This document shows positions 1 through 64,000 of a stretch of 64,000 nucleotides of DNA, one piece after another; positions within the stretch are counted from its first letter, which is position 1; the number at the start of each line of letters is the position of its first letter. The stretch lies in assembly GCA_021399435.1 (NCBI GenBank), contig JAJTUP010000048.1, positions 248,001-312,000 on the forward strand, read 5' to 3'. Position numbers and translations under genes: made by a program. The notes beneath the pieces are model-generated. The model worked only from the letters and a program-made list of their open reading frames with translations. It was not told where the DNA came from and did not search any database. The DNA comes from Diaporthe sp. PMI_573. Its lineage: Eukaryota; Ascomycota; Sordariomycetes; Diaporthales; Diaporthaceae.

Positions 1-348
1 TACTCCTATCTCCGAACCGCGGCGGATGGGGATGGTGTCAGCGTGCCGAGTTTCGACGTGCTCTGACGTGATCATCGGCGATGCGGGCAACGGCGTCCCG
101 TCTGACTTTGGCGCAACTGAAGACGCACATGTCCGGTCGACCCTCTGTAATGGCGACCCCGGCCTGATCCACCGGGTGCCTTAAATTCCTCATGTAAATT
201 CAAGACGCTTAGGCCGGAATTAAGTTGGAACATGATCTTGGACATTGATATTTTACGTCCATCTTGAGGTCAGTCAGGCCGAGGCATACCCCAGTCAGAA
301 TCGGCCCTACCTCGAAATACAATACTTTGACGCACGAGACCACTCATA
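1..348. other. 5' flank of monooxygenase gene, no gene seen
   Basis: No convincing coding region is seen. The only open frame crossing it overlaps the monooxygenase start in another frame. It probably holds the promoter and leader of the gene beginning at 349. Confidence 0.5.
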
Positions 349-2748
349 ATGTCTCCCATTGCGACAGCGGACGGCACGCCGTCACAAAACACCGAGCCAT
401 TGCTTGGGAACAGCGCTCACGAGGTGAATGTCGCACTGAAACTCGCCGCGACGGGGCCTGAATATGGCTCCAGCACAACCGCATCTCTGCTGGATGGAGA
501 GACCAAGCATCTTCAATATCCCCAATCCAGAGTGAACCTAGTCGATCGCTTTGTGGATGAGCCCCGTAAGATAAAGGTGGTCATCATCGGAGGGGGGTTG
601 GCCGGGATTCTGGGAGGGTGCTTGTTGCCGCAGAAGGTTCCTGGTGTTGAACTTGTCATTTACGAGAAAAACCCTAACTTTGTGAGTTCAACTGGAACTG
701 CGATTCTCTTAGCTTCCGACACGCTTCTCCTTGGGGAGTTTTCTAACAGACTCAGGGGGGCACTTGGCTAGAGAATATATATCCGGGCGTTCGCTGCGAC
801 ATTCCATCACACGTCTACCAGTCCACATTCAGTCCAAAGACTGACTGGTCTGACGAATTCGCCCCTGGCACAGAAATCAGAGATTACTGGCAATCTGTTG
901 CTAAGAAGTACAATGTCTACCAATACGCCAGATTTCAACATCGAGTCGAAGACGCCAGTTGGGACGCGGACACCGGTTCATGGACGTTGAAAATAACAAA
1001 CCTTGCATCCGGTTCCGTCGTACAGGATAAGGCTGACTTCGTTCTGACTTGCATCGGTAGATTCAACGCGTGGGAACTTCCAAAATACCCTGGGTTGTCA
1101 GACTTCGCTGGTGTTCTGCGACACGCGTCTCATTGGGACCGTGATTTTGACCCAACAGGGAAGGCTGTTGCTGTCATTGGCAATGGTGCAAGTGGGTAAG
1201 CAACCACTCTTTCCCTTTGCAGTTCCTCCGTCTTTCATGTTTTGGATGTTTCATATCTTGTTACTTGAGACCCGCAGCAGGTGATTAACACGTGAAAAAG
1301 TATCCAGTTGGTTGCAAATCTTCAGCGCAAGGTCGCTAGACTGGATCACTACGCCAGAAGCAAGACCTGGATCGCCGCATCTTGGGCAGGCGATGAGCGA
1401 ACACTTGAGCCCCAGCCTATCCCAGACGAAAAGAAGAAGTATCTCAAGGATCCTGAAACGTATCTCGCATTTAGGAAGAAGCTGGAGGACAAGTACTGGA
1501 GGAAATACGAGACGTTTCTGAAGGGACCTGCCAATGACAACGTGCGCCAGTTTTTCACGGAAACCATGAAGGCCCGGCTTGCCAAGAAGCCAGAGCTATT
1601 GGAAGACCTCGTGCCTGACTTTGGTCCTAACTGCCGCCGCCTCACACCAGGCCCGGGGTATTTGGAAGCTCTCCAAGAGGCCAACGTCGATTTCATACGT
1701 CAACCTATCCAAAGGTTCACCAAGACGGGTATCGAGACTGCTGATGGAAAACAAAGGGATGTTGACGCAATCTTCTGTGCAACTGGAGCTAATGGAGATA
1801 TGGTCCCTCCGTTTTCCATCCGAGCTTCCGGCCGCGATCTTTCGGTAAGCAGCTTCTGGATACAATCTTAATCCCTTCCAGAAGAAACTTCTCCCCTCTG
1901 TGTTATATGCGTTAAAGAACTTATCATACCGCTGGCCCTAAAACAGGCTATAGCAGCATTTTAACCATGTTCTCATTGGTTCTTTGATAGCTGACTCCGA
2001 ATGCTGCAGTCTTTGTGGCGCCGCGATGGAGAATACGGATTCCCGTACACCTACCTAGGAGCAGCAACCCCAGGATTTCCTAATCTGTTCTTCGTTCATG
2101 GCCCACAGTATGTATACATTTCTCTTTCCTGAATTTAATCGTGATTATAGGGGCTTCTATTGTAGACTTCTAATGAATATATAGCGCGACTGGACCAAGC
2201 GGCACAGTTCCGCAAAGCGTTGAGACACAGCTCACGTTTTATGCAAAGATTCTACGCAAAGCCTCTCGTGAGGGTATCAAATCCATCTCGCCGAAGAAGA
2301 AGGCCGCGGATGATTTTGTCGAATACTGCGATGCGTTCTTCGCGAAGACTGTCTTGGTCGAGGGGTGCTCGAGTTGGTACAATGGTGGAACTCCTGGAGC
2401 AAGAATTCGTAAGCACAACTCTTCTCCTTCCACAGATTCCCATTATTTGAATTTTCAAATATTTTAGAATCCATCCATTCAGACTCCATAGCAGGTGATT
2501 AACGTATATTAGATGGCATCTGGCCAGGCAGTTCGAACCATGTCACTGCCATCAGGCGGGAGCCTCGGTGGGAAGATTTCGAATACGAGTACTTGGCTGA
2601 AAGTCAAGGTAACAGCTTGCTATGGTACTTCGGCAACGGAGGAACAAGAGCAGAGCAAGACCCACAGTCGGACATGACTAGCTATTTGAAGGCGCCGCAG
2701 GATATTGATCTGAAGGACCATCATGAGTCTTGGTGGCAACTACCATAG
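349..2748 (+). CDS. FAD-dependent Baeyer-Villiger-type monooxygenase
   Basis: Six exons join in frame: 349-681, 756-1195, 1301-1844, 2010-2107, 2185-2408 and 2513-2748, giving 624 residues. The first Rossmann motif is IIGGGLAG near residue 78, followed by GGTWLEN, as in FAD monooxygenases that bind FAD and NADPH. The fingerprint FAGVLRHASHWD (FxGxxxHxxxW) precedes the second dinucleotide motif IGNGASG. This pattern is typical of Baeyer-Villiger monooxygenases, which insert oxygen next to a ketone; the substrate here is unknown. The C-terminal part (WRRDGEYGFPYTYLG, PNLFFVHGPH) fits fungal members and the length is normal. Introns 2 and 5 belong to one repeated intron family and intron 3 to another. 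The neighbours are a transporter and an oxidoreductase, suggesting a small metabolic group. The gene looks intact. Confidence 0.93.
1196..1300 (+). repeat. Introner-like element family 1, copy 1 (monooxygenase intron 2)
   Basis: This 105-nt intron contains CGTCTTTCATGTTTTGG at 1230 and ends with GCAGCAGGTGATTAAC followed by a short tail and AAG. The core and 3' end recur in introns at 4254-4357 and 31408-31511, and the ends also resemble 2409-2512. Removing it restores GNGASGIQLVANL, the expected family sequence. Confidence 0.8.
1845..2009 (+). repeat. Introner-like element family 2, copy 1 (monooxygenase intron 3)
   Basis: This 165-nt intron begins GTAAGCAGCTTCTGGATA and ends TTGGTTCTTTGATAGCTGAC then TCCGAATGCTGCAG. 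Both ends, and a middle block AAAGAACTTATCA, recur in introns of unrelated genes at 16331-16523, 31104-31293 and 49406-49599. Splicing it out joins exons in phase 0. Confidence 0.85.
2409..2512 (+). repeat. Introner-like element family 1, divergent copy (monooxygenase intron 5)
   Basis: This 104-nt intron shares length, the 5' segment GTAAGCA..ACTCTT..CCTT..CACAG and the 3' end ATAGCAGGTGATTAAC with copy 1. The middle is diverged (ATTTGAATTTTC in place of the CATGTTTTGG core). Membership is likely but weaker than for the other three copies. Confidence 0.55.
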
Positions 2749-3515
2749 AGTCGCAGATTCTCAAGCAGTAGTTAGGTTGGTCAAAGACGAAAAGATACAC
2801 AACTTCCATCCAATCAAACACCTCACCTAGTGTAACATAGTCGATACAATCGATCGCGGATGAGGCAGTGTCTTATAATCATGATTTGTGTGGTCAGGGA
2901 CGTCTATAGGAGTCCATAGCTATTACAGTACCCGATTCTGTCTATATAATATTTAAATTTGTACGAGAGTAAGAGATGGAGTACAATGCTGGAACTTGAT
3001 GGAATCCACCCATAGGATCTGTGACCAAGAATTGGTATCAACCGGAACATCTCACTTCCACTTCACTTCCACTCCAAAGCTTCAACTGGAACGTTGCTGC
3101 TTCAATCCACTAGTTTATCATGACTGAGATGTCACGTTTCCAACCCCGGCCATTTCGTGACCGTTTAAGTGGAGACTACAGTTTACATGGCTAGCTAGAT
3201 GCCAGTCTAGAGCAGGTGGTTCGCCATCCCGCAATGGCGTGCTTTACTCGGCAACAAACCTGAAATTACGTTATCGGAAAGTAACGGGACCGATTGGAAG
3301 CGTATGCCGATACAGGTGCGACAGAATGAACAAGTTTCTGCTAACAAGAACTGCTAGGAACGGCCAATATGAAGTCAGCCAGCCCCAGCCGATCGACATC
3401 GACCAGCAGGTTCAGCGCTGCTACGGTAGAATTCGGGCTGTCTCCAAGATATAGGAAAAGGCGAAAGAAATATTGAAGTCCCATCACTTGTCATTGATGT
3501 TGTTTGGTACACGCA
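2749..3515. other. Intergenic region between monooxygenase and transporter
   Basis: No gene is seen in 767 bases. The segment should hold the monooxygenase 3' UTR and terminator and the transporter promoter. The short open frame at 3239-3454 has no recognisable features. Confidence 0.5.
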
Positions 3516-5442
3516 ATGACTTCTACATTGGAAACGCAGCCCAATGGCGGGCCCATAGGTGAAACCTTCCAGTCCTCCGTTAAGAAAACCAACAGACTGT
3601 GAGCAAAAGCCGTACTGACGACTACAGAAGGCGAGTTTGAAGTGAGATGGTATCGATCAACCTTCTTCAACATCACGATACTCGGTCTTTGTAACTTTGC
3701 AGCGCCGGGAATCTGGGGAGCGATGAACAGTCTGGGAGCAGGTGGAACAGCCAGTCCAGCTCTTTCCAACGCGGCGAACGCTCTGACCTTCTGCTTGATG
3801 GTTGTTTCGTGCTTTCTCTCGAGTGCGATGGTACATTACATCGGGATAAAGGGCGCCTTGATTTTTGGGACGTGAGTGTTCTGGTGGCCTCCTTGGGTTC
3901 CTACTAATCGAGATGCGCTGAGAAATGCGGCGCTTGGTGTTGGAATCCTAAAGCTGATCTCTCTCCTCATAGTATTGGTTATGCTCCCTATGCTGCTGGG
4001 CTCTACACGAAAAGCCGATATGATGTTGACTGGTTGTTACTCTTCGGAGCAGCACTCTGCGGTATCTCAGCCGGTGTATTCTGGATGGCAGAAGCAGCTA
4101 TTGCTATCGCATATCCCGAGCCGTGGAATAAAGGGAAAGCTTTAGGGTATTGGCTTACATATCGATTGTCAGGACAGATCATTGGCGGTGCCGTGAACCT
4201 GGGCCTTAACGCCGACCGCAATACAGCAGGACAAGTTTCCTACACGGTCTACAGTCTGTACCAATATTCTCCTTCTAAGGATGCCCGTCTTTCATGTTTT
4301 GGAAAATTCCATAACTCATCACTCTAGGATCCGTAGCAGGTTACTAACACACACTAGTCCTCTTCATTGCAATCCAAGCCGCCGGCCCCCTCGTCGCTCT
4401 GCTACTCAATAAGCCGAACAGAGTGCAGCGGAAAGACGGGAAGAAAGTTAGCTTGGAAATCCTTCAAAATCCCTGGGTCGAGATGAAAAAGACGGCAAGG
4501 CTTTTCTTTACCAAGAAATTCCTTTTGATCGTGCCCTTCATCGGGCAAGCAGTCTTTGCGGAAGCGGTCTTCTTCACATACTTATCCTGTGAGTTGATGG
4601 AACTGAGCAATAACTTTCGGCTTGGACTCTAACAATTTTGATAGTATGGTTTAGTGTTCGCGTCAGAGCGCTGGGCTCTTTCTTGGGAGGCCTGGCTGCT
4701 ATATTTTCGGGGAACCTTCTCGGCGTAGGTTTCCATGCAGAAATACTCGTGGGGGACATTTAAAAACAGCCCGTGATTACTAATGACTTTCTTGCAGTAC
4801 TGGATAGATCAAACCAAGATACCTCTCAAGCGTCGTGCTCGACTCGCTTTTGCCGTCATCGTCCTTCTACAGGGTGCTTGGTGGATTTGGGCAACTGTGA
4901 TGGTGACTAAATTCAGTCTAACTCACCCAATCTATGATTGGTCCGACCCAGGCTTTGGCCAAGGATTTGGGGTCTTCATTTTCTTGACAGTCGGCTTTCA
5001 ACTGAATTACTTGTACTTGTAAGTGACTACAAACGTTTTGAGAATCAACAACCTGACAATGAACTTCCCTCAAAGACCTGTTTGAGTAACTTTTTCCTAT
5101 GGCAGATACTTTGTTGTTCAAAACCTTGCGGGCGGAGACGAGCCTCAGGTCATTCGATATGCTGCCCTCCTTCGAGGAACAGAATCGGCGTGGCAAGCAT
5201 TGAGCTATGGTCTTGAGTCTCTCACTGTCTTCGCGGAGCATGGGGGGGTCTACATGAACTTTGCTTTGTGGGCAGTGGCAGTAGCTCCCGCCTGGCTAGT
5301 TGTGCGACAATTTGGTGTTGAAGTTGAAAGCTCGACTGAAGCGGTGGCATCTGTCATAGATACTGATACGTCTGACTTTAAGGGCGCTGTGACAAAGGAG
5401 GGCCTGCCTAAAACACAGAGCAGTGTGACTGGTTCGGAGTAG
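3516..5442 (+). CDS. UNC-93-like / MFS-type membrane transporter
   Basis: Seven exons join in frame: 3516-3558, 3628-3871, 3973-4253, 4358-4588, 4645-4724, 4798-5018 and 5106-5442, giving 478 residues. The protein is a polytopic membrane protein of about eleven helices. WYRSTFFNITILGLCNFAAPG near the N-terminus, then IGYAPYAAGLYTKSRY and PWNKGKALGYW are characteristic of the fungal UNC-93 (DUF895-type) branch of the major facilitator superfamily. The substrate is unknown. Intron 3 is a family 1 introner-like element with an unusual donor, GTCTGT. The gene lies 0.77 kb downstream of the monooxygenase on the same strand and could export or import its substrate or product; that link is inference. 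The model is intact. The start is the ATG that gives a short cytosolic tail before helix 1. Confidence 0.92.
4254..4357 (+). repeat. Introner-like element family 1, copy 3 (transporter intron 3)
   Basis: This 104-nt intron aligns almost without gaps over its whole length with the intron at 31408-31511 in an unrelated gene. Shared blocks are CCCGTCTTTCATGTTTTGGA and AGGATCCGTAGCAGG, then ACTAAC and a terminal TAG. The alignment sets the donor at GTCTGT, a weak donor that also restores the reading frame. Confidence 0.85.
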
Positions 5443-5946
5443 AATCATGACAGGAAATCTGGATGTGTGCCTACATTGGGGAGGTGCATTAGATCCCTAC
5501 ATAGGCTGTTGTGCTCTCCTGTAACATCCTCAGATCTTAAAGAATGATCACTCTCTAGGGCACGATGGAGGTCCGATCAAACTGTATCTTAGTAAGGCTG
5601 GTGCGCAGTGGCGACAGCCACTGGTGCGAGGCTGGGCATTTGAGTAGCCTTGGAAAGTATTTCAGGTTTGGCTTCCGTTTCAACAAGCCAATCTTACACT
5701 CCATACAACGTATTCGGTTACGTTCTGTGTCCATTTTTATTACCAGAGGAACATTACAACTGGCCTACACCTTACCAGACAGTGTCTTGCGTTCTCAGAC
5801 TGTATTGAAAGGCAATTGAATGGGAGTTTCCACTACGTCTTCAATTTGAATTTATATACAACAGCTGAAGGGGGTTAGGTAGGATAGTTTGGACCCACGA
5901 GTTGCACGGAAGACACATCTATTTATAGTTACTCTAAACATTGAAT
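5443..5946. other. Convergent intergenic region
   Basis: No gene is seen between the 3' ends of the transporter and the oxidoreductase. The small open frame at 5565-5819 has no supporting feature. The segment should contain both terminators. Confidence 0.5.
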
Positions 5947-7350
5947 TTATTCTGCGCCGTCCAACCTCACAATCAACTTTCCACCCCGTATATCACCTTT
6001 TCTCATCCGGTCAAGACCTGTGTTCACATTCTCTAGCCCCTCCTCGATGTCAATGATCTCTGGGGGTGAGATAAGACCCTGAGCAAGTAGCCTCTCGAGC
6101 CAAGTGACCAACGCATTTCCAACTGCAGGCACCTCGTGGAATAACTTGATGGGTACAGAGTGCATCACAGCTCCCTCTACTGAGGCCTGCTTGGGCAGCC
6201 CAGTCAGCCCGATGAGATGGGCAGAAAGAGTCGGAGACGTGCGTGGGGTGGCCGGAGGCGACGGTGGCCTCGTGCCGCCGGACACACCGTTGTCGGTCAG
6301 AGCTTCTAACAATCTCGCAGCTGTTTCCTTGCCTCGGGTGTCAATGCCAAATCTCAAATCCTCACCTATATTCGCCTTCAGTATATCGATAGCTCTTTGC
6401 GGGTCATGGCTGTCAATCAGGAGATCTGGACGGATAGATTTATGATCAGAGAGCCGTAGGCCGTGCCTTGCACTATCCACGATAGTTGCGACCCTCAGGC
6501 CTGCAAGTCTGGCAAGCTGGACGGTAAGATTGGCCGACGTTGCTGAGCCTGTGGGGAACTTCAGTCAGCCCTCCCCAGACCGTGCAAAAGATACAGCAAC
6601 ACTTACCTCCCCATACAGCAATCCAGTCACCGGGTTTTGCACGTTCGTGTTCCGGGATGCCTCTCAAAGTTTCTGCCCGGACGTCTTCAGGAATAGACTC
6701 TGGATCAGCTGCTTTTGCGAGTTTTAAAAGATCAGGGCCGTTGGTGACATCACTGAAGTCGACTCCCATGCAGATCCCCAAGGCCAAAGATGCAGCGACA
6801 AAAGCTACACCCAGCGTCGACCCTTCCTCGTAGGACAGAGCCGTGGGTAGCCTGACCACATTATAGTCAAGACTAACGACGAATTCCTGGTAAGCTGCCT
6901 TTCGTAGATCACGATAGTCGGTGGATATGGCGATTACCTGTGAAAACATCAGCTATTGGTCCAACGATAGACACTAGATCTCGCCAGTACTTGGGATCAT
7001 ACACGGTCACCAAGTTTCAAGCGGGAGGACGAATCCGAAACTCGACAAATATCACCAGAAAGCTCTCTTCCGGAAATATAGGGAAGCTCTGGGATTGCGA
7101 AATTAAAGTCACTGCAAGCTCGTTCCGAGTCAGCGCAATGCTCGCATGTCAGTACAGGCAAGGGGCGGAACGGCTGCACTCACGGTGCTTTCCAGTCTAT
7201 TGGGTTGAGGCCGATAGCCCGAGTCTTAACCAGCACTTCAGAGCCCGCGTGGAGCTCAGGGGTAGGATAATGCTCGACCAGCTCATATGACTGTCTCGGT
7301 CCTCTCAGGAGGAGGACGGCCTGTGATTCGGGGACCACTATTGGTGCCAT
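5947..7350 (-). CDS. Zinc-less MDR oxidoreductase (ToxD / enoyl-reductase-like)
   Basis: Four exons on the minus strand, 7350-7184, 7111-7003, 6937-6607 and 6548-5947, give 402 residues. The N-terminal GroES-like part has the motifs VLVKTRAIGLNPIDWKAP and PYISGRELSG. The cofactor domain has WIAVWGGSATSANLTVQLA, the AxGGSxT-type NADPH loop seen in ToxD and LovC-like enoyl reductases, and the C-terminus ends GGKLIVRLDG. No catalytic zinc cysteine cluster is visible, so an NADPH-dependent quinone or enoyl reductase is expected rather than a zinc alcohol dehydrogenase. The start ATG at 7350 (MAPIVVPESQAVLLLRGP) matches the family N-terminus; an upstream in-frame ATG at 7449 is less likely. It converges on the transporter. 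Substrate and pathway are unknown. Confidence 0.92.
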
Positions 7351-8201
7351 TCTGACGGGGGAGATAGCGTCACTCGGGTCTGTGAGTCCGAAGACCGATG
7401 CCTTTCTTTTCTTTCCAGAGAGTTTGCGAAATATTGACCAGCCACTCATTCTCCAAGGAAATTTTGGCAGGAATGTGTGGGTGACAGGGATGAGAAGGAA
7501 GCGGCTGTATCTACAAGCTTGCCGCGTGGGTTCAAATGTAATGTGGTGCTGGGAGCTGTTCCAGAATCACCGCGGCTCTGTTGGGTTGAGAGGACGCAGG
7601 AAGACAGAGGAAATGATCCGTACATGATTACAAACACGTCCGAAGACGGCCGTGGACATCGCCGACGGAAGCTGATGCGACAGCCGAGACCCAGTCTTGA
7701 GGTATGGCGCAAAGATGTGGGATCTTTCATCATCCTCTAGCTTTCTTGTCTCCCCCACGCCCTCCACGCGGTCGCTATGCAGACGGAGATATGCCCTTGA
7801 TGACGGGAAACAGCTGCGAAATCCCACTCATTACATAGGGTTTGTGGGGAGGCCTGTCTGTATCTGGTGCTTCCTGTTGGTCCAATGCGGTTGCATCATC
7901 GGGGGGTTGGCCGGGGCCGAGTGCATCATTCGCACAGCGATGGCGCAATTGTCCGTCAGACGTGTTAGACCTGCTGTCGGCCCGGCACGAGTTATTGCCG
8001 GCCCGGACATTGGAGGTAGTTTTGTAGAGATGGAAATTAGTAGTAGGAAAGCCTGACTGTGATCAAAGTTCATGAAATTTGCTTGTTGATGTCTACAGTG
8101 ACAACTCATTTGCTTGTTCATCGTTCCCACCCAGCCTTGTCCCACACAGGCAACCGCTCAAAAGGCACTGAGCCACTCGACAAAGCTGACACTCACTCAT
8201 A
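7351..8201. other. Divergent intergenic region
   Basis: This is probably the promoter of the oxidoreductase and of the former FMN-monooxygenase gene. Several overlapping open frames (for example 7446-7733 minus and 7697-8056 plus) occur, but none shows family features, so I call no gene. Confidence 0.4.
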
Positions 8202-9126
8202 ATGACTTCTCCAAATAGTGGCGAGACGACGGGAAAGAAGCGTCTTGTCGTCAATGCCTTCGTCGAAATGTGTAAATCCATCCAGGCTGCCGTGCTCGTC
8301 AATCGAATCACTGCCAAGGCTGACATGTATAAGCTTAGGCAGTGGCCGCCAATCTCCGGGGCTTTGTGTTGAATCCAGTCAGGTATATAGGGCCCAAACC
8401 ATGCTGCAGAGGTGCCGCCTTAGATGAAATATAGTCACAAGTTATCTCGACTCTGCAGAACGCAATATGGGCCAGACACAGCAGCCGCAGCACGATGACC
8501 GTTATGCGCAAGCTGAAGAGTACATGAAGGTCATGGATAAGCTCTTTCAATCGTCCTGGAGGGACGATGCAGTGCAGCTGGATCACGAGAATAGAATATA
8601 CACGTCTCCCGATTTGGTGAGGCAGATCAACCACAGAGGGAAGTTCTTCACCGTCCCTGGACCGCACATTGTGCAACCAAGCCCACAACGTACACCGCTT
8701 CTCTTACAAGCTGGTACATCGCGTGCTGGTAAAGTCTTTGCGGCTCAACATGCACGTAAGCCTACCGGACGCAGAAGCTCAAGTCAATTCTGTAGCTGTC
8801 TGACAGTCCGATCGTATGCAGAGGCAATCTTTGTTTCAGCACATTCGCCCCAGGTGTGCGCCAAAAATATCACCGAGGCCCGCCAGCTTGCCTACGAGCA
8901 GCTCAGGAGGAACCTATCCAACCTCAAGGTTTTAGCACTCGTGACGCCTATTCCTAGGAGGACCGAGGAAGAGGCAGTGGCAAAATTTAAGGACTATCAG
9001 CAATACGCGTCCCATGAAGGAGCTCTCGCCCTCTTCACAGGATGGGTAAGCACCTTCGAATCCAATATTAACCCCTTGAAGAAGCCTCTCCCATCTGTGG
9101 CCTGCACGTGCCTTAAAGGACTTAAG
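8202..9126 (+). pseudogene. Decayed FMN-dependent monooxygenase (NTA monooxygenase / DszA type)
   Basis: An N-terminal exon (8202-8271, KKRLVVNAFVEMC) splices over an intron 8272-8338 into SGRQSPGLC, the start of the luciferase-like flavin monooxygenase family. After about 20 further codons the frame is lost. About 150-180 codons of the expected barrel are missing before the family resumes at about 8450 with HDDRYAQAEEYMKV, WRDDAVQLD, GKFFTVPGPHIVQPSPQRTP and LLLQAGTSRAGKVFAAQHA. An intron at about 8755-8820 follows, then FVSAHSPQVCAKNI up to ALALFTGW at 9045. There a family 2 introner-like intron begins and is itself truncated at about 9126, where an unrelated repeat starts. The C-terminal part is absent. 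The gene is therefore broken by an internal deletion and a 3' breakpoint. Confidence 0.82.
9046..9126 (+). repeat. Introner-like element family 2, truncated copy (pseudogene intron)
   Basis: It starts GTAAGCACCTTCGAATC, continues AATATTAACCCCTTGAAG, CCTCTCCCATCTGTGGCCTG and GTGCCTTAAAGGACTT. The last two blocks match the intron at 31104-31293 (CCTCTCCCATTTGTGGCCTG, GTGCCTCAAAGAACTT). The branch point and acceptor half is missing. Confidence 0.75.
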
Positions 9127-9206
9127 GCTTTGGCCACACTGTGTTTTTTTATCAATTAACTCTTCAGCAGCCCTAAGCTTATACACAAAGTCGATAACGG
9201 CTTTAT
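9127..9206 (-). repeat. Dispersed repeat, copy 1 (second copy inverted at 52997-53117)
   Basis: The complement of 9160-9206 matches 52997-53043 over 47 bases with three differences, all C-to-T or G-to-A. The complement of 9127-9156 (GATAAAAAAACACAGTGTGG) matches 53089-53117, so the two copies differ by an internal stretch of about 45 bases. It is probably a fragment of a transposable element. It marks the breakpoint of the FMN-monooxygenase pseudogene. Confidence 0.7.
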
Positions 9207-9836
9207 ATATCTACTCGTGCTTCTCCCCTAGCAGCACCTTAAATCCTACCTACCTATTTCCTCTTACTCTTTAATATCTCTCTAATCTTTTTAGAAAAAT
9301 CTAGGTATCTAATATTCTTATCGCTTTTACTTATTTCATCCTTATCCCTATCTTTACCACTTTCTAATAGTTTTATATGTGTCTTTGTTCTCGCTGGTGG
9401 CATCAAATCCTCTGCATGCTTAGATGCTGTCTGTTCCGTGACCCATAATATCCCTGGGAAAGCTTCAAGTTCGAGACTGAGAAACAGATGATGCCAATAG
9501 CTAGTCTGAGAAGATTTTCATGAATCCTACGCGATTGCAAGCTGTATTAGCTGCGAAATTGGACAGAGGTGGAAGTGAAACATGTTTATTGGTCACGCAG
9601 AGTATCTCTTCCCTGTCGGATCGCGATATTTGGAGACTTTCTGCTAAGGTTCCACACCATTACTCCCAGTGCCTGGTGTGCCTGTTGCCATAGTCCATCT
9701 CCGGTTGTAAGTAGTGCCACCCCTGAGACCGTAATGAGAAGACTGCAGCAAAGTGTGCATACACGCTTTCGGCCCAAATTGACGCTATGGACTGTCCGTG
9801 AATACGAGACTACGAATGATACTCTATCCAAGGTTA
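9207..9836. other. AT-rich relic and intergenic sequence
   Basis: About 9210-9400 is AT-rich with decayed coding appearance on the minus strand and many TA dinucleotides, like RIP-mutated repeat DNA. The rest up to the transaldolase stop codon shows no gene. Confidence 0.4.
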
Positions 9837-11235
9837 TCATACTATGGTGTCAAGCTTCTTGATCATCGCCTCTAGGTTGATTTGCATCTCGTAGAAGATG
9901 TTGATGGCCTGGATGATCTTGCCTTCACTCATGCCCCTGCCACTGCGCGTGAAGGCTAGTCGCCAAGCACTTTCGTCCTGCAAGATGGCTGCAAAATCCT
10001 CTTTGACATCATCCTCTGTCGCCCTCAATACTGAGCCTATTTCTCCTTTATAGTCCTCGCAACGTGTATTAGACAGTTGGGCGAGAAGGGGTGGAGAGAC
10101 CGTGATGTGGTCGACGCCTGCGAGAACCAGGACCTCGTCGATGGATGTCAGTGACGCTGGGAGGACTTGAGTCCTTGCTCCAATCTTCCGGAAATATCTC
10201 TGTGCTGCACCACAGAAGGCGAAGGCTTTGTTTTGATCAACGTAGCTTGACACAAATTGTTAGTTCCGGGATGATGTGGTTTCTGTCAGGCACAGCACTT
10301 GAGGCGCCGGCGTGTGCCACCCACTGGATGGCTGTTTTCCAGTTTGGCACAAACATCCATACGCCCCTGGATATAGACTTACCCTTTCTCGAAATGGACC
10401 TTCAATTCATTGACATACGGCGCAATGTAAGTGCAATTGACTGCAGCAGCCAACGCGGCCTGCGTCATAGAAAACATAGTGGTCGCCAGGGTAGCGATAC
10501 CACGCTTTTCAAGCTCACGACAGGCTTGCAGGCCTTCCCAGGTGGCCGGGATTTTGATACAGACACGTTTCGTATCGTAGGATGGCGCTAGGTACTTGAA
10601 TATATAGACGATTCCTAGAGGATCCTGGTCAGTACATGAAAGCAATTGCAGCCGTCAGCTGTGCTAGTGCAGACTTAAACGCACTCTCCGCATTCTTTAT
10701 GGTTTTGTGCATATCGTATGACCACCGAGGGTTGGTTTGAATATGCGAGTGTCCTGTCAAGTTGGGCACAATAGTGAGTGCTAGTCGAACCATAGTAAAG
10801 TCAACTGCAAGCTCTTCTAGAGTTGCGTCAGACTGCTGCGCCAACATCCAGTGCGCATCTCGAATACTTTCTTTGATCAGCGTTTCATGGACCAAATCAC
10901 CACCTGCACCAGTCTTCGTGAGTTCGGAAAAGGCGATAGCCTATCGGTAACCATGGAGAGATGGATGTTAGAACATTTTCGGCGTCTAAAGCAGCGCTGA
11001 CATAGTATAATAGAACCTTGCGCACCTGATTTGAGGTGCAATCTATGAAAGGGCCCAAAATCTTTGCCACTACCGACAAGTTAGCCAGAGGTTCGACCTG
11101 TGTAAGAATCCGAGCACGCCACTGATGGGTGTTTACCATCCGAGAACTCTACGAACACTCACCTTCACTGTCAAGTGTGTCGCAGTCGACCGCACTGAGC
11201 TCGCGGAGCTTGTGTAACAATGTGGTTGAAGACAT
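9837..11235 (-). CDS. Transaldolase, accessory paralogue
   Basis: Five exons on the minus strand, 11235-11163, 11069-11026, 10940-10685, 10614-10383 and 10245-9837, give 337 residues. Motifs in order are LRELSAVDCDTLDSE, VAKILGPFIDCTSNQ, IKESIRDAHWMLAQ, then TKRVCIKIPATWEGLQAC, which holds the Schiff-base lysine of class I transaldolases. FAFCGAAQRY and ASLTSIDEVLVLAGVDHITVSPPLL complete the barrel. The enzyme transfers a dihydroxyacetone unit between sugar phosphates in the non-oxidative pentose phosphate pathway, in the cytosol. Sequence variants of this type (Cys-Asp-Thr N-terminus) occur as extra copies in fungal accessory or secondary-metabolite regions, so I infer a paralogue rather than the housekeeping enzyme. 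Acceptor choice was guided by family continuity; two introns use AAG or TAG acceptors. It looks intact. Confidence 0.88.
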
Positions 11236-12646
11236 GCTAGCAGCAAGAAGATGGTGCGGTCAGGTAGTCTATAGGTCGAACTCAACAATGGCCGACTATG
11301 GAGTGCCAGTCTGGCTTGGTCAGTTACAGTTGTGTGTCCAAGTCGAGTGTTAATAGTTAAGCCTCCCAGGTGGTCAATGTTATGCATGGACTGACGGAAC
11401 GGAGTGGAGAGGGGTGAGAGTCGTCCGTCTAGTTAGGTCGAGACCTTACCGGCGATGATAGTCACAAGCCCGGCAAGCCCCAGACTCGCTTGCTACTGTG
11501 TACCTACCTACTGCTACCCCGCCCCAATTTGCTTGCCTTGCCAGGCGACAACCAACAAGGCGGCCTGGCAGCCTGGGCGGTCGCTGGCCATCTTGCAGCT
11601 GGCATACGTCGGTGGAGAAGAATGTTGGGCCTTTTGAGGAGCCGGTCGCGGATCAGGGGACCCCTCACTCTCCGCACTTCCGAGCACTGAGCGGCCATTG
11701 GAACGTCCGAGCCCGAGTCACGGAGCCTCGACACCTTTGTGTGTTGGCAAATCCTACCCCTAGGGTATGTATTGTCTAATCCCTCGCTCATAAGCGAGCG
11801 ACGTATGATGTGGCTCAATCCCTTGGTTGGGCGTATAGACAGAAAGAAGAGCAGAGTTGTACCTGCTTATAAGTAAGTAGACTGGTCTGCGCACAACCCC
11901 ATCTACGTACACAAGGAACTTAGACATCCTTGAGAACATTCATCCAACTTTAACCTCAAAGTTCTCAACAACTATAAATGCTATTATCAGCTAGATAGAG
12001 AAATTGCGAAGCTTTGGCGATGGCTCAGTGAGTAGCGGCCAAGTCGGCGCTTCGCACCCCGTGCCTGCTTCTGGGAATTTCCAGCATTTAATTCTTAGCA
12101 GGATCAAACAGATCAATAAGTGATGCTCTACATTTCTCCTCCCGAAAGACTCGATGCGGAGAAACGAGCCCTCATTAAGGGCGGCACAATGATAGGTGAC
12201 CGGCAAAACAGCTCTAAGGGTCATAAATAGCCTGAATGCTTACCCTGTTCTACTAACGCCGTCACCTTTATGAACATTGGGAGCGAGATGCTTGTTTTCA
12301 TGAATTCTGTCAGACAAGCACCGCTCCTTTGGTTATTCGGTATAGTGCAGACATCCGTTTTGGGCGACTTGGAGTCGGATGGAGATAATAAGTACAACTA
12401 CAATGCAACACACGGCACACAACCGGCACCCGGTAGTCTCCTGGTCTCCTTTTGACCGGACGGTGGAATGCCGATCTAGAGAGACGGATTGAACACCATG
12501 GGTAGCATGACGCTCGTCGAGTCGCAGAACTGGGTTCCGATAAATGGCAACGAAGTTGTTAAATAGGTCCCCAGCTACCATCCGGGTTAACACCAAGCGC
12601 AGCCTTGGATCAACCACAAAAGTCCTTTCAAGAAAATTCAAGCATC
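11236..12646. other. Divergent promoter region, transaldolase / esterase
   Basis: 1.4 kb without a convincing gene separates two divergent genes. Short open frames at 11455-11818 overlap on both strands and show no family signal. Confidence 0.45.
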
Positions 12647-13907
12647 ATGGGTTTCAAGAAAGTTTTGAGCTCAGCTCTGCTGGCTGGTGCAGCACTTGCG
12701 TTGCCAGCTGCCATGATCGTTGAACGCCAGTCAACATGCTCCGTTCCCTCAAGTGTCCCAACCGTGAACAACGGGCAGCTTCCAGACCCTTTCATCTTTT
12801 CGGACGGCAAGAAGGTTACTACCAAGGCCGAATTTGACTGTCGGGCGCAGGAGATCAGCAAGACCATGCAGCAGTATGAACTGGGCGACTACCCACCGCC
12901 GCCTGACTCTGTCAAGGGCACATTCTCGGGTAACAGTCTCACAGTTGCTGTAACTGTTGGTGGGAAGTCTGTCAGCTACTCGGCATCCATCAACAAGCCT
13001 TCTGGGAGCGGGCCGTTCCCTGCCATCATCGCAATAGGCGGCTCTTCGATCCCCGTACCTGCTGGAGTGGCAACCATCAACTTCAACAATGACGACTTTG
13101 CCTCTCAGGCATCGAGCTCGTCCCGCGGCCAGGGCAAGTTTTACACTCTGTTTGGCGCATCGCACAGTGCCGGAGCCCTCACTGCCTGGGCCTGGGGGGT
13201 CGACCGTCTCATCGATGCACTGGAGCAAGTGACCGCGACTTCTGGCATTGATCCCACGCGTCTTGGAGTCACGGGTTGTTCCCGGAATGGTAAGGGGGCC
13301 TTCATCGTAGGCGCATTCGTCAAGAGAATCGCCTTGACCCTTCCTCAAGAATCCGGATCCGGTGGAGCCGCGGTAAGCAACGACTGCCTTCCCAAGAAAG
13401 CAGCCCCGCGCCTTGTTTCTGGCCGCTGATTTGTACTTGCAGAGCTGGCGCATCAGTGATCAGCAAAAGAACGCCGGCGCAAACATCCAGACAGCAGGCC
13501 AGATCATCGGTGAAAATGTATGGTTCTCTACGCGCTTGAACCAGTATGCTAAAGCGACGTCGACTATCCCCGAGGACCATCACTTCCTCGCAGCCATGAC
13601 CGTTCCGCGAGGCTTGTTTGTCATTGAGAACGACATTGACTGGCTGGGCCCCGTCTCCACAACTGGAGCTATGAAGGCAGGACGGGTCATCTACAAGGCG
13701 TATGGCGTGCCCACGAACATGGGCTTCTCCCTCGTCGGCGGCCATAACCACTGCCAGTTCCCCAGTTCCCAGCAGGCGGATCTGTCTGCATACATCAATT
13801 ACTTCCTGCTGAAGACTGGTTCAGCCCCAGCGGAGATCGAGAAGAGTCCCAGCAATGTCGACATGTCACAGTGGACAAAGAACTGGGTCGTGCCTACCTT
13901 GACCTGA
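12647..13907 (+). CDS. Glucuronoyl (methyl)esterase, CE15, secreted
   Basis: Two exons, 12647-13372 and 13443-13907, give 396 residues. The start MGFKKVLSSALLAGAALALP is a signal peptide; an in-frame ATG 42 bases upstream would spoil it, so 12647 is chosen. The mature part begins with a Cys-containing CSVPSSVP segment. The nucleophile motif GCSRNGKGA (Ser in GxSRxGK), the acidic element LPQESGSGG and the histidine motif GGHNHCQFP form the catalytic triad region of carbohydrate esterase family 15. These enzymes cleave ester bonds between glucuronic acid on xylan and lignin alcohols outside the cell. No cellulose-binding module or linker is present, unlike some cellulolytic homologues such as Cip2. 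Length fits a bare catalytic domain. Its intron is ordinary and unlike the repeated introns. Confidence 0.95.
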
Positions 13908-15263
13908 TTTTGTGGAGGAGGGAGGGAGTCAACACGCATCGACCATGCTGAGGCGGAGGATTCTCTCTTCAGTTCTGCTGAATTTGCTTCGTATGTCTCA
14001 TCATAACCACGTCGTTCGACCCCCAAAAATATGATGCGAGGTCTCAATTGCCGTCCGAGATTGACAGCCGATGAGTGCTTCCAAAAGGAAATACGGGCGT
14101 GCTACTCTGAGAACGTATAAGCAAAGGATCGTCAACGCCAACAATAGATTGATAGCCGTGCGATGCGCCTGAGAGCAGACAAGCCACAATTGCATTACTG
14201 TGTAGGAACTTCATAAAAATGGATCAGGCCATGACTAGCTCTAGCCAGTGTCTGTGCCTGCTGGCCTGTAATCCACACGGGGATGCTCCATGCGTCCTCC
14301 CAGTGCTACGGTAGTGTTTATATTTATACAGTGTACTGTGCTTGCGTGGACAGTCTGACAGTCTGTGCACAGTATTCAGATAAGCTTCGACATGATTTCA
14401 CCTGTACGGGGCCAGAGGATCGATCACCTGCATGCGCTACATCTTGAAGATCCTCTTGTGATTGAACATCGCTCCCCAGGTATGCCAGGTCTACAAGGGC
14501 GTGAAATCAAAGAACTGGCTTCGAAGGTGTCACACTTTACATTAAAGGACTGCTCGTAGTTTCCAGGACTGGTACGACTCCTCGTTCACACGAGTTGGAG
14601 TCAGCGGCAAGACCACATCGTGGATAGTCATGATTCAGCCGCAACGTGATTGCCGTGGGTCTATCTACCCGCTACTTTCTCTAATCCATTCGCATGGTTC
14701 AGAGTGCCTTCTGGGAGGTTCTAGACTTGACCGAGGATCCCGTGAGCTGACCACTATACAGATGCAGGCGCCTTTGACAAAGGAGGGAAAAGAAGAAGAA
14801 AACAAAGGGAGGCAGAGTATGAGCCGAGTGGTCGAGGAAGTTTAGGCACGCTGAAGTGAGCCTCGACTTGACTTTTCAAACCCTCGCATAAGACCTAGTT
14901 GCCCCTGGTGTGCGTGCGCATTGTCGTGGCCCATAGCAATTCTCAATCTCCAGAGATCAAGGGGCTGGATCCACTCAGGGCTAAGAAGAGAATCCCGAGA
15001 AAGGGCTTCCTTCCTTGATCCCTAGTCCGGAGGGATGTTCAGGCCACTTTTGCGTGTCTCTCGAAGCAGCCAAGTCATGTTACCACCTATAGATCTGCAT
15101 CCTAGGGCTCGAGAAACTAGAGGGTCTGGCACAGTCCTTGAGATTGAAAAGGTCCTTGGCGCTTGGGGACATAACATCGAGTACATATTGCTTTGGGAGT
15201 ACTGTGGTGACGAACACAGCAATTCCGCAGATGCTAACACCCTACGGACGGCGGATGAGCACA
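13908..15263. other. Intergenic region, no gene seen
   Basis: The 1.36 kb between the esterase and the hydrolase contains only short unsupported open frames. It includes the esterase terminator and the hydrolase promoter. Confidence 0.45.
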
Positions 15264-16727
15264 ATGTCGACACCGGAGCACTCGGTACAAGACTTTGATA
15301 CTGCAAGCTTGCAAACGATTATGACAGGGAGCAATGAGACAATGATTTCAGCAAACAAATCCATGTTCTTCCTCGAGATGAACCGATTCGCTCCCATTTC
15401 AGTCGTCCTGCTTCATATGCTATGTAAGACCCCCAGTTAAGTCTCCTTTTGGAAAACGCAGCTCGTCTCTGCTCCCGGCACAGTCCTGGAGTCTTCATTG
15501 CATAGCCTACTCTTCGAAGCTAGCTAGCTGCGTTTTTGGCTTGTTGTCTCTCTTAATGAGTGGCAGCTTGACATGGCTATACACGTATAGGCAGCTCTGA
15601 ATCGTAGCTTTCGTCTATACCATCGTTGTAGCAGAAGTGCTGAAGGTGCTCGCGATGCTAATCCTGAAGATTGTAGTCAGCTCTCACCTTGAATGGAAGC
15701 ATATATGGCCAAAATTGGCCGAGCACCACCTACTGATCCCAGACCTCCCTTGCCACTCCAAGTCTCGCAATATATGCAAGAAGGAAGATTACTCGGTTGG
15801 TCTGTGCGCCGACCTAGTCGCAGAGATGATCCGCGAGCATGCCCACGATGGTCGTGCGCATGTAATAGGCATAGGTACGAGTGGGTTTATTGTCTTGGAC
15901 ATCATCTGGAGACATCCCGATGTTGTTGCGAGTGGTTTCGTGTCAGGGGCATGGCCTCAAAAAGGAGTACGACTCACCGTGACCAGGCATTCTCGACTCC
16001 TTTATGCCGGGCTGTGGTCGATCCTGCACACCCGTGAGTGTCGCTCTATTTCTTTACCAGTTTTTGATATGTTCTCATTGGGCTTTGCTCGAACCCCTCA
16101 CCTCATGCTCCGTACATAACTGATATACCGAAGCGGGCTCGCTGTTTTTCAAAATGTCTGGATATAGCGCCGAGTATCACAAAGACGAGTTGTTGGACTC
16201 AATCAAGCGGAACGGAAGCTCACGTCTTGCCCAAGCCGGATGTACATACGCAAAAGAATGGCAAGGCGTTCAGTCTGTGGAGGCTGGAACAGCTGACAAG
16301 AGAATATGCATGATCGCTGGGGGGAAGCCAGTAAGCAGTTTTGGGATACGATCTTAACCGCTTCAAGAACAAACATGATACCCCATCTTTAGCCCACACA
16401 ACAAAGACTTTATACAGGCTGCAGGCTTTGAAACAGGCCATTACCACCTTGTAGCTCACTCCTCACCGTATTCGCGTGAAACTACCTCTTTGGTTCTTTG
16501 ACAGCTGAGTCTGAATGCTGCAGGACAATCCAGAGGGCGTAAGGGAAGCCGCAAAGCTGCCCAAATCTCAAAGCAATGGTGGTGAGGGTTCCACGACCTG
16601 TGCCTATCACGTTCGTGAGGCCATTCTCTCCTGGAATTTACAATTTCCACAACTCTTCGCCAAGGCCATTCAACGCTGGGTAGAACGTCTGTCTATGCCG
16701 GACGAGTTCGAGGACATGCCTATATGA
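15264..16727 (+). CDS. Alpha/beta hydrolase
   Basis: Four exons, 15264-15423, 15677-16033, 16134-16330 and 16524-16727, give 305 residues. The order VVLLHMLFSSHLEWKHIWP, HHLLIPDLPCHSKSR, then VIGIGTSGFIVLDIIWRHPD fits the alpha/beta hydrolase fold. The nucleophile elbow reads GIGTSG, where the usual G-x-S-x-G serine is replaced by Thr or shifted by one residue. Related proteins I recall read GISTGG, so activity is uncertain. The C-terminal part has RICMIAGGKP and ends WNLQFPQLFAKAIQRWVERL, the helix after the usual catalytic histidine position. The 253-nt first intron contains unrelated sequence, and the last intron is a family 2 introner-like element. Joins are in frame throughout. The substrate is unknown. 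Confidence 0.85.
16331..16523 (+). repeat. Introner-like element family 2, copy 3 (hydrolase intron 3)
   Basis: This 193-nt intron starts GTAAGCAGTTTTGGGATA, has ATCTTAACCGCTTCAAGAA and ends TTGGTTCTTTGACAGCTGAG then TCTGAATGCTGCAG. It matches copies in the monooxygenase, DUF3445 and receptor genes at both ends, and the middle block GCTGCAGGCTTTGAAACAGG also aligns. Confidence 0.85.
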
Positions 16728-17120
16728 TAAGGTTGATGTCTCAACTAGGAGGATGCGACTATTATTATAATTTAATCCCGCTAGTTACTACATGCATTCT
16801 AGGAGCAACCGAGCTTGAAACCCAATCCAGATGGCAAGGTCTGCAAAGGAACCCCTGCGGGAAGGAGAACCAGGTCTTTCGGGTCGGCATATACTTCGGC
16901 CTGATAGGTTTATTACACCTAAACAATCAGGATGTAGTGCGGCAACAACTGGTCCGCAGATCCGGTCCACCAGACCATGCGAAACGAGGGGTTGTTCCAG
17001 GCACCGGAGGGACGAGGTTTCCTAGGTTTCGTTTCGAGCCGATGCAAATGGCAGATGCTCCGATGAGCTCAGTATGGATTTTATCAACTCCGATGACTAC
17101 CCTAGGCAAAGAACCAGAAC
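16728..17120. other. Convergent intergenic region
   Basis: Between the stop codons of the hydrolase and the CCCH gene. No gene is seen; it should hold both 3' UTRs. Confidence 0.5.
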
Positions 17121-17966
17121 CTAATGCCGTCCCCGGCCCCTTCCCCGGCCCCTCCACTTCCCACCACGGCCACCAAATCTGCCCTGGTGGCCTCCGCGCT
17201 CGAAACCACGGTCTCTGTCCCTGTCTCTGTCCCTGTCCCGGTCCCTGTCCCGGTCTCGGTCGCGGTGCCTATCCCCGAATTCCCTGATCGAGCCGTCGTC
17301 CTCGTCATCCACGTGTTCCCTCTTTGCCGGGGAAGGCTCCTCGTCATCCTTCTTCTCAACCCTGACACTTGGCTTTTCCAAGCCCGTCTTCCACCTTGGG
17401 TGGGCGCCCTCCTTGCACTCTGGTCCATCCGGGCAGAAACCAGCGAGGTAGTAGGGGCACATCTTCTTGCGGACATGTTTCTTGGCGCACCTGGACCCCA
17501 GCGGGCAGAAGCCCTGGTCATAATGTGGGCACGGCGGCAGCTTGCTCTGGGGGTCGATATGCAGGTACAGACACTCATCGCCGTTGGAGCAGAAGCCGTT
17601 GCGCAGGAAGAAGTTGCACTCGGGCATCTTCCGCAGGTTGAACTCGTGCAGAAACTCGCAGCTCTCTCCCTTTTTGCACAGGCCACGCAGCCAGTGCTTG
17701 CAGACGAGCGAGTTGAAAGGGTGCCCACCGTCCTGCTTGCCGCCGCTGTGGGGGACGGAGACGTGGCGCTCAGAGCAGCGGGTCCCGAGGGGGCAGTGGC
17801 CATTGATGTAGGCTTTGCATACTGGGCGATCGGCGGGAAGGCTGTGGAGGTAGGTTCGTTGGAGGAAAGGCGTAAAGGAGAACGTCGGTGAATTCGAAGG
17901 CAGTGCCTTGGACAGCAGCTGTCGCGATACCTCGCCTGTCGCTGTCGCTGTCGCTGTCGCCGCCAT
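17121..17966 (-). CDS. yth1: CCCH zinc-finger mRNA 3'-end processing factor (Yth1/CPSF30)
   Basis: A single exon on the minus strand encodes 281 residues from the ATG at 17966. Five CCCH fingers lie in a row: [77 protein letters not shown] and [20 protein letters not shown]. This is the hallmark of CPSF30/Yth1, the subunit of the nuclear cleavage and polyadenylation factor that contacts the AAUAAA signal. The N-terminus has an Ala-Thr repeat. The C-terminus has an acidic patch, about ten Arg-Asp dipeptides encoded by a hexanucleotide repeat near 17213-17262, and an RGG-rich tail, features common in filamentous fungi. It is divergent from the thioredoxin reductase gene. It contains no introner-like element. 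Confidence 0.95.
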
Positions 17967-18662
17967 GGTCGGGGGGGGGGGGTTGTGGTTGGCAGGCAGT
18001 GTCTCCCGACGCTGCGGTATGCGCTTGCTTCTGCCTAGTTCGCACGATGGATAATTGTGTGTTGCGGCTGTAGTTATGAGTTGAGGTTGACTGCTGGGGA
18101 ACAGTGGTGGATCAAGCAGCAGCAGCGTGGCGTCGCAAGTCCAGATCGTACGCGCCGCATTTGACGTCGACGCCATCCCCTGTCGAATTGGCATTAGCCC
18201 GAATGCAGGCTGCCTAGGTACCCAGGTACCTGGCTATCTTATCAACTGGGCCCAAAGGGTTGCTGGAAGGCCGTGGATCGGCGCGGGAGCCGCATCATGG
18301 CCGGCCGTCCGCCGCAATTCGCGATCCACCCTTGGCTCGCCTTGTTGACAAATCTCAAACTGCAGCAGACTATATCTATCTAGTCCTCCCCTGCGCCCTG
18401 TCTCCCCCCCCGGCAAGACAACGGCAAGACAACCCCTCCAAAGACGTTCCCTCCTCCTCGACCCACGTCTGCCACGTCGTGATCACCTCCCCTCCGCCTC
18501 GGGTCAGCCGCGCCCCAAACAACCGCCAAGCTGTCTTTCAGATATTTCACGCGTCCCCTCCGCTCCAGCGCGGCCAGTCTGTCCGCCGCCGCCCTTGCCA
18601 CTGCGAGCTTCAGTTCCCACACGCGCCTTTCCTCCGACCTGCACCATCTCAGCGTCAACAAG
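17967..18662. promoter_or_regulatory. Bidirectional promoter region, yth1 / thioredoxin reductase
   Basis: 696 bases separate two divergent start codons. It contains a run of ten G near 17972, pyrimidine-rich stretches near 18400-18660 upstream of the reductase start, and an AGGTACC/GGTACCT palindrome near 18219. Promoter role is inferred from position only. Confidence 0.5.
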
Positions 18663-19802
18663 ATGAGCACCCACAGCCCAGTCCTCGGTATGTTTCCTCC
18701 GCCCACCTCCGCTCCGTGCTGTCTGCCAGCTCCCCCAGCCCCTCCGGCTAAAACCCCTCCTAGTCATCGGCTCCGGGCCCGCCGCCCACACCGCCGCCAT
18801 CTACCTGGCCCGAGCCAATGTCGAGCCCACCCTCTACGAAGGTTTCATGGCCAACGGCATCGCAGCCGGCGGCCAGCTGACCACCACGACCGACATCGAG
18901 AACTTCCCTGGCTTCCCCGACGGCATAATGGGGGGCGAGCTCATGGATGCCATGAGGAAGCAGTCCGAGCGCTTCGGCACAAAGATCATCAGCGAGACTG
19001 TCGCCAAGCTGGACCTCTCCAAGCGGCCCTTCAAGTTCTCCACCGAGTGGGATCCCGACACGGTGCACACCGCCGACGCTGTCATCCTTGCCACCGGCGC
19101 GGTTGCCCGCCGTCTGAATCTTCCTGGCGAGGACAAGTACTGGAACAACGGCGTCTCCGCCTGTGCTGTATGCGACGGTGCCGCCCCCATCTTCAGGAAG
19201 AAGCACCTGATCGTGATTGGTGGCGGAGACTCTGCCGCCGAAGAGGCCATGTTCCTGGCCAGATATGCCAGCCACGTGACTGTGCTCGTCCGCAGGGACT
19301 TGCTCCGGGCCAGCAACATCATGGCGAAGAGGCTCCAAAACCACAAGGACGTCACCATCAAGTGGAACACGACGGGCGTGGAGATCAAGGGCGACGACAA
19401 TGGCCTCATGAGCCACCTGGTCGTCAGGAACGTCAAGACCGGCGAGGAGGAGACCCTGGAGGCCAGTGGCCTGTTCTACGCCATTGGTCACGACCCGGCC
19501 TCTGCTCTGGTCAAGGGCCAAATCGACACTGATGCGGACGGCTACATTATTACCAAGTCAGGCTCTCCCTTGACCAACATTCCGGGTGTCTACGCCGCCG
19601 GCGATGTGCAGGACAAGAGGTACAGACAGGCTATTACCAGTGCAGGTACGCAACCCTCCAAGGAAAAGATACTCGTTACTGCGGGTGCTCGACTGACCAC
19701 TTTTCAGGTTCTGGGTGCATGGCGGCTCTTGAGGCAGAGAAGTTCCTCGCAGATCTCGAGTCGGACGCGGCGGCATCAGCGGCGCAGGTCAACGGTAATT
19801 AG
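18663..19802 (+). CDS. trxB/TRR1: Thioredoxin reductase
   Basis: Three exons, 18663-18687, 18764-19645 and 19708-19802, give 333 residues, the normal size for low-molecular-weight fungal thioredoxin reductases. The FAD motif is [18 protein letters not shown], followed by [20 protein letters not shown]. The redox-active disulfide is CAVC in [11 protein letters not shown], the NADPH motif is [16 protein letters not shown], and the C-terminal FAD motif is [28 protein letters not shown] with the intron inside it. The enzyme moves electrons from NADPH to thioredoxin in the cytosol. The first exon of 25 bases encodes only MSTHSPVL. The gene is intact and uses ordinary introns. Confidence 0.96.
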
Positions 19803-20405
19803 ATATCCCTTTTGCTCCATTTCTGTTGGCGCCTTTGCGACGTAAGGATGGGATTGCATAGAAAGTGACAAATATAGAGACATAGACCAAATAACAAGCA
19901 TGACAAAATTCCCATCCGATTTCTCGCGTCTCTGATGAGGGAGAGAACATACAAGGGATTGAAATTACCCATGTTCGTGGTATCGCCAATTTATCCTAGA
20001 AGCCAAGACGCTTTGATATTGCCGGGTACCGCACGCCGTGACTGCGGGACAACATGGACATACACCTTGGTGTTGATTGGAAAAATTGGCTAATGAAGAC
20101 AAGTAAGAGGGCGGGGTGTTAGCAGCTTTTTGTGACTAAATTGGTACGTTGGCACGGTGGATTATTCAGGTGTCAAAGCTGGGAGTAGGTGCCCGGTACT
20201 GTACCCAGTGCAGACCGTCCCCAGGCTCCCGTGGACATTGCTGGTGTGAAGCCTCTTCAGATGTCCTCGCAGCAACCTTCCTCTCCTTCCGTCTCCTGTC
20301 CTCCCTTTTCAAGCGTCGGCCACAAACAGACTTCGCAGCCGACACCACACTTCCAGAACCACTTTTCGACTGACTTATCACAAGCTTCCCTTAGTTCTGA
20401 ACACC
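19803..20405. other. Intergenic region
   Basis: No gene is seen between the thioredoxin reductase stop and the small Tyr/Gly/His protein. It should hold the reductase 3' UTR and the next promoter. Confidence 0.5.
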
Positions 20406-20946
20406 ATGTCTGACAAAGGCTACACCATCAAGAGCTCTGGCACCAACACGGAGGTGTGTCTCAAGACAAACAGACCGAAGTCACAGGGTTTAAAACCGTC
20501 CACGAGATTGACAGAGAGCTGATGCTTCCTTCAGGGCAACCACTACTGCGCTCGAGACTACGGCTACAGCAGTGACGTCCCCAATTCCAACACGTATCAC
20601 TACTCGAACCGGTAGGCTCAGCCTTTGGAGAGCCCGTGTTTTGGTCATGCGAGGTACCGACTGACAAAACTGCAGCGACGGCCCCCACTACTATTCCAAC
20701 CCCAAGGGCTCTGTAAGTCATTTGTAAATGATGCCTCGCGAAGCAGCCCCCCCCCCCTCGGGATCTGGGATGAGTTCATATTGGTTCATGTACTAACCCA
20801 GATGGCGATGTCAATTTCTACCATCACGTCTTCAGACTCTTCACTAACGCCCGTCATAGACCTACCGCCACAATGGCCAAGGAGGCTCCACTTACACCTC
20901 TCCCAGTGGCCACAAGCACTCCTCAGGTTACGGAGGACACAAGTGA
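20406..20946 (+). CDS. Small Tyr/Gly/His/Ser-rich protein
   Basis: Four short exons, 20406-20453, 20535-20611, 20676-20712 and 20860-20946, join in frame to 82 residues: MSDKGYTIKSSGTN, then GNHYCARDYGYSS, NSNTYHYSNRDGPHYYSNPKGS and a tail with SGHKHSSGYGGHK. Three introns in 249 coding bases argue for a conserved real gene, because all splice sites agree and the composition is constant across exons. The protein has a single cysteine and no membrane segment or signal peptide. I do not know a function. The composition resembles small fungal proteins induced in stress or conidiation, but that is only a resemblance. Confidence 0.75.
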
Positions 20947-23900
20947 ACAAGTTTTGGCACGCACCACATTGGCCAGGAGCCTATCCTGCAATGCCTTATT
21001 TCCCGTCTGTCAATGCTGTTTGCTCGGACACCAGCGAGGTCTTGTCCCATGAGAGCAGAGACACGGCGGCGCAAATAAGCTATTGGGGGAGAACCTTCCT
21101 GCTAGTAGCCAACCAAGGTTCACTTCTTCACGCAGACATGACGTCTGATTGCTGCAAGTCAACAAGAGCCTCGTAGCTTCTAAGACGTCAACTTGTTTGC
21201 AGGCGCCAGTCTTTCTCAATTGTGTCCCATTTTATCAATTTTGTGCCTCATTCCGGATTACCAAACAAGGAGGATGGGTAGCTTAACCATTAGCGAGAGC
21301 AGTGCTGTGTCTGTCTGAGACTTGTTGATACTCTACGGGTACTACTCAAAGTCCCCTGGCTATAAATATCCAGTCGTGTTGAAAGACAGGAACAGTGTCT
21401 CATTCACTCGACCATCAGAACGTGAATTCCCCACCGAAACAAGTAATCGGCCGTCCATCAGTCATGGTTACATTGACCGGGGCGAAGAATGTCCCCTAGG
21501 ATACATACAAGTGACACGTTCATCGCAAGACTCGCGTCTCGCTGTGGCATTTTGGCAAGGGCCGCCGGCGGTCTTTCGACTCTATGGAGGTTAGACCGTG
21601 CTGCTCTAGAACTGTGCCGGGCTGGGAACGATGATGGACGGCTAGGAGGTCGTCCCCACACGGAGGCTTGGTGTCAAGGTCCGTAAGCAAATAGTGGGTA
21701 TATTCAGTATCTCTCTTGTCTAAGTTTGTACCTAAAGGCCGAAAGGCCGAGAACTACTTATAAATACCCCGAGGGGGCCGTATACTATACCTTCCTAACA
21801 GTCTACCCCCCTAAAAAGGTCTACGCCCTTATTGACAGATAAATTTGTAAAGTCTAAAATCTATATACTTACTTTTATTTTATAATATAGTATTATAATA
21901 TAGTATAGAGCTAATATCTATAAATTAAAGGATAAAAGTGTTGATAAAGTTAAAGCATAAAAGTTTGTAATCTATAATTCTAGATTACTGTAGTTATTTT
22001 TATGCGCGTGGGCTGGTTTGCCCGCCCCTTGCCACTTCCGGCCATTGGTGGCCGGGCTGTTGCCTCAGGCACCAGTCTCCCAGCCAGGGCTCCCGCTTTT
22101 TCAATGGTACGTCCTCAGCTTTTTTCTGCCGCCTTAGAAAACCCCTCGCCGTCTCGCCTTCCTCTATTGGGCACCGAATTCCAGAACCCGCGACGTCTCC
22201 TCGTCTCTCCCGCACAGGTGTGCCCAAGTAGCCTTAGCCGTGATTGATAGGGTCCGGCATAGCCGCGCCGATCAATTCGGCGGTATATGTGTAGGTAGGG
22301 GACAAAAAAGAGCGCACTCACAAACTGGACTCACCACCAGAAGTAACCACCTCCTCTAACAATACCTTCACTTCATAGTTCTATCTTTTAGCGAAAGATT
22401 TTTGAATGGAATTCAGGTCTCGCAAAATAATAATAAGATAACAAATAATCAATTAGTATGCTTATACTTATAGACTTTCTTGGATAATTTTATTTGAAAG
22501 GCCGTGTATTTTGCCCTTAAGTTAGGTGGACGCTTTTTTGTTGGTCCCCGTTGTGGTAGGTAGGCCGAGTCTCGACGGTCAGCATCGCAGCACCGATGCC
22601 ACGCGTAAAGTGCCCGCCAAAGTGGGCAAGGTAACACAACAGGTGGAAGATGCCCAAGGCGCACATGGCTGTAGCAGTTATATTGACCTAGGGTGGGATC
22701 AGCGTTATCTATCTTCCCCCAATGTACACTGAGTAGACTCAGCCCTACTGCTACCCTGGGGTAAGTATAATTACGAGTCACTCTCCTATCGTGAATTTCA
22801 AGAGCCTAACCAGCCTTCAGAACCAATATGTTGTATTTCGTAGCTTTGCGACCTCCGTCCTCTTCAAATAGGCACCCATGGTAGCAAATCACTAAGTTCT
22901 TACGGTCGACTTGCACCCCTGTTGCCATCAGACGTGAGAATTATCTCATTGGGAAGGTTGTACTGAATGGGGTAGCTACTAACTATCGAACTCTTTTGAA
23001 ACGAACAGTATAGTTCTTTTCAGAACCTCCATTCTGGCAGGAGTAGTAAAAGGATAATAGTTCAAGTCTATGTGTTTCAATGTACATCTTCGGCTGCCCG
23101 TTCTCGAGGCTTCAGAGGGGGCTACACTATTGAATACTGCTCAAGTTAGAACTACAAGCAAGCACTCCTAATGTGACTAACACACGGTTAATCTACGAAC
23201 TCGGTCATGAATATACTTATGCTAATATTCACGTGTCAATTGTCAGAGTATGGCTGCACGATTAGAGTCTTGCAAACGCTAATGACCTCCCATTATGTTA
23301 TATTTGCTCACGCTCATGATACCAAATAAGTTTACGCGGGACCAGCCTAGCATATATTGCTCGAGATAACAGCCTTAAAGTCCTCTTTTCCCTAATAGCA
23401 CATCCTGTGTATCTACTCGTTCTATATTATACGGTCCAGCGTCGGTGCCAACCACGCATGTTGTGCACCGTCGACTTTCATTTTGCATAGTCTACTTCCT
23501 TGGCTTCTTGGTGATTCGATTAAAATTGGTGCGAGTTTCATCTGTCTTTCTGATTCGTGACATTAACTTGGTGAGGATTGTTTCGGATCGCTTGACTGTA
23601 CGCCCCGACCTTGTTTTGATTTCTGTTTGGAACGATGATGGCGTCAGTCATCTCTTTCGATACTCGGCAAGAATATCATACAACGAGATCTCCGCCCGGG
23701 CGTTGCATTTTCATTGTCTTTGAGGCTGGATCGGCCTGAATGACTTGAGAACAACAGAGAGACTTTCAAAAATAGAAAATGATATACCGGCTGCCTGCTG
23801 GATTGCAAATTCGGACGCGTTATGGCGGAATCTGTAACGCACTTTACCGTACTTGTACCGATTGGACCCAGTGTGCGGGCACTAGAGTAAGTTTCGAGGA

Positions 23901-23983
23901 TGGCGAATTAGGAAATCGTCGCCTATCTTAGAAGAGCATATAATTTCCTCAGGCTTGCTCCCGCAGGTGCCGGGGCCCACAAC
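20947..23983. other. Gene-poor region with AT-rich relic
   Basis: 3 kb without a supported gene. About 21790-21990 is strongly AT-rich with TA-rich runs like RIP-mutated repeat DNA, set between GC-richer blocks. Open frames at 22000-22320 and 22449-22781 show no family features. A tandem AGGCCGAAAGGCCGA lies near 21738. Confidence 0.4.
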
Positions 23984-24436
23984 TTAGTGGGCGTGCAGGG
24001 GGACCCCAGGCTCGTTATCCTTTGCATAGACTTTAGCGTCGCCGGTAGAGGGAGAGCCATCAAGAGGAACCCGATAGAAACCGTACTGGCTATAGCATAT
24101 TATAAGGTTATCAAGTGTCATTGGGGTAAGTCGAACATCATTCAGGTTAATGGCGTGCGCGATGCAGTTGTATCGGCGGCTCTGCGGTGCAACAACTGTA
24201 TAGCCCACTACAATTTTGAGATAACTTACTTAGCATACTTCGCAATATGTAATAAGATATACAGAGGGTAGTGCTATGACGATCAGAGAGAGAATGAGCT
24301 TACCAGTCTTAACAATAGTTTCCATTTTACCATCCTTGTTAGGCCTCTTCTCAGTCTTGCACACTCTTTCAAAAGTCTTTAACATCCAGGCTTGGAAACT
24401 CTTCATAGGCTCGGGGTCGACCATGGATTGAGGCAT
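23984..24436 (-). CDS. Possible small protein resembling DUF7689-type proteins
   Basis: Two exons on the minus strand, 24436-24304 and 24207-23984, join in frame to 118 residues. The first encodes MKSFQAWMLKTFERVCKTE and NKDGKMETIVKT. The second encodes YTVVAPQSRRYNCIAHAI, then LDNLIICYSQYGFYRVP, DAKVYAKDNEPGVPLHAH. The N-C-I-A-x-A motif followed by an F/Y-x-x-x-G-F/Y segment and a K-V-x-x-Y-A strand with a later T/L-H-A-H is the pattern I associate with small proteins of the DUF7689 kind. It is short, lies in a repeat-rich stretch, and ends where the family usually continues, so it may be a remnant. Function is unknown. Confidence 0.35.
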
Positions 24437-25496
24437 GACTGCTGAAGCTCGAGTACAAAGATAAGGTTACAACTGAGGTGCTGGGGATGTATTGGATTAG
24501 GATGGCCGCGCCAGGCAAGGAGATTGAATCAAATGACAAAATGCTATGTTCAAGCAGCTGTTCACTTCCAAACGAGACAGTACAGCATGGCCTTTTATGC
24601 CATCATGACAATTACAGAGTGTACGGTTTCCCCCTTACTGTTTTCCGCTCGTTCCTGGTGAATATCAAATTGTGGAAAGCACTGCAGGCTGGCTCAAGCG
24701 AGCCTGAAACCTGCGGCCTGGCCGTCTTGTAGCAAATGGATAATTTTGACAACATTGGATCCGTCATGGCCGCCGGCGCCACTCAATTCAAAGGGAAAAT
24801 ACAGGAAGCACATGGAAAGCCTGAAGCGAAAGGCTCAAAATAGCTCAAATACGCACGAGACCTGGCCGCCAGACCTGTGAGTCGGTCCGGAAAGCCCAGC
24901 AGGCCATGCGGCCAGAAGGCGTGGAAGGACAGTGAGGTCATCATTCACAAAAAAATTAGATCGGAAGTACAATGCAGTACTTTGTTTCTTGATCAAGTCT
25001 GTAGCATAGACATGTACTGAGTGGGCCAGTGGGGAGTTGTTGGTTTACCTATGGCTGTTGGCTGCAGGACTGCTACCAACACAGATGTGCCCGCCCCCAC
25101 TGGAACCAAGGTCGAGTGGGCACCTACTCTGTTGTACTGATAGTTGCTATATGTAGAAAGTCGCGCATCCATTTTTGTGGGCCATCTAGTCATGTCCTTC
25201 AAGCCCATCTATTTGGAGGCACTTTGGTCTTTGGGTCCCAAAATGTTGGCCATCGTTTGTCTTCTGCAAAATGCCACGTGACCCGATTGGATCGTGGTAC
25301 GCGGTCCGGCCCACCTCAGCTGCTAAAGACTGGAGTAAAGGATCAGAAATACTTAAACCCTGCCCCTCTCCATACTTTGCTTCTGCGTCTTGACTGTCAA
25401 ATAGCGTAAACTCCCAAGCTCATTTATGCCCGCAAACACTGATTTCCCTTCCTTGCTATTCTCAACCGTGTTTAATTCATTTAAAGCTAAGTCAAT
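24437..25496. other. Intergenic region
   Basis: No supported gene. A short frame starting ATG at 24737 (FKGKIQEAHGKPEAKGSK) ends after 33 codons and could be a remnant of a small CsbD-like protein, but the evidence is too thin to call. Confidence 0.35.
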
Positions 25497-26807
25497 ATGG
25501 GGCATTTCGACGACTGCACACCAGATCAGCGTTTCACCAAGTCCGGTCCTGACCTGTGGCATGAGACCGGCACCAAGAAAGTCATTATCGACTGGGATCA
25601 ACGACGCTTCATTACCGTTGGGACCGCGTGGGAGGAGGAGGATGACGAATTCTTTTTCTGTGCACTCGCAGAGCACATTGACGATATCCCCTCAGACGTC
25701 ACGCGGATTGAGGTTGGAGAGCATGGCGAACTACTGAAGTCCATGGCTGACCCAGATGAGGATCAGACCAAGATTCCCTTCTATCCCTCGCGGTCAGACT
25801 ACCCAAAGCAGGTGCCGCAGATCAGGCGCGAGCGGCTCGTGGAGATCAGCCGCATGGGCGTCCAGGTTGACCTGTGCGAGTACGCCTCTACACCTGGCGC
25901 TGGCTTGCCGCCGCAGCAAGTCGCATTCAAATACTACATCAACGAGGGCAATATGGCAGCCATTTGGGATGAAGGAAACTGCCTTCTCCGCATGCCCAAG
26001 CACTCTAACATCATTTCATTCCAGAGTCTTATTATTGACCATATCGAAGGCCAAGACAAAGTAGTCGGCTTTACAACCCCATTCATACCAGGGGGAACTA
26101 TCGACAATAATGTCTCCAGGCCGTTTAAGCTTAAGCACCTAAGGCAGTTAACCTCAACTATCGACCACCTTAACCTTGAGCTAGACATCTCCCACGGTGA
26201 CATTACACCATACAACCTTCTTATCGATGAGACTACAGATAATATCATTATCTTCGACTTTAATCTCGCCAGCAGGATAGGCTGGGAGGACAAAGATCTG
26301 AAAACGCAGGATTATGATCCGGCGCGCAATGATGTTAAGTTTGCTGCCTTTACGCTATACGAAATTATCACCCGGGACACACACCTACGCGACGAGAACT
26401 TCCCCAATGAGCTAGATATCGCCATGGTTCTTGACACGTCAGATTGGGAGAAGCATGAGGACGTTGTCCTCGACGCCGCCGTGGAGGAATACAGGCGACA
26501 CCTTGATGAATGGATCGCGACGCGCCAGGCCGATCTAGGCGAAGGGGCAAAGGAGGAGCAGGCGCAGATGCCAACATGCTGGAACCAAGCCCCCAGCGCA
26601 CTTGATTGGCCGTCACCTCCAGAGCTACCCGAGGTGCTATTCATTGGGGTAATGTTGAGAGTGCCTGCACAATTAAGGCGCGAGTTGGTCCAACACGGTA
26701 CCAAGTTCTTGTCGTGGCCGCGACCCCCTAGCTGCGCGCTGCCTCTGCCTGAAGGCAAGAAGTTACTTGCCACTGGGAAAGTGGTGGAGCTTCACCGTGA
26801 TGTGTAG
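25497..26807 (+). CDS. Atypical protein-kinase-like protein
   Basis: A single open frame of 436 residues. The N-terminal 110 residues are acidic and unassigned. The kinase-like part has QVAFKYY (the VAIK lysine position), then LDISHGDITPYNLLIDE, matching HxDxxxxN of the catalytic loop with HGD in place of HRD. IIIFDFNLASRIG follows at the DFG position with N replacing G. The activation segment leads to DPARNDVKFAAFTLYEIITRD, like the DVWSLG region. Such DFN kinases are common in fungal accessory regions and may be weak or inactive kinases. No glycine-rich loop is obvious. The gene has no introns and stands alone between repeat-rich stretches, which suggests a dispensable location. The role is unknown. 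Confidence 0.8.
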   Translation: MGHFDDCTPDQRFTKSGPDLWHETGTKKVIIDWDQRRFITVGTAWEEEDDEFFFCALAEHIDDIPSDVTRIEVGEHGELLKSMADPDEDQTKIPFYPSRSDYPKQVPQIRRERLVEISRMGVQVDLCEYASTPGAGLPPQQVAFKYYINEGNMAAIWDEGNCLLRMPKHSNIISFQSLIIDHIEGQDKVVGFTTPFIPGGTIDNNVSRPFKLKHLRQLTSTIDHLNLELDISHGDITPYNLLIDETTDNIIIFDFNLASRIGWEDKDLKTQDYDPARNDVKFAAFTLYEIITRDTHLRDENFPNELDIAMVLDTSDWEKHEDVVLDAAVEEYRRHLDEWIATRQADLGEGAKEEQAQMPTCWNQAPSALDWPSPPELPEVLFIGVMLRVPAQLRRELVQHGTKFLSWPRPPSCALPLPEGKKLLATGKVVELHRDV

Positions 26808-28794
26808 TGACAATGGGAATCTCGGACTGAGGCGTAGAGGCAACCTTAACAACTTTGTAATTTAAATTGATGGCAAAGTTTGCTACAGCTGTCCATGAAC
26901 ACTGTAAGGGTCTAGAACTTTTGGTATCCAAACCCCTTAATAAACGTCTACTGCCACGGTCCCTGTAAAGCTCCCTCTACAAGGTCAACATAGAACTTTG
27001 TATAGGCCAGCCTATTAATAGTGCTAAAGGCAGGCAAACCATGGGCATTTATCTTATCGGCATAGTAAAATCTAGATAAGAGATTAGATGTATCTTATTA
27101 TGTTAGTAGACTTAAGAATATATGTGTCTAACGCTGGGTGCTAGGAGTTTAACGTAATCTTCTCGTTTTCTTACTGCAACGGGCTTTATTATAATTGTTA
27201 GCATTTAATATCTGCATTACCCATCTATTTCGTGTATAAGTTTACAATAGGAGATGAAACTTGACCTGCTTAGATGCTAGGTAGCATATGAATGGATGGA
27301 ATCAAGAGCAATTAAACGGAATTTCGGCACGAAGCTGCGTGACTTATTCTAGTCACCAAGGGGTGGTTGACCTCGAATGCTTGTTTGCTACATAACTATT
27401 CAATAATCTGCTAAGTATAGGACCAGAGCAGTTCATCATTAACTTATCAGCGATTTCTCGCGCCCCTCGACTAAACCCAATCCGCGATTATCCACTCACC
27501 TCGACTAAACCCTGCTAGCGATTTCTCGCGCCCCTTAACACCCTATTAGCCATCAACGTAGAGAGCAAGGGTCCACCATTTTCCAGACTAGGCTGGTAGA
27601 GACATACCACCTTTTATACTGGGGCTCACGGCTCATGCTGTTGTTAGTACCTTGGGGCCTTGCATTTGCTATTTTTTTTGTCCTCAAGCAACCAGCTGCC
27701 TTCACATGAAACTTTTTTCTTTTCCATATGCGGGTCTTCCGTCATTAGCTTCTCAAACGTCTTATATAGCTTCTTTAAATCCTTCCTCATCGTGCCTCGA
27801 TATTGTTTTAATCCCCATGTGATCTACTTTGATTTAGTTGTTAGAATGGGGCAAGCCGTCATGACGACCCTGCTGCCCTTGCCGAGCCGCGCGGTATAGG
27901 GAACGAGGCGCGATGCCATAATATCATGAATGTAGTAGGCTCTAAGGACCTTGTGATTATGTTTCCGGATCGATAGATTTGTCGAGCACTTACTCTTTGA
28001 AGTAGGTATTTATGCGATAGGCTGAGCTTGTTCTTGATGGCGTCGGTATATTAAATCGGTTGCCTATGCCCGCTTTGCTAAGTATTAGTTTGATCTGCTT
28101 ATGGAGCAAGCGAGTGATCTTATTCTGTCTGCTGGCAATCTAATCGTGAAATAAAGTGTAATGATTAATTGAGTACTGTGATTTGAGTAGTGAGTAAATA
28201 AAGCATCACACAGTCCTACCGGAGTCGGAGGTCTTGGCTGGCTGCAAATGGTCTGTTTACAAAGCTAGGCTGCACCCGAAGGCGGTGGCTGCCTGTTGGG
28301 GTCCCGTAACGGATTCCGGCCTGCACCGTTTTTCGACAGCCAGCGGAAAGAGGCAGGCGGTCAGTTCGTCCCTGGATTGCCTGGCACCCAAGGTCGATTC
28401 CACAATGGGCAGACGTGGGCTTGACTGCCCAAGCTGCTGTATACGTGTTGCTATGGTGTTATGGACTCGTGTCTTTTTCACGAGGAATCTCGATCACTTC
28501 CCGATTGATGGGGGCGCGCGCCCATGATGATGCCATCGTGCCGCTGTATGAGTGAACTAGGTACTGCCCCTCTTGAGACCGCCCCCGTCTCGCCAGGCAT
28601 TTGTAATGCCGTAGTAGGCGCTCCCCCACCTCGGAACTACATATTGACGCGCTGTCACTGTTGTTTCGTCAAGCAGTTTGGCGATCTTTTGAAAAATAAC
28701 ATCGAAATTGTTGCATGCCATATTGCATCGTCGGTCGCAATAAAACTTCTTCATCACTTGCAATCATCTTCTGCCCGCATTAACTACCTCATCA
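26808..28794. other. Gene-poor, AT-rich interval
   Basis: No supported gene in 2 kb. About 26900-27300 is AT-rich with interrupted frames. A 34-bp tandem repeat lies at 27450-27551. Around 27650-27890 the minus strand has a run resembling coding sequence (KKLYKTFEKLMTEDPHMEKK) that I cannot assign. Confidence 0.4.
27450..27551. repeat. 34-bp minisatellite, three units
   Basis: Units start at 27450, 27484 and 27518. Units 1 and 3 begin GCGATTTCTCGCGCCCCT; units 1 and 2 share CCTCGACTAAACCC. The period is exactly 34 bases. Confidence 0.8.
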
Positions 28795-29849
28795 ATGTCT
28801 TCTGCCAAGATTCAGAGTGTCGCAGTGGTCGGTGTAAGTGCTCACGGGCTACAATGCTGCCCACCCCAGACCGGAACACAGAACTTGAACCGAGGCGGGA
28901 ACTGACAATTGCGAAAATTCACTCCAGGGCACCGGAACTTTAGGGAAACCTATTGTACAGGAGCTCGTTGCTCAGGGCTTCCGCGTGACTGTCTTGTCGC
29001 GAAGCAACAAGCAAGATGACCTGCTCAATACCAAAGCTGCAGTAAAGACGGTGGATTATGACAGCCTCGAGTCCCTCAAGGCCGCTCTAGCGGGCCAGGA
29101 CGCCGTGGTGTCAACAATTGCCTCTCCTGCTGTGGGCACGACCCAGCAGACAGTCCTTGACGCTGCTTACGCATCTGGAGTGAAGCGCTTCATCCCATCC
29201 GAGTTTGGTATTAACACCCGCAAGCTTCAAGGCTTGAAGGTTGCGCAGATCTTGGGCGGAAAGATCAAGCTTGTGGAAGACCTTCAGAAGAAGGCCCAGG
29301 AAAACAAGAGCTTCACTTGGACTGGGATATCCAATGGGCTCTTTTTCCATTACGTGCGTTGCCCATCGCTTTATCACGGCTATCCGGTTCAGCAACGCTG
29401 ACAGCCCTGTCCAGTTCGGCTTCGATACGAAGGCGAAGAAAGCCACGATCTACGACTCCGGAAACGAGCCTTTCCAAACGAGTAGCCTCGGACTGATTGC
29501 GAAGGCTGTGGCATCTGTGCTGAAGCACCCTCAAGAAACTGCAAACAAATACCTGTCCATCGCCTCGTTCCAGCCGTCCTTGAACGAGATCCTCCAGATT
29601 GTGGAGCAGGAGACCGGTGCTAAGTGGACTGTCGAGAGTTTAGACACACAAGATTTGCAGAAGACGGGCGAGGAGAAATTGTCCAAGGGCGATTTCACCG
29701 CATTCAGAGAGTTATTAAGGGTTCATATCCACCGCGACGGGGACGGACATTCTGTTCCGGAGGGTGAACTAGCTAATGGGCTGCTTGAACTGCCTCAAGA
29801 GGACCTGCGTGACTCGATTAGGAAGTGGCTGTTGGCCGGTGCGGTCTAA
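28795..29849 (+). CDS. NmrA-like / isoflavone-reductase-like NAD(P)-binding protein
   Basis: Three exons, 28795-28833, 28928-29353 and 29415-29849, give 299 residues. The N-terminus VAVVGGTGTLGKPIVQEL is a GxxGxxG dinucleotide-binding loop split by the first intron. VTVLSRSN follows at the end of strand 2, then DAVVSTIASPA and GVKRFIPSEFGIN, typical of NmrA and isoflavone-reductase-like atypical short-chain dehydrogenases. Such proteins either reduce small phenolic substrates or sense NADP redox state; which applies is not evident. The second intron removes the segment after NGLFFHY and rejoins at FGFDTKAKKATIYDSG; a few residues usually present there are missing. It looks intact. The introns are not of the repeated kinds. 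Confidence 0.9.
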
Positions 29850-30516
29850 GTCTGTCTGAGATTTTATCTCAAGCCCTCCGTGCTCAGTTCGACTTGTGGG
29901 AGATAGGCATGGGCCTGCTTGTACCCCTGGCCTCGAGGCTCTTGAATCCAGTTCATAGTACAGTCGTACTTGGTGTTACCTGTCACTTTGATTCAAAGAG
30001 GTACTGCATGTTGGACTTTGGAGCCAGATCTTGGATTTTTCAGCCGCTCCATGTGATCCGTGGCCTCTGCATCTACGCACATTGCACCGCGTATATTGAA
30101 TAAATGTGCTGGGGACTACTAAAAAATAGCAGAACACGTCGCTGTTAAAATGAAACTGTTGAAGAAGAAACTTTTCAATCTAAAGACGAGGTATTGAATT
30201 ACGAATGTACCTTTAAACGTCTGTGTTGCACGAGATATTCGACGCCATGTGCATTGACAACCTTCGTGAACAAAGGTACAAGAAATTACTCATATTCCAA
30301 ACGTTAAAGCTCGGCTTGAGACATCTGCCACTGAAAAGCCCTCTGACAATGTCTTCCATAGAATATACGCCCAAAACCACTCAGAACGCAATAAGGCACG
30401 CATGCTGAGCCGCGGTGTATCAATACGTAGTTTATCTTCTGAAGGTTACTTGCCAGTGCTGAAGCGATGTTCTTGATTAAGAGAGTGTTGCAAAATACAG
30501 ATAACTTCTCAATGAA
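29850..30516. other. Convergent intergenic region
   Basis: No gene is seen between the NmrA-like stop and the DUF3445 stop. Two short open frames lack support. Confidence 0.5.
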
Positions 30517-32250
30517 TCAGAAACCTTGCTGAGCATGCCACTTTTCTTCCCATCCAGGGAAAAAGGGACTCTCGTCCAGGGTATGAACATCCCAGTCGCT
30601 CGGTACAACTCCTTTCTCAATCTGCTCCTGGGCCCACTTTGCACATGCCTCTATGGTGATATCTTTGACATAGTCCACAGCCTTGTAGTCAATCAGACTT
30701 TTCTTACCCTCCTGCAAGACTTTGAGCAATATAGCGGGCACAAAAGGCTCGTCTCTAACCTCGGTGATCTGAGAGAAAACCGCCTTGAAATTAAAAACGA
30801 TTGCACCACTGAGCGGCAACCTCCGCAATGTCTGGTAGTCGCACCTCAATTTCACGTCATTGATGGTCAGATCGTCCTTTCGCGCAGCAAAGATGCTGCG
30901 CTCCCATGACTTATTCTGCATCATGCGTGGGCTGCTAAATAACGGGGCGTGATCCTCCAGACTCCAGCTACACCGCTGAATAGGCTGGTCGACCGCCATC
31001 TTGGCGAAGAATCGATCCAAGCTGAATGCCATTTTCTCGGCAAAGTCGGGTACGTCTTGGTGGATGTTCCTCAGTGGCTTGCCTCGGTGCAGACCGATAT
31101 CCCCTGCGGCATTTAGAGTCAGCTTTCAAAGGACCAATGGAGTAGTCTCATATACAAATTATGGGAGGAAATGGTCACAATTTGGCCATAATCTATCTTA
31201 AAGCCAGCAGCGTGACAAGTTCTTTGAGGCACAGGCCACAAATGGGAGAGGCGTTTCCTTGAAGAGTGAAGATTGTGTCCAGGGGCTGCTTACACCCAAC
31301 TGATGAGCACACCATCGCTGCCCGCAGGTAATAAAAGCCGTCGTGCTCGTTTCGAAAGACCAGGGCGTAGTCTTCCGGTATATTTTGGTAGACTATCTCC
31401 AACGGCGCTAAGTATGACGTTAGTCCTGCTACGGATCCTAAAGTGTTGCATTCTAGAACATTCCAAAACATGAAAGACGGGGATCCGTGACAGGAGAGGA
31501 GTGATACTTACGAGTTTTGAGGAGGTCTGTTCTTGTGTCGAGGAGACGGTTTTGGAGGATGGTGTTATCGTTGTCGAGTCTGAAGTATTGAGGATAGCGC
31601 TTGCAAATGAATTGAACCAGCATTTCCATGAGTTCTCGGCATGCTAGTTCTGAACCCGGGTCAGAGTAGAAGATGAGTTCCCCATGCTTCTCTTTGAGGT
31701 GCTGCCTTTGCTTCATGACCCAGACATAGCTCTGCTCTAGCTCAACCCACCAATCGGGGTCAAATCTGTAATGAGCCATAGTTTGATGATAAGTCCACCT
31801 GAAGGGTCGGAATGGTCGAAAGGTGGCTTTTTTGATATCAAATTGTGGCCCGTACGGTTCAGGATATCGCACACCAGTGAGAGTTGAGTAGTCTGGAAAT
31901 CTTCCAAGGGCTCGTATGTCCTGCGTCGAGAATCCAGTCGGAGTGTATAGATCATCTCGGTCCCAGTCTGCCGTACGAGTTGATGGCACGGCGCATTTCC
32001 GCAGTACTTCGGGAGGGACATGATCGTCAGGGCCGGCCGAACCCTTCAGCTCCAGCCCAGCCAGCGTGTGGCGCCTAGAGGGGGGAAATTGAAAGATCCA
32101 AGGGCAATTTTCGACCGCTGCAGTCGCATCTTTGACACAGAGAGCGCCTTTTCTTCGAGTAAGGTGGAATACGAGGCCAAGAAATGCAAGAATGACTACA
32201 CAAGCAGCTTGTGGAACAACGCCCGTTCTCGTGAAAAGTATCCTCTCCAT
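30517..32250 (-). CDS. DUF3445 protein, heme-dependent oxidative N-demethylase-like, membrane-anchored
   Basis: Three exons on the minus strand, 32250-31512, 31407-31294 and 31103-30517, give 479 residues. An N-terminal hydrophobic helix (VVPQAACVVILAFLGLVFHL) is followed by RRKG, suggesting a membrane anchor. The core PFRPFRWTYHQTMAHYRFDPDWWVELEQ and, near the C-terminus, TLRRLPLSGAIVFNFKAVF are hallmarks of DUF3445, whose characterised bacterial member is the alpha subunit of a heme-dependent oxidative N-demethylase. The join GWDIGLHRGKPLRNIHQDVP across intron 2 is what the family predicts. Both introns are introner-like elements, intron 1 of family 1 and intron 2 of family 2, so this gene carries one of each. 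The physiological substrate is unknown. Confidence 0.9.
31104..31293 (-). repeat. Introner-like element family 2, copy 4 (DUF3445 intron 2)
   Basis: This 190-nt minus-strand intron starts GTAAGCAGCCCCTGGACA, contains CCTCTCCCATTTGTGGCCTG and GCTGCTGGCTTTAAGATAG, and ends TTGGTCCTTTGAAAGCTGAC then TCTAAATGCCGCAG. It is closest to the receptor copy at 49406-49599. Removal restores the DUF3445 reading frame exactly. Confidence 0.87.
31408..31511 (-). repeat. Introner-like element family 1, copy 4 (DUF3445 intron 1)
   Basis: This 104-nt minus-strand intron runs from GTAAGTATCACTCC through CCCGTCTTTCATGTTTTGGA and AGGATCCGTAGCAGG to a TAG acceptor. It aligns end to end with the transporter intron at 4254-4357 although the host genes are unrelated. 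Confidence 0.87.
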
Positions 32251-33084
32251 GTTGCGACAGCGAGTCTCTGCTTCGAGCAGTCGATAAAAGAGATAGGAAC
32301 GTACAGGAACCTGATAGTTTCGGAGAATGCTATAGGGATACGGCGTCTGGTGTTTAAGATGGTTGCCGGGAAGCCAGGATGCTTGTTAGTTGGCGAATTG
32401 GACACAACACTTAAAGACGGCCCGGTGTCTACAGTGTTACCCCAAGTCCCGAGCTCCTTTCGAGATTACCAAGGACGGCATCTAGTGGTTCGCGATCAAG
32501 GTCACACGCGATGAGGGACGTCCGATACGGAGATATGGGTCGTAGTAGAACGAAGACCCCGCAACGATAAGAACGGAGTGCTTGGAGAACTAGCGCTACT
32601 GGCTCTGATCGCCGAGCACGCTCAATTGGGAGGAGGCGATGGCAAAACTCCGGCACACCTATGTTATAGGGGGGAAAAGGGGTGGGGGCAGGCTTTATCT
32701 GCTGGTGTGCAGCTCAAGTGTGTAGCAAGTTGGAGCCGTGGGCTCCATCACCAATGTATTGCCGAGCAATACCTTTCTGAACACCACCACTCTTGCTGGA
32801 GACGACGCAGGGGAGTCTTGGCTTTGGCTCCCGGGCCGGTCTTGATATCTCCCAAGGCGACATAAGCAGAGCCTTGTACCACGCAGTCATCTCTATCAAC
32901 GTTGAACTGGAGGCCCAGCGAAGCCCGACTGATTTTGAGATTACCCTAGGGTAACCTCCACAAAGTACTTCCCCTTCAATGTTCTCCCCCGTCGTAGCCC
33001 TGCCGGAGGCTTATCTCATCACTAAGTTAAGATCTACATTGACTTCACCGTCGCTGTCTCAAACCCCCTCCCCCCCAACGACTA
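32251..33084. other. Upstream region of DUF3445 gene, no gene seen
   Basis: It contains the presumed DUF3445 promoter and unassigned sequence. A plus-strand stretch near 32830-32955 (LDISQGDISRALYHAVI) reads open for about 40 codons but has no clear family. Confidence 0.35.
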
Positions 33085-33370
33085 ATCGAAGTCTTCAAAT
33101 ACCTTCGAGCAAGTAACGCTGTTTAATTCCCAGCGCGATACCTTGGAGGTATATCTAAGTTTCAGGAAGACCTGATGAGTGGGTAGATTGTCTCCATACC
33201 CAGCATATGTGCCGATGGAATTCCCGGGGCCGCCAGCCTCTTCAATGGCCTCTTGATCCACCGACACGCAAAGAGATTCATTAGGCGTGGTTCCCTTGAA
33301 AACAGACGGCCCAGTATTGAAGCGCGCAGACCATTTAGGAGCTTGTTCTTTGCTATTTCGAATGAAGCTT
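33085..33370 (-). pseudogene. Unassigned C-terminal coding remnant
   Basis: A minus-strand open frame of about 95 codons reads SFIRNSKEQAPKWSARF, GPSVFKGTTPNESLCVS and HQVFLKLRYTSKVSRWEL before a stop at 33085. Immediately upstream the same frame continues as ADSDRYCY after a single TAA that could come from CAA. The amino-acid composition looks coding, but I recognise no family and no start. It is probably the tail of a decayed gene. Confidence 0.3.
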
Positions 33371-34864
33371 TAGTAGCAGTACCGGTCCGAGTCTGCTAAA
33401 GCAGATACGGGCTTCTTGACCTAATTTTAAACAACAGGTTTGTCGTCTCTCTAGCCCCCCGTAGAAAACGTTATTCTCGGCGTTAGTTGCTTCATTTTAA
33501 ATTACAGACTAGAGATCTCTCTTATGTGTTTTCAAAAGATGTAAAACACATCAAATAAGATATATTGTTTCTTATCGTTATAGGACACTTAATGTTGTTT
33601 CAGCTTAGTAGAGGAACTCAAAGAATATAAATAGTCATATAAACAGCAATATTCCGCTTTTCAGTCCACCCCACGTAAATATCACCAAAGCCACACAATC
33701 ACACAAAACATATGCCTCCCAGCCCCGACCAGCCCTAGCGACTACCAATAATCATAGCAGACAATATAACAAGAATGACGGGCTTGTATCACACCCTGGC
33801 AGTAAGCCCAAGGTCAGACGAAAGAAGACCACGCTTCCGAGACCCATCGCCGTGCCAGACTCATGCAAGACAACCCCAGATAGCGGCCCCCTCTCGCCTT
33901 AGATGAAGCTATATCGCGAAGTTGGCCTCAACATCACAGCTCCTCGCGCGCTTGAATACAAGCATAGTCAGCAAATTTCAAAGCCTACTAATCAGCTCAA
34001 GTAGAATGCCTCCGCCGCCGAATCAAGGCCCGCTTCTATCAAGAATGGCCCCTCATCTATGCAAAAGAAAAATGGAGGCACCGTCCCTTTCCACCGGCAT
34101 CTTAACCCCCCAAAAAGCGTAGACAGTTCAAGGCAACGACACGCCCAGGGGCGACTTCAGCCTCTGGTCCAGTAAGTCCCGTCTGGCCCAACTGCCTTTC
34201 TCGTGATCCGCCTAAGAGAGCCCCAACGAGCCGCAATGCTCACGCGACACTCCATCAACACAAGCTCTCTCAGAAACAATAACACGTGCACCCAGCACCA
34301 CATAAATTATCCCCCCGAACTTGAGGATGGGTTATGCCCCGATGAGTTTAACGACGACAACGGCGCGGAGGAACCCTATCAGTATGGCGCTACAGATAAT
34401 GATGCAATGGTAGGATACGCACTTCTCTACGACGGTGACGATCAGGGCGCCAAGATGCGGCGGTACTGAGTAATAACGAACCAACCCAACCTGTAGAATC
34501 GTGGTGGATAGTAACATGAGGCTTTCTTGGATTAGACTGGATTCGGGACTCCATCAGTCTACCAAGACAAGACCAGGCTTTATCTCTAAGAGGATAGTCG
34601 TCCATCTGCAAGCACCAGCCGGTCCCATTGTATTCGAGGTGAGATTGCCGTAGGGATGTTAACGACGGGATAAAAGCACATCGCGGCCGATCGTACCCAT
34701 GCCTCTCTGATGCTTGTCTTGTCCTTCTTGTCTTGTGCTGGTCCAAAAAAGGAGCGAGCCTTAGTCCATGGGCCGCAGCACCCTGTGGCCCTGACGATCA
34801 GCCCATCAAACATCCTCAAAATGAGCAGAGACCTGATCCGATGCTTAGCCTCAGCCCCACACTC
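33371..34864. other. Gene-poor interval with AT-rich block
   Basis: About 33420-33680 is AT-rich. Short plus-strand frames at 33922-34122 and 34203-34469 (PPELEDGLCPDEFNDDNGAE) may be remnants of a mobile element or gene but cannot be assigned. Confidence 0.35.
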
Positions 34865-36500
34865 TCAACCCTCTTTCCAAATATTCGCATCAGCGCCTCC
34901 CTGGTTCACATTTATGTACTGGGAATCCGACTCAAATCGGCTCGAACCGTCTCCGCTCTCGCTACTCAATTTTGGGCTCGGGTAGTGACTGCCCTGCCAG
35001 CTCGACAGTTCGTCTATCTTCCTATGTCCCATCATCCATTGAACGAAATTCCGCGGTATCCAACTCCCAACAAAGCCATATAGATCTGCACCTAGGCCCA
35101 CTCTTACTACATTGCTGGAATTCGATCCGTCAATGACATCGAAAACGGCATTGTGTAGGTCTCTGAGCGAGGAGCCTCTCATACCCCGGACACGGCCTGC
35201 CGAGATTGCAGAGGTAGACGTATTGACAAAATTGCGCCCGTACGTCTTCCTTGCAGCGTCAGGCCAGGTGAGCGTCTCCGCTGGTGGAGCGGTCAGTAGG
35301 CCGCTTGGCTGTTGAGAGCGCAGGGCTGAAGGAGTGAAGGCGGAGAAATCGAATGTGCCTAGCTGTACGTGCGTCACTGGTACCGACAACGGCCTCAGCT
35401 CACCGGCTAGGACCTCAGTGAAAGCCGATAGGGCAGAACAGACTGTTGCCTCGGGGGCGTGGAAGGGCGGGTTTATGGACGACGTGATGGAAGGAGTGAA
35501 GACGAGGACTTTGGGGGGTGGCTTTTCGGCAGCGGAAGAGGTGAGCCTGGCGGTCAGGAGTGGAAGGAATGCTTGGATGGTGAGAATGGGGTAGAGTAGG
35601 TGCGTGTTGAACAGATCTGCGAAACTGGACGGCGGGATTGTTGCAATAGGTGAGGTTCGGTAATTCAGAGACGGGATTAGAATGACGGATCTCAGGCTGA
35701 GGTAATTTTGCTTGGCGCCCGGGACAGCCGCATGGGGAGTCTGGAGGTATTGGGCAAAGCGCTCGATGGAGGCGCCAGCACTCGGAGGCTGAAGAGTGGG
35801 TCAGTATCTAGCCTGAGGGTGGTGGTCATGTCTTGGTGGATGATAAGCCCTACATCGGTGATGTCTATTCCCAAGGGCCGGACATCTGGTCGGGACAGGT
35901 TTTGAACCATGGCCTCGTCGTCCAGCGTACTGCAAGCGACATAGACAATGAATCCACGTCTCTCAAGGTCCAGTGCCAGCGACCTCGTCAGGGGGAGTTT
36001 TGGGTCACCGGCGACAACAACGACCTCGAGTCGACCTCCATTCCGCGCACGCCGTGCCCTTCGCGTTTTCCGACTGTACTTTCCCTTCTTGTAGCCCCGG
36101 TAAACAAGCACGCCTGCCGTCAGGACCACCAAGCCTGTCAGTAGCTTGTGTCTGGAGACCCATTCCTGAGCTCTTTCGTATGCCGAGGACGGCGTGGAGG
36201 CTGCTGGGGGCAGCCGAGGTCTACCGCGGGGGCGGACCATATCTGGGATCCAGTCCTGGGCCGCCAAAGTCTCCCGGACCTGCTCTGCGAGTTTGTCGAC
36301 ATGACGATCGAGCACGTCGGCGACTTCGGATGAGTACTGTTTGACGTGGTTGGGTATCGACGACAGCTGTGCACGTATTCCGGGTCAGCTTCCGCCAGTG
36401 ACACTCTGCTCTGGGGACACAACAGGCGTGTGCTCGTGGTATGGACCCGGACCGTGGAACTGCTTACCACGTCGAGAAACTGCTGGTCGTCGGCTGACAT
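34865..36500 (-). CDS. DUF1776 family protein (fungal SDR-like, membrane-anchored)
   Basis: Three exons on the minus strand, 36500-36468, 36366-35854 and 35788-34865, give 489 residues. The N-terminus MSADDQQFLDV and SSIPNHVKQYSSEVADVLDRH is followed by KLLTGLVVLTAGVLVYRGY, a likely membrane helix with a basic RRARRARNGG stretch after it. The domain then resembles a degenerate short-chain dehydrogenase: LEVVVVAGDPKLPLTRSLA at the nucleotide-loop position, GIDITD, and SLRSVILIPSLNYRTSPIATI. The glycines of a true Rossmann loop are mostly lost, as is usual in this family. Function in fungi is not established to my knowledge. A 65-nt intron inside the domain is ordinary. It is a conserved gene and free of the repeated introns. 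Confidence 0.9.
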
Positions 36501-36790
36501 GATGAGGCGCGTCTAGATGCATCCACTTCACGCACAGGTTGCGTGGCAGCCGCTTCGTCCAAGGAGAATGCTCAAAGACGAGGAGACGTTGTTAGGCTCA
36601 AATCGAGCCGCAATGTGATGTATCGGGACGGAACGACTGGACGGATGCGATGCGATGGTGTTTTTGGATCCCGACCCAAACCAAGACGTTATCTTATCGC
36701 CTGCCGTCACCTCACTGTGGGGAAAACAGTGCCCCCACAGCCCGCTACACTGGGACATCTGGTTTGTGTGATCCCGAAGCGTGACTGCTA

Positions 36791-38839
36791 ATGGTTCATC
36801 TCAACTGTGTAAATATCGTGTGGCCCCATCCCAATGCAGTCGTCACCAATGTCACAGTCACAAGCACGGCTACGGTCGACCGAGTCCAAGTCGGCCCAAA
36901 ATGCTCTCATCACAGCTTCCACAGCTCCTCTTCTTGAGCTGCGACAAAATAATCCGCAGGACTGTGCCAATGTCGAGATCTCTAGGACAATCATTGCGCT
37001 CAATGCGACATTCAGTCAACAACTACAGCAAGCTTCCATATCGGCTTCCAATGGCATCAAGTCTGCAGAAAACTCAGCATCATCGTCAATATCAAACGCT
37101 AGCAGTGTAACCTCGTCTGCGTCGTTCAGCCTGAAACTGGCCAACTTGGCAGTCACCAGAATTCGGCCTTGGCCAGCGCCCAGTCGCAATTCGTCGGCGT
37201 CAACTCGATTCTGACAGGCGCATTGTCAGCCTCAACCAGCGACGTGTTGAGGCTTAGTTCAAGTCTGAGCTCCCTGGAAGCCACTCTGGTTTCACTCAAG
37301 GTGATAATGACACGTCCTTCAGAAGAAGTCCACGGCTGATTTTAATACAAGCAGGCTTCAGCCTCTACCGCGTCCGCCCTCGCCGTCATGAGTAAACAGT
37401 CATGGTCGCCTCTGTTCTCTTGAGCTTTGCAGTCGGCTTTGTTTTGATCAGGATCAAGAACAAAGAGCAAAGTGATGCCCCCAACAAAGAGACTGCGGGG
37501 GATCTAAACATGCGCCATTCAAGAAGTGGTAACTCGATGGCTATCAAATTCAGTCCGCCGAAGTCTGTTCAAGACAATTCGCCAGCAGCCAAGCGAACTG
37601 GCAGTCTCCTAACCACTCCTGAGGATTCAGAGAAGAGGGAGATGCCAATGGCTATATGCTTGAACACCCAAGTAGTCCCTAAAGGTCCTCCTATACCAAA
37701 ATTTACTGGGTGGCCCCTCACATCTAGCTTTGACGACCACCACTCGGACAACACAGCCAATACATTTTGGCCCAGAATTATTACTTCTGTACCACCCAAA
37801 ATGAGCGAACAAAAGTCCAAGTCGATTTCAGATACACGTGATGCTAGGCAATTGACCTTGGAGGACGCCCAGGATATGGCTTCCACGGTCAATTCTGCAT
37901 CGCCTCCTGGGAAGGCAGGTCATAGCAACACTGTTGAAAATTCCATCATTGCCGGTGCAAACTCGGAACCATTTACACAGCAGCCTCTCACATTCGGGCC
38001 GATGCATCGAATTTCAGGAGACTTTGGTCGACAAGTTGTCGAGACTTTACGTGAAAGGGATGTGGATGAAGAATCATGGACAACTCGGGAACCTTCCGCA
38101 GTGTCATCCTGCGGGCTCGGCGCAAAGGAATTGGAGCAACATGTACTGGCTGCAGAAGCATTTGAAGATCCATTCGCAGACCCCGTTGTGGATCTACAGG
38201 AAAGTATCGTTGACAGGTCTTGCAAGAATTCCGTTGAGCAGCCATCCAAACAACAAGAACACGCATCATCAAGGAAAACCCGCACGGATCACAGTCATCT
38301 TGAAGACACAGGCGATCAAGCGAAGACTTTCTGGAAAAGAGGCAAACGAAGCCCTCCTTGGGAAGAGCTCTGAGGGGTTGTTTAGACGCAAAGTTGAAGA
38401 TTCCGCACCCAAGTCTGGTCCCTCTTCTCGAGTAGTTGCAGACACGCAATACCCTGGTGCACCGGGCCTTCCCGAGCGATGCGGAACTACCATTAAACGC
38501 AGCTCCTCTCATTATGAACAGAGCACACCACCAGAACACCTCCCAGAGGGGGGACCGCCAGTAGTACGGGCCACAGATATTTGGGCTCTCCCAGAATCGA
38601 GGGACGGAATAAGTTCACCGCTTCGTCGAAATTCCCTCGTCGGCTTCTTTGAGATCGAAGTCAAACTTCAGAGTCCGGCTGCCGTGGATGACGAGCGAGA
38701 AATTTCGCCACTACGACGGAATCCACCTTTTGAAGCTATGAGTTCGGTCTTTGCTCCTCACGTAGTCCAAGAAGAAGACCATTCTTGCTCAATGTTCTGC
38801 ATCCACTGCCAGGCAACCCTTCTATTACTTTGTGTATGA
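36791..38839 (+). pseudogene. Ser-rich coiled-coil / single-TM protein with apparent frameshifts
   Basis: The coding pattern moves between frames. About 36834-37150 reads ISRTIIALNATFSQQLQQAS and ISNASSVTSSASFSLKLA. Another frame from 37160 reads LASAQSQFVGVNSILTGALS and, after an intron ending at 37354, ASASTASALAVM. From 37402 a third frame gives a hydrophobic ASVLLSFAVGFVLIRI segment and a long polar tail to 38373. From about 38340 a further frame continues GKSSEGLFRRKVEDSAPKSG to 38839. The arrangement (Ser-rich helical extracellular part, one TM helix, disordered cytosolic tail) is common in fungal surface or sensor proteins. One frame change could be a 41-nt intron, but at least two have no splice signals, so I favour a decayed gene. 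Sequencing error is the alternative. Confidence 0.5.
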
Positions 38840-39304
38840 CATTGCAGAGCATCTGAAATGGACAGCAGCAGGGTCACTGTTGGGCCTGTGTTACGCTTGT
38901 TATTGTTCGAAGGGGGTGGGTGAGGAAGGCCCAGCAGCGGCATACAGCTGATAACATCCCCTCAGCCCGGCCCGAACCGGCAACTCTGGTGTGCACTTGG
39001 GAGCTTCCAGGTTTGGCAGGGGCCGTCCCCTACTTCTTCCAGATCAGTACCTACCTACCTAGGTAGGTAGGTAGGTAGTGACGCCCAGCGTGCGTGTATG
39101 AAGAATACACCGGAATCGCAAACACCAAGGTCAAATGAGAAGTCCTGGGGTTCGAACAGTTCTCCCGCTGTCTGCAGGCCTGGGAAGGGAACTCGGCCTT
39201 CTGAAATCTACATTTCTCATCTAGATTTGCGGAGGGCTTTTTGAAATATACCGCGGCTAGTAAATGAGGTGATGAGTGGCTGTCCCAGCAGCAGCGGCAG
39301 CCGA
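38840..39304. other. Convergent intergenic region with palindromic repeat
   Basis: No gene. It contains CTACCTACCTAGGTAGGTAG at about 39051-39078, a perfect palindrome built from a 4-bp repeat. Confidence 0.5.
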
Positions 39305-40227
39305 CTACAGCTCGACGTGCTCAGCATCGTCGGTGTCCTTCATTGTGTCCTTCAACATGGTCTTGGCAGCTTCCGTAGCCTCAGCGAACTTCTCTGCAAT
39401 TTTCTCGCCAAAGTTCTTAGCCGTCTCAACAGGGGCCTCGGTTGTCGAGCTGGTCTTCAGGACAATCGACTCGGGCTTGGGCACACCGTCGATGCCGAGC
39501 AATTCGGTCTCGAAGACTGGGGTGTCACAGGTCAGCACGTTGGAGGTGAACAATGGGGTGTTTAAGGCCACGTCTGTTGGGCACGTACTGAGTGTGCTAC
39601 CAGCCGGGATTGGGCCCATTCCACGCTGGCCATAGCCCTTCTCGGGGGGGATTGTGAGGGTCCTGAGGCGATAAATTAGCTGGTGACGGATTGTTCTCGG
39701 GGCGAGGCGAGCGAGTCCCTGGCCGGGCGGGTCAGCCTACCTCTTCTCACCGATACACATGTCCAAAAGGCCCTCGTCCCAGCTGTTTGTCAAGTGTCAG
39801 CTCCTGCGCCGTGCGTGACCGGCTCCCGCACGATTGTGGGAGGTACGAACCCCTTGATGACCTGGCCGGACCCAAGCTTGAAGCTGAAGGGGGTTCCTCG
39901 GTCGTAGCCTGCCAGGAACATTGGTCAGCGGCTATCGCGTAGGTGAGGCCGTAGCTAGTGGTGGGGACGGAGCGAGCCTGTGCTGCCAAGCGCACACGCT
40001 CTGCGGCAGCTTGGGAGCCGGGGCGGGGAGGCAGGGCATGACATACTAGCATCGAACTGCTTTCCGTCGGCGGCAAGGGTGCCTCTGTAGTGCATCTGCA
40101 CTTTGTCGCCGGACTGGGTCTTGCGGTCACACTCGACAGGCACGGTGACATCGATCTTGAGGTCCTCGGCGGCGACAGCGCCCAGGGCGGCCGAAGCCAG
40201 CAGCACCCAGGTTGAGAGAATCTGCAT
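39305..40227 (-). CDS. FKBP-type peptidyl-prolyl isomerase, secretory pathway (Fpr2-like)
   Basis: Four exons on the minus strand, 40227-40047, 39908-39851, 39782-39741 and 39662-39305, give 212 residues. [20 protein letters not shown] is a signal peptide. The FKBP domain follows: [61 protein letters not shown] and [18 protein letters not shown], which contain the FK506-pocket residues Tyr, Asp, Phe, Val-Ile and Trp. Beyond the domain is a C-terminal extension of about 80 residues with a helical Ala/Lys/Glu part ending HVEL. HVEL resembles the HDEL ER-retention signal. The protein catalyses proline isomerisation in secretory proteins, probably in the ER. The intron 2 donor is GTTCGT, which is unusual but required by the frame. 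Confidence 0.93.
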
Positions 40228-42956
40228 GTTCGCGTGGTGGGTGAGGCAGGGATGCAATCTGAGGCTGTTGAGGTGGCTGCTGCGGTTGTCCTCGCGGGTA
40301 GTGCTGCTGCGAGCGTGACAGATATTCGAAAGGGGGAATTGAGGTGCAGAGCTCGGGGAGACGCAAAGTAGGGCGGATGCGAGGAAGCGCCTGACGCCGT
40401 GTCCTCTCTTCCGCCCTCTCTCTCACCCCCACCCCCCTGCCCTGGCACCCGCCCCAGGGCCCTGACACTCTTCTGAGTACCTAAGGTACCTGGCAGGTCT
40501 GATAGGCTACCTAGGTACTGCACCTAGGTAAGACTAAAGTAGGTAGTTTGGGACCCATGGAGGGTACTGTGTAAAGCATCGGAGCTCGAGAACCCCCAAA
40601 TCATGTTATCGATTAGCACAGTGTGTCTCATGAGTAGTGGACCTATGGCCGGCTGGGCCACAGGGGCTGGCGGGGAGAGCCAGCCGAAGGGAGATGTGGG
40701 AACGTCGTGCATTTGTTTGCCAGCACCCACAACGGGGGGCCGGTCCGCATGAACAAGAGCTGTTTTGAATACGGCAGACAGGCCATATTGATATGACTGC
40801 CGGTATATCTGTCATCACGCACCGTACGGGTTGAATGCAATGACCGTGCCCAACGGCCAATGAACAGGGAAAAGGCAACAAGAGGAAACAGGGGATAATA
40901 AAAGGAGGGACGGGCACATTTGCTGCCACAATGCCGTAGCAAGGCGTCCGCGGAATGTATGAGGCCTCGAAGATGGACTGAGCCGACTGCTGTCTGCCAC
41001 ACCGCCCTCGACCTCAAGAGGCCCCCATACTGCAGCTTCAGATATCGACGAATGCGTGAGCACGTTCATGCCGAGCACACCACGCCTACGCCATGTGCCA
41101 AGCAAGCGAGACTCGATTGCCGGCAACTCCATGACAGACATTGGACGTCCAGGCCCTGAGTGGTGTGTGCTGCAAGGCTGTTGTACTCGACCTCTCTCAC
41201 TGACTCATATTCGAGGATGAGGCCATACATCACCGGCGCGAGGCGTCTCCCGAGCGGCAGTGTCTTCCAGGGGCAGCCATGGAGACAAGTTCCAATCATT
41301 GGCATCATCAGGATCATTGGTGCCTGCTGACTCTTTTTTTTTTTGCTGGGGGGGGGAGGGGGGCCGTGGCATTTCCCGCCATCTCCCTCTCAGCTGCCCT
41401 GCCAGCTGAGGCAGCTTGGCAGAAGCTTTGGTTGGGAGCTGAGAGACGCAACGTCAGCTGCCAAATTCCGCCCTGCCCTGTTATGAGATGGTGGCGGCGA
41501 TTGAAACCATGCAAACATGGGGCCTAATAATAATCCTTGAGATTGGGGGGGGGGAAGAGATGCGACGTGGGCCAAGGCGGCATTCGCGTTGCGATGAACT
41601 GTTGCTGCGAACTGTTGCTGCGAACTGCTGCAGGATCCCCCCCATTCAATCAAGCCGGATCGGATTGACAAGGAGACCAGCTCGTCGGTATCATGTGCAG
41701 AGTGACGCTTCAGAAGCTGCCCGGAGTCTATGGCCTGCAGGTGCCGCGCCTGCACCTGCTCTTACACGGTATGTTCAGGTCCAATCTCCAAAATAAAAAA
41801 AATAAATAAATTAAAAAAAGACGCCTTTGTCAGTCTCGGAGGACGTTTGACTCGCAAGGATGCCTCATCTCGAGATATCAGGCACTCTCCCGTTTCCGCC
41901 CTCGCCTGCACAAGGACCACCGTCCTAACACCAGCCCTGACGGCGCAGTAGCTGGACAGCTGCCCGGCCGATTGTGCCTGGGCACGCTGGGCCAAAGGTC
42001 CTTGGGGTGCGCCCTTGGCCCCCGAGGGCTCAGCCCTGTTACCCCTGTCGCTTGTCATGGCATCGCCCGCAGCGGCAGACCGGCCGCCCTCGAGGCCAAC
42101 CATGCACTCTGATTTAGATAGAAGTCGGCTCCCCTGGCTGGCCACATGGCCAACCAACCTGGACAGACAGACAGACAGACAGAGGAATCTCGTGTGTCCC
42201 CGTCAACCCCGGGGCGGGCGACGCGGCGACGCCCTGCTTCGACGCGCCTCCAGGACCCCCAAGGACCCCCAGGCCCCTTGCCCCTTGTGCCTCGCAGCAT
42301 TCATGTTTGCCACTGGTCTTGACACCCTCTTCCCTGCTCCTGCTCCTGCTCCTGCCACACTCTCGGCTCCAGTGCTGCCTAACCGTCCTGGCATTTCTCC
42401 CTCTGCCCAATGGGGCCAGCAAGCCCCATTCTGCCGGTCTGCCCTGCTCCTTCGAGGGTATGGCAAGCTCCCCTTCCCATGATCGCCGGCCCCTGGCAGG
42501 CCGGCGCTGGCACTCGCCCTGTTGACACCCCTTTGAGTCACTGCTTCCTCCTCCTCACTACCTACGCATTGGCAACTCTCCCAGCCATGAAACGTTTATT
42601 ACGCCCATCAGTCTGCCAGACGGGGGCGGTGCCCGCCCTCGTCGCCTCGTCGAACGCACTCCTTTGACGACCCCTGCTTTTATACACTTCGAGTGAGGTG
42701 ACTGGCTGCCTGTGTCCTGACGGTTGGAAGCCCATTCTAGCTACCCTCAGCTAAGATCCTCCCCTCCGGCACTTGGGAAAGCTCGGACGAGGTCGCTCAG
42801 ATATAAATCTCATGTGCCCCCCTCGCAACTCATTCACGCTCTTTTGCTGGGCCCAGCCGTTGACCAACTTCTCCACATCGCACACCATATTAGACAATTC
42901 CTTCATCCCCAAGGCCGTCGTAGCTGCTGCTTTCACCACTGCCGACTGAGTGAAGC
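40228..42956. other. Long gene-less region
   Basis: 2.7 kb without a supported gene. It begins with the FKBP promoter (CCTAGGTA-type palindromes at about 40478-40545) and has runs of T and G near 41333-41360 and A-rich runs near 41795-41820. Several long overlapping open frames at 42015-42541 are on both strands and look like GC-composition artefacts. Confidence 0.4.
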
Positions 42957-43268
42957 ATGTCTCGTGGCTCCAAGTACGCTGTTGACATACACAACCGAAA
43001 GGAATCATCCCGAGCCACTTCCGTCAATTCGAGGGCAAGCCGCTCAACAATGGCTCGCCCTGTTTCCACTTGCTCGACCGGCTACGAGACCGACTCCTCC
43101 CACGGAAGCATGTGGTCCACCCAACAACCGGCCCAGAGCCCTGACACCAAGACAAAGATCAACAGCAAGGGGCAGTTTGTGACCGTCATCAATCACAAAC
43201 AACAAAACCGCCAGGACGAGCCAAGTCCGACGTACAAGTCAGCCAAAACGTACGGCAAGCAGGCCTAG
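42957..43268 (+). CDS. Small Ser/Thr-rich hypothetical protein
   Basis: A single open frame of 103 residues beginning MSRGSKYAVDIHNRKESSRA and containing SVNSRASRSTMARPVSTCST and SKGQFVTVINHKQQNRQDEP. It is hydrophilic and probably disordered, with no signal peptide or membrane segment. Support comes from codon-like composition confined to this frame, a compact ORF, and a preceding 100 bases free of other starts. No family is recognised and no role can be proposed. An intron upstream cannot be excluded. Confidence 0.5.
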   Translation: MSRGSKYAVDIHNRKESSRATSVNSRASRSTMARPVSTCSTGYETDSSHGSMWSTQQPAQSPDTKTKINSKGQFVTVINHKQQNRQDEPSPTYKSAKTYGKQA

Positions 43269-44931
43269 GTCTACCACTGGAGGCAAATTCATCGCATACT
43301 GCTTCTTTTGGCCGGGTGGCCCACTATCTCATCTTGCCTATCATCGGCTGGAACAATCCCCACTGCCTCGATACCCCACCTATAAAAACACGGCAGTGCT
43401 TGACGATGGGATCATTATTATTATTATTATGTTTGGGAAGGGGGGAGGGCAATCAGGAACGTGCGCACGCAAGAGGTCCTCATATCGGGTGATGGCTCAC
43501 GCGACTTTGACTCAACGGGGAAACGGCGCAAGAGACCGGATGGGAGTGGGAAAATAAAGGCGATACCAGATAGAATGGACAGCGGTGGAACAGGCGCAAC
43601 AGATTGGATTGGGAAAGGGAGCTTTGCTTAGACGGAACATGTTAGCAATTTTGAACACACACACATACATACAAACCAAATTTAGCTTCTTGGTCACCCC
43701 CTTCCTCTGCGAGCCTTAACGTTGCGCCTCCAGTGCTTTTCCTCCGGTAGTTGTCAGCCTGCGCCTCGTCGTGACCATTTCGATCACGAAAGTCAACCCA
43801 TCAGTGCCTCGCCACCAAGGAAATACAAGAATCAAATCAACTTCCTACTCCTATAGTGCGGCTCATAAGATCCTTGCCGCGAAGGAACAATAGTATGACA
43901 GGACTGTGGCTCTGGGGCCCAGGTGAAGGAAGAAGAAAAACGTGTGAGGATTTCTAATTTTGGGTCTCCAATACTCGCCGTGAAATGCGGCGCAGAGTAG
44001 CGACAGAGGAGCCGTAAGATATGACGTAGTATAAGCAGAATACGTATTTACACCAAAAACTAGCTCACTTTATTGCTCACCCAACAGGATGCCAGGGCTT
44101 GTCTCTCTCTCAAAAAAAAAAACACGAGAAATTCTGAGGGTGAGGACAGCGATTGAGGTTGGTTGTTGGTTGGTTCCTCAATGCCTGCGGTCGGCAATGC
44201 ACGTTGCGGCAAGCGGGCGAATGAATCGAGCAAGTGCTTGCCGCGAACCTGCATGCCCATACAAGCGACCCGGCCGAATCGATTCGCTCTGCGTGCACAT
44301 TGATGCAATGCGTAGCCTCCCTGACATGCTGCAGTCCCAAGTTGTGTGGCTGCGCGTCCATTGTAGTGAATATTTCACGGTTGCGAACATCTCTGTAAGT
44401 CGTCGTATTCCATGGCAACGTGGGTCTCGGAGGCATATGCTCTTACAAGTCAACAGGAAACCCAACCAACATGGAACAACAGAGAATGCTGCTACACGTC
44501 CCGTGTCGGTGGCTCGGCGTTCCGATGCGTGGGACATTGCTGTCATTCCGATTTGCACGGCACGGCGGGGCGCAAAACAGCAGCATTCAGCACCTCTGGG
44601 AGAAGAGCTTCCCGCCCGGACAATTTACAAGGAGTCGCTGGTTGTGGCGGTGATTGCGATGGCGCGTCGGAGGGATGTGCACGTTCCTTTGCCTCACGCT
44701 GCTCGGAGCACGCAGGGGGGGGGTGGTCGCACAAGATAGATTGGCAGCGTTGCAAAACAAGAAGAAAACAATATTCAACCCTCTCAGAGGATAGATAATA
44801 CGGGTATCCTTCCTTCCCATCAACACCTGGGCCGCCCATAGCAACAGGGCTTTAGAAAGACAAGTCGGAGACTTGGCCCGAGCGAGCCCCTTCACTCATG
44901 GTGCAGCCATTTTGCTATATTCTCCGAGCCT
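43269..44931. other. Intergenic region, no gene seen
   Basis: 1.66 kb between the small Ser-rich gene and the RPEL gene. It has an ATT microsatellite at about 43414-43429 and an A-run near 44114. The 216-codon open frame at 44089-44739 overlaps equally long frames on both strands and shows no family features, so it is not called. Confidence 0.4.
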
Positions 44932-45500
44932 TCAGGCACCGCCCTCCCGCTTTGCATACTCGTCCTCGATGGCTTCCCTGTACTTCTCCTCGGGCGACCG
45001 CGGATCCTCATCAGGGTTGAGCACCCCCTTCTTTATGAGTTCTTCCGGAGAGGGGCGGTGTGCAATCTTGTCGTTCAGGGAGTCAGCACGCATGTGCTTC
45101 TCGAGCTGCAGTGTCCCGGAACAAGGGTCGTTAGCTTGAAGGTCAAGGCATCAGGATCACCCATGCATGGGAAGCGAGCGCGGGCTATCCACGAGGTAAG
45201 GAACGGACCTCCTTCTGCTTTTCAACGAGTGCCGGAGCAGCTGTTGTGGCCGGCAGGATGTTCTCTAGACAATAACACGCATGCGGTCAGCTCAGGCAGT
45301 GATGGCAGCAACGGGCAGGGCAGGGCAGGGCAGGGCAGGGCAGGGCTGAAGGCCTGCTTACTCTCGACGAGCTCGGCGCGGTCCGGGCGATGGGCAAGCT
45401 GCTTCTCGAGCGAGTTGCGGCGGGCAGCGTTGGGGTGAGAGATTGGGGTCTCATCGACCTTGGCCTCTTGGGCCGCGGGGTTGGTGTTCTCGTCAGCCAT
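44932..45500 (-). CDS. RPEL-repeat protein
   Basis: Three exons on the minus strand, 45500-45362, 45264-45209 and 45105-44932, give 122 residues. Two RPEL repeats are visible, RRNSLEKQLAHRPDRAELVE and RADSLNDKIAHRPSPEELIK, each followed by a short linker (KNILPATTAAPALVEKQKEL; KGVLNPDEDPRSPEEKYREA). In animals RPEL motifs bind monomeric actin; in filamentous fungi small two-repeat proteins of this type are conserved, but their role is not established. Intron 1 contains five or more tandem GGGCA units near 45315-45345. The protein is soluble, acidic at the C-terminus and intact. Confidence 0.93.
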
Positions 45501-48500
45501 CTTGTCGTTGTCTGTTGGGTTGCAGTCGACGTTTTCTTCCCAGCAGCGATGGTATCGAGCAGCTCGAGGTGGCAGCGGGAGGCAAGACAAGGAGGGACAG
45601 CGGCAGCGGACGGCGGGCCGCCTTGTTTTGTAGCACGGGAAGCTCTGTACCGTGTCTGGCCCCTGAGTGAGCTCTCCCCTCCTCGTTGGTGGAGTGACAT
45701 CAGGGGGGTGGGGTTGACAGCTGCCCCGCATTTCCAGGGATCGCCGGTCGACTCAGCAAACAGAGAGGCCCACCTAGCAACGGCCGCTGCCGAAGCGACA
45801 GCTGGGGTCTACTGGGCAACTAGACCACTTGGTTTCATACATCATTTTGTCACTTCTCCCATGCCACACCGGGAGGTAATAAGACCAAGAAACGCCTGGC
45901 TGGCATCTTGTGAAAGGGATTGCAGGGTGCGTCTTTTCTAAGTGGTCAACTCCTGATGGCCATTTCTACCGTCCAATTGGCTAACCGTCTCCGTCAGGGG
46001 ATAACGGACTAAAAAGGCTGGAGAGAAGCCTGAAATGAAAGGAGGCAGTTACTCTATACATATCTGACATAGATCAATCTGAATGCTTGCCTGACAGACA
46101 GTGGTACGCGCAAAACTTTGTCATGAGCGGCAGCCGTCCTCGGATCACCCTGGGTCTGCTCTGGGATTGGTTTAACTGCCGAGGAGTATACCAGCTGATG
46201 TCTTTCTTTTTCTCCGGGACCATATTCAATAAAAAGATCCACCAGCTTGATGCCCACCTATTCATCCCGGTAATCCACAGACTGCTATTAGCGGCTCTTG
46301 TAATCTGCCGTTTGGCTGTAATAGGTGGCCAAGATAATACTTAATTACTACTCGTAAATTAAGTAGGTGCCAGTCCTAAAAATACTAGCAATTTCTAATC
46401 CCTCGGGATAGATCCTAGTAGTGTATAAGAGCTGTAATCTCAAAAATATCCCTCCATGGAAGCTAAGTTCAACTCACACCTCCTTTAGAGAATAGTCCAT
46501 GCATTGCCGCCCTTGGAGAGCTGTCATGGGAGAGTATCACTTGAATGTTCTCAGGGGCGTGAGATACCGAGGCAGCAAACCGTCGCTCTCGATTTCTATG
46601 CCACCATCATTTCTCAGTCGTGTTTATTTGGTCCTTAGCTTCAAGCCACGTGGAAAATAGTAGTGTTGTTAAAATAATCACATTCATACTGAACCAAACA
46701 TTTGGTTGCATAAATTACGAATACTGCTTGCGAGGAGGCCATGAATGTTGTGTGGATCTTTTGTGTCCCACCGTACAATATCAACTTACCATGCGGAAGT
46801 ATGACTTCAATTTCGTCCTTGGTGCTGTCACGTGGACGGCAATAGCCCAACATTGACCAGAGGGTCTCAAACTTCCAAAATCGATACATGGGCCAGCACA
46901 TCCCTCGAGCTGCTCTGGGTACAGAAACCTCATATTTCCGAAGCTCAACACCGTATTGAACCTTCTTTCTTGTGATCGTGGGGCACCACAAACTCTTTGT
47001 ACTTTCTTTCTCACAACCATACCGTGCACTGGTGGCCCGCAGAGGGGGTCACTCTAGACACCATACCCTTATCTGGTCTTTTCTTCTCTAAGTCCGAGTA
47101 TCAATACGTTTATAGAATAGGCATAACTCCTCTTCTAAGCTACTAACTAGCTATTTGGTGCCTTTTTGCAGCAGATGGACTTATAGGAAAAGTGGTCATG
47201 GAGCAGAAAAGTAGTTACAGAAGAGATTAGTACACACCTTCCTTGCTTCCTCCCTTCTTTAAGTTTAAGTATAATTTTAGCACCTTCCTTACTTTAAGTT
47301 AAATCAGGTTGAATCGTTACAATTAAACTCAAATTAATTAAAACTCAGCTCAGAAGTTTAGAATCAAAAAAAAAACCCCAGTAGGGAGGGAAAGAAAGGG
47401 ATTCTCTTTCGGCCAGCCAACACCCCAAAGCAGAAGAGCTACTCTAAAGGAATTAGAAGATAATCTTCTCAGAGGGAAGAAATCTCCCTTAAAAGTCTAT
47501 TCTCACCTAGAATCTAGTTTTACTTAACGACCTTTTCTAGCCTTAAAAGCTTGCTTAGATTTCTTATGATTTTATTAAGGCCCGATAGTATATACCATTT
47601 TGACCACCAGATTGGGAGGGACATCATCGTGATACCTTTGGAACCTGAAAGTCAACCATAGTGTAGCAAAATAGCAATACGTAATGAGTGGGTTCATAGT
47701 GACCTCTTCTGCGGCCTTGCTGACTGACCCTCTCATTCAGCTGGAGCGATCCAGAACTGTTTTCGCAGTCTCCCAAACCTTGACTTTGATGAAATTCCGC
47801 AAGATGTGGATTGTGTGAACGGTCTTTGTCAATTGAAGTCGCGCAGAGTCACAGTCTGGTCTGTACTTCAGGCCTGCAACCTGATGATAGAGCGTATGAT
47901 TTGATAGAGAACTCCGCCAGAAGTTTATAGCGCACATAGAGTACTATCGTTACTATCGGTGTAGTAGCACGTAATTTGGTGACGCTGGTGGGGTCCTCGC
48001 GGCCTGTCTGAAACAGCGAGAAATCACGTTGCATGCAAGAACACCACGTCGCAAGCCTCGAGACCGGTTCTTTCATGGGGTGGCAGGAAGGGTCAAGTTC
48101 AGATGTTCCAAGCATGAAAAGCCGGAGCTACTACAGCCAAGACTCAGTGAGGGCTCAAGACGTAGATGCCCGGGGAGGAGCAACTCACAGGTCGGATATC
48201 AAGTCCCTTTCGGTGAGGTCACCCGGCTTAAAGCTCACAGCAAGCTGGTTGGGCAGACATTCTTTGTATGAGGCGCCCTGATTTCCCCCCCAGTGGTTCA
48301 ACAAGATCCTTTCACTTCCTTACTTCCCCATGTTGATCACATAGATCGGCATTCAAGTTGTGTTACTCTTTGAGCGTTTACCACTGTATGAAGGGACCGC
48401 CTACAGCTCCACAACAAGAGTATGTGTACGGATTAAAAACGAAACCACTCACTTCAGTTGTGTTACAAATTGAGCTTGTGGTGTGAATTATATCTGCTTG

Positions 48501-48856
48501 ACACCACGTAATGGTGTTGAAAATTGACATTTTCCAAGGCTTACCACTGCAATGCCCATTGAGCGTCGAATATGAACACTCCCGCTCTACTCACGAGAAT
48601 AGATTCGACACTTCTGAGAATCGTGCTGGAGGTGCCGAGCGACTATTTTGAGACATGATTACTCTATCCGCCGTCACAAACCCTGAATTATAAAAAACAC
48701 CAACACAGACATCGCATCTAACATCTCCACAGCACAATTGCCGCTCTTCGGTCACTTCGCGATTTCCGAACAGATTGAAGATTGGAAGATATCCGCTCGG
48801 TTCTCTGTTTCTGCGCCCTTGGTACTCCTTCATTTGCAACTCTTGCCTCAAAAGCT
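45501..48856. other. Long gene-poor interval with decayed DNA
   Basis: 3.4 kb. The first part is the RPEL promoter. About 46340-46460 and 47050-47600 are AT-rich. A minus-strand frame at about 46780-46991 (VELRKYEVSVPRAARGMCWP, FWKFETLWSMLGYCRPRDST) reads like coding sequence followed by a possible GTAAGT donor. It may be a remnant exon, but I recognise no family. Confidence 0.35.
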
Positions 48857-50465
48857 TCATATAACAGGTGCATTCTCGTCGGCGGCCTTACACTGCACCC
48901 CTGTTGACGTAACCTTCCCAAATGAAGCGTCCGGACCCCTTTGTTGTTTGGAAGTAAAAGAGTTTCGGTAGCAGTCACCACTCCCAAATGAGAATCTATT
49001 CATTTGTATTGGTAAGGCGTTGCCGTCTTCCAACAACACTTCTTCCGACTGCTGTCGGCGCAACTCCACGTTGTCATTGCCCGCTTGCCCCGCGCTCTCA
49101 TCGCCGGTCCGTCGTTGCTCGCGCGTGATCTTCACCTCGTGCGTGACAATAATGACCGATCCGATGCTCTTCTGGATGACGGGCCAGAATACGGGGAGAG
49201 ATGCACAAATGGCCGCGAGGTCCACCTCCATGGATGACAGTACAATTGGCGTGGTGCCATACCAAGTCGGATCAAAGGTAGGGAACGTGGCGGCACGCGT
49301 CTCCACGATACTTTGTAGTCGCCAGATAGAGAGCATGTTCACGCTGAGAGAATTAGCCACACAGTTCCAGTTGTAGTCTGGGGCTCACGTACACGCCACC
49401 GAGGACTGGGGCATTTAGAGTCAGCTATCAAAGAACCAAGTAGCTTCATACGAATTGGGGGAGGAAAGGATTCGCAATGTGGCCATACCATGTCTCGAAG
49501 CCAGCAGCGTGCCAACTTCTTTGAGGCATAGTTAGAGCACAAGTGGAAGAGGGAGGCTTTTCCCTCAAGGGGTTAAGATTTTATCCAAAAGCTGCTTACC
49601 GAACAGTCCCAAAAGCCCCCAATAGGAATTCTTCCTCATGCCCTGCTTGAAGAACATAGGCACCGCAATGGCAAGAACGACAGCATCGAGTAGCATGTTA
49701 GTCGCGGCATGGCTCTCGTACGTCCCTACAAAACTCTCAACATCCAGGGACCCATATCCGTACCGCGTGGCGGGCATCTCCATCTTCCAGAACCCAGCGA
49801 CAGGGACTGTTGGGACCCAGCCGATGATGCTGTAGGCTAGGCCCCACAGGATTGTAAAGGCGATCGTGGCAAGCGTGGCTACGTAGAATTTGGACCCCTG
49901 GTCATAGATCCGTAGGTACTGGAAGAGCAAGGCCAGCTTGATGAGCGCTGTCGAGCCAGGGTATGTTGCATTGGCTATCCAGAAAGCCTGTGAAGGAATG
50001 CTACTCAGCCAGAGCCGTATTTGGAAAGGGTGGTTGGGGGGTTGGAGGATGGGGAAGATGGTCATACACGCAAGTACCCCTTGAACTCGTGTGCCGACAA
50101 GAGCAACAGGTGTTGGCCCATGCCCGTGCTGGTCATGACACATATAGATATACCACCAATCGTTATGGAAACCTACAGGAGGCATCAGTAAAGTAGCATA
50201 TAAATGTAGCGGTCATGGCTACCCGGAATAGTGGCGTGCGAATCTGGTCCAGCTGTGTACTTACCAAGCTCAGCGCCACGAACAGATCATCCCACCACGG
50301 GGACCGCATGATAAAGAACCGAGTATACAACCTGAAGAGGACACATATCGTCGTGATAATCTTTAACGATATTACGATACCCAATATCGCTGCTCGTCGA
50401 TTGAGTACTGGCTGCTCCTCTCCCAGATTATCCACAGCTCCAATCAGGTCAATGAGAGTCGACAT
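48857..50465 (-). CDS. PTH11-like seven-helix receptor (fungal rhodopsin-domain protein)
   Basis: Five exons on the minus strand, 50465-50265, 50172-50068, 49987-49600, 49405-49393 and 49343-48857, give 397 residues. NRRAAILGIVISLKIITTIC begins helix 1, RSPWWDDLFVALSL helix 2, AFWIANATYPGSTALIKLAL helix 3, and DLAAICASLPVFWPVI helix 7. The W-W-D-D and ALIKLALL-type signatures define the fungal rhodopsin-like (PTH11-type) family, used in surface and host sensing in some pathogens. There is no CFEM domain. A Ser-rich C-tail of about 120 residues follows. Exon 4 is only 13 bases and sits directly beside a family 2 introner-like intron. Start MSTLIDLIG was preferred; an upstream in-frame ATG at 50573 is possible. 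It appears intact. Confidence 0.88.
49406..49599 (-). repeat. Introner-like element family 2, copy 5 (receptor intron 3)
   Basis: This 194-nt minus-strand intron starts GTAAGCAGCTTTTGGATA, has AATCTTAACCCCTTGAGG, GCACGCTGCTGGCTTCGAG and TATGGCCACATTGCGA, and ends TTGGTTCTTTGATAGCTGAC then TCTAAATGCCCCAG. It aligns along most of its length with the DUF3445 copy at 31104-31293. Confidence 0.87.
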
Positions 50466-52996
50466 GTCGTGACTTTCGGTGCCAACCGGTACTCGTTCGT
50501 CTCCAGGATTGGTCAGCAGAGGAATGCACCAGGAGGTCCATTCAGCGGAGACATGCAGAATCCAATGAGGCAAGTCACGAGGAGGTCAAGGACAATTAAT
50601 CACTGGGCAAGAAGCTCACGGCGACCTCTTCCGCGACACACACACATACTTATGTGTCAGAAGATGCGCTGTTATATGGTCGCAGAAAAACAGGTCGGTG
50701 TGCCCCCTCCTTCACAAGTCGGGATGGTCAAAGCGACTCTTGGTCTGCGACAGCAGACGTGCAGATCGCGACCCAGAGCCGTGGGCTCGACCGCCACGTT
50801 GCGGCGCCAGCGGCAGCACTCCGTTGCGCCTATAGCAGCAGGGCATCATGTGATATATCCCTCCCGACACGGCTTTGCGGCGTTGCATTGCGGCAACAGC
50901 TAGTGAGCTCCAGTTGGCGTCTGGGCTGTTTTCCTAGCGGAAGGGTCTCCGAAACTTTGTTTCGTGGGACCTGCACAAACAAGACAGACGGAGTGCACAA
51001 ATGTGATACAGACAGGGATGCCGCCCCAGCTGGCCCGGGTCGCCAACCGTGCATATGCATAGTGATGATGAGTAAACAGGGGCTATCCAGGTCTACAGAC
51101 GCGCAGCGCTGAGAGGAGTTCCCAAAGACAGTCCAAGCGTTTTCAGCGTCCCCTGGAGACGCATCTCCTTGTGTATACCTCTCTCAAGCAGAGGATGATT
51201 GGGGCGAGGAGGGCTTGATTTGCCTCTTGTTTCTACATGTGGGGAAACTGCTTCTATATAAACTTCCTCATGAAGACCTGTTTACAGACGTGTTAGAAAT
51301 CTCTACAATCACACCAAATGCCGGCGCAGATAGGCAATTCTCGCCCATCTCCCCAGATTCTGGACAGGTGTGGACGCTGACGTTTTCCTGTCTTAACACA
51401 TTCGCACACACTATAGGACAGGTACTAACAAAGTTGATCACGTTGAAGACCTCGACTGCCTCGCTCCTTATATCATTTTCATTTTTGGTAGGCTGTCTTC
51501 TTTCCGCTCAATACCAAACAAACAACAATCTCAGGTACAGCTTCCCTCGGATGGTTGGAGGCATGGGCTATCGATACTGTTGCATCCGCGTCAAGGACAG
51601 CAATTTGAAGGCATTGTGATCTCGTCGCGTTAGCGGAGATCCGAAGTTCATCTGAGGCCCAAAAGTGCGCTACACGTTGGACGTGAGGATGACCCTTTAA
51701 GCTCAGCCCATTCATGTTCACTAGGGTCCTATTAAAGTTTCGGCTGCCGTTTGCCGAAGCCCTGGCCACCACAAGTTGACCAAGGATGTATTTGCATGTT
51801 CCAGGACGCCTTGCCACCCTGCTGTGACATTGTCTAGCCAGGCTGTGTTTTGAGCCAGCCAAATGTCTCCGAATAAGGAGTGATCTACGTCTAAATTGCC
51901 GCGGTATGCTCACATCTGGGCCATGATTCCTGGCTCGTGTACTGTCCTTGCCGTCATTTGCGGGCTGAAGTCAGTTTGTCACATTGACATCAGTAGACTC
52001 CACGTAAACATTGCCTTTCCACGATCAGGCACATAAAGAACCCCAAGGACTGAGATGCTATCGACTTGTCCTTGACCGTGTCCGGCCGGTTGCCATGGTC
52101 CCGCTAGTATCAAATAGCATCATTGTGTGCACTGCGTTTCGAACTGTCGATCACGTCAATGTGTAGCTGGGATCTGTGGAAGCGATCGGGATGCTGCCTC
52201 CGAAGAATGACGAGAAATTATTCATGTGGGCCGTGCCCTAAGAACAAGATATCCGGCATATAGGCCCGGGTTTTGGAAGAGGGAGAAGGGCGGCGGGGAG
52301 GTTCGATGTAACATGTGAGAAGAAACCGGATTGCAGCGTGTCACAACCCAATCTCGATGATCACGGGAGATGAACCAAGTCTGCAATAGCGTTGCATACC
52401 CCGCCACTGCATTTGTTGGCCGTGTAGTGTAGGATACCTCTTCAGTTTGACTCGGGCTGACTCGGGGGCTTCACTTTGAGAAGCTCGAGTATCGGCACTG
52501 AGAGTTTGAGCCTGAGCACTGGCATAATCGAGCTCGGGGCAAGTAACTGGAGGCCGACTCCAACTCCTCGGCCAACTGACGCCGCTCCTTATCAGACGGA
52601 AGATTTTGCGGAACAGGGGCAGGCAAATTGAGTTTGAAATGTCGATTTTGACAGCTCGCGACTGGATCAGCCTCCCGATCCCCAGCACCGCTTCTGACTC
52701 TCAGCAAAGGAAGTTGAAGCAACCAGCCATGATATTGTTGAGACAGGGTTCAATTCTGCCTTCCGGTGCGATTCGCGGCATGTCTTGATGCGACTTTAGT
52801 CTTGTACAAGAATATCGTCTCCTCACACAATCTCTTGGTAAACTTTATCTCTAACGCACAGACCTCCGTGGCATGCTCTACGCCACACCTTACATAAGAA
52901 TGGCTACAAGCAAGCTACAGAGGTCTGTAACTAGAACGTAGTTTTAGCCATAAAAACTGGGATATAATATATTATACTACTATCATAATATAATCA
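50466..52996. other. Gene-less region before the transposon block
   Basis: No supported gene. Open frames at 50469-51112, 51479-51913 and 52341-52722 overlap others on both strands or lack family features. From about 52900 base composition shifts to AT-rich. Confidence 0.4.
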
Positions 52997-53117
52997 ATAA
53001 AGCTGTTATCGACTTTATATATAAGCTTAGGGCTGCTGAAGAGTAGTCAGAAGGTTGAGCAGATAGTAGACAGACTAATAAACAGTCGATAAAAAAAAAA
53101 CATGGTGTGGCTGAAGC
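52997..53117 (+). repeat. Dispersed repeat, copy 2 (matches inverted 9127-9206)
   Basis: 52997-53043 (ending AGGGCTGCTGAAGAG) and 53089-53117 (GATAAAAAAAAAACATGG, GTGTGGCTGAAGCC) match the complement of 9127-9206. Differences in the first block are all transitions in the RIP direction. Confidence 0.7.
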
Positions 53118-53360
53118 CCCACGTATATAAATTCATCGCTTGATACTACCACCACGGACAATATGCTCATCATCCTACAAAAGGATGTAAATTTGAACTG
53201 TACATTTAAGGAGAGGGCCAGAAGCTTTACTCTATCTTATGTATCCGCCTCAAGACTAGAAGTACGGCATGTTCACAATGATCAGAAATGTCACGGTACC
53301 CACCAGCTACCATGGTCCACTATATAAACGCCACGGCTTCGCCTGTGGCTTGTCGCTTCT

Positions 53361-53426
53361 AACGTGGTTGCACCAGATCTCGGCCCCTCCCTTGGTTCGG
53401 CCCCCCGATTTTGGTGCAGACACACT
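53361..53426. repeat. Small inverted repeat, possible MITE remnant
   Basis: TGCACCAGATCTCGG near 53371 faces CCGATTTTGGTGCA near 53406, separated by a GC-rich loop. The outer left end TAACGTGGTT resembles the ends of the pogo-type element at 53749-56073. It is too short to classify. Confidence 0.35.
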
Positions 53427-53748
53427 ATAAAACACCTACTTTTCAATCCACCTTTCTAAGCTCAAAACTATTCCAAAGACCCTAACCCTAGGCTCTAAAT
53501 AAAGTTTTTTAATTAAATTTTAAGATAAAAATATTTGGAAAAATCTAAATTTACTTTATTATTTTAAAAAGAATTTTTAAATCTTAATATTAGAATTTGT
53601 TAAAGATTAGTAATAAATTACTAGTATTTTATAACAATAATAATATTAAGCTTTTTATAGTAATAATAAGTATATTTAAATATATAAAAAATATTTTTGG
53701 ATATAATAAATATAAAATAAATAGAAATAAAGACTATTTTTACTAATA
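53427..53748. other. AT-rich flank of transposon block
   Basis: Over 80 percent A and T by eye, with runs of TTTAAA and TATAAA. No gene is seen; it looks like extreme RIP-type decay. Confidence 0.5.
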
Positions 53749-53951
53749 ATATAGTTCACCAGTCAGCCATCATTATCACATACCTGCTACTTTTAACTAA
53801 ATCTACTAACTTTAACCAACCCTAGCACCCACTAAGGGCAAGCAAATAAGTAAAAGTTGGCACTAATTAGTACCAACTAGTCCCAATTACTTATTTTCAA
53901 TTGATTTAGTCAATTTAGAGTTATTAGTAGTGCTACAGTACTAGTCCGAAG
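53749..53951 (+). repeat. Left terminal inverted repeat of pogo-type element
   Basis: It starts ATATAGTTCACCAGTCAGCC and runs to CTAGTCCGAAG; it pairs with the complement of 55872-56073. Confidence 0.85.
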
Positions 53952-55871
53952 TAGACGACTTTTGGTAGGAAAATCAACTTCCCTACTAAAATAGAGTATT
54001 TCAGCCATGTAGGATCAACCTCAATCTACACCAGCCAGACCAACTATTTAGGTAGTCCGCCACGGACTGCTTTAAAATATACTATTATTTACTTAGAATC
54101 TAAATAACTAGCCTCTTTTACATCTTCCTCACAAGTTCTCGCATTATACCCAGTCTTGTTACAGTTGCCACATCGTCGTTTAGATGGTCCGCCGTAAACC
54201 GCCTTATCAGCACCACTAGCTATTTCACTAGTTAGCCGCTTCCCCTTCTCTTTTTCTTCAATTATCACCTGGGATTCCTTAATACTAAGTACTCCTCTAA
54301 GCTATACTCGGCTCTGTTTAGCCCTCTGGTGTTTAGCAAGGCTAATATTAGCCTTCTCAAGAGTGCGGACCTAATCATTTAAAAGAGTAATCTTATACAC
54401 CATTACTTGTGTACCCTTTATAAACTTCTTAACTACCTAGAGAATTAGTGTAGGGGAGCTGCCCTAATAGGCAGATATCCTACCCTTAATAAAACTTGAT
54501 TGCTAGATAGTCTGGCGGGCGTTAGATGGTGTTTGTGATTCCCATTTAGATAGTAATATAAGGAGGGATTATACTAGAGTTTATAAGCGGATATCTAGCT
54601 TGGAAATAATAGAATCTAGGTCCTATGGAGAAATCCTAGCTCCTCTAAACCCAGATTTCATGTTTTCTTCCATAAAGATCTTATCATAGGCTACCTTGAA
54701 TATAATGAAGAACTCAGACTTGGTAATATAGTTAATAGAGGCCTGGATAAATAAATTAATCTCATTACTATATATATGCTTTAATAGTGAGTATAATACA
54801 ATATCTAATAGCTAGAGTAGATGAGATGAATATAGTGGTATACTAATAGGGATAATGTTATTTATCTTATAGTACTACTTAAACTCCGCTAAGACATGGC
54901 TCTCATAGCTATTAAGGATGAGCATCTAGTATACACCCTTTGTCTATTACTTTATATACTTATTAAAGTATTAAATCCATTCAAGACTAGTTATATTATC
55001 TATCTACCCATTTAGAGTAGGCTTAATAATCCAGCTTAGTAGGAAGCCTGACTCTGTTATCTAGTTAGCAAGGTAGTAGGTACCTTAGATAATCACAAAC
55101 GGCAGGATATACTAGCCCTTCGTATTAATATATTTAATAACTATTACCCATTCCTGGTTTCTAGGCTATATAGATTTAGCCTTTCTATGTTGATCAGAAC
55201 GTGTAACAACTATTAACGTGGTTATTACACCCATCATAAAGCTGGTCTTGTTAAAGTTATATAGGTCGTTGTCTATGATACCATACTTAGCTATTATGTT
55301 ATAAAGTAGGCGGAACCAGTTCTTAATAACCTCTAGATCTTCATAGAGGGCCCTCTAGTAATCATAAGGCTGATTAAATCTAGTTTTCAAGCTTAGTTAT
55401 GTATCCACGAAGCATCGTACCTAGTTCTTACTAACTGGCTTACCATTATGCAATGCCAGTAGGAGGTTAGCCATATCTTCTACACTAGAAAGTTGTATTG
55501 GAAATCCTCGTATATCTTGCTTAATGATATATTGAATAAGTATTTACTCTTTAATTTAGTCAAGTTTATACTTCTTAACACGTGATTCTTTATAATATAG
55601 TTGGTTATTCATCCTGTCGCGTAGGGTAGTTCTGGGAATACTAAAGATCCGAGCAGCCTAAGTTATATTTAAGGGTTTCTTTTAATTTTTTTTAGAATTC
55701 TTAATTACCTAAAGTACTAGTTAGATTTTATCTTCTTTTAAGTAGATTAGTATTGTAGATATTGATTTCTAGTATGTTGAATATTTAAGTAGGTAGAGTG
55801 ATGCGTGACTAATGTGAAAAATGGGGACGCGATCTATACTAACAACATGCCTGCCCACCAAAACCTTAAAT

Positions 55872-56073
55872 CTTCAGACTGGTACTACAATACTACCACA
55901 ACTCCAAATTGACCGAATTAATTGAAAATAAGTAATTAGGACTAGTTAGTACTAATTAGTACTAACTTTTACTTATTTACTTGCCCTTGGTAGGTGCTAG
56001 GGTTGGTTAAAGTTAGTAGATTTGGTTAAAAGTAGCGGGCATGTAATAATGATGGCTGACTAGTAAACCACGT
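55872..56073 (-). repeat. Right terminal inverted repeat of pogo-type element
   Basis: The complement starts ACGTGGTTTACTAGTCAGCC and ends CCAGTCTGAAG. This copy keeps more C and G at the tip than the left one. Confidence 0.85.
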
Positions 56074-56178
56074 TATACTTTTATATTAATAGAAAAATAA
56101 AAGTTTATAATTTCTCTATATAAACTTTATATAAAGAAACTATAAAACTTAAGTTTTATTAATAGAAATTAATATATA

Positions 56179-56386
56179 TGTTAAATGGCCTTTGCCATAT
56201 AGTGTAATGTATGTATATACATGTCTATATAATTGGTTCTAAATTCGTTAATGTTTATCTAAACTATGAAACAAGTAGAGAAGTTCGTACACAGACCTAA
56301 GAGGTCTGCATACACTCCCTTGCCTGCTTACTTATCCTCCCTAGCTAATATGGCTATGTACGATTAGCCTCAATACTATTCCAACA
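56179..56386 (-). repeat. 3' LTR of copia element
   Basis: 208 bases; on the minus strand it starts TGTTGGAATAG and ends CATTTAACA. It contains the palindrome CAGACCTAAGAGGTCTG. It differs from the other LTR mostly by transitions. Confidence 0.92.
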
Positions 56387-56924
56387 CTAGGGGTCTTTTA
56401 TTTTCTAATTATACACTCCCTTTAGGCTAGTCGAGCAAGTTGAATTGCTTGTATGCCCTTTTCCTATAATAAATAAAATCACCCTGCCTAGACAGGTTAT
56501 ACTGCCATGGTTTTAGTAGGCGTACAATATAAGTAAACCCCTAATTAGTGGTCCACATCAAGCGCCTTTCGTACTAACTTTTTCAACCTTCTTTTCAACA
56601 CCCTTTCTGACCTGCTTTCTAACTACTTTTTCTCACAACTTTCATCATACTAGCCAGAAGGCTAGAAGAGACTGTTGCCTGTAACTCACTCGTACGAGTA
56701 AGCCTTTTTCCCAGTTAGTTGAGGTGGTCTGTGCACAGCGCCCTTCTAGTGCCAGCACAAAAACCTCACGCCTTTCGCCTTTTACTTCAACCTTCCCTCT
56801 TCCTCTTCTCTATCACACAACACTCTCTCTCTCTCTCTTACACACATATACACATACCTTGTATGTTGTGCAATCCAAAACATCTTCAAAACTTACCCCC
56901 CATTATCACCAAATCTTTCGTACA

Positions 56925-57727
56925 ATGTCTGATCATGGTTCTTTGCGCGGCCCTTACGGGTCGCCTCTCTCTCCGTATGCTTCGCCTATGCCTACGTCTG
57001 CCATTATAGCACCTGTCCCTACTCCACAGACAGGCCCTGCCTAGTCTCCTCTCACGCCTCTCTTCGGTACTTTAACATACATTCCTGGTCCGACTATAAG
57101 CTATCAGATTGTAACCCTCCCGACCAGTCACTTTCTAAATCGTACTTTCCTGGCCTCCCTCATCATCAATATCCATACAACCCTTTTCCCACTATTATTC
57201 CTATTCTAACATTTTCAAAGAACACTAAGCATACAATTGCTACACTCCCCTCACACAACATTCAAATACTGTGCAATATCAATATACAGCTAGTCGACAT
57301 CATCACCTACATCATTTATTGTCCAAGCTACTACTACGCGATCCTGATTCAGTCACATAGTTAGGATAGCAATCAATACACCAAATACTCGCACAGTTCG
57401 CCTAATATACGCTGGTTCGAGGGGTATTTTCAGCTACCTAGATTTCAGGGGAGTACTTATACAGGTTGCGTCTAGCAGTCACAGGGTCGCCAGTACCCTC
57501 ATCATGAGAACTACCAGCTACGCAGAGCCCGTACTCGTAGAAGAGGTTGTAAAGATTATGGTAGCCGTAGTAGTGGAAATAGTCCAGACAATAGTAGCCC
57601 GGGACCCTCTCATGGCCCAGTAACCTTAGAGGACATCAAGTAGAAGATCAAGCAGGAGGATGCGGGTTTCATAATTAATCCATATACCTTTAAACATATA
57701 GTCGAGTAGGCATATCCTAGGTCTTAG
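56925..57727 (+). pseudogene. Extra antisense ORF within the copia element
   Basis: On the plus strand, opposite to pol, a reading frame starts MSDHGSLRGPYGSPLSPYAS. After a frame change near 57065 it continues rich in Tyr, Pro and Ser (DYKLSDCNPPDQSLSKSYFP, PHHQYPYNPFP), then RRARTRRRGCKDYGSRSSGN and SPGPSHGPVTLEDIK. It ends INPYTFKHIVE and YPRS. Only a handful of TAG codons, each a likely former CAG, interrupt it over about 265 codons. A CT-rich leader (about 56700-56924) with a CTCTCT run precedes the ATG, resembling a fungal promoter and 5' UTR. No family is recognised; it is neither RNase H nor a typical envelope gene. Confidence 0.6.
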
Positions 57728-57879
57728 GTTTGTATAATAATTTTCCTATACATTATAGCTAAAATTTAATTCTCCTCTTACCACCTTTTCTTTATATAAA
57801 TGCTCCCTGGTAATTGTGAAAAGTTTCCTATTATATGGTTACTAAATCCTATAGCTGGCCCTGTACAATCCTCTTGGGT

Positions 57880-58120
57880 CCTAGGTGTAGCCTTTAAAGT
57901 CTATTGTACAGCCTGAGGTGTCCTAGTTCTGTCCTAAAGGATCCTAACCATGTCCTGAGTTATCCTGGCCGTATCCTTATACATCCTAAAGTATCCTAGC
58001 CATGTCCTTCATACGTCCTAAAGTATCCTAGCCATATCCTTCGTATATCCTAGGTCTGTCCTAAGCCTGTCCTAGCTATATCCTTTATACGTCCTAGGCC
58101 TGTCTTCCTTCAGTCCTTAA
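57880..58120. repeat. Degenerate minisatellite between pol and antisense ORF
   Basis: About twenty degenerate units of 10-12 bases, of the form GTCCTAGCCAT / ATCCTAAAGT / CGTCCTAGG, follow one another. On the pol strand the unit reads AGGACATGGCT / AGGATACTTT. Confidence 0.75.
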
Positions 58121-58399
58121 ATTTTTATACAGCTATCCTACAGCCTTTTCTTCTTGTCCTTATACCCTCTAGTTAAGCACCTCTTCCCTTATTCCTCCTT
58201 ATAATTATGCCTTCCTCCTCTTTCGGTAGAGATAGTAAGGGTATTAACTAGTTACATAGTCTAGTTAGGAGGATGCTAGCTTTTTAGCTAGAGACCTAGG
58301 TTTAATTCCTAATATAACTCTATACCTAAATCATCTCCATCTTTTTACCCTTATTCCTTCTAGCTAAGGTGCTCTATGTATACCTCTACCCTGACCTTT

Positions 58400-61300
58400 A
58401 AAGTATTTATTAAGATCAGCTTTTCCAATACTCTATTTAGTACCTTCTTCATACAAGCATTAGCTAGGTTATCTTTCCTATCAATCTACCATACTTCAGA
58501 AATTTCTTTCTTTTCGTACGCTTCCTTCAGTAATATAATGTCAATTATCAGTCTCTTCTTATCTATCGTGCCCAGCCTAACCAGACAGTCGTATAGTAAT
58601 TTTAAATCTATATAGATAATAACCGAAATTCTTAGCATTTCTAAACAGCTTATAATCTAATTAAGTATCGTACTAAGTACTATACCACTATTAAATCTAG
58701 TCATCATTCTATACAGCTTACTCGCTAGTATACTTTAAGTTACTCTTTTACACTTAGTTAAGCTCTAATAGATAATGTTTCCATAGATTTCAAAGTCCTC
58801 TCTCATACAGCCAGTCTCTATTACTAGTACAATAATAAATCCTAGCTATAAGCTAAGATCCATATTGTTAGTAAAAGATCCGTCTATAAAAACATAAAGC
58901 TTCGTACGCTCTAGGTCAAGTAGAACAAATATAATCCCTCTCTCAGGGTTTTCCATCTACTACTTAATTCATACATTAAGTACCTCCATATCTTTCTTCT
59001 CTAGGTCTTTAATCTAGGCTACTAAAGATAGGTTATATGCTACTTCTGGTTAACATATTAAAGCAACATATACACCCCTCACACATTATACGACATACTA
59101 TTAGGGTACATCTTCAGCCTCTAGGTTAATCAGGACCAGATTTACTACTTGGCCCTTCTGTACAAAGGTAATATTGTCCCCATCAAACTCAATCTTCCCT
59201 CCATTAAACTTAATTAGCTATTTTAGACCTAGGGTTTGCTTATCCTTTACACGAAACTTTTTATTATATAGTTCCTCTTCTTCCTTTCCAGAAAACTAGG
59301 TAGTTATAAAGCCAAAGGTATCATCTATCTACATCCTAGTAATTCCAAAGTCGTACAGTCCATTTATAGTAAACAACAGACATAAATCATATATTAAGAC
59401 CTTCATCCCTAAAACTTCAGTATAGTATAAATAATATGTCTTATACTAGTATAGACCTAACTCTACTAGTCCGTATAATAGCTTCTAAATTAGGAGTATA
59501 GTTCCTAGTAGGTATTAATCACGCAGCTCTACTAGCAGCTCTACCAGAATAGTATAAGTAAGGGGGTCATATAATTAGGTATAGGCTTATATAATGTCCC
59601 TCAACTCTCCTTAGCAGTAAAAGTATAGTACAAGAGTTGGTCCTAGTATAAAAATAAGTCTCTAGCTTATCCTTTAAATGGTAGGAGCTTAGGTCAAGAT
59701 TGCCTCCTTCTCTAAGTCTCTATACCCTTATACAACAAGTCTGGATTTCTTTATTAATTTAGTTAACCTATTCTTTACCTCTCGTACCATCCTTATCTTA
59801 AAGATCCAAAGTCTATTATATTGGTTTACATTATACTAAATAAATTTAAAGACATCTTTACTAGCTAGTACGTCTATTTCTAGTACATCTAATTCCTCAA
59901 ACAGTCTTCTAGAAGCTATAATAATGTTATCTTGGCATAGTTTAACTACCAAATCATACAAATCTTTCTCCTTCTAGGTAAGGAAAATACTTAGCGATTA
60001 CTACATATACGTAACAAATATTGGTTATATAGCAGCCTTGTAGGGGTATCCTCTTCTCCTTGGTTAAATAGCTTATACGGTAGCCTTCCTTAGTTATCCC
60101 CTTTTCCTTAGCTAGGATTATTTTTATATAATAGGCTAAGGGGTATCTAATTCATCTTGGGGTATAGCTTCTACTATATAGTAATATGGCTTAACATATA
60201 TTACCCATATTTAAATTAGTCTATTTATCATACCTACTATAATTATATATCCCTCAATACTATTGACTTTATACAGTCCCTTCTACCCCTTATTTTCTCT
60301 CTAGATTAGGACATCACTTTAAATTAGTAGAGATAGGGTAGATTAGAGGTCCGGGCTATTTCTAGTATTAATCGTACGGTTGACTTCCACCTCGGCTCGA
60401 ATCATACATAATATCTTCATTACTTTCTAAACTACTAGTACTTATCATATAATATCTAGTAAGGGTGGCAAATCCTGTAATATCTATAAGTATACTCTAA
60501 AAACTAGAAGTGTTGGTACAATACCATTTAGTCCTGCAGTATCGTTCAGTACCTTTATGGCCATCTATAGGAGTATTTCGTTATTCGTATAGTAGCTAAT
60601 CTCAGCCTTTAGAATCTTAAAAACTCTTCTCAGGGAGCTATACAAGCGTTCAACCTTGCCCAAAGCCTAGTATACTTCTACAGGCATTTCTTTATATATA
60701 ATTCCCATAATCTTTACATTATTCTGAAATTTCTCTAAAGCAAAGTTAGTTCCTAGATTATATATAATGTAGTCTGGTAGACTAATATACGTATAGATCC
60801 AGCACTTACAGAGTATATTCTAGGTATCTCGTATAGAAAGAGAGCTAAGAAATATAGCTACTTAGAAGCTTGTATCTAAGTTAATTACATAAAGTATATT
60901 CCTTTCACCTAGGTATATAACGTTAATAACTACTTCGTAGTTAAAATAGCTTTTGTCTTTAATTAAGAACTTAAATCTCCTTAGTGATAGATCGTATAGT
61001 TAGTAGAAGTAGTAAAACTTCTAAATCTTCTCCAGGATTACCTCTTCAACATCATCATACCCTATATTCCTTAATAGCTTGTATAGCCTATCCATACAAG
61101 GGTGCCCAAATCATCTGTAGAGTCTCCTAAGCTATAGCTCTATAAGAAATACCCCAGCCTCTATATAGCTTGTATTAAAAAATACATATCCCTATTTCCT
61201 AACTACTAGAATTATTATATCCCCTTATATAATAACGTCTAATAGGTTATTAAAGTAGGCTTTTAGCCTATCTACATTATATAGAGAGAATAGAAAAGGG

Positions 61301-63363
61301 GTTAATATATCTAGGATATAGTATATAATACTTCCTAGTTAGTTTACAACCTTAATTATACTAACTGCTAAGATAGCATCACTATCACCAAATTTAACTT
61401 TAGCTATATCTACACCCCATTTAATCTTCATACCTAGGTTTTCTCATACATAGGCTAATACTTATAGCATCCCCACTATAAAAAACTTGGCAGCTCTTAT
61501 ATCCCAGAGCTCTCCCTAATACTTCATACTATATAGGTTATGTAGTACAAATTAGCTTGCCTCAGTCACTTTTAGGGCTGTATAGATGTCCTCCCCAGTC
61601 ATACAGTAATTAAATACAAAATCCACTAGATTCTATTAGAGAATAGCCTCGTCATCCATACCCCATGGATCAAATAGTAAGTCTTCCACTTCATACAGTA
61701 GATCCTCCCCTTTATACTCAAGCAAGTAGGTAGTAAACTTCTCTTCTTCCAGGATAGGTTCTTGCTTAAAGTCTTCACACACCTAGAGATATTATTTTCA
61801 TACATCTATCCTTTCCTTGTCTATATAGTTTATAGACCAACACCCTTCTTTCTTACACACAAAGCATTTCATTACTTTGGCTATTATACAATATAGTCTA
61901 AAGGGTTGTTATATAGGCTGACTTTAGGTTGTTCTTGGCCTAAAGAGAATTCGTAGTAAGGATTAGTAAATGTTTAGCTAAAAAGGGGTTTATAGTATAG
62001 ATTAGTGGTTATACAAAGTTCTCTAGTAGTCCTTAAAGTTCGAGCTGTACCATCTATCTACAAAATTAATTCCAGCCTCTTCATACAACATAAATTATTA
62101 AATAGAGTTTCTTTCTATAGCTACTTGCAGAGCTACGTAAAGATTTATAAATAAGGCCTTATATGTAGGTTTCTAGTTCATCATAGCTAGTTCCAACTCT
62201 AGTACTACGCGGCATGCTCTAATAACTATTATATATAGCACGATTTCGCCTTAGTACCCCTCTCTTAGAGCTCGTTATATAAGCTATAGTTTATCTAAGA
62301 GGGTTTCCAAAACCTCTAATAAGGTCTTGTCTAGGTTTTCTTTCCTTACTCACATAAATAACAAGATTGTCTAGTCTACCCAGTACTAGCTATAGTTCAT
62401 TATAGTGTTAAAGTACGTGTCTATAAGGTTATATACTTCATCCTACCTCTTGTCTGGCCTAATATAGTATATATAGAAGTCTTCTATATAACTAGAGAGA
62501 ATGTCTGGAAAAATTACATAGTATTGATCTTCAGTAATTTACAGTCATCTATAATAACTAATAAAGATTTATACCTTGTCATACAATAGATCGTAGGGCT
62601 TACTAGTATAGTTCCTGTCTTTTCTCCACCCCTTCTAGAAGGTAGATACTTGTTGAGGGTCTATTAGCCTATTATAGACAATTTAAGTTGAAGGTAGGTC
62701 GTATAGTACATTATCTATATAGACTAAATATACTATGAGCGCTGTACTATACTGTTGTAGAAAGTTGCCTACCTCTTGCATATATCTAGTACCCAGAGGT
62801 GCTTGTTATACAGGTTGTGTCTTAACCATAGGTACTTGTTGGTTTCTCGTTATCTCGTGTAATTAAACTCTTAGAGGTAGTAGTTCGATTATCTATTATA
62901 TATAGGCTAGTTCTAGTACTTATAGTGGGTAGTTTTCTATTACCTTCTTGGCTTTAATAAGTCGTAGAATCTAACTAGTATAGAGACCCTTTAATATTAG
63001 GATTCCTCTTGCCTTAAAGAGATTCAGGAGTACTTTCTTAAATATACGTTCCACTTTATTAAATTAATAGAAAGTCCACCCTTCAAAGTCATTAACTAGA
63101 GACCCTAGTATGTTGGCTTTACTTAGGTCTAGATAAATAATATCCATCATAACCCGTGCAAAGTATGTAGTAAGCTAGGTATCGTTCAGTAGGGTATCTA
63201 GATTAATATCTAGGTCCTAGTACCTTAGATTTGTCATGCTTTACCATACTTTCAGTAGTATTATACTTCCTTTGCTTATCTCTTTATATATTACTTAGTT
63301 CCGGCTACTTAAGCCTACTACTATAGCTAAAGCTGATGGTTCTAATATATTAGAGGATGACAT
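58400..63363 (-). pseudogene. Decayed gag-pol of copia element
   Basis: Gag begins at an ATG at 63363 (MSSSNILEPSALAIVVG) and includes LVNDFEGWTFY and FNKVERIFKKVLLNLF. The knuckle lies near 61830-61875. Integrase-like text (RFGHPCMDRLYKLLRNIGYD, SYFNYEVVINVIYLG, GKVERLYSSLRRVFKILKAE) lies at about 61110-60530. Reverse transcriptase and the following region run about 60120-59000, with IKFNGGKIEFDGDNITFVQK near 59200. RNase H text (VFIDGSFTNNMDL) is near 58880, followed by IYQSLTKCKRVT. Dozens of stops, mostly TAG or TAA where Trp or Gln is expected, interrupt the frame, so no protein can be made. Confidence 0.85.
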
Positions 63364-63713
63364 CTTGTATAGTATTTTTCAGGTTATCTATAAGGTATTC
63401 TCTTTATCATACATTAGCACACACTGCTTCTTCCTAGTCGTACAAGGTCTTGGCTATAGATATATTCCGTCTGGCGTTCAATATAGCAGTCTTGATTTGT
63501 ATGATTTTGAGAAGATTTCGTCTTCCAGGGGTATTCTCTTCCTTCCTAACTAGCAGGGAGGTCGAGATAGCCTCTAGGCTCTTAGTATAAGTATATAATT
63601 CTAGTTACTTCTATGTCCCGTCTAGCGTTCTACAGCTGTAACTATGGAGTCGTACCAGTACTCGTCTCTTTACTCTTGCTAATCTGTAATCGTACCAAGC
63701 AATCACTAATCAG

Positions 63714-63921
63714 TATTAAATGGCCTTTACTATATGGCGTAATATATGTACATACGTATCTGTATAATTGGTTCTGAATTCGTTAATGTCTGTCTAAACT
63801 ATAAAACAAGCGGGGAAGTTCGCACGTAGACCTAAGAGGTCTGCATACACTCCCTTGCCTGCTTACTCATCCTCCCTAGCCAATATAGCTATGTGTGATT
63901 AGCCTCAGTGCTATTCCAACA
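63714..63921 (-). repeat. 5' LTR of copia element
   Basis: 208 bases, the partner of 56179-56386. Its terminal CA has become TA on the minus strand, consistent with RIP. The two LTRs match along their full length. Confidence 0.92.
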
Positions 63922-63926
63922 ATATA

Positions 63927-64000
63927 TAACAATATATTTATATATTTTAAATTAATATAGTATTAGTAATATTTAATTTAAAAAAGAAAAATTCTACCTA
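63927..64000. other. AT-rich sequence beyond copia element
   Basis: Extremely AT-rich to the end of the window, similar to 53427-53748. It probably continues a decayed repeat block. Confidence 0.5.

What the first reader, a model, noticed from the sequence alone, without database searches (positions are those of the whole stretch)
1845..2009. Introner-like elements, family 2: the same intron in five unrelated genes
Introns at 1845-2009, 16331-16523, 31104-31293 (minus) and 49406-49599 (minus), plus a truncated one at 9046-9126, share a 5' end of the form GTAAGCAGCTTYTGGATA, the block AATCTTAACCCCTT, internal blocks such as GCTGCTGGCTTTAAG, and a 3' end TTGGTTCTTTGATAGCTGAC followed by TCTAAATGCYGCAG. 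Host genes are a monooxygenase, an alpha/beta hydrolase, a DUF3445 protein, a PTH11-like receptor and an FMN-monooxygenase pseudogene. The conserved boundaries are exactly the splice sites, and the proteins are only complete when these are removed. Ordinary introns in unrelated genes do not share sequence. This is the signature of introner-like elements, reported in some green algae and Dothideomycete fungi; a family with this sequence may be undescribed.
Basis: partly seen in the sequence, partly recalled or inferred. Interest (0 to 1): 0.88.

Follow-up and report, generated by a model that had tools for sequence, protein, structure and literature searches.

The report
A self-spreading intron in fungal genes
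Copies of one short DNA sequence sit, nearly always in the reading direction of the gene, inside dozens of unrelated genes of a Diaporthe-like fungus, where each is predicted to be spliced out as an intron; relatives appear to lack the copy at both sites checked, so these are likely newly born introns that have spread as a family.

Summary
Four full-length copies and one truncated copy lie in the window. Pattern and BLAST scans list 165 places in the same 83.7-Mb genome, reversed patterns none. I read 108 of them; a profile counts 113 copies. All 89 end-to-end copies run GT..AG, and conservation stops at both splice sites.

Taking the element out leaves an open frame of at least 100 aa in 84 of 89; kept, a frame stays open in 2. 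A Pfam match crosses the junction in 17 of 40 peptides. At the two loci compared, relatives 74-90% identical read straight through. Neighbouring introners share a strand in 32 of 32 pairs. No target duplication or long terminal inverted repeat was found.

It is an introner family, in Diaporthales (Sordariomycetes). Two traits differ from the fungal introner-like elements in print: it prefers YA|TG (A|TG in 36 of 84, 1.4 expected), not AG|GY (1 of 89), and it has no clear RNA fold. A second family (~104 bp, hairpin) shares its genes. Spread through excised RNA is likely but inferred; splicing is not shown by RNA.

The parts
1845..2009 (+). Family 2 introner, full length (165 bp), in a gene with a weak FAD-oxidoreductase match; phase 0
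9046..9148 (+). Family 2 introner, truncated copy (profile positions 1-124 of 189)
16331..16523 (+). Family 2 introner, full length (193 bp), phase 0; junction peptide matches no Pfam family
31104..31293 (-). Family 2 introner, full length (190 bp), splits a Trp codon (T|GG) of the HODM/DUF3445 gene
   Evidence: read through in relatives
49406..49599 (-). Family 2 introner, full length (194 bp), phase 1, in a Fung_rhodopsin (PTH11-like) gene
31408..31511 (-). Family 1 introner (104 bp) in the same HODM/DUF3445 gene
   Evidence: read through in relatives
1196..1300 (+). Family 1 introner (profile match 1196-1294; next AG at 1300 or 1307), upstream of the 1845 copy
2409..2512 (+). Family 1 introner (profile match to 2511, AG ends at 2512), downstream of the 1845 copy
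4254..4357 (+). Family 1 introner (104 bp)
30517..32250 (-). HODM_asu-like (DUF3445) host gene: three exons, 479 aa once both introners are removed; the low end is computed from the protein length and includes the stop

Best explanation
This is an introner family: 113 counted copies of one ~189-bp GT..AG element in unrelated exons, 85 of the 89 end-to-end copies in sense by reading frame, predicted to be removed by the spliceosome as U2-type introns and likely copied to new sites through their excised RNA. Shown from sequence: full-width relatedness, boundaries exactly at the splice sites, donor GTAAGC (84 of 89), branch-site-like CTRAC in the last 30 bases (83 of 89), acceptor YAG (89 of 89), an open frame after removal, no target-site duplication, a preference for YA|TG, and proteins of relatives that run on without gain or loss of a residue at two family-2 sites. 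Inferred: that the copies are spliced in the cell. Inferred: that the spreading form is the excised intron RNA, inserted into the coding strand of transcribed DNA (for example by reverse splicing at an R-loop) and then copied into DNA. Inferred: that the YA|TG preference belongs to that insertion step.
For: Boundaries: 2.0 bits at the first and last two intron bases, 0.24 and 0.48 bits at the adjoining exon bases; 89 of 89 end-to-end copies GT..AG. Frame: spliced ORF of at least 100 aa in 84 of 89 and at least 200 aa in 62 of 89 (47% and 18% at random points of window 1-51 kb); kept element open in 2 of 89; sense frame longer than antisense in 85 of 89. Pfam matches cross the junction by 5 or more residues each side in 17 of 40 peptides scanned (the first 40 of 79 made), 12 above the curated cut-off; three have equal lengths in protein and profile (OPT 72, CoA-transferase III 140, sugar transporter 92). 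Empty sites: the 31104 gene in P0125, P0128, P0139, P0141, P0156 and the C137:683566 CoA-transferase in P0175-P0178, P0182, P0183, P0186 read through, while P0185 (the query's own exon part but for one residue) carries introner read-through at that point. Orientation: 32 of 32 neighbouring introners under 600 bp apart share a strand. No TSD signal beside the junction in 89 copies. Terminal inverted repeat only GCAGC/GCTGC, 5 bp.
Against: No RNA data: splicing is predicted only. The YA|TG preference (A|TG 36 of 84, |ATG 9 more) is not the AG|G protosplice site that reverse splicing would be expected to favour, and 39 of 84 sites fit neither. Stable folding, taken in print as a sign of an RNA intermediate, is absent: subfamily consensus z 0.48, 0.00, -2.63, -0.52, whole consensus 0.20, 15 single copies mean -0.11. 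In 4 of 89 the antisense frame is the longer. No reverse transcriptase or other machinery was sought. Empty sites were tested at only two family-2 loci, and that the relatives' proteins are unspliced is inferred. 57 of 165 listed places were not read.
Confidence: 0.65

Rival explanations
1. A small non-autonomous DNA transposon whose ends happen to be GT and AG inserts at YATG without duplicating its target; only sense, exonic copies survive because they are spliced.
For: A sequence-specific target (A|TG 36 of 84, expected 1.4) without a TSD is unusual for an RNA route and recalls elements that insert between A and T, such as Helitrons (recalled, not tested against a library). Across eukaryotes most introner families carry at least one DNA-transposon mark (PMC9860276, passages seen).
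Against: Intergenic copies should survive unselected, yet the sense frame is the longer in 85 of 89 and at least 100 aa in 84 of 89, and 32 of 32 neighbours share a strand. No TIR beyond 5 bp. Helitron ends (5' TC, 3' CTRR, recalled) are not there. The same paper reports no TSDs or TIRs in ascomycete families.
Confidence: 0.2
2. Excised intron RNA or its cDNA is captured at double-strand breaks by end joining, as proposed for Hypoxylaceae stwintrons; the YA|TG preference then reflects where breaks fall or microhomology at the ends.
For: Seamless junctions without TSD fit; the model is described in PMC8469720 (passages seen).
Against: Breaks do not explain sense orientation unless only sense copies are kept, and intergenic copies should then occur; A|TG at about 26 times expectation is strong for random breaks.
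Confidence: 0.12
3. Not a mobile family: ordinary introns shared by descent in duplicated genes, or gene conversion between paralogues.
For: Two sets of loci are true duplicates with shared copies (C161:138.9-145.1 kb and C177, 98-99% identical; C173:247172 and C79:1144855, 96-98%); 5 of 89 end-to-end copies were dropped as such duplicates.
Against: The flanks of the others are unrelated (identity 0.313), their domains differ, and conservation ends at the splice sites.
Confidence: 0.03

Closest known systems
Fungal introner-like elements (ILEs) of Fulvia, Dothistroma and Zymoseptoria (van der Burgt 2012, recalled and as cited; PMC4457414, parts 1-2 of 4 read)
   Same: Closely similar spliceosomal introns in unrelated genes, co-linear with transcription (PMC3443670, passages), several families per genome, gain relative to relatives.
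   Different: The preferred site here is YA|TG; AG|GY, the preference of van der Burgt as cited in PMC8469720, is seen in 1 of 89. No stable fold in family 2. Host order is Diaporthales (Sordariomycetes), not Dothideomycetes.
Introners across eukaryotes, ascomycete group (PMC9860276, passages seen)
   Same: Intron similarity over the whole width, both splice sites carried, no TSD or TIR, bias to genes.
   Different: Whether this species or family is in that survey could not be checked (supplements not readable here); the passages I saw name no YA|TG motif.
Sister stwintrons and cropped introns of Hypoxylaceae and Xylariaceae (PMC8469720, PMC12403724, passages seen)
   Same: Sordariomycetes; seamless insertion, no TSD, functional on the coding strand only; one nested pair here (family 1 inside the donor of family 2, C35:424 kb) has stwintron-like architecture.
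   Different: Those show terminal inverted repeats or near-terminal stems and seemingly random sites; family 2 has a 5-bp terminal match only and a preferred site.
DNA-transposon introners of Micromonas and Aureococcus (Huff 2016, recalled and as cited)
   Same: Repeated introns in many genes.
   Different: No TSD, no TIR, both splice sites carried by the element.

Membership tests
Introner (broad sense: introns alike over their whole width in unrelated genes) | Full-width sequence similarity between introns of unrelated genes | tested here: met
   84 de-duplicated copies, mean identity 0.759 against 0.313 for flanks; exon domains differ
Introner (broad sense: introns alike over their whole width in unrelated genes) | Element ends coincide with splice sites and the frame is open once removed | tested here: met
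   89 of 89 end-to-end copies GT..AG; ORF of at least 100 aa in 84 of 89
Introner (broad sense: introns alike over their whole width in unrelated genes) | Precise splicing seen in RNA | not testable with these tools
   no RNA reads available
Introner (broad sense: introns alike over their whole width in unrelated genes) | Gained at positions empty in relatives | tested here: met
   Two family-2 sites and one family-1 site, by proteins of relatives inferred to be unspliced; the other sites were not tested
Fungal introner-like element, strict (van der Burgt 2012, as cited) | Co-linear with transcription | tested here: met
   sense frame longer in 85 of 89; 32 of 32 neighbours same strand
Fungal introner-like element, strict (van der Burgt 2012, as cited) | Insertion preference AG|GY | tested here: not met
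   AG|GY in 1 of 89; A|TG in 36 of 84 instead
Fungal introner-like element, strict (van der Burgt 2012, as cited) | Predicted stable RNA secondary structure | tested here: not met
   z 0.48, 0.00, -2.63, -0.52 for the four large subfamily consensuses (one of four low); 15 single copies mean -0.11
DNA-transposon introner | Target-site duplication | tested here: not met
   no TSD signal beside the junction in 89 copies; no residue gained or lost against relatives at two sites
DNA-transposon introner | Terminal inverted repeat of 6 or more bases | tested here: not met
   only GCAGC/GCTGC, 5 bp, on the consensus
Helitron-like element | Insertion between A and T with 5' TC and 3' CTRR ends (recalled) | tested here: not met
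   A|T preference present, but ends are GTAAGC and mostly CTGYAG
Stwintron | Internal intron splitting a splice element of an outer intron | tested here: inconclusive
   one locus: a family-1 copy preceded by GT and directly followed by the AAGCAG of a family-2 copy, C35:423937-424226; no RNA test

The most novel reading that the evidence does not exclude
A spliceosomal intron family that moves as a site-choosing RNA element: its insertion machinery reads YA|TG on the coding strand, not the protosplice site, and needs neither a target duplication, inverted repeats nor a stable fold, so intron birth here runs by a targeted route not yet described.
Probability: 0.3. Interest if true: 0.85.

Novelty: new variant of a known kind. 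Interest (0 to 1): 0.63.

Why it matters
How new spliceosomal introns arise is an old open question, and ascomycete introners are the outliers that lack DNA-transposon marks (PMC9860276). This family adds a sharp, testable clue, a target motif that differs from the protosplice site, in an order for which my searches of the held papers found no introner report. The same genes hold two introner families, with nested and tandem cases, and relatives with apparently empty sites, so the insertion step can be tested directly.

Tried and rejected
Target-site duplication: every pairing of 23 x 23 flank positions for 89 copies; best single z 2.97 among 529; the best run of three (z 3.4, not corrected for the many runs) pairs upstream bases -8 to -6 with the second to fourth downstream bases, away from the junction, so I do not read it as a TSD. 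A parse with AGT duplicated on both sides is rejected because the spliced frame would lose a base, while relatives align without a gap.

Stable RNA fold as the driver: rejected for family 2 (one of four subfamily consensuses is low at z -2.63). Family 1 does have a hairpin (alifold z -4.77 on 25 copies).

A|TG as start codons: rejected, since Pfam matches run across such junctions. In-frame Met codons (22 of 29 YA|TG) exceed YATG usage in the same ORFs (239 of 499, p 0.003) but hardly CATG usage (186 of 321, p 0.06), so I take the preference as nucleotide-level.

Two mixed organisms as the cause of uneven density: GC and GC3 do not differ between rich and poor contigs. Not settled, because gene-copy searches did not complete. 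The 11 rich contigs were picked after seeing the counts, so the p-value is not to be trusted.

Other collections: no exact match to the 5' pattern in genome contigs or to a 3' pattern in viral contigs; neither is expected to hold fungi. Rfam on the window: one tRNA only.

An early pass turned minus-strand loci round by mistake; one search corrected it and its counts replace one search's. Of 108 listed places read, 106 overlap a profile copy and 7 profile copies were not listed; the two others are probably the 5' parts of internally deleted copies.

Full report
What is there. The four full-length introns align over their whole width and match a profile of the family from end to end; the fifth is a truncated copy, 9046-9148. 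The same genome (83.7 Mb, 217 contigs, unnamed) holds many more. The 5' pattern with up to 3 mismatches has 116 places, two 3' patterns have 72 and 140, the reversed patterns none. Searches list only part of their places and one search scored only its best 40 candidates; the union of listed places is 165. I read 108 of these in 100 loci; 106 overlap a profile copy, and the profile adds 7 that were not listed. In all it counts 113 separate copies: 99 near full length, of which 89 are exact at both ends, and 14 partial. The other 57 listed places were not read.

Which organism. The protein coded at 17121-18194 (YTH1) is 92% identical, over 64% of the ORF read, to that of Diaporthe eres; one nameless sequence scores slightly higher, and the next named hits (Discula, Gnomoniopsis, Cytospora) are also Diaporthales by recall. 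No species can be named from these tools.

Anatomy. The consensus is 189 bp. Donor GTAAGC in 84 of 89, CTRAC in the last 30 bases in 83 of 89, acceptor CAG in 65 and TAG in 24. Information content is 1.9-2.0 bits in the first five intron bases and 2.0 in the last two, but 0.24 at the last base of the upstream exon and 0.48 at the first base of the downstream exon. Subfamilies differ by sequence; nearest neighbours among 84 are 93% identical at the median and 98% at most. No identical pair was seen outside duplicated loci.

Genes. Taking the element out leaves an open frame of at least 100 aa across the junction in 84 of 89 and at least 200 aa in 62 of 89; random points in window 1-51 kb give 47% and 18%. 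The kept element stays open in 2 of 89. Of 79 junction peptides I scanned the first 40 with Pfam at E up to 0.01: 24 match something, 16 nothing. In 17, by my count, a match crosses the junction by 5 residues or more on each side, and in 12 of these it passes the curated cut-off. Domains include HET, OPT and MFS transporters, GH10, GH43, subtilase, SET, PhyH, DSBA, PBP and CoA-transferase III. The HODM/DUF3445 gene of the window gives 479 aa only if both its introners (31408-31511, family 1; 31104-31293, family 2) are removed.

Empty sites. Database proteins marked lgn look like plain ORFs read from contigs without splicing. Several begin with residues that fit intron read-through, two seem to start at a GTG, and P0185, whose exon part is that of the query but for one residue, carries a read-through that fits the introner's 3' end. 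That they are unspliced is my inference. For the HODM gene, P0125, P0128, P0139, P0141 and P0156 (75-87% identical) run straight through both introner sites. For the CoA-transferase at C137:683566, P0175, P0176, P0177, P0178, P0182, P0183 and P0186 (74-90%) run straight through. The longest contigs of P0175-P0178 are 15-155 kb, too long for transcripts. No residue is gained or lost at the junctions. Gain in this lineage is the simplest reading, at two family-2 sites and one family-1 site.

Target. Dropping five copies in repeated loci leaves 84 sites. A|TG occurs in 36, |ATG in 9, and 39 fit neither (2 of these AT|G); ATG at any one offset is expected 1.4 times. The base before the A is C or T in 32 of 36. 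Beyond that base the motif carries little information. AG|GY occurs in 1 of 89. Codon phases of 79 sites are 39 (phase 1), 21 (phase 0), 19 (phase 2); the excess of phase 1 at YA|TG sites is mostly what codon usage predicts.

Orientation and mechanism. Of neighbouring introners of either family under 600 bp apart, 32 of 32 pairs share a strand; one pair appears twice because its locus is duplicated. With the sense frame the longer in 85 of 89 (4 against), this points to a step tied to the transcript or coding strand. No TSD beside the junction, no TIR above 5 bp, no stable fold for family 2. I therefore favour insertion of excised intron RNA into the coding strand, followed by copying into DNA. 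This step is inferred. The YA|TG preference is the finding that it explains least well.

Relation to what is known. PMC9860276 (passages) says that ascomycete introner families have no TSDs or TIRs. PMC8469720 (passages) cites an AG/GY preference and stable structure for the Dothideomycete elements and finds neither a site preference nor TSDs in Hypoxylaceae. PMC12403724 (passages) says that the Xylariales stwintrons sit at seemingly random sites. PMC3443670 (passages) says that introner-like elements are co-linear with transcription. So this is an introner in the broad sense; as a strict introner-like element it fails two stated traits, and I do not file it there. Searches for introner with Diaporthe, introners with Sordariomycetes, and intron gain with Diaporthe found no paper on this (the three papers were seen in the listing only). 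The supplements of the large survey could not be read, so the family might be listed there.

Limits. No RNA; 57 listed places unread; own-genome paralogue searches did not complete; no machinery sought; empty sites tested at two loci.

Noticed in passing
window 1196-1300, 2409-2512, 4254-4357 (+), 31408-31511 (-); 34 profile hits in the window and fetched loci: A second introner family, about 104 bp, GTMAGY..ACTAAC..YAG, with a central hairpin (two hits are opposite-strand shadows of it). A|TG in only 1 of 18 exact copies, so its target differs.
   Followed up: partly
C35:423937-424226 (L035): A family-1 copy sits between a GT and the AAGCAG of a family-2 donor: an introner apparently nested in an introner, stwintron-like.
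   Followed up: partly
C145:359495-359874 (L088): Two family-2 copies in tandem with a single base (T) between them; the empty site would read CA|T|GG.
   Followed up: partly
C124:580621, C124:1008990 (-), C138:282429: A form of about 127 bp lacking the part between two TGTGGCC repeats occurs at three places: a short derivative that itself spread, or a recurrent deletion.
   Followed up: partly
C161 (18 listed copies in 485 kb) against C1 (5 in 4.1 Mb): 116 of 165 listed copies lie on 11 contigs holding about 10% of the genome (contigs picked after the count). Cause unknown; GC and GC3 of fetched loci do not differ.
   Followed up: partly
C161:138913-145137 and C177:250313-256248; C173:247 kb and C79:1145 kb: Near-duplicate segments, 96-99% identical, sharing the same introner copies; recent duplication or uncollapsed haplotypes.
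   Followed up: partly
C174:1006591-1007976 (L008): Five introners of both families within 1.4 kb on one strand.
   Followed up: no
window 52001-64000: GC drops to 0.34-0.38 from about 0.5, with a tRNA at 58250-58320; looks like an AT-rich, repeat-worn block.
   Followed up: no
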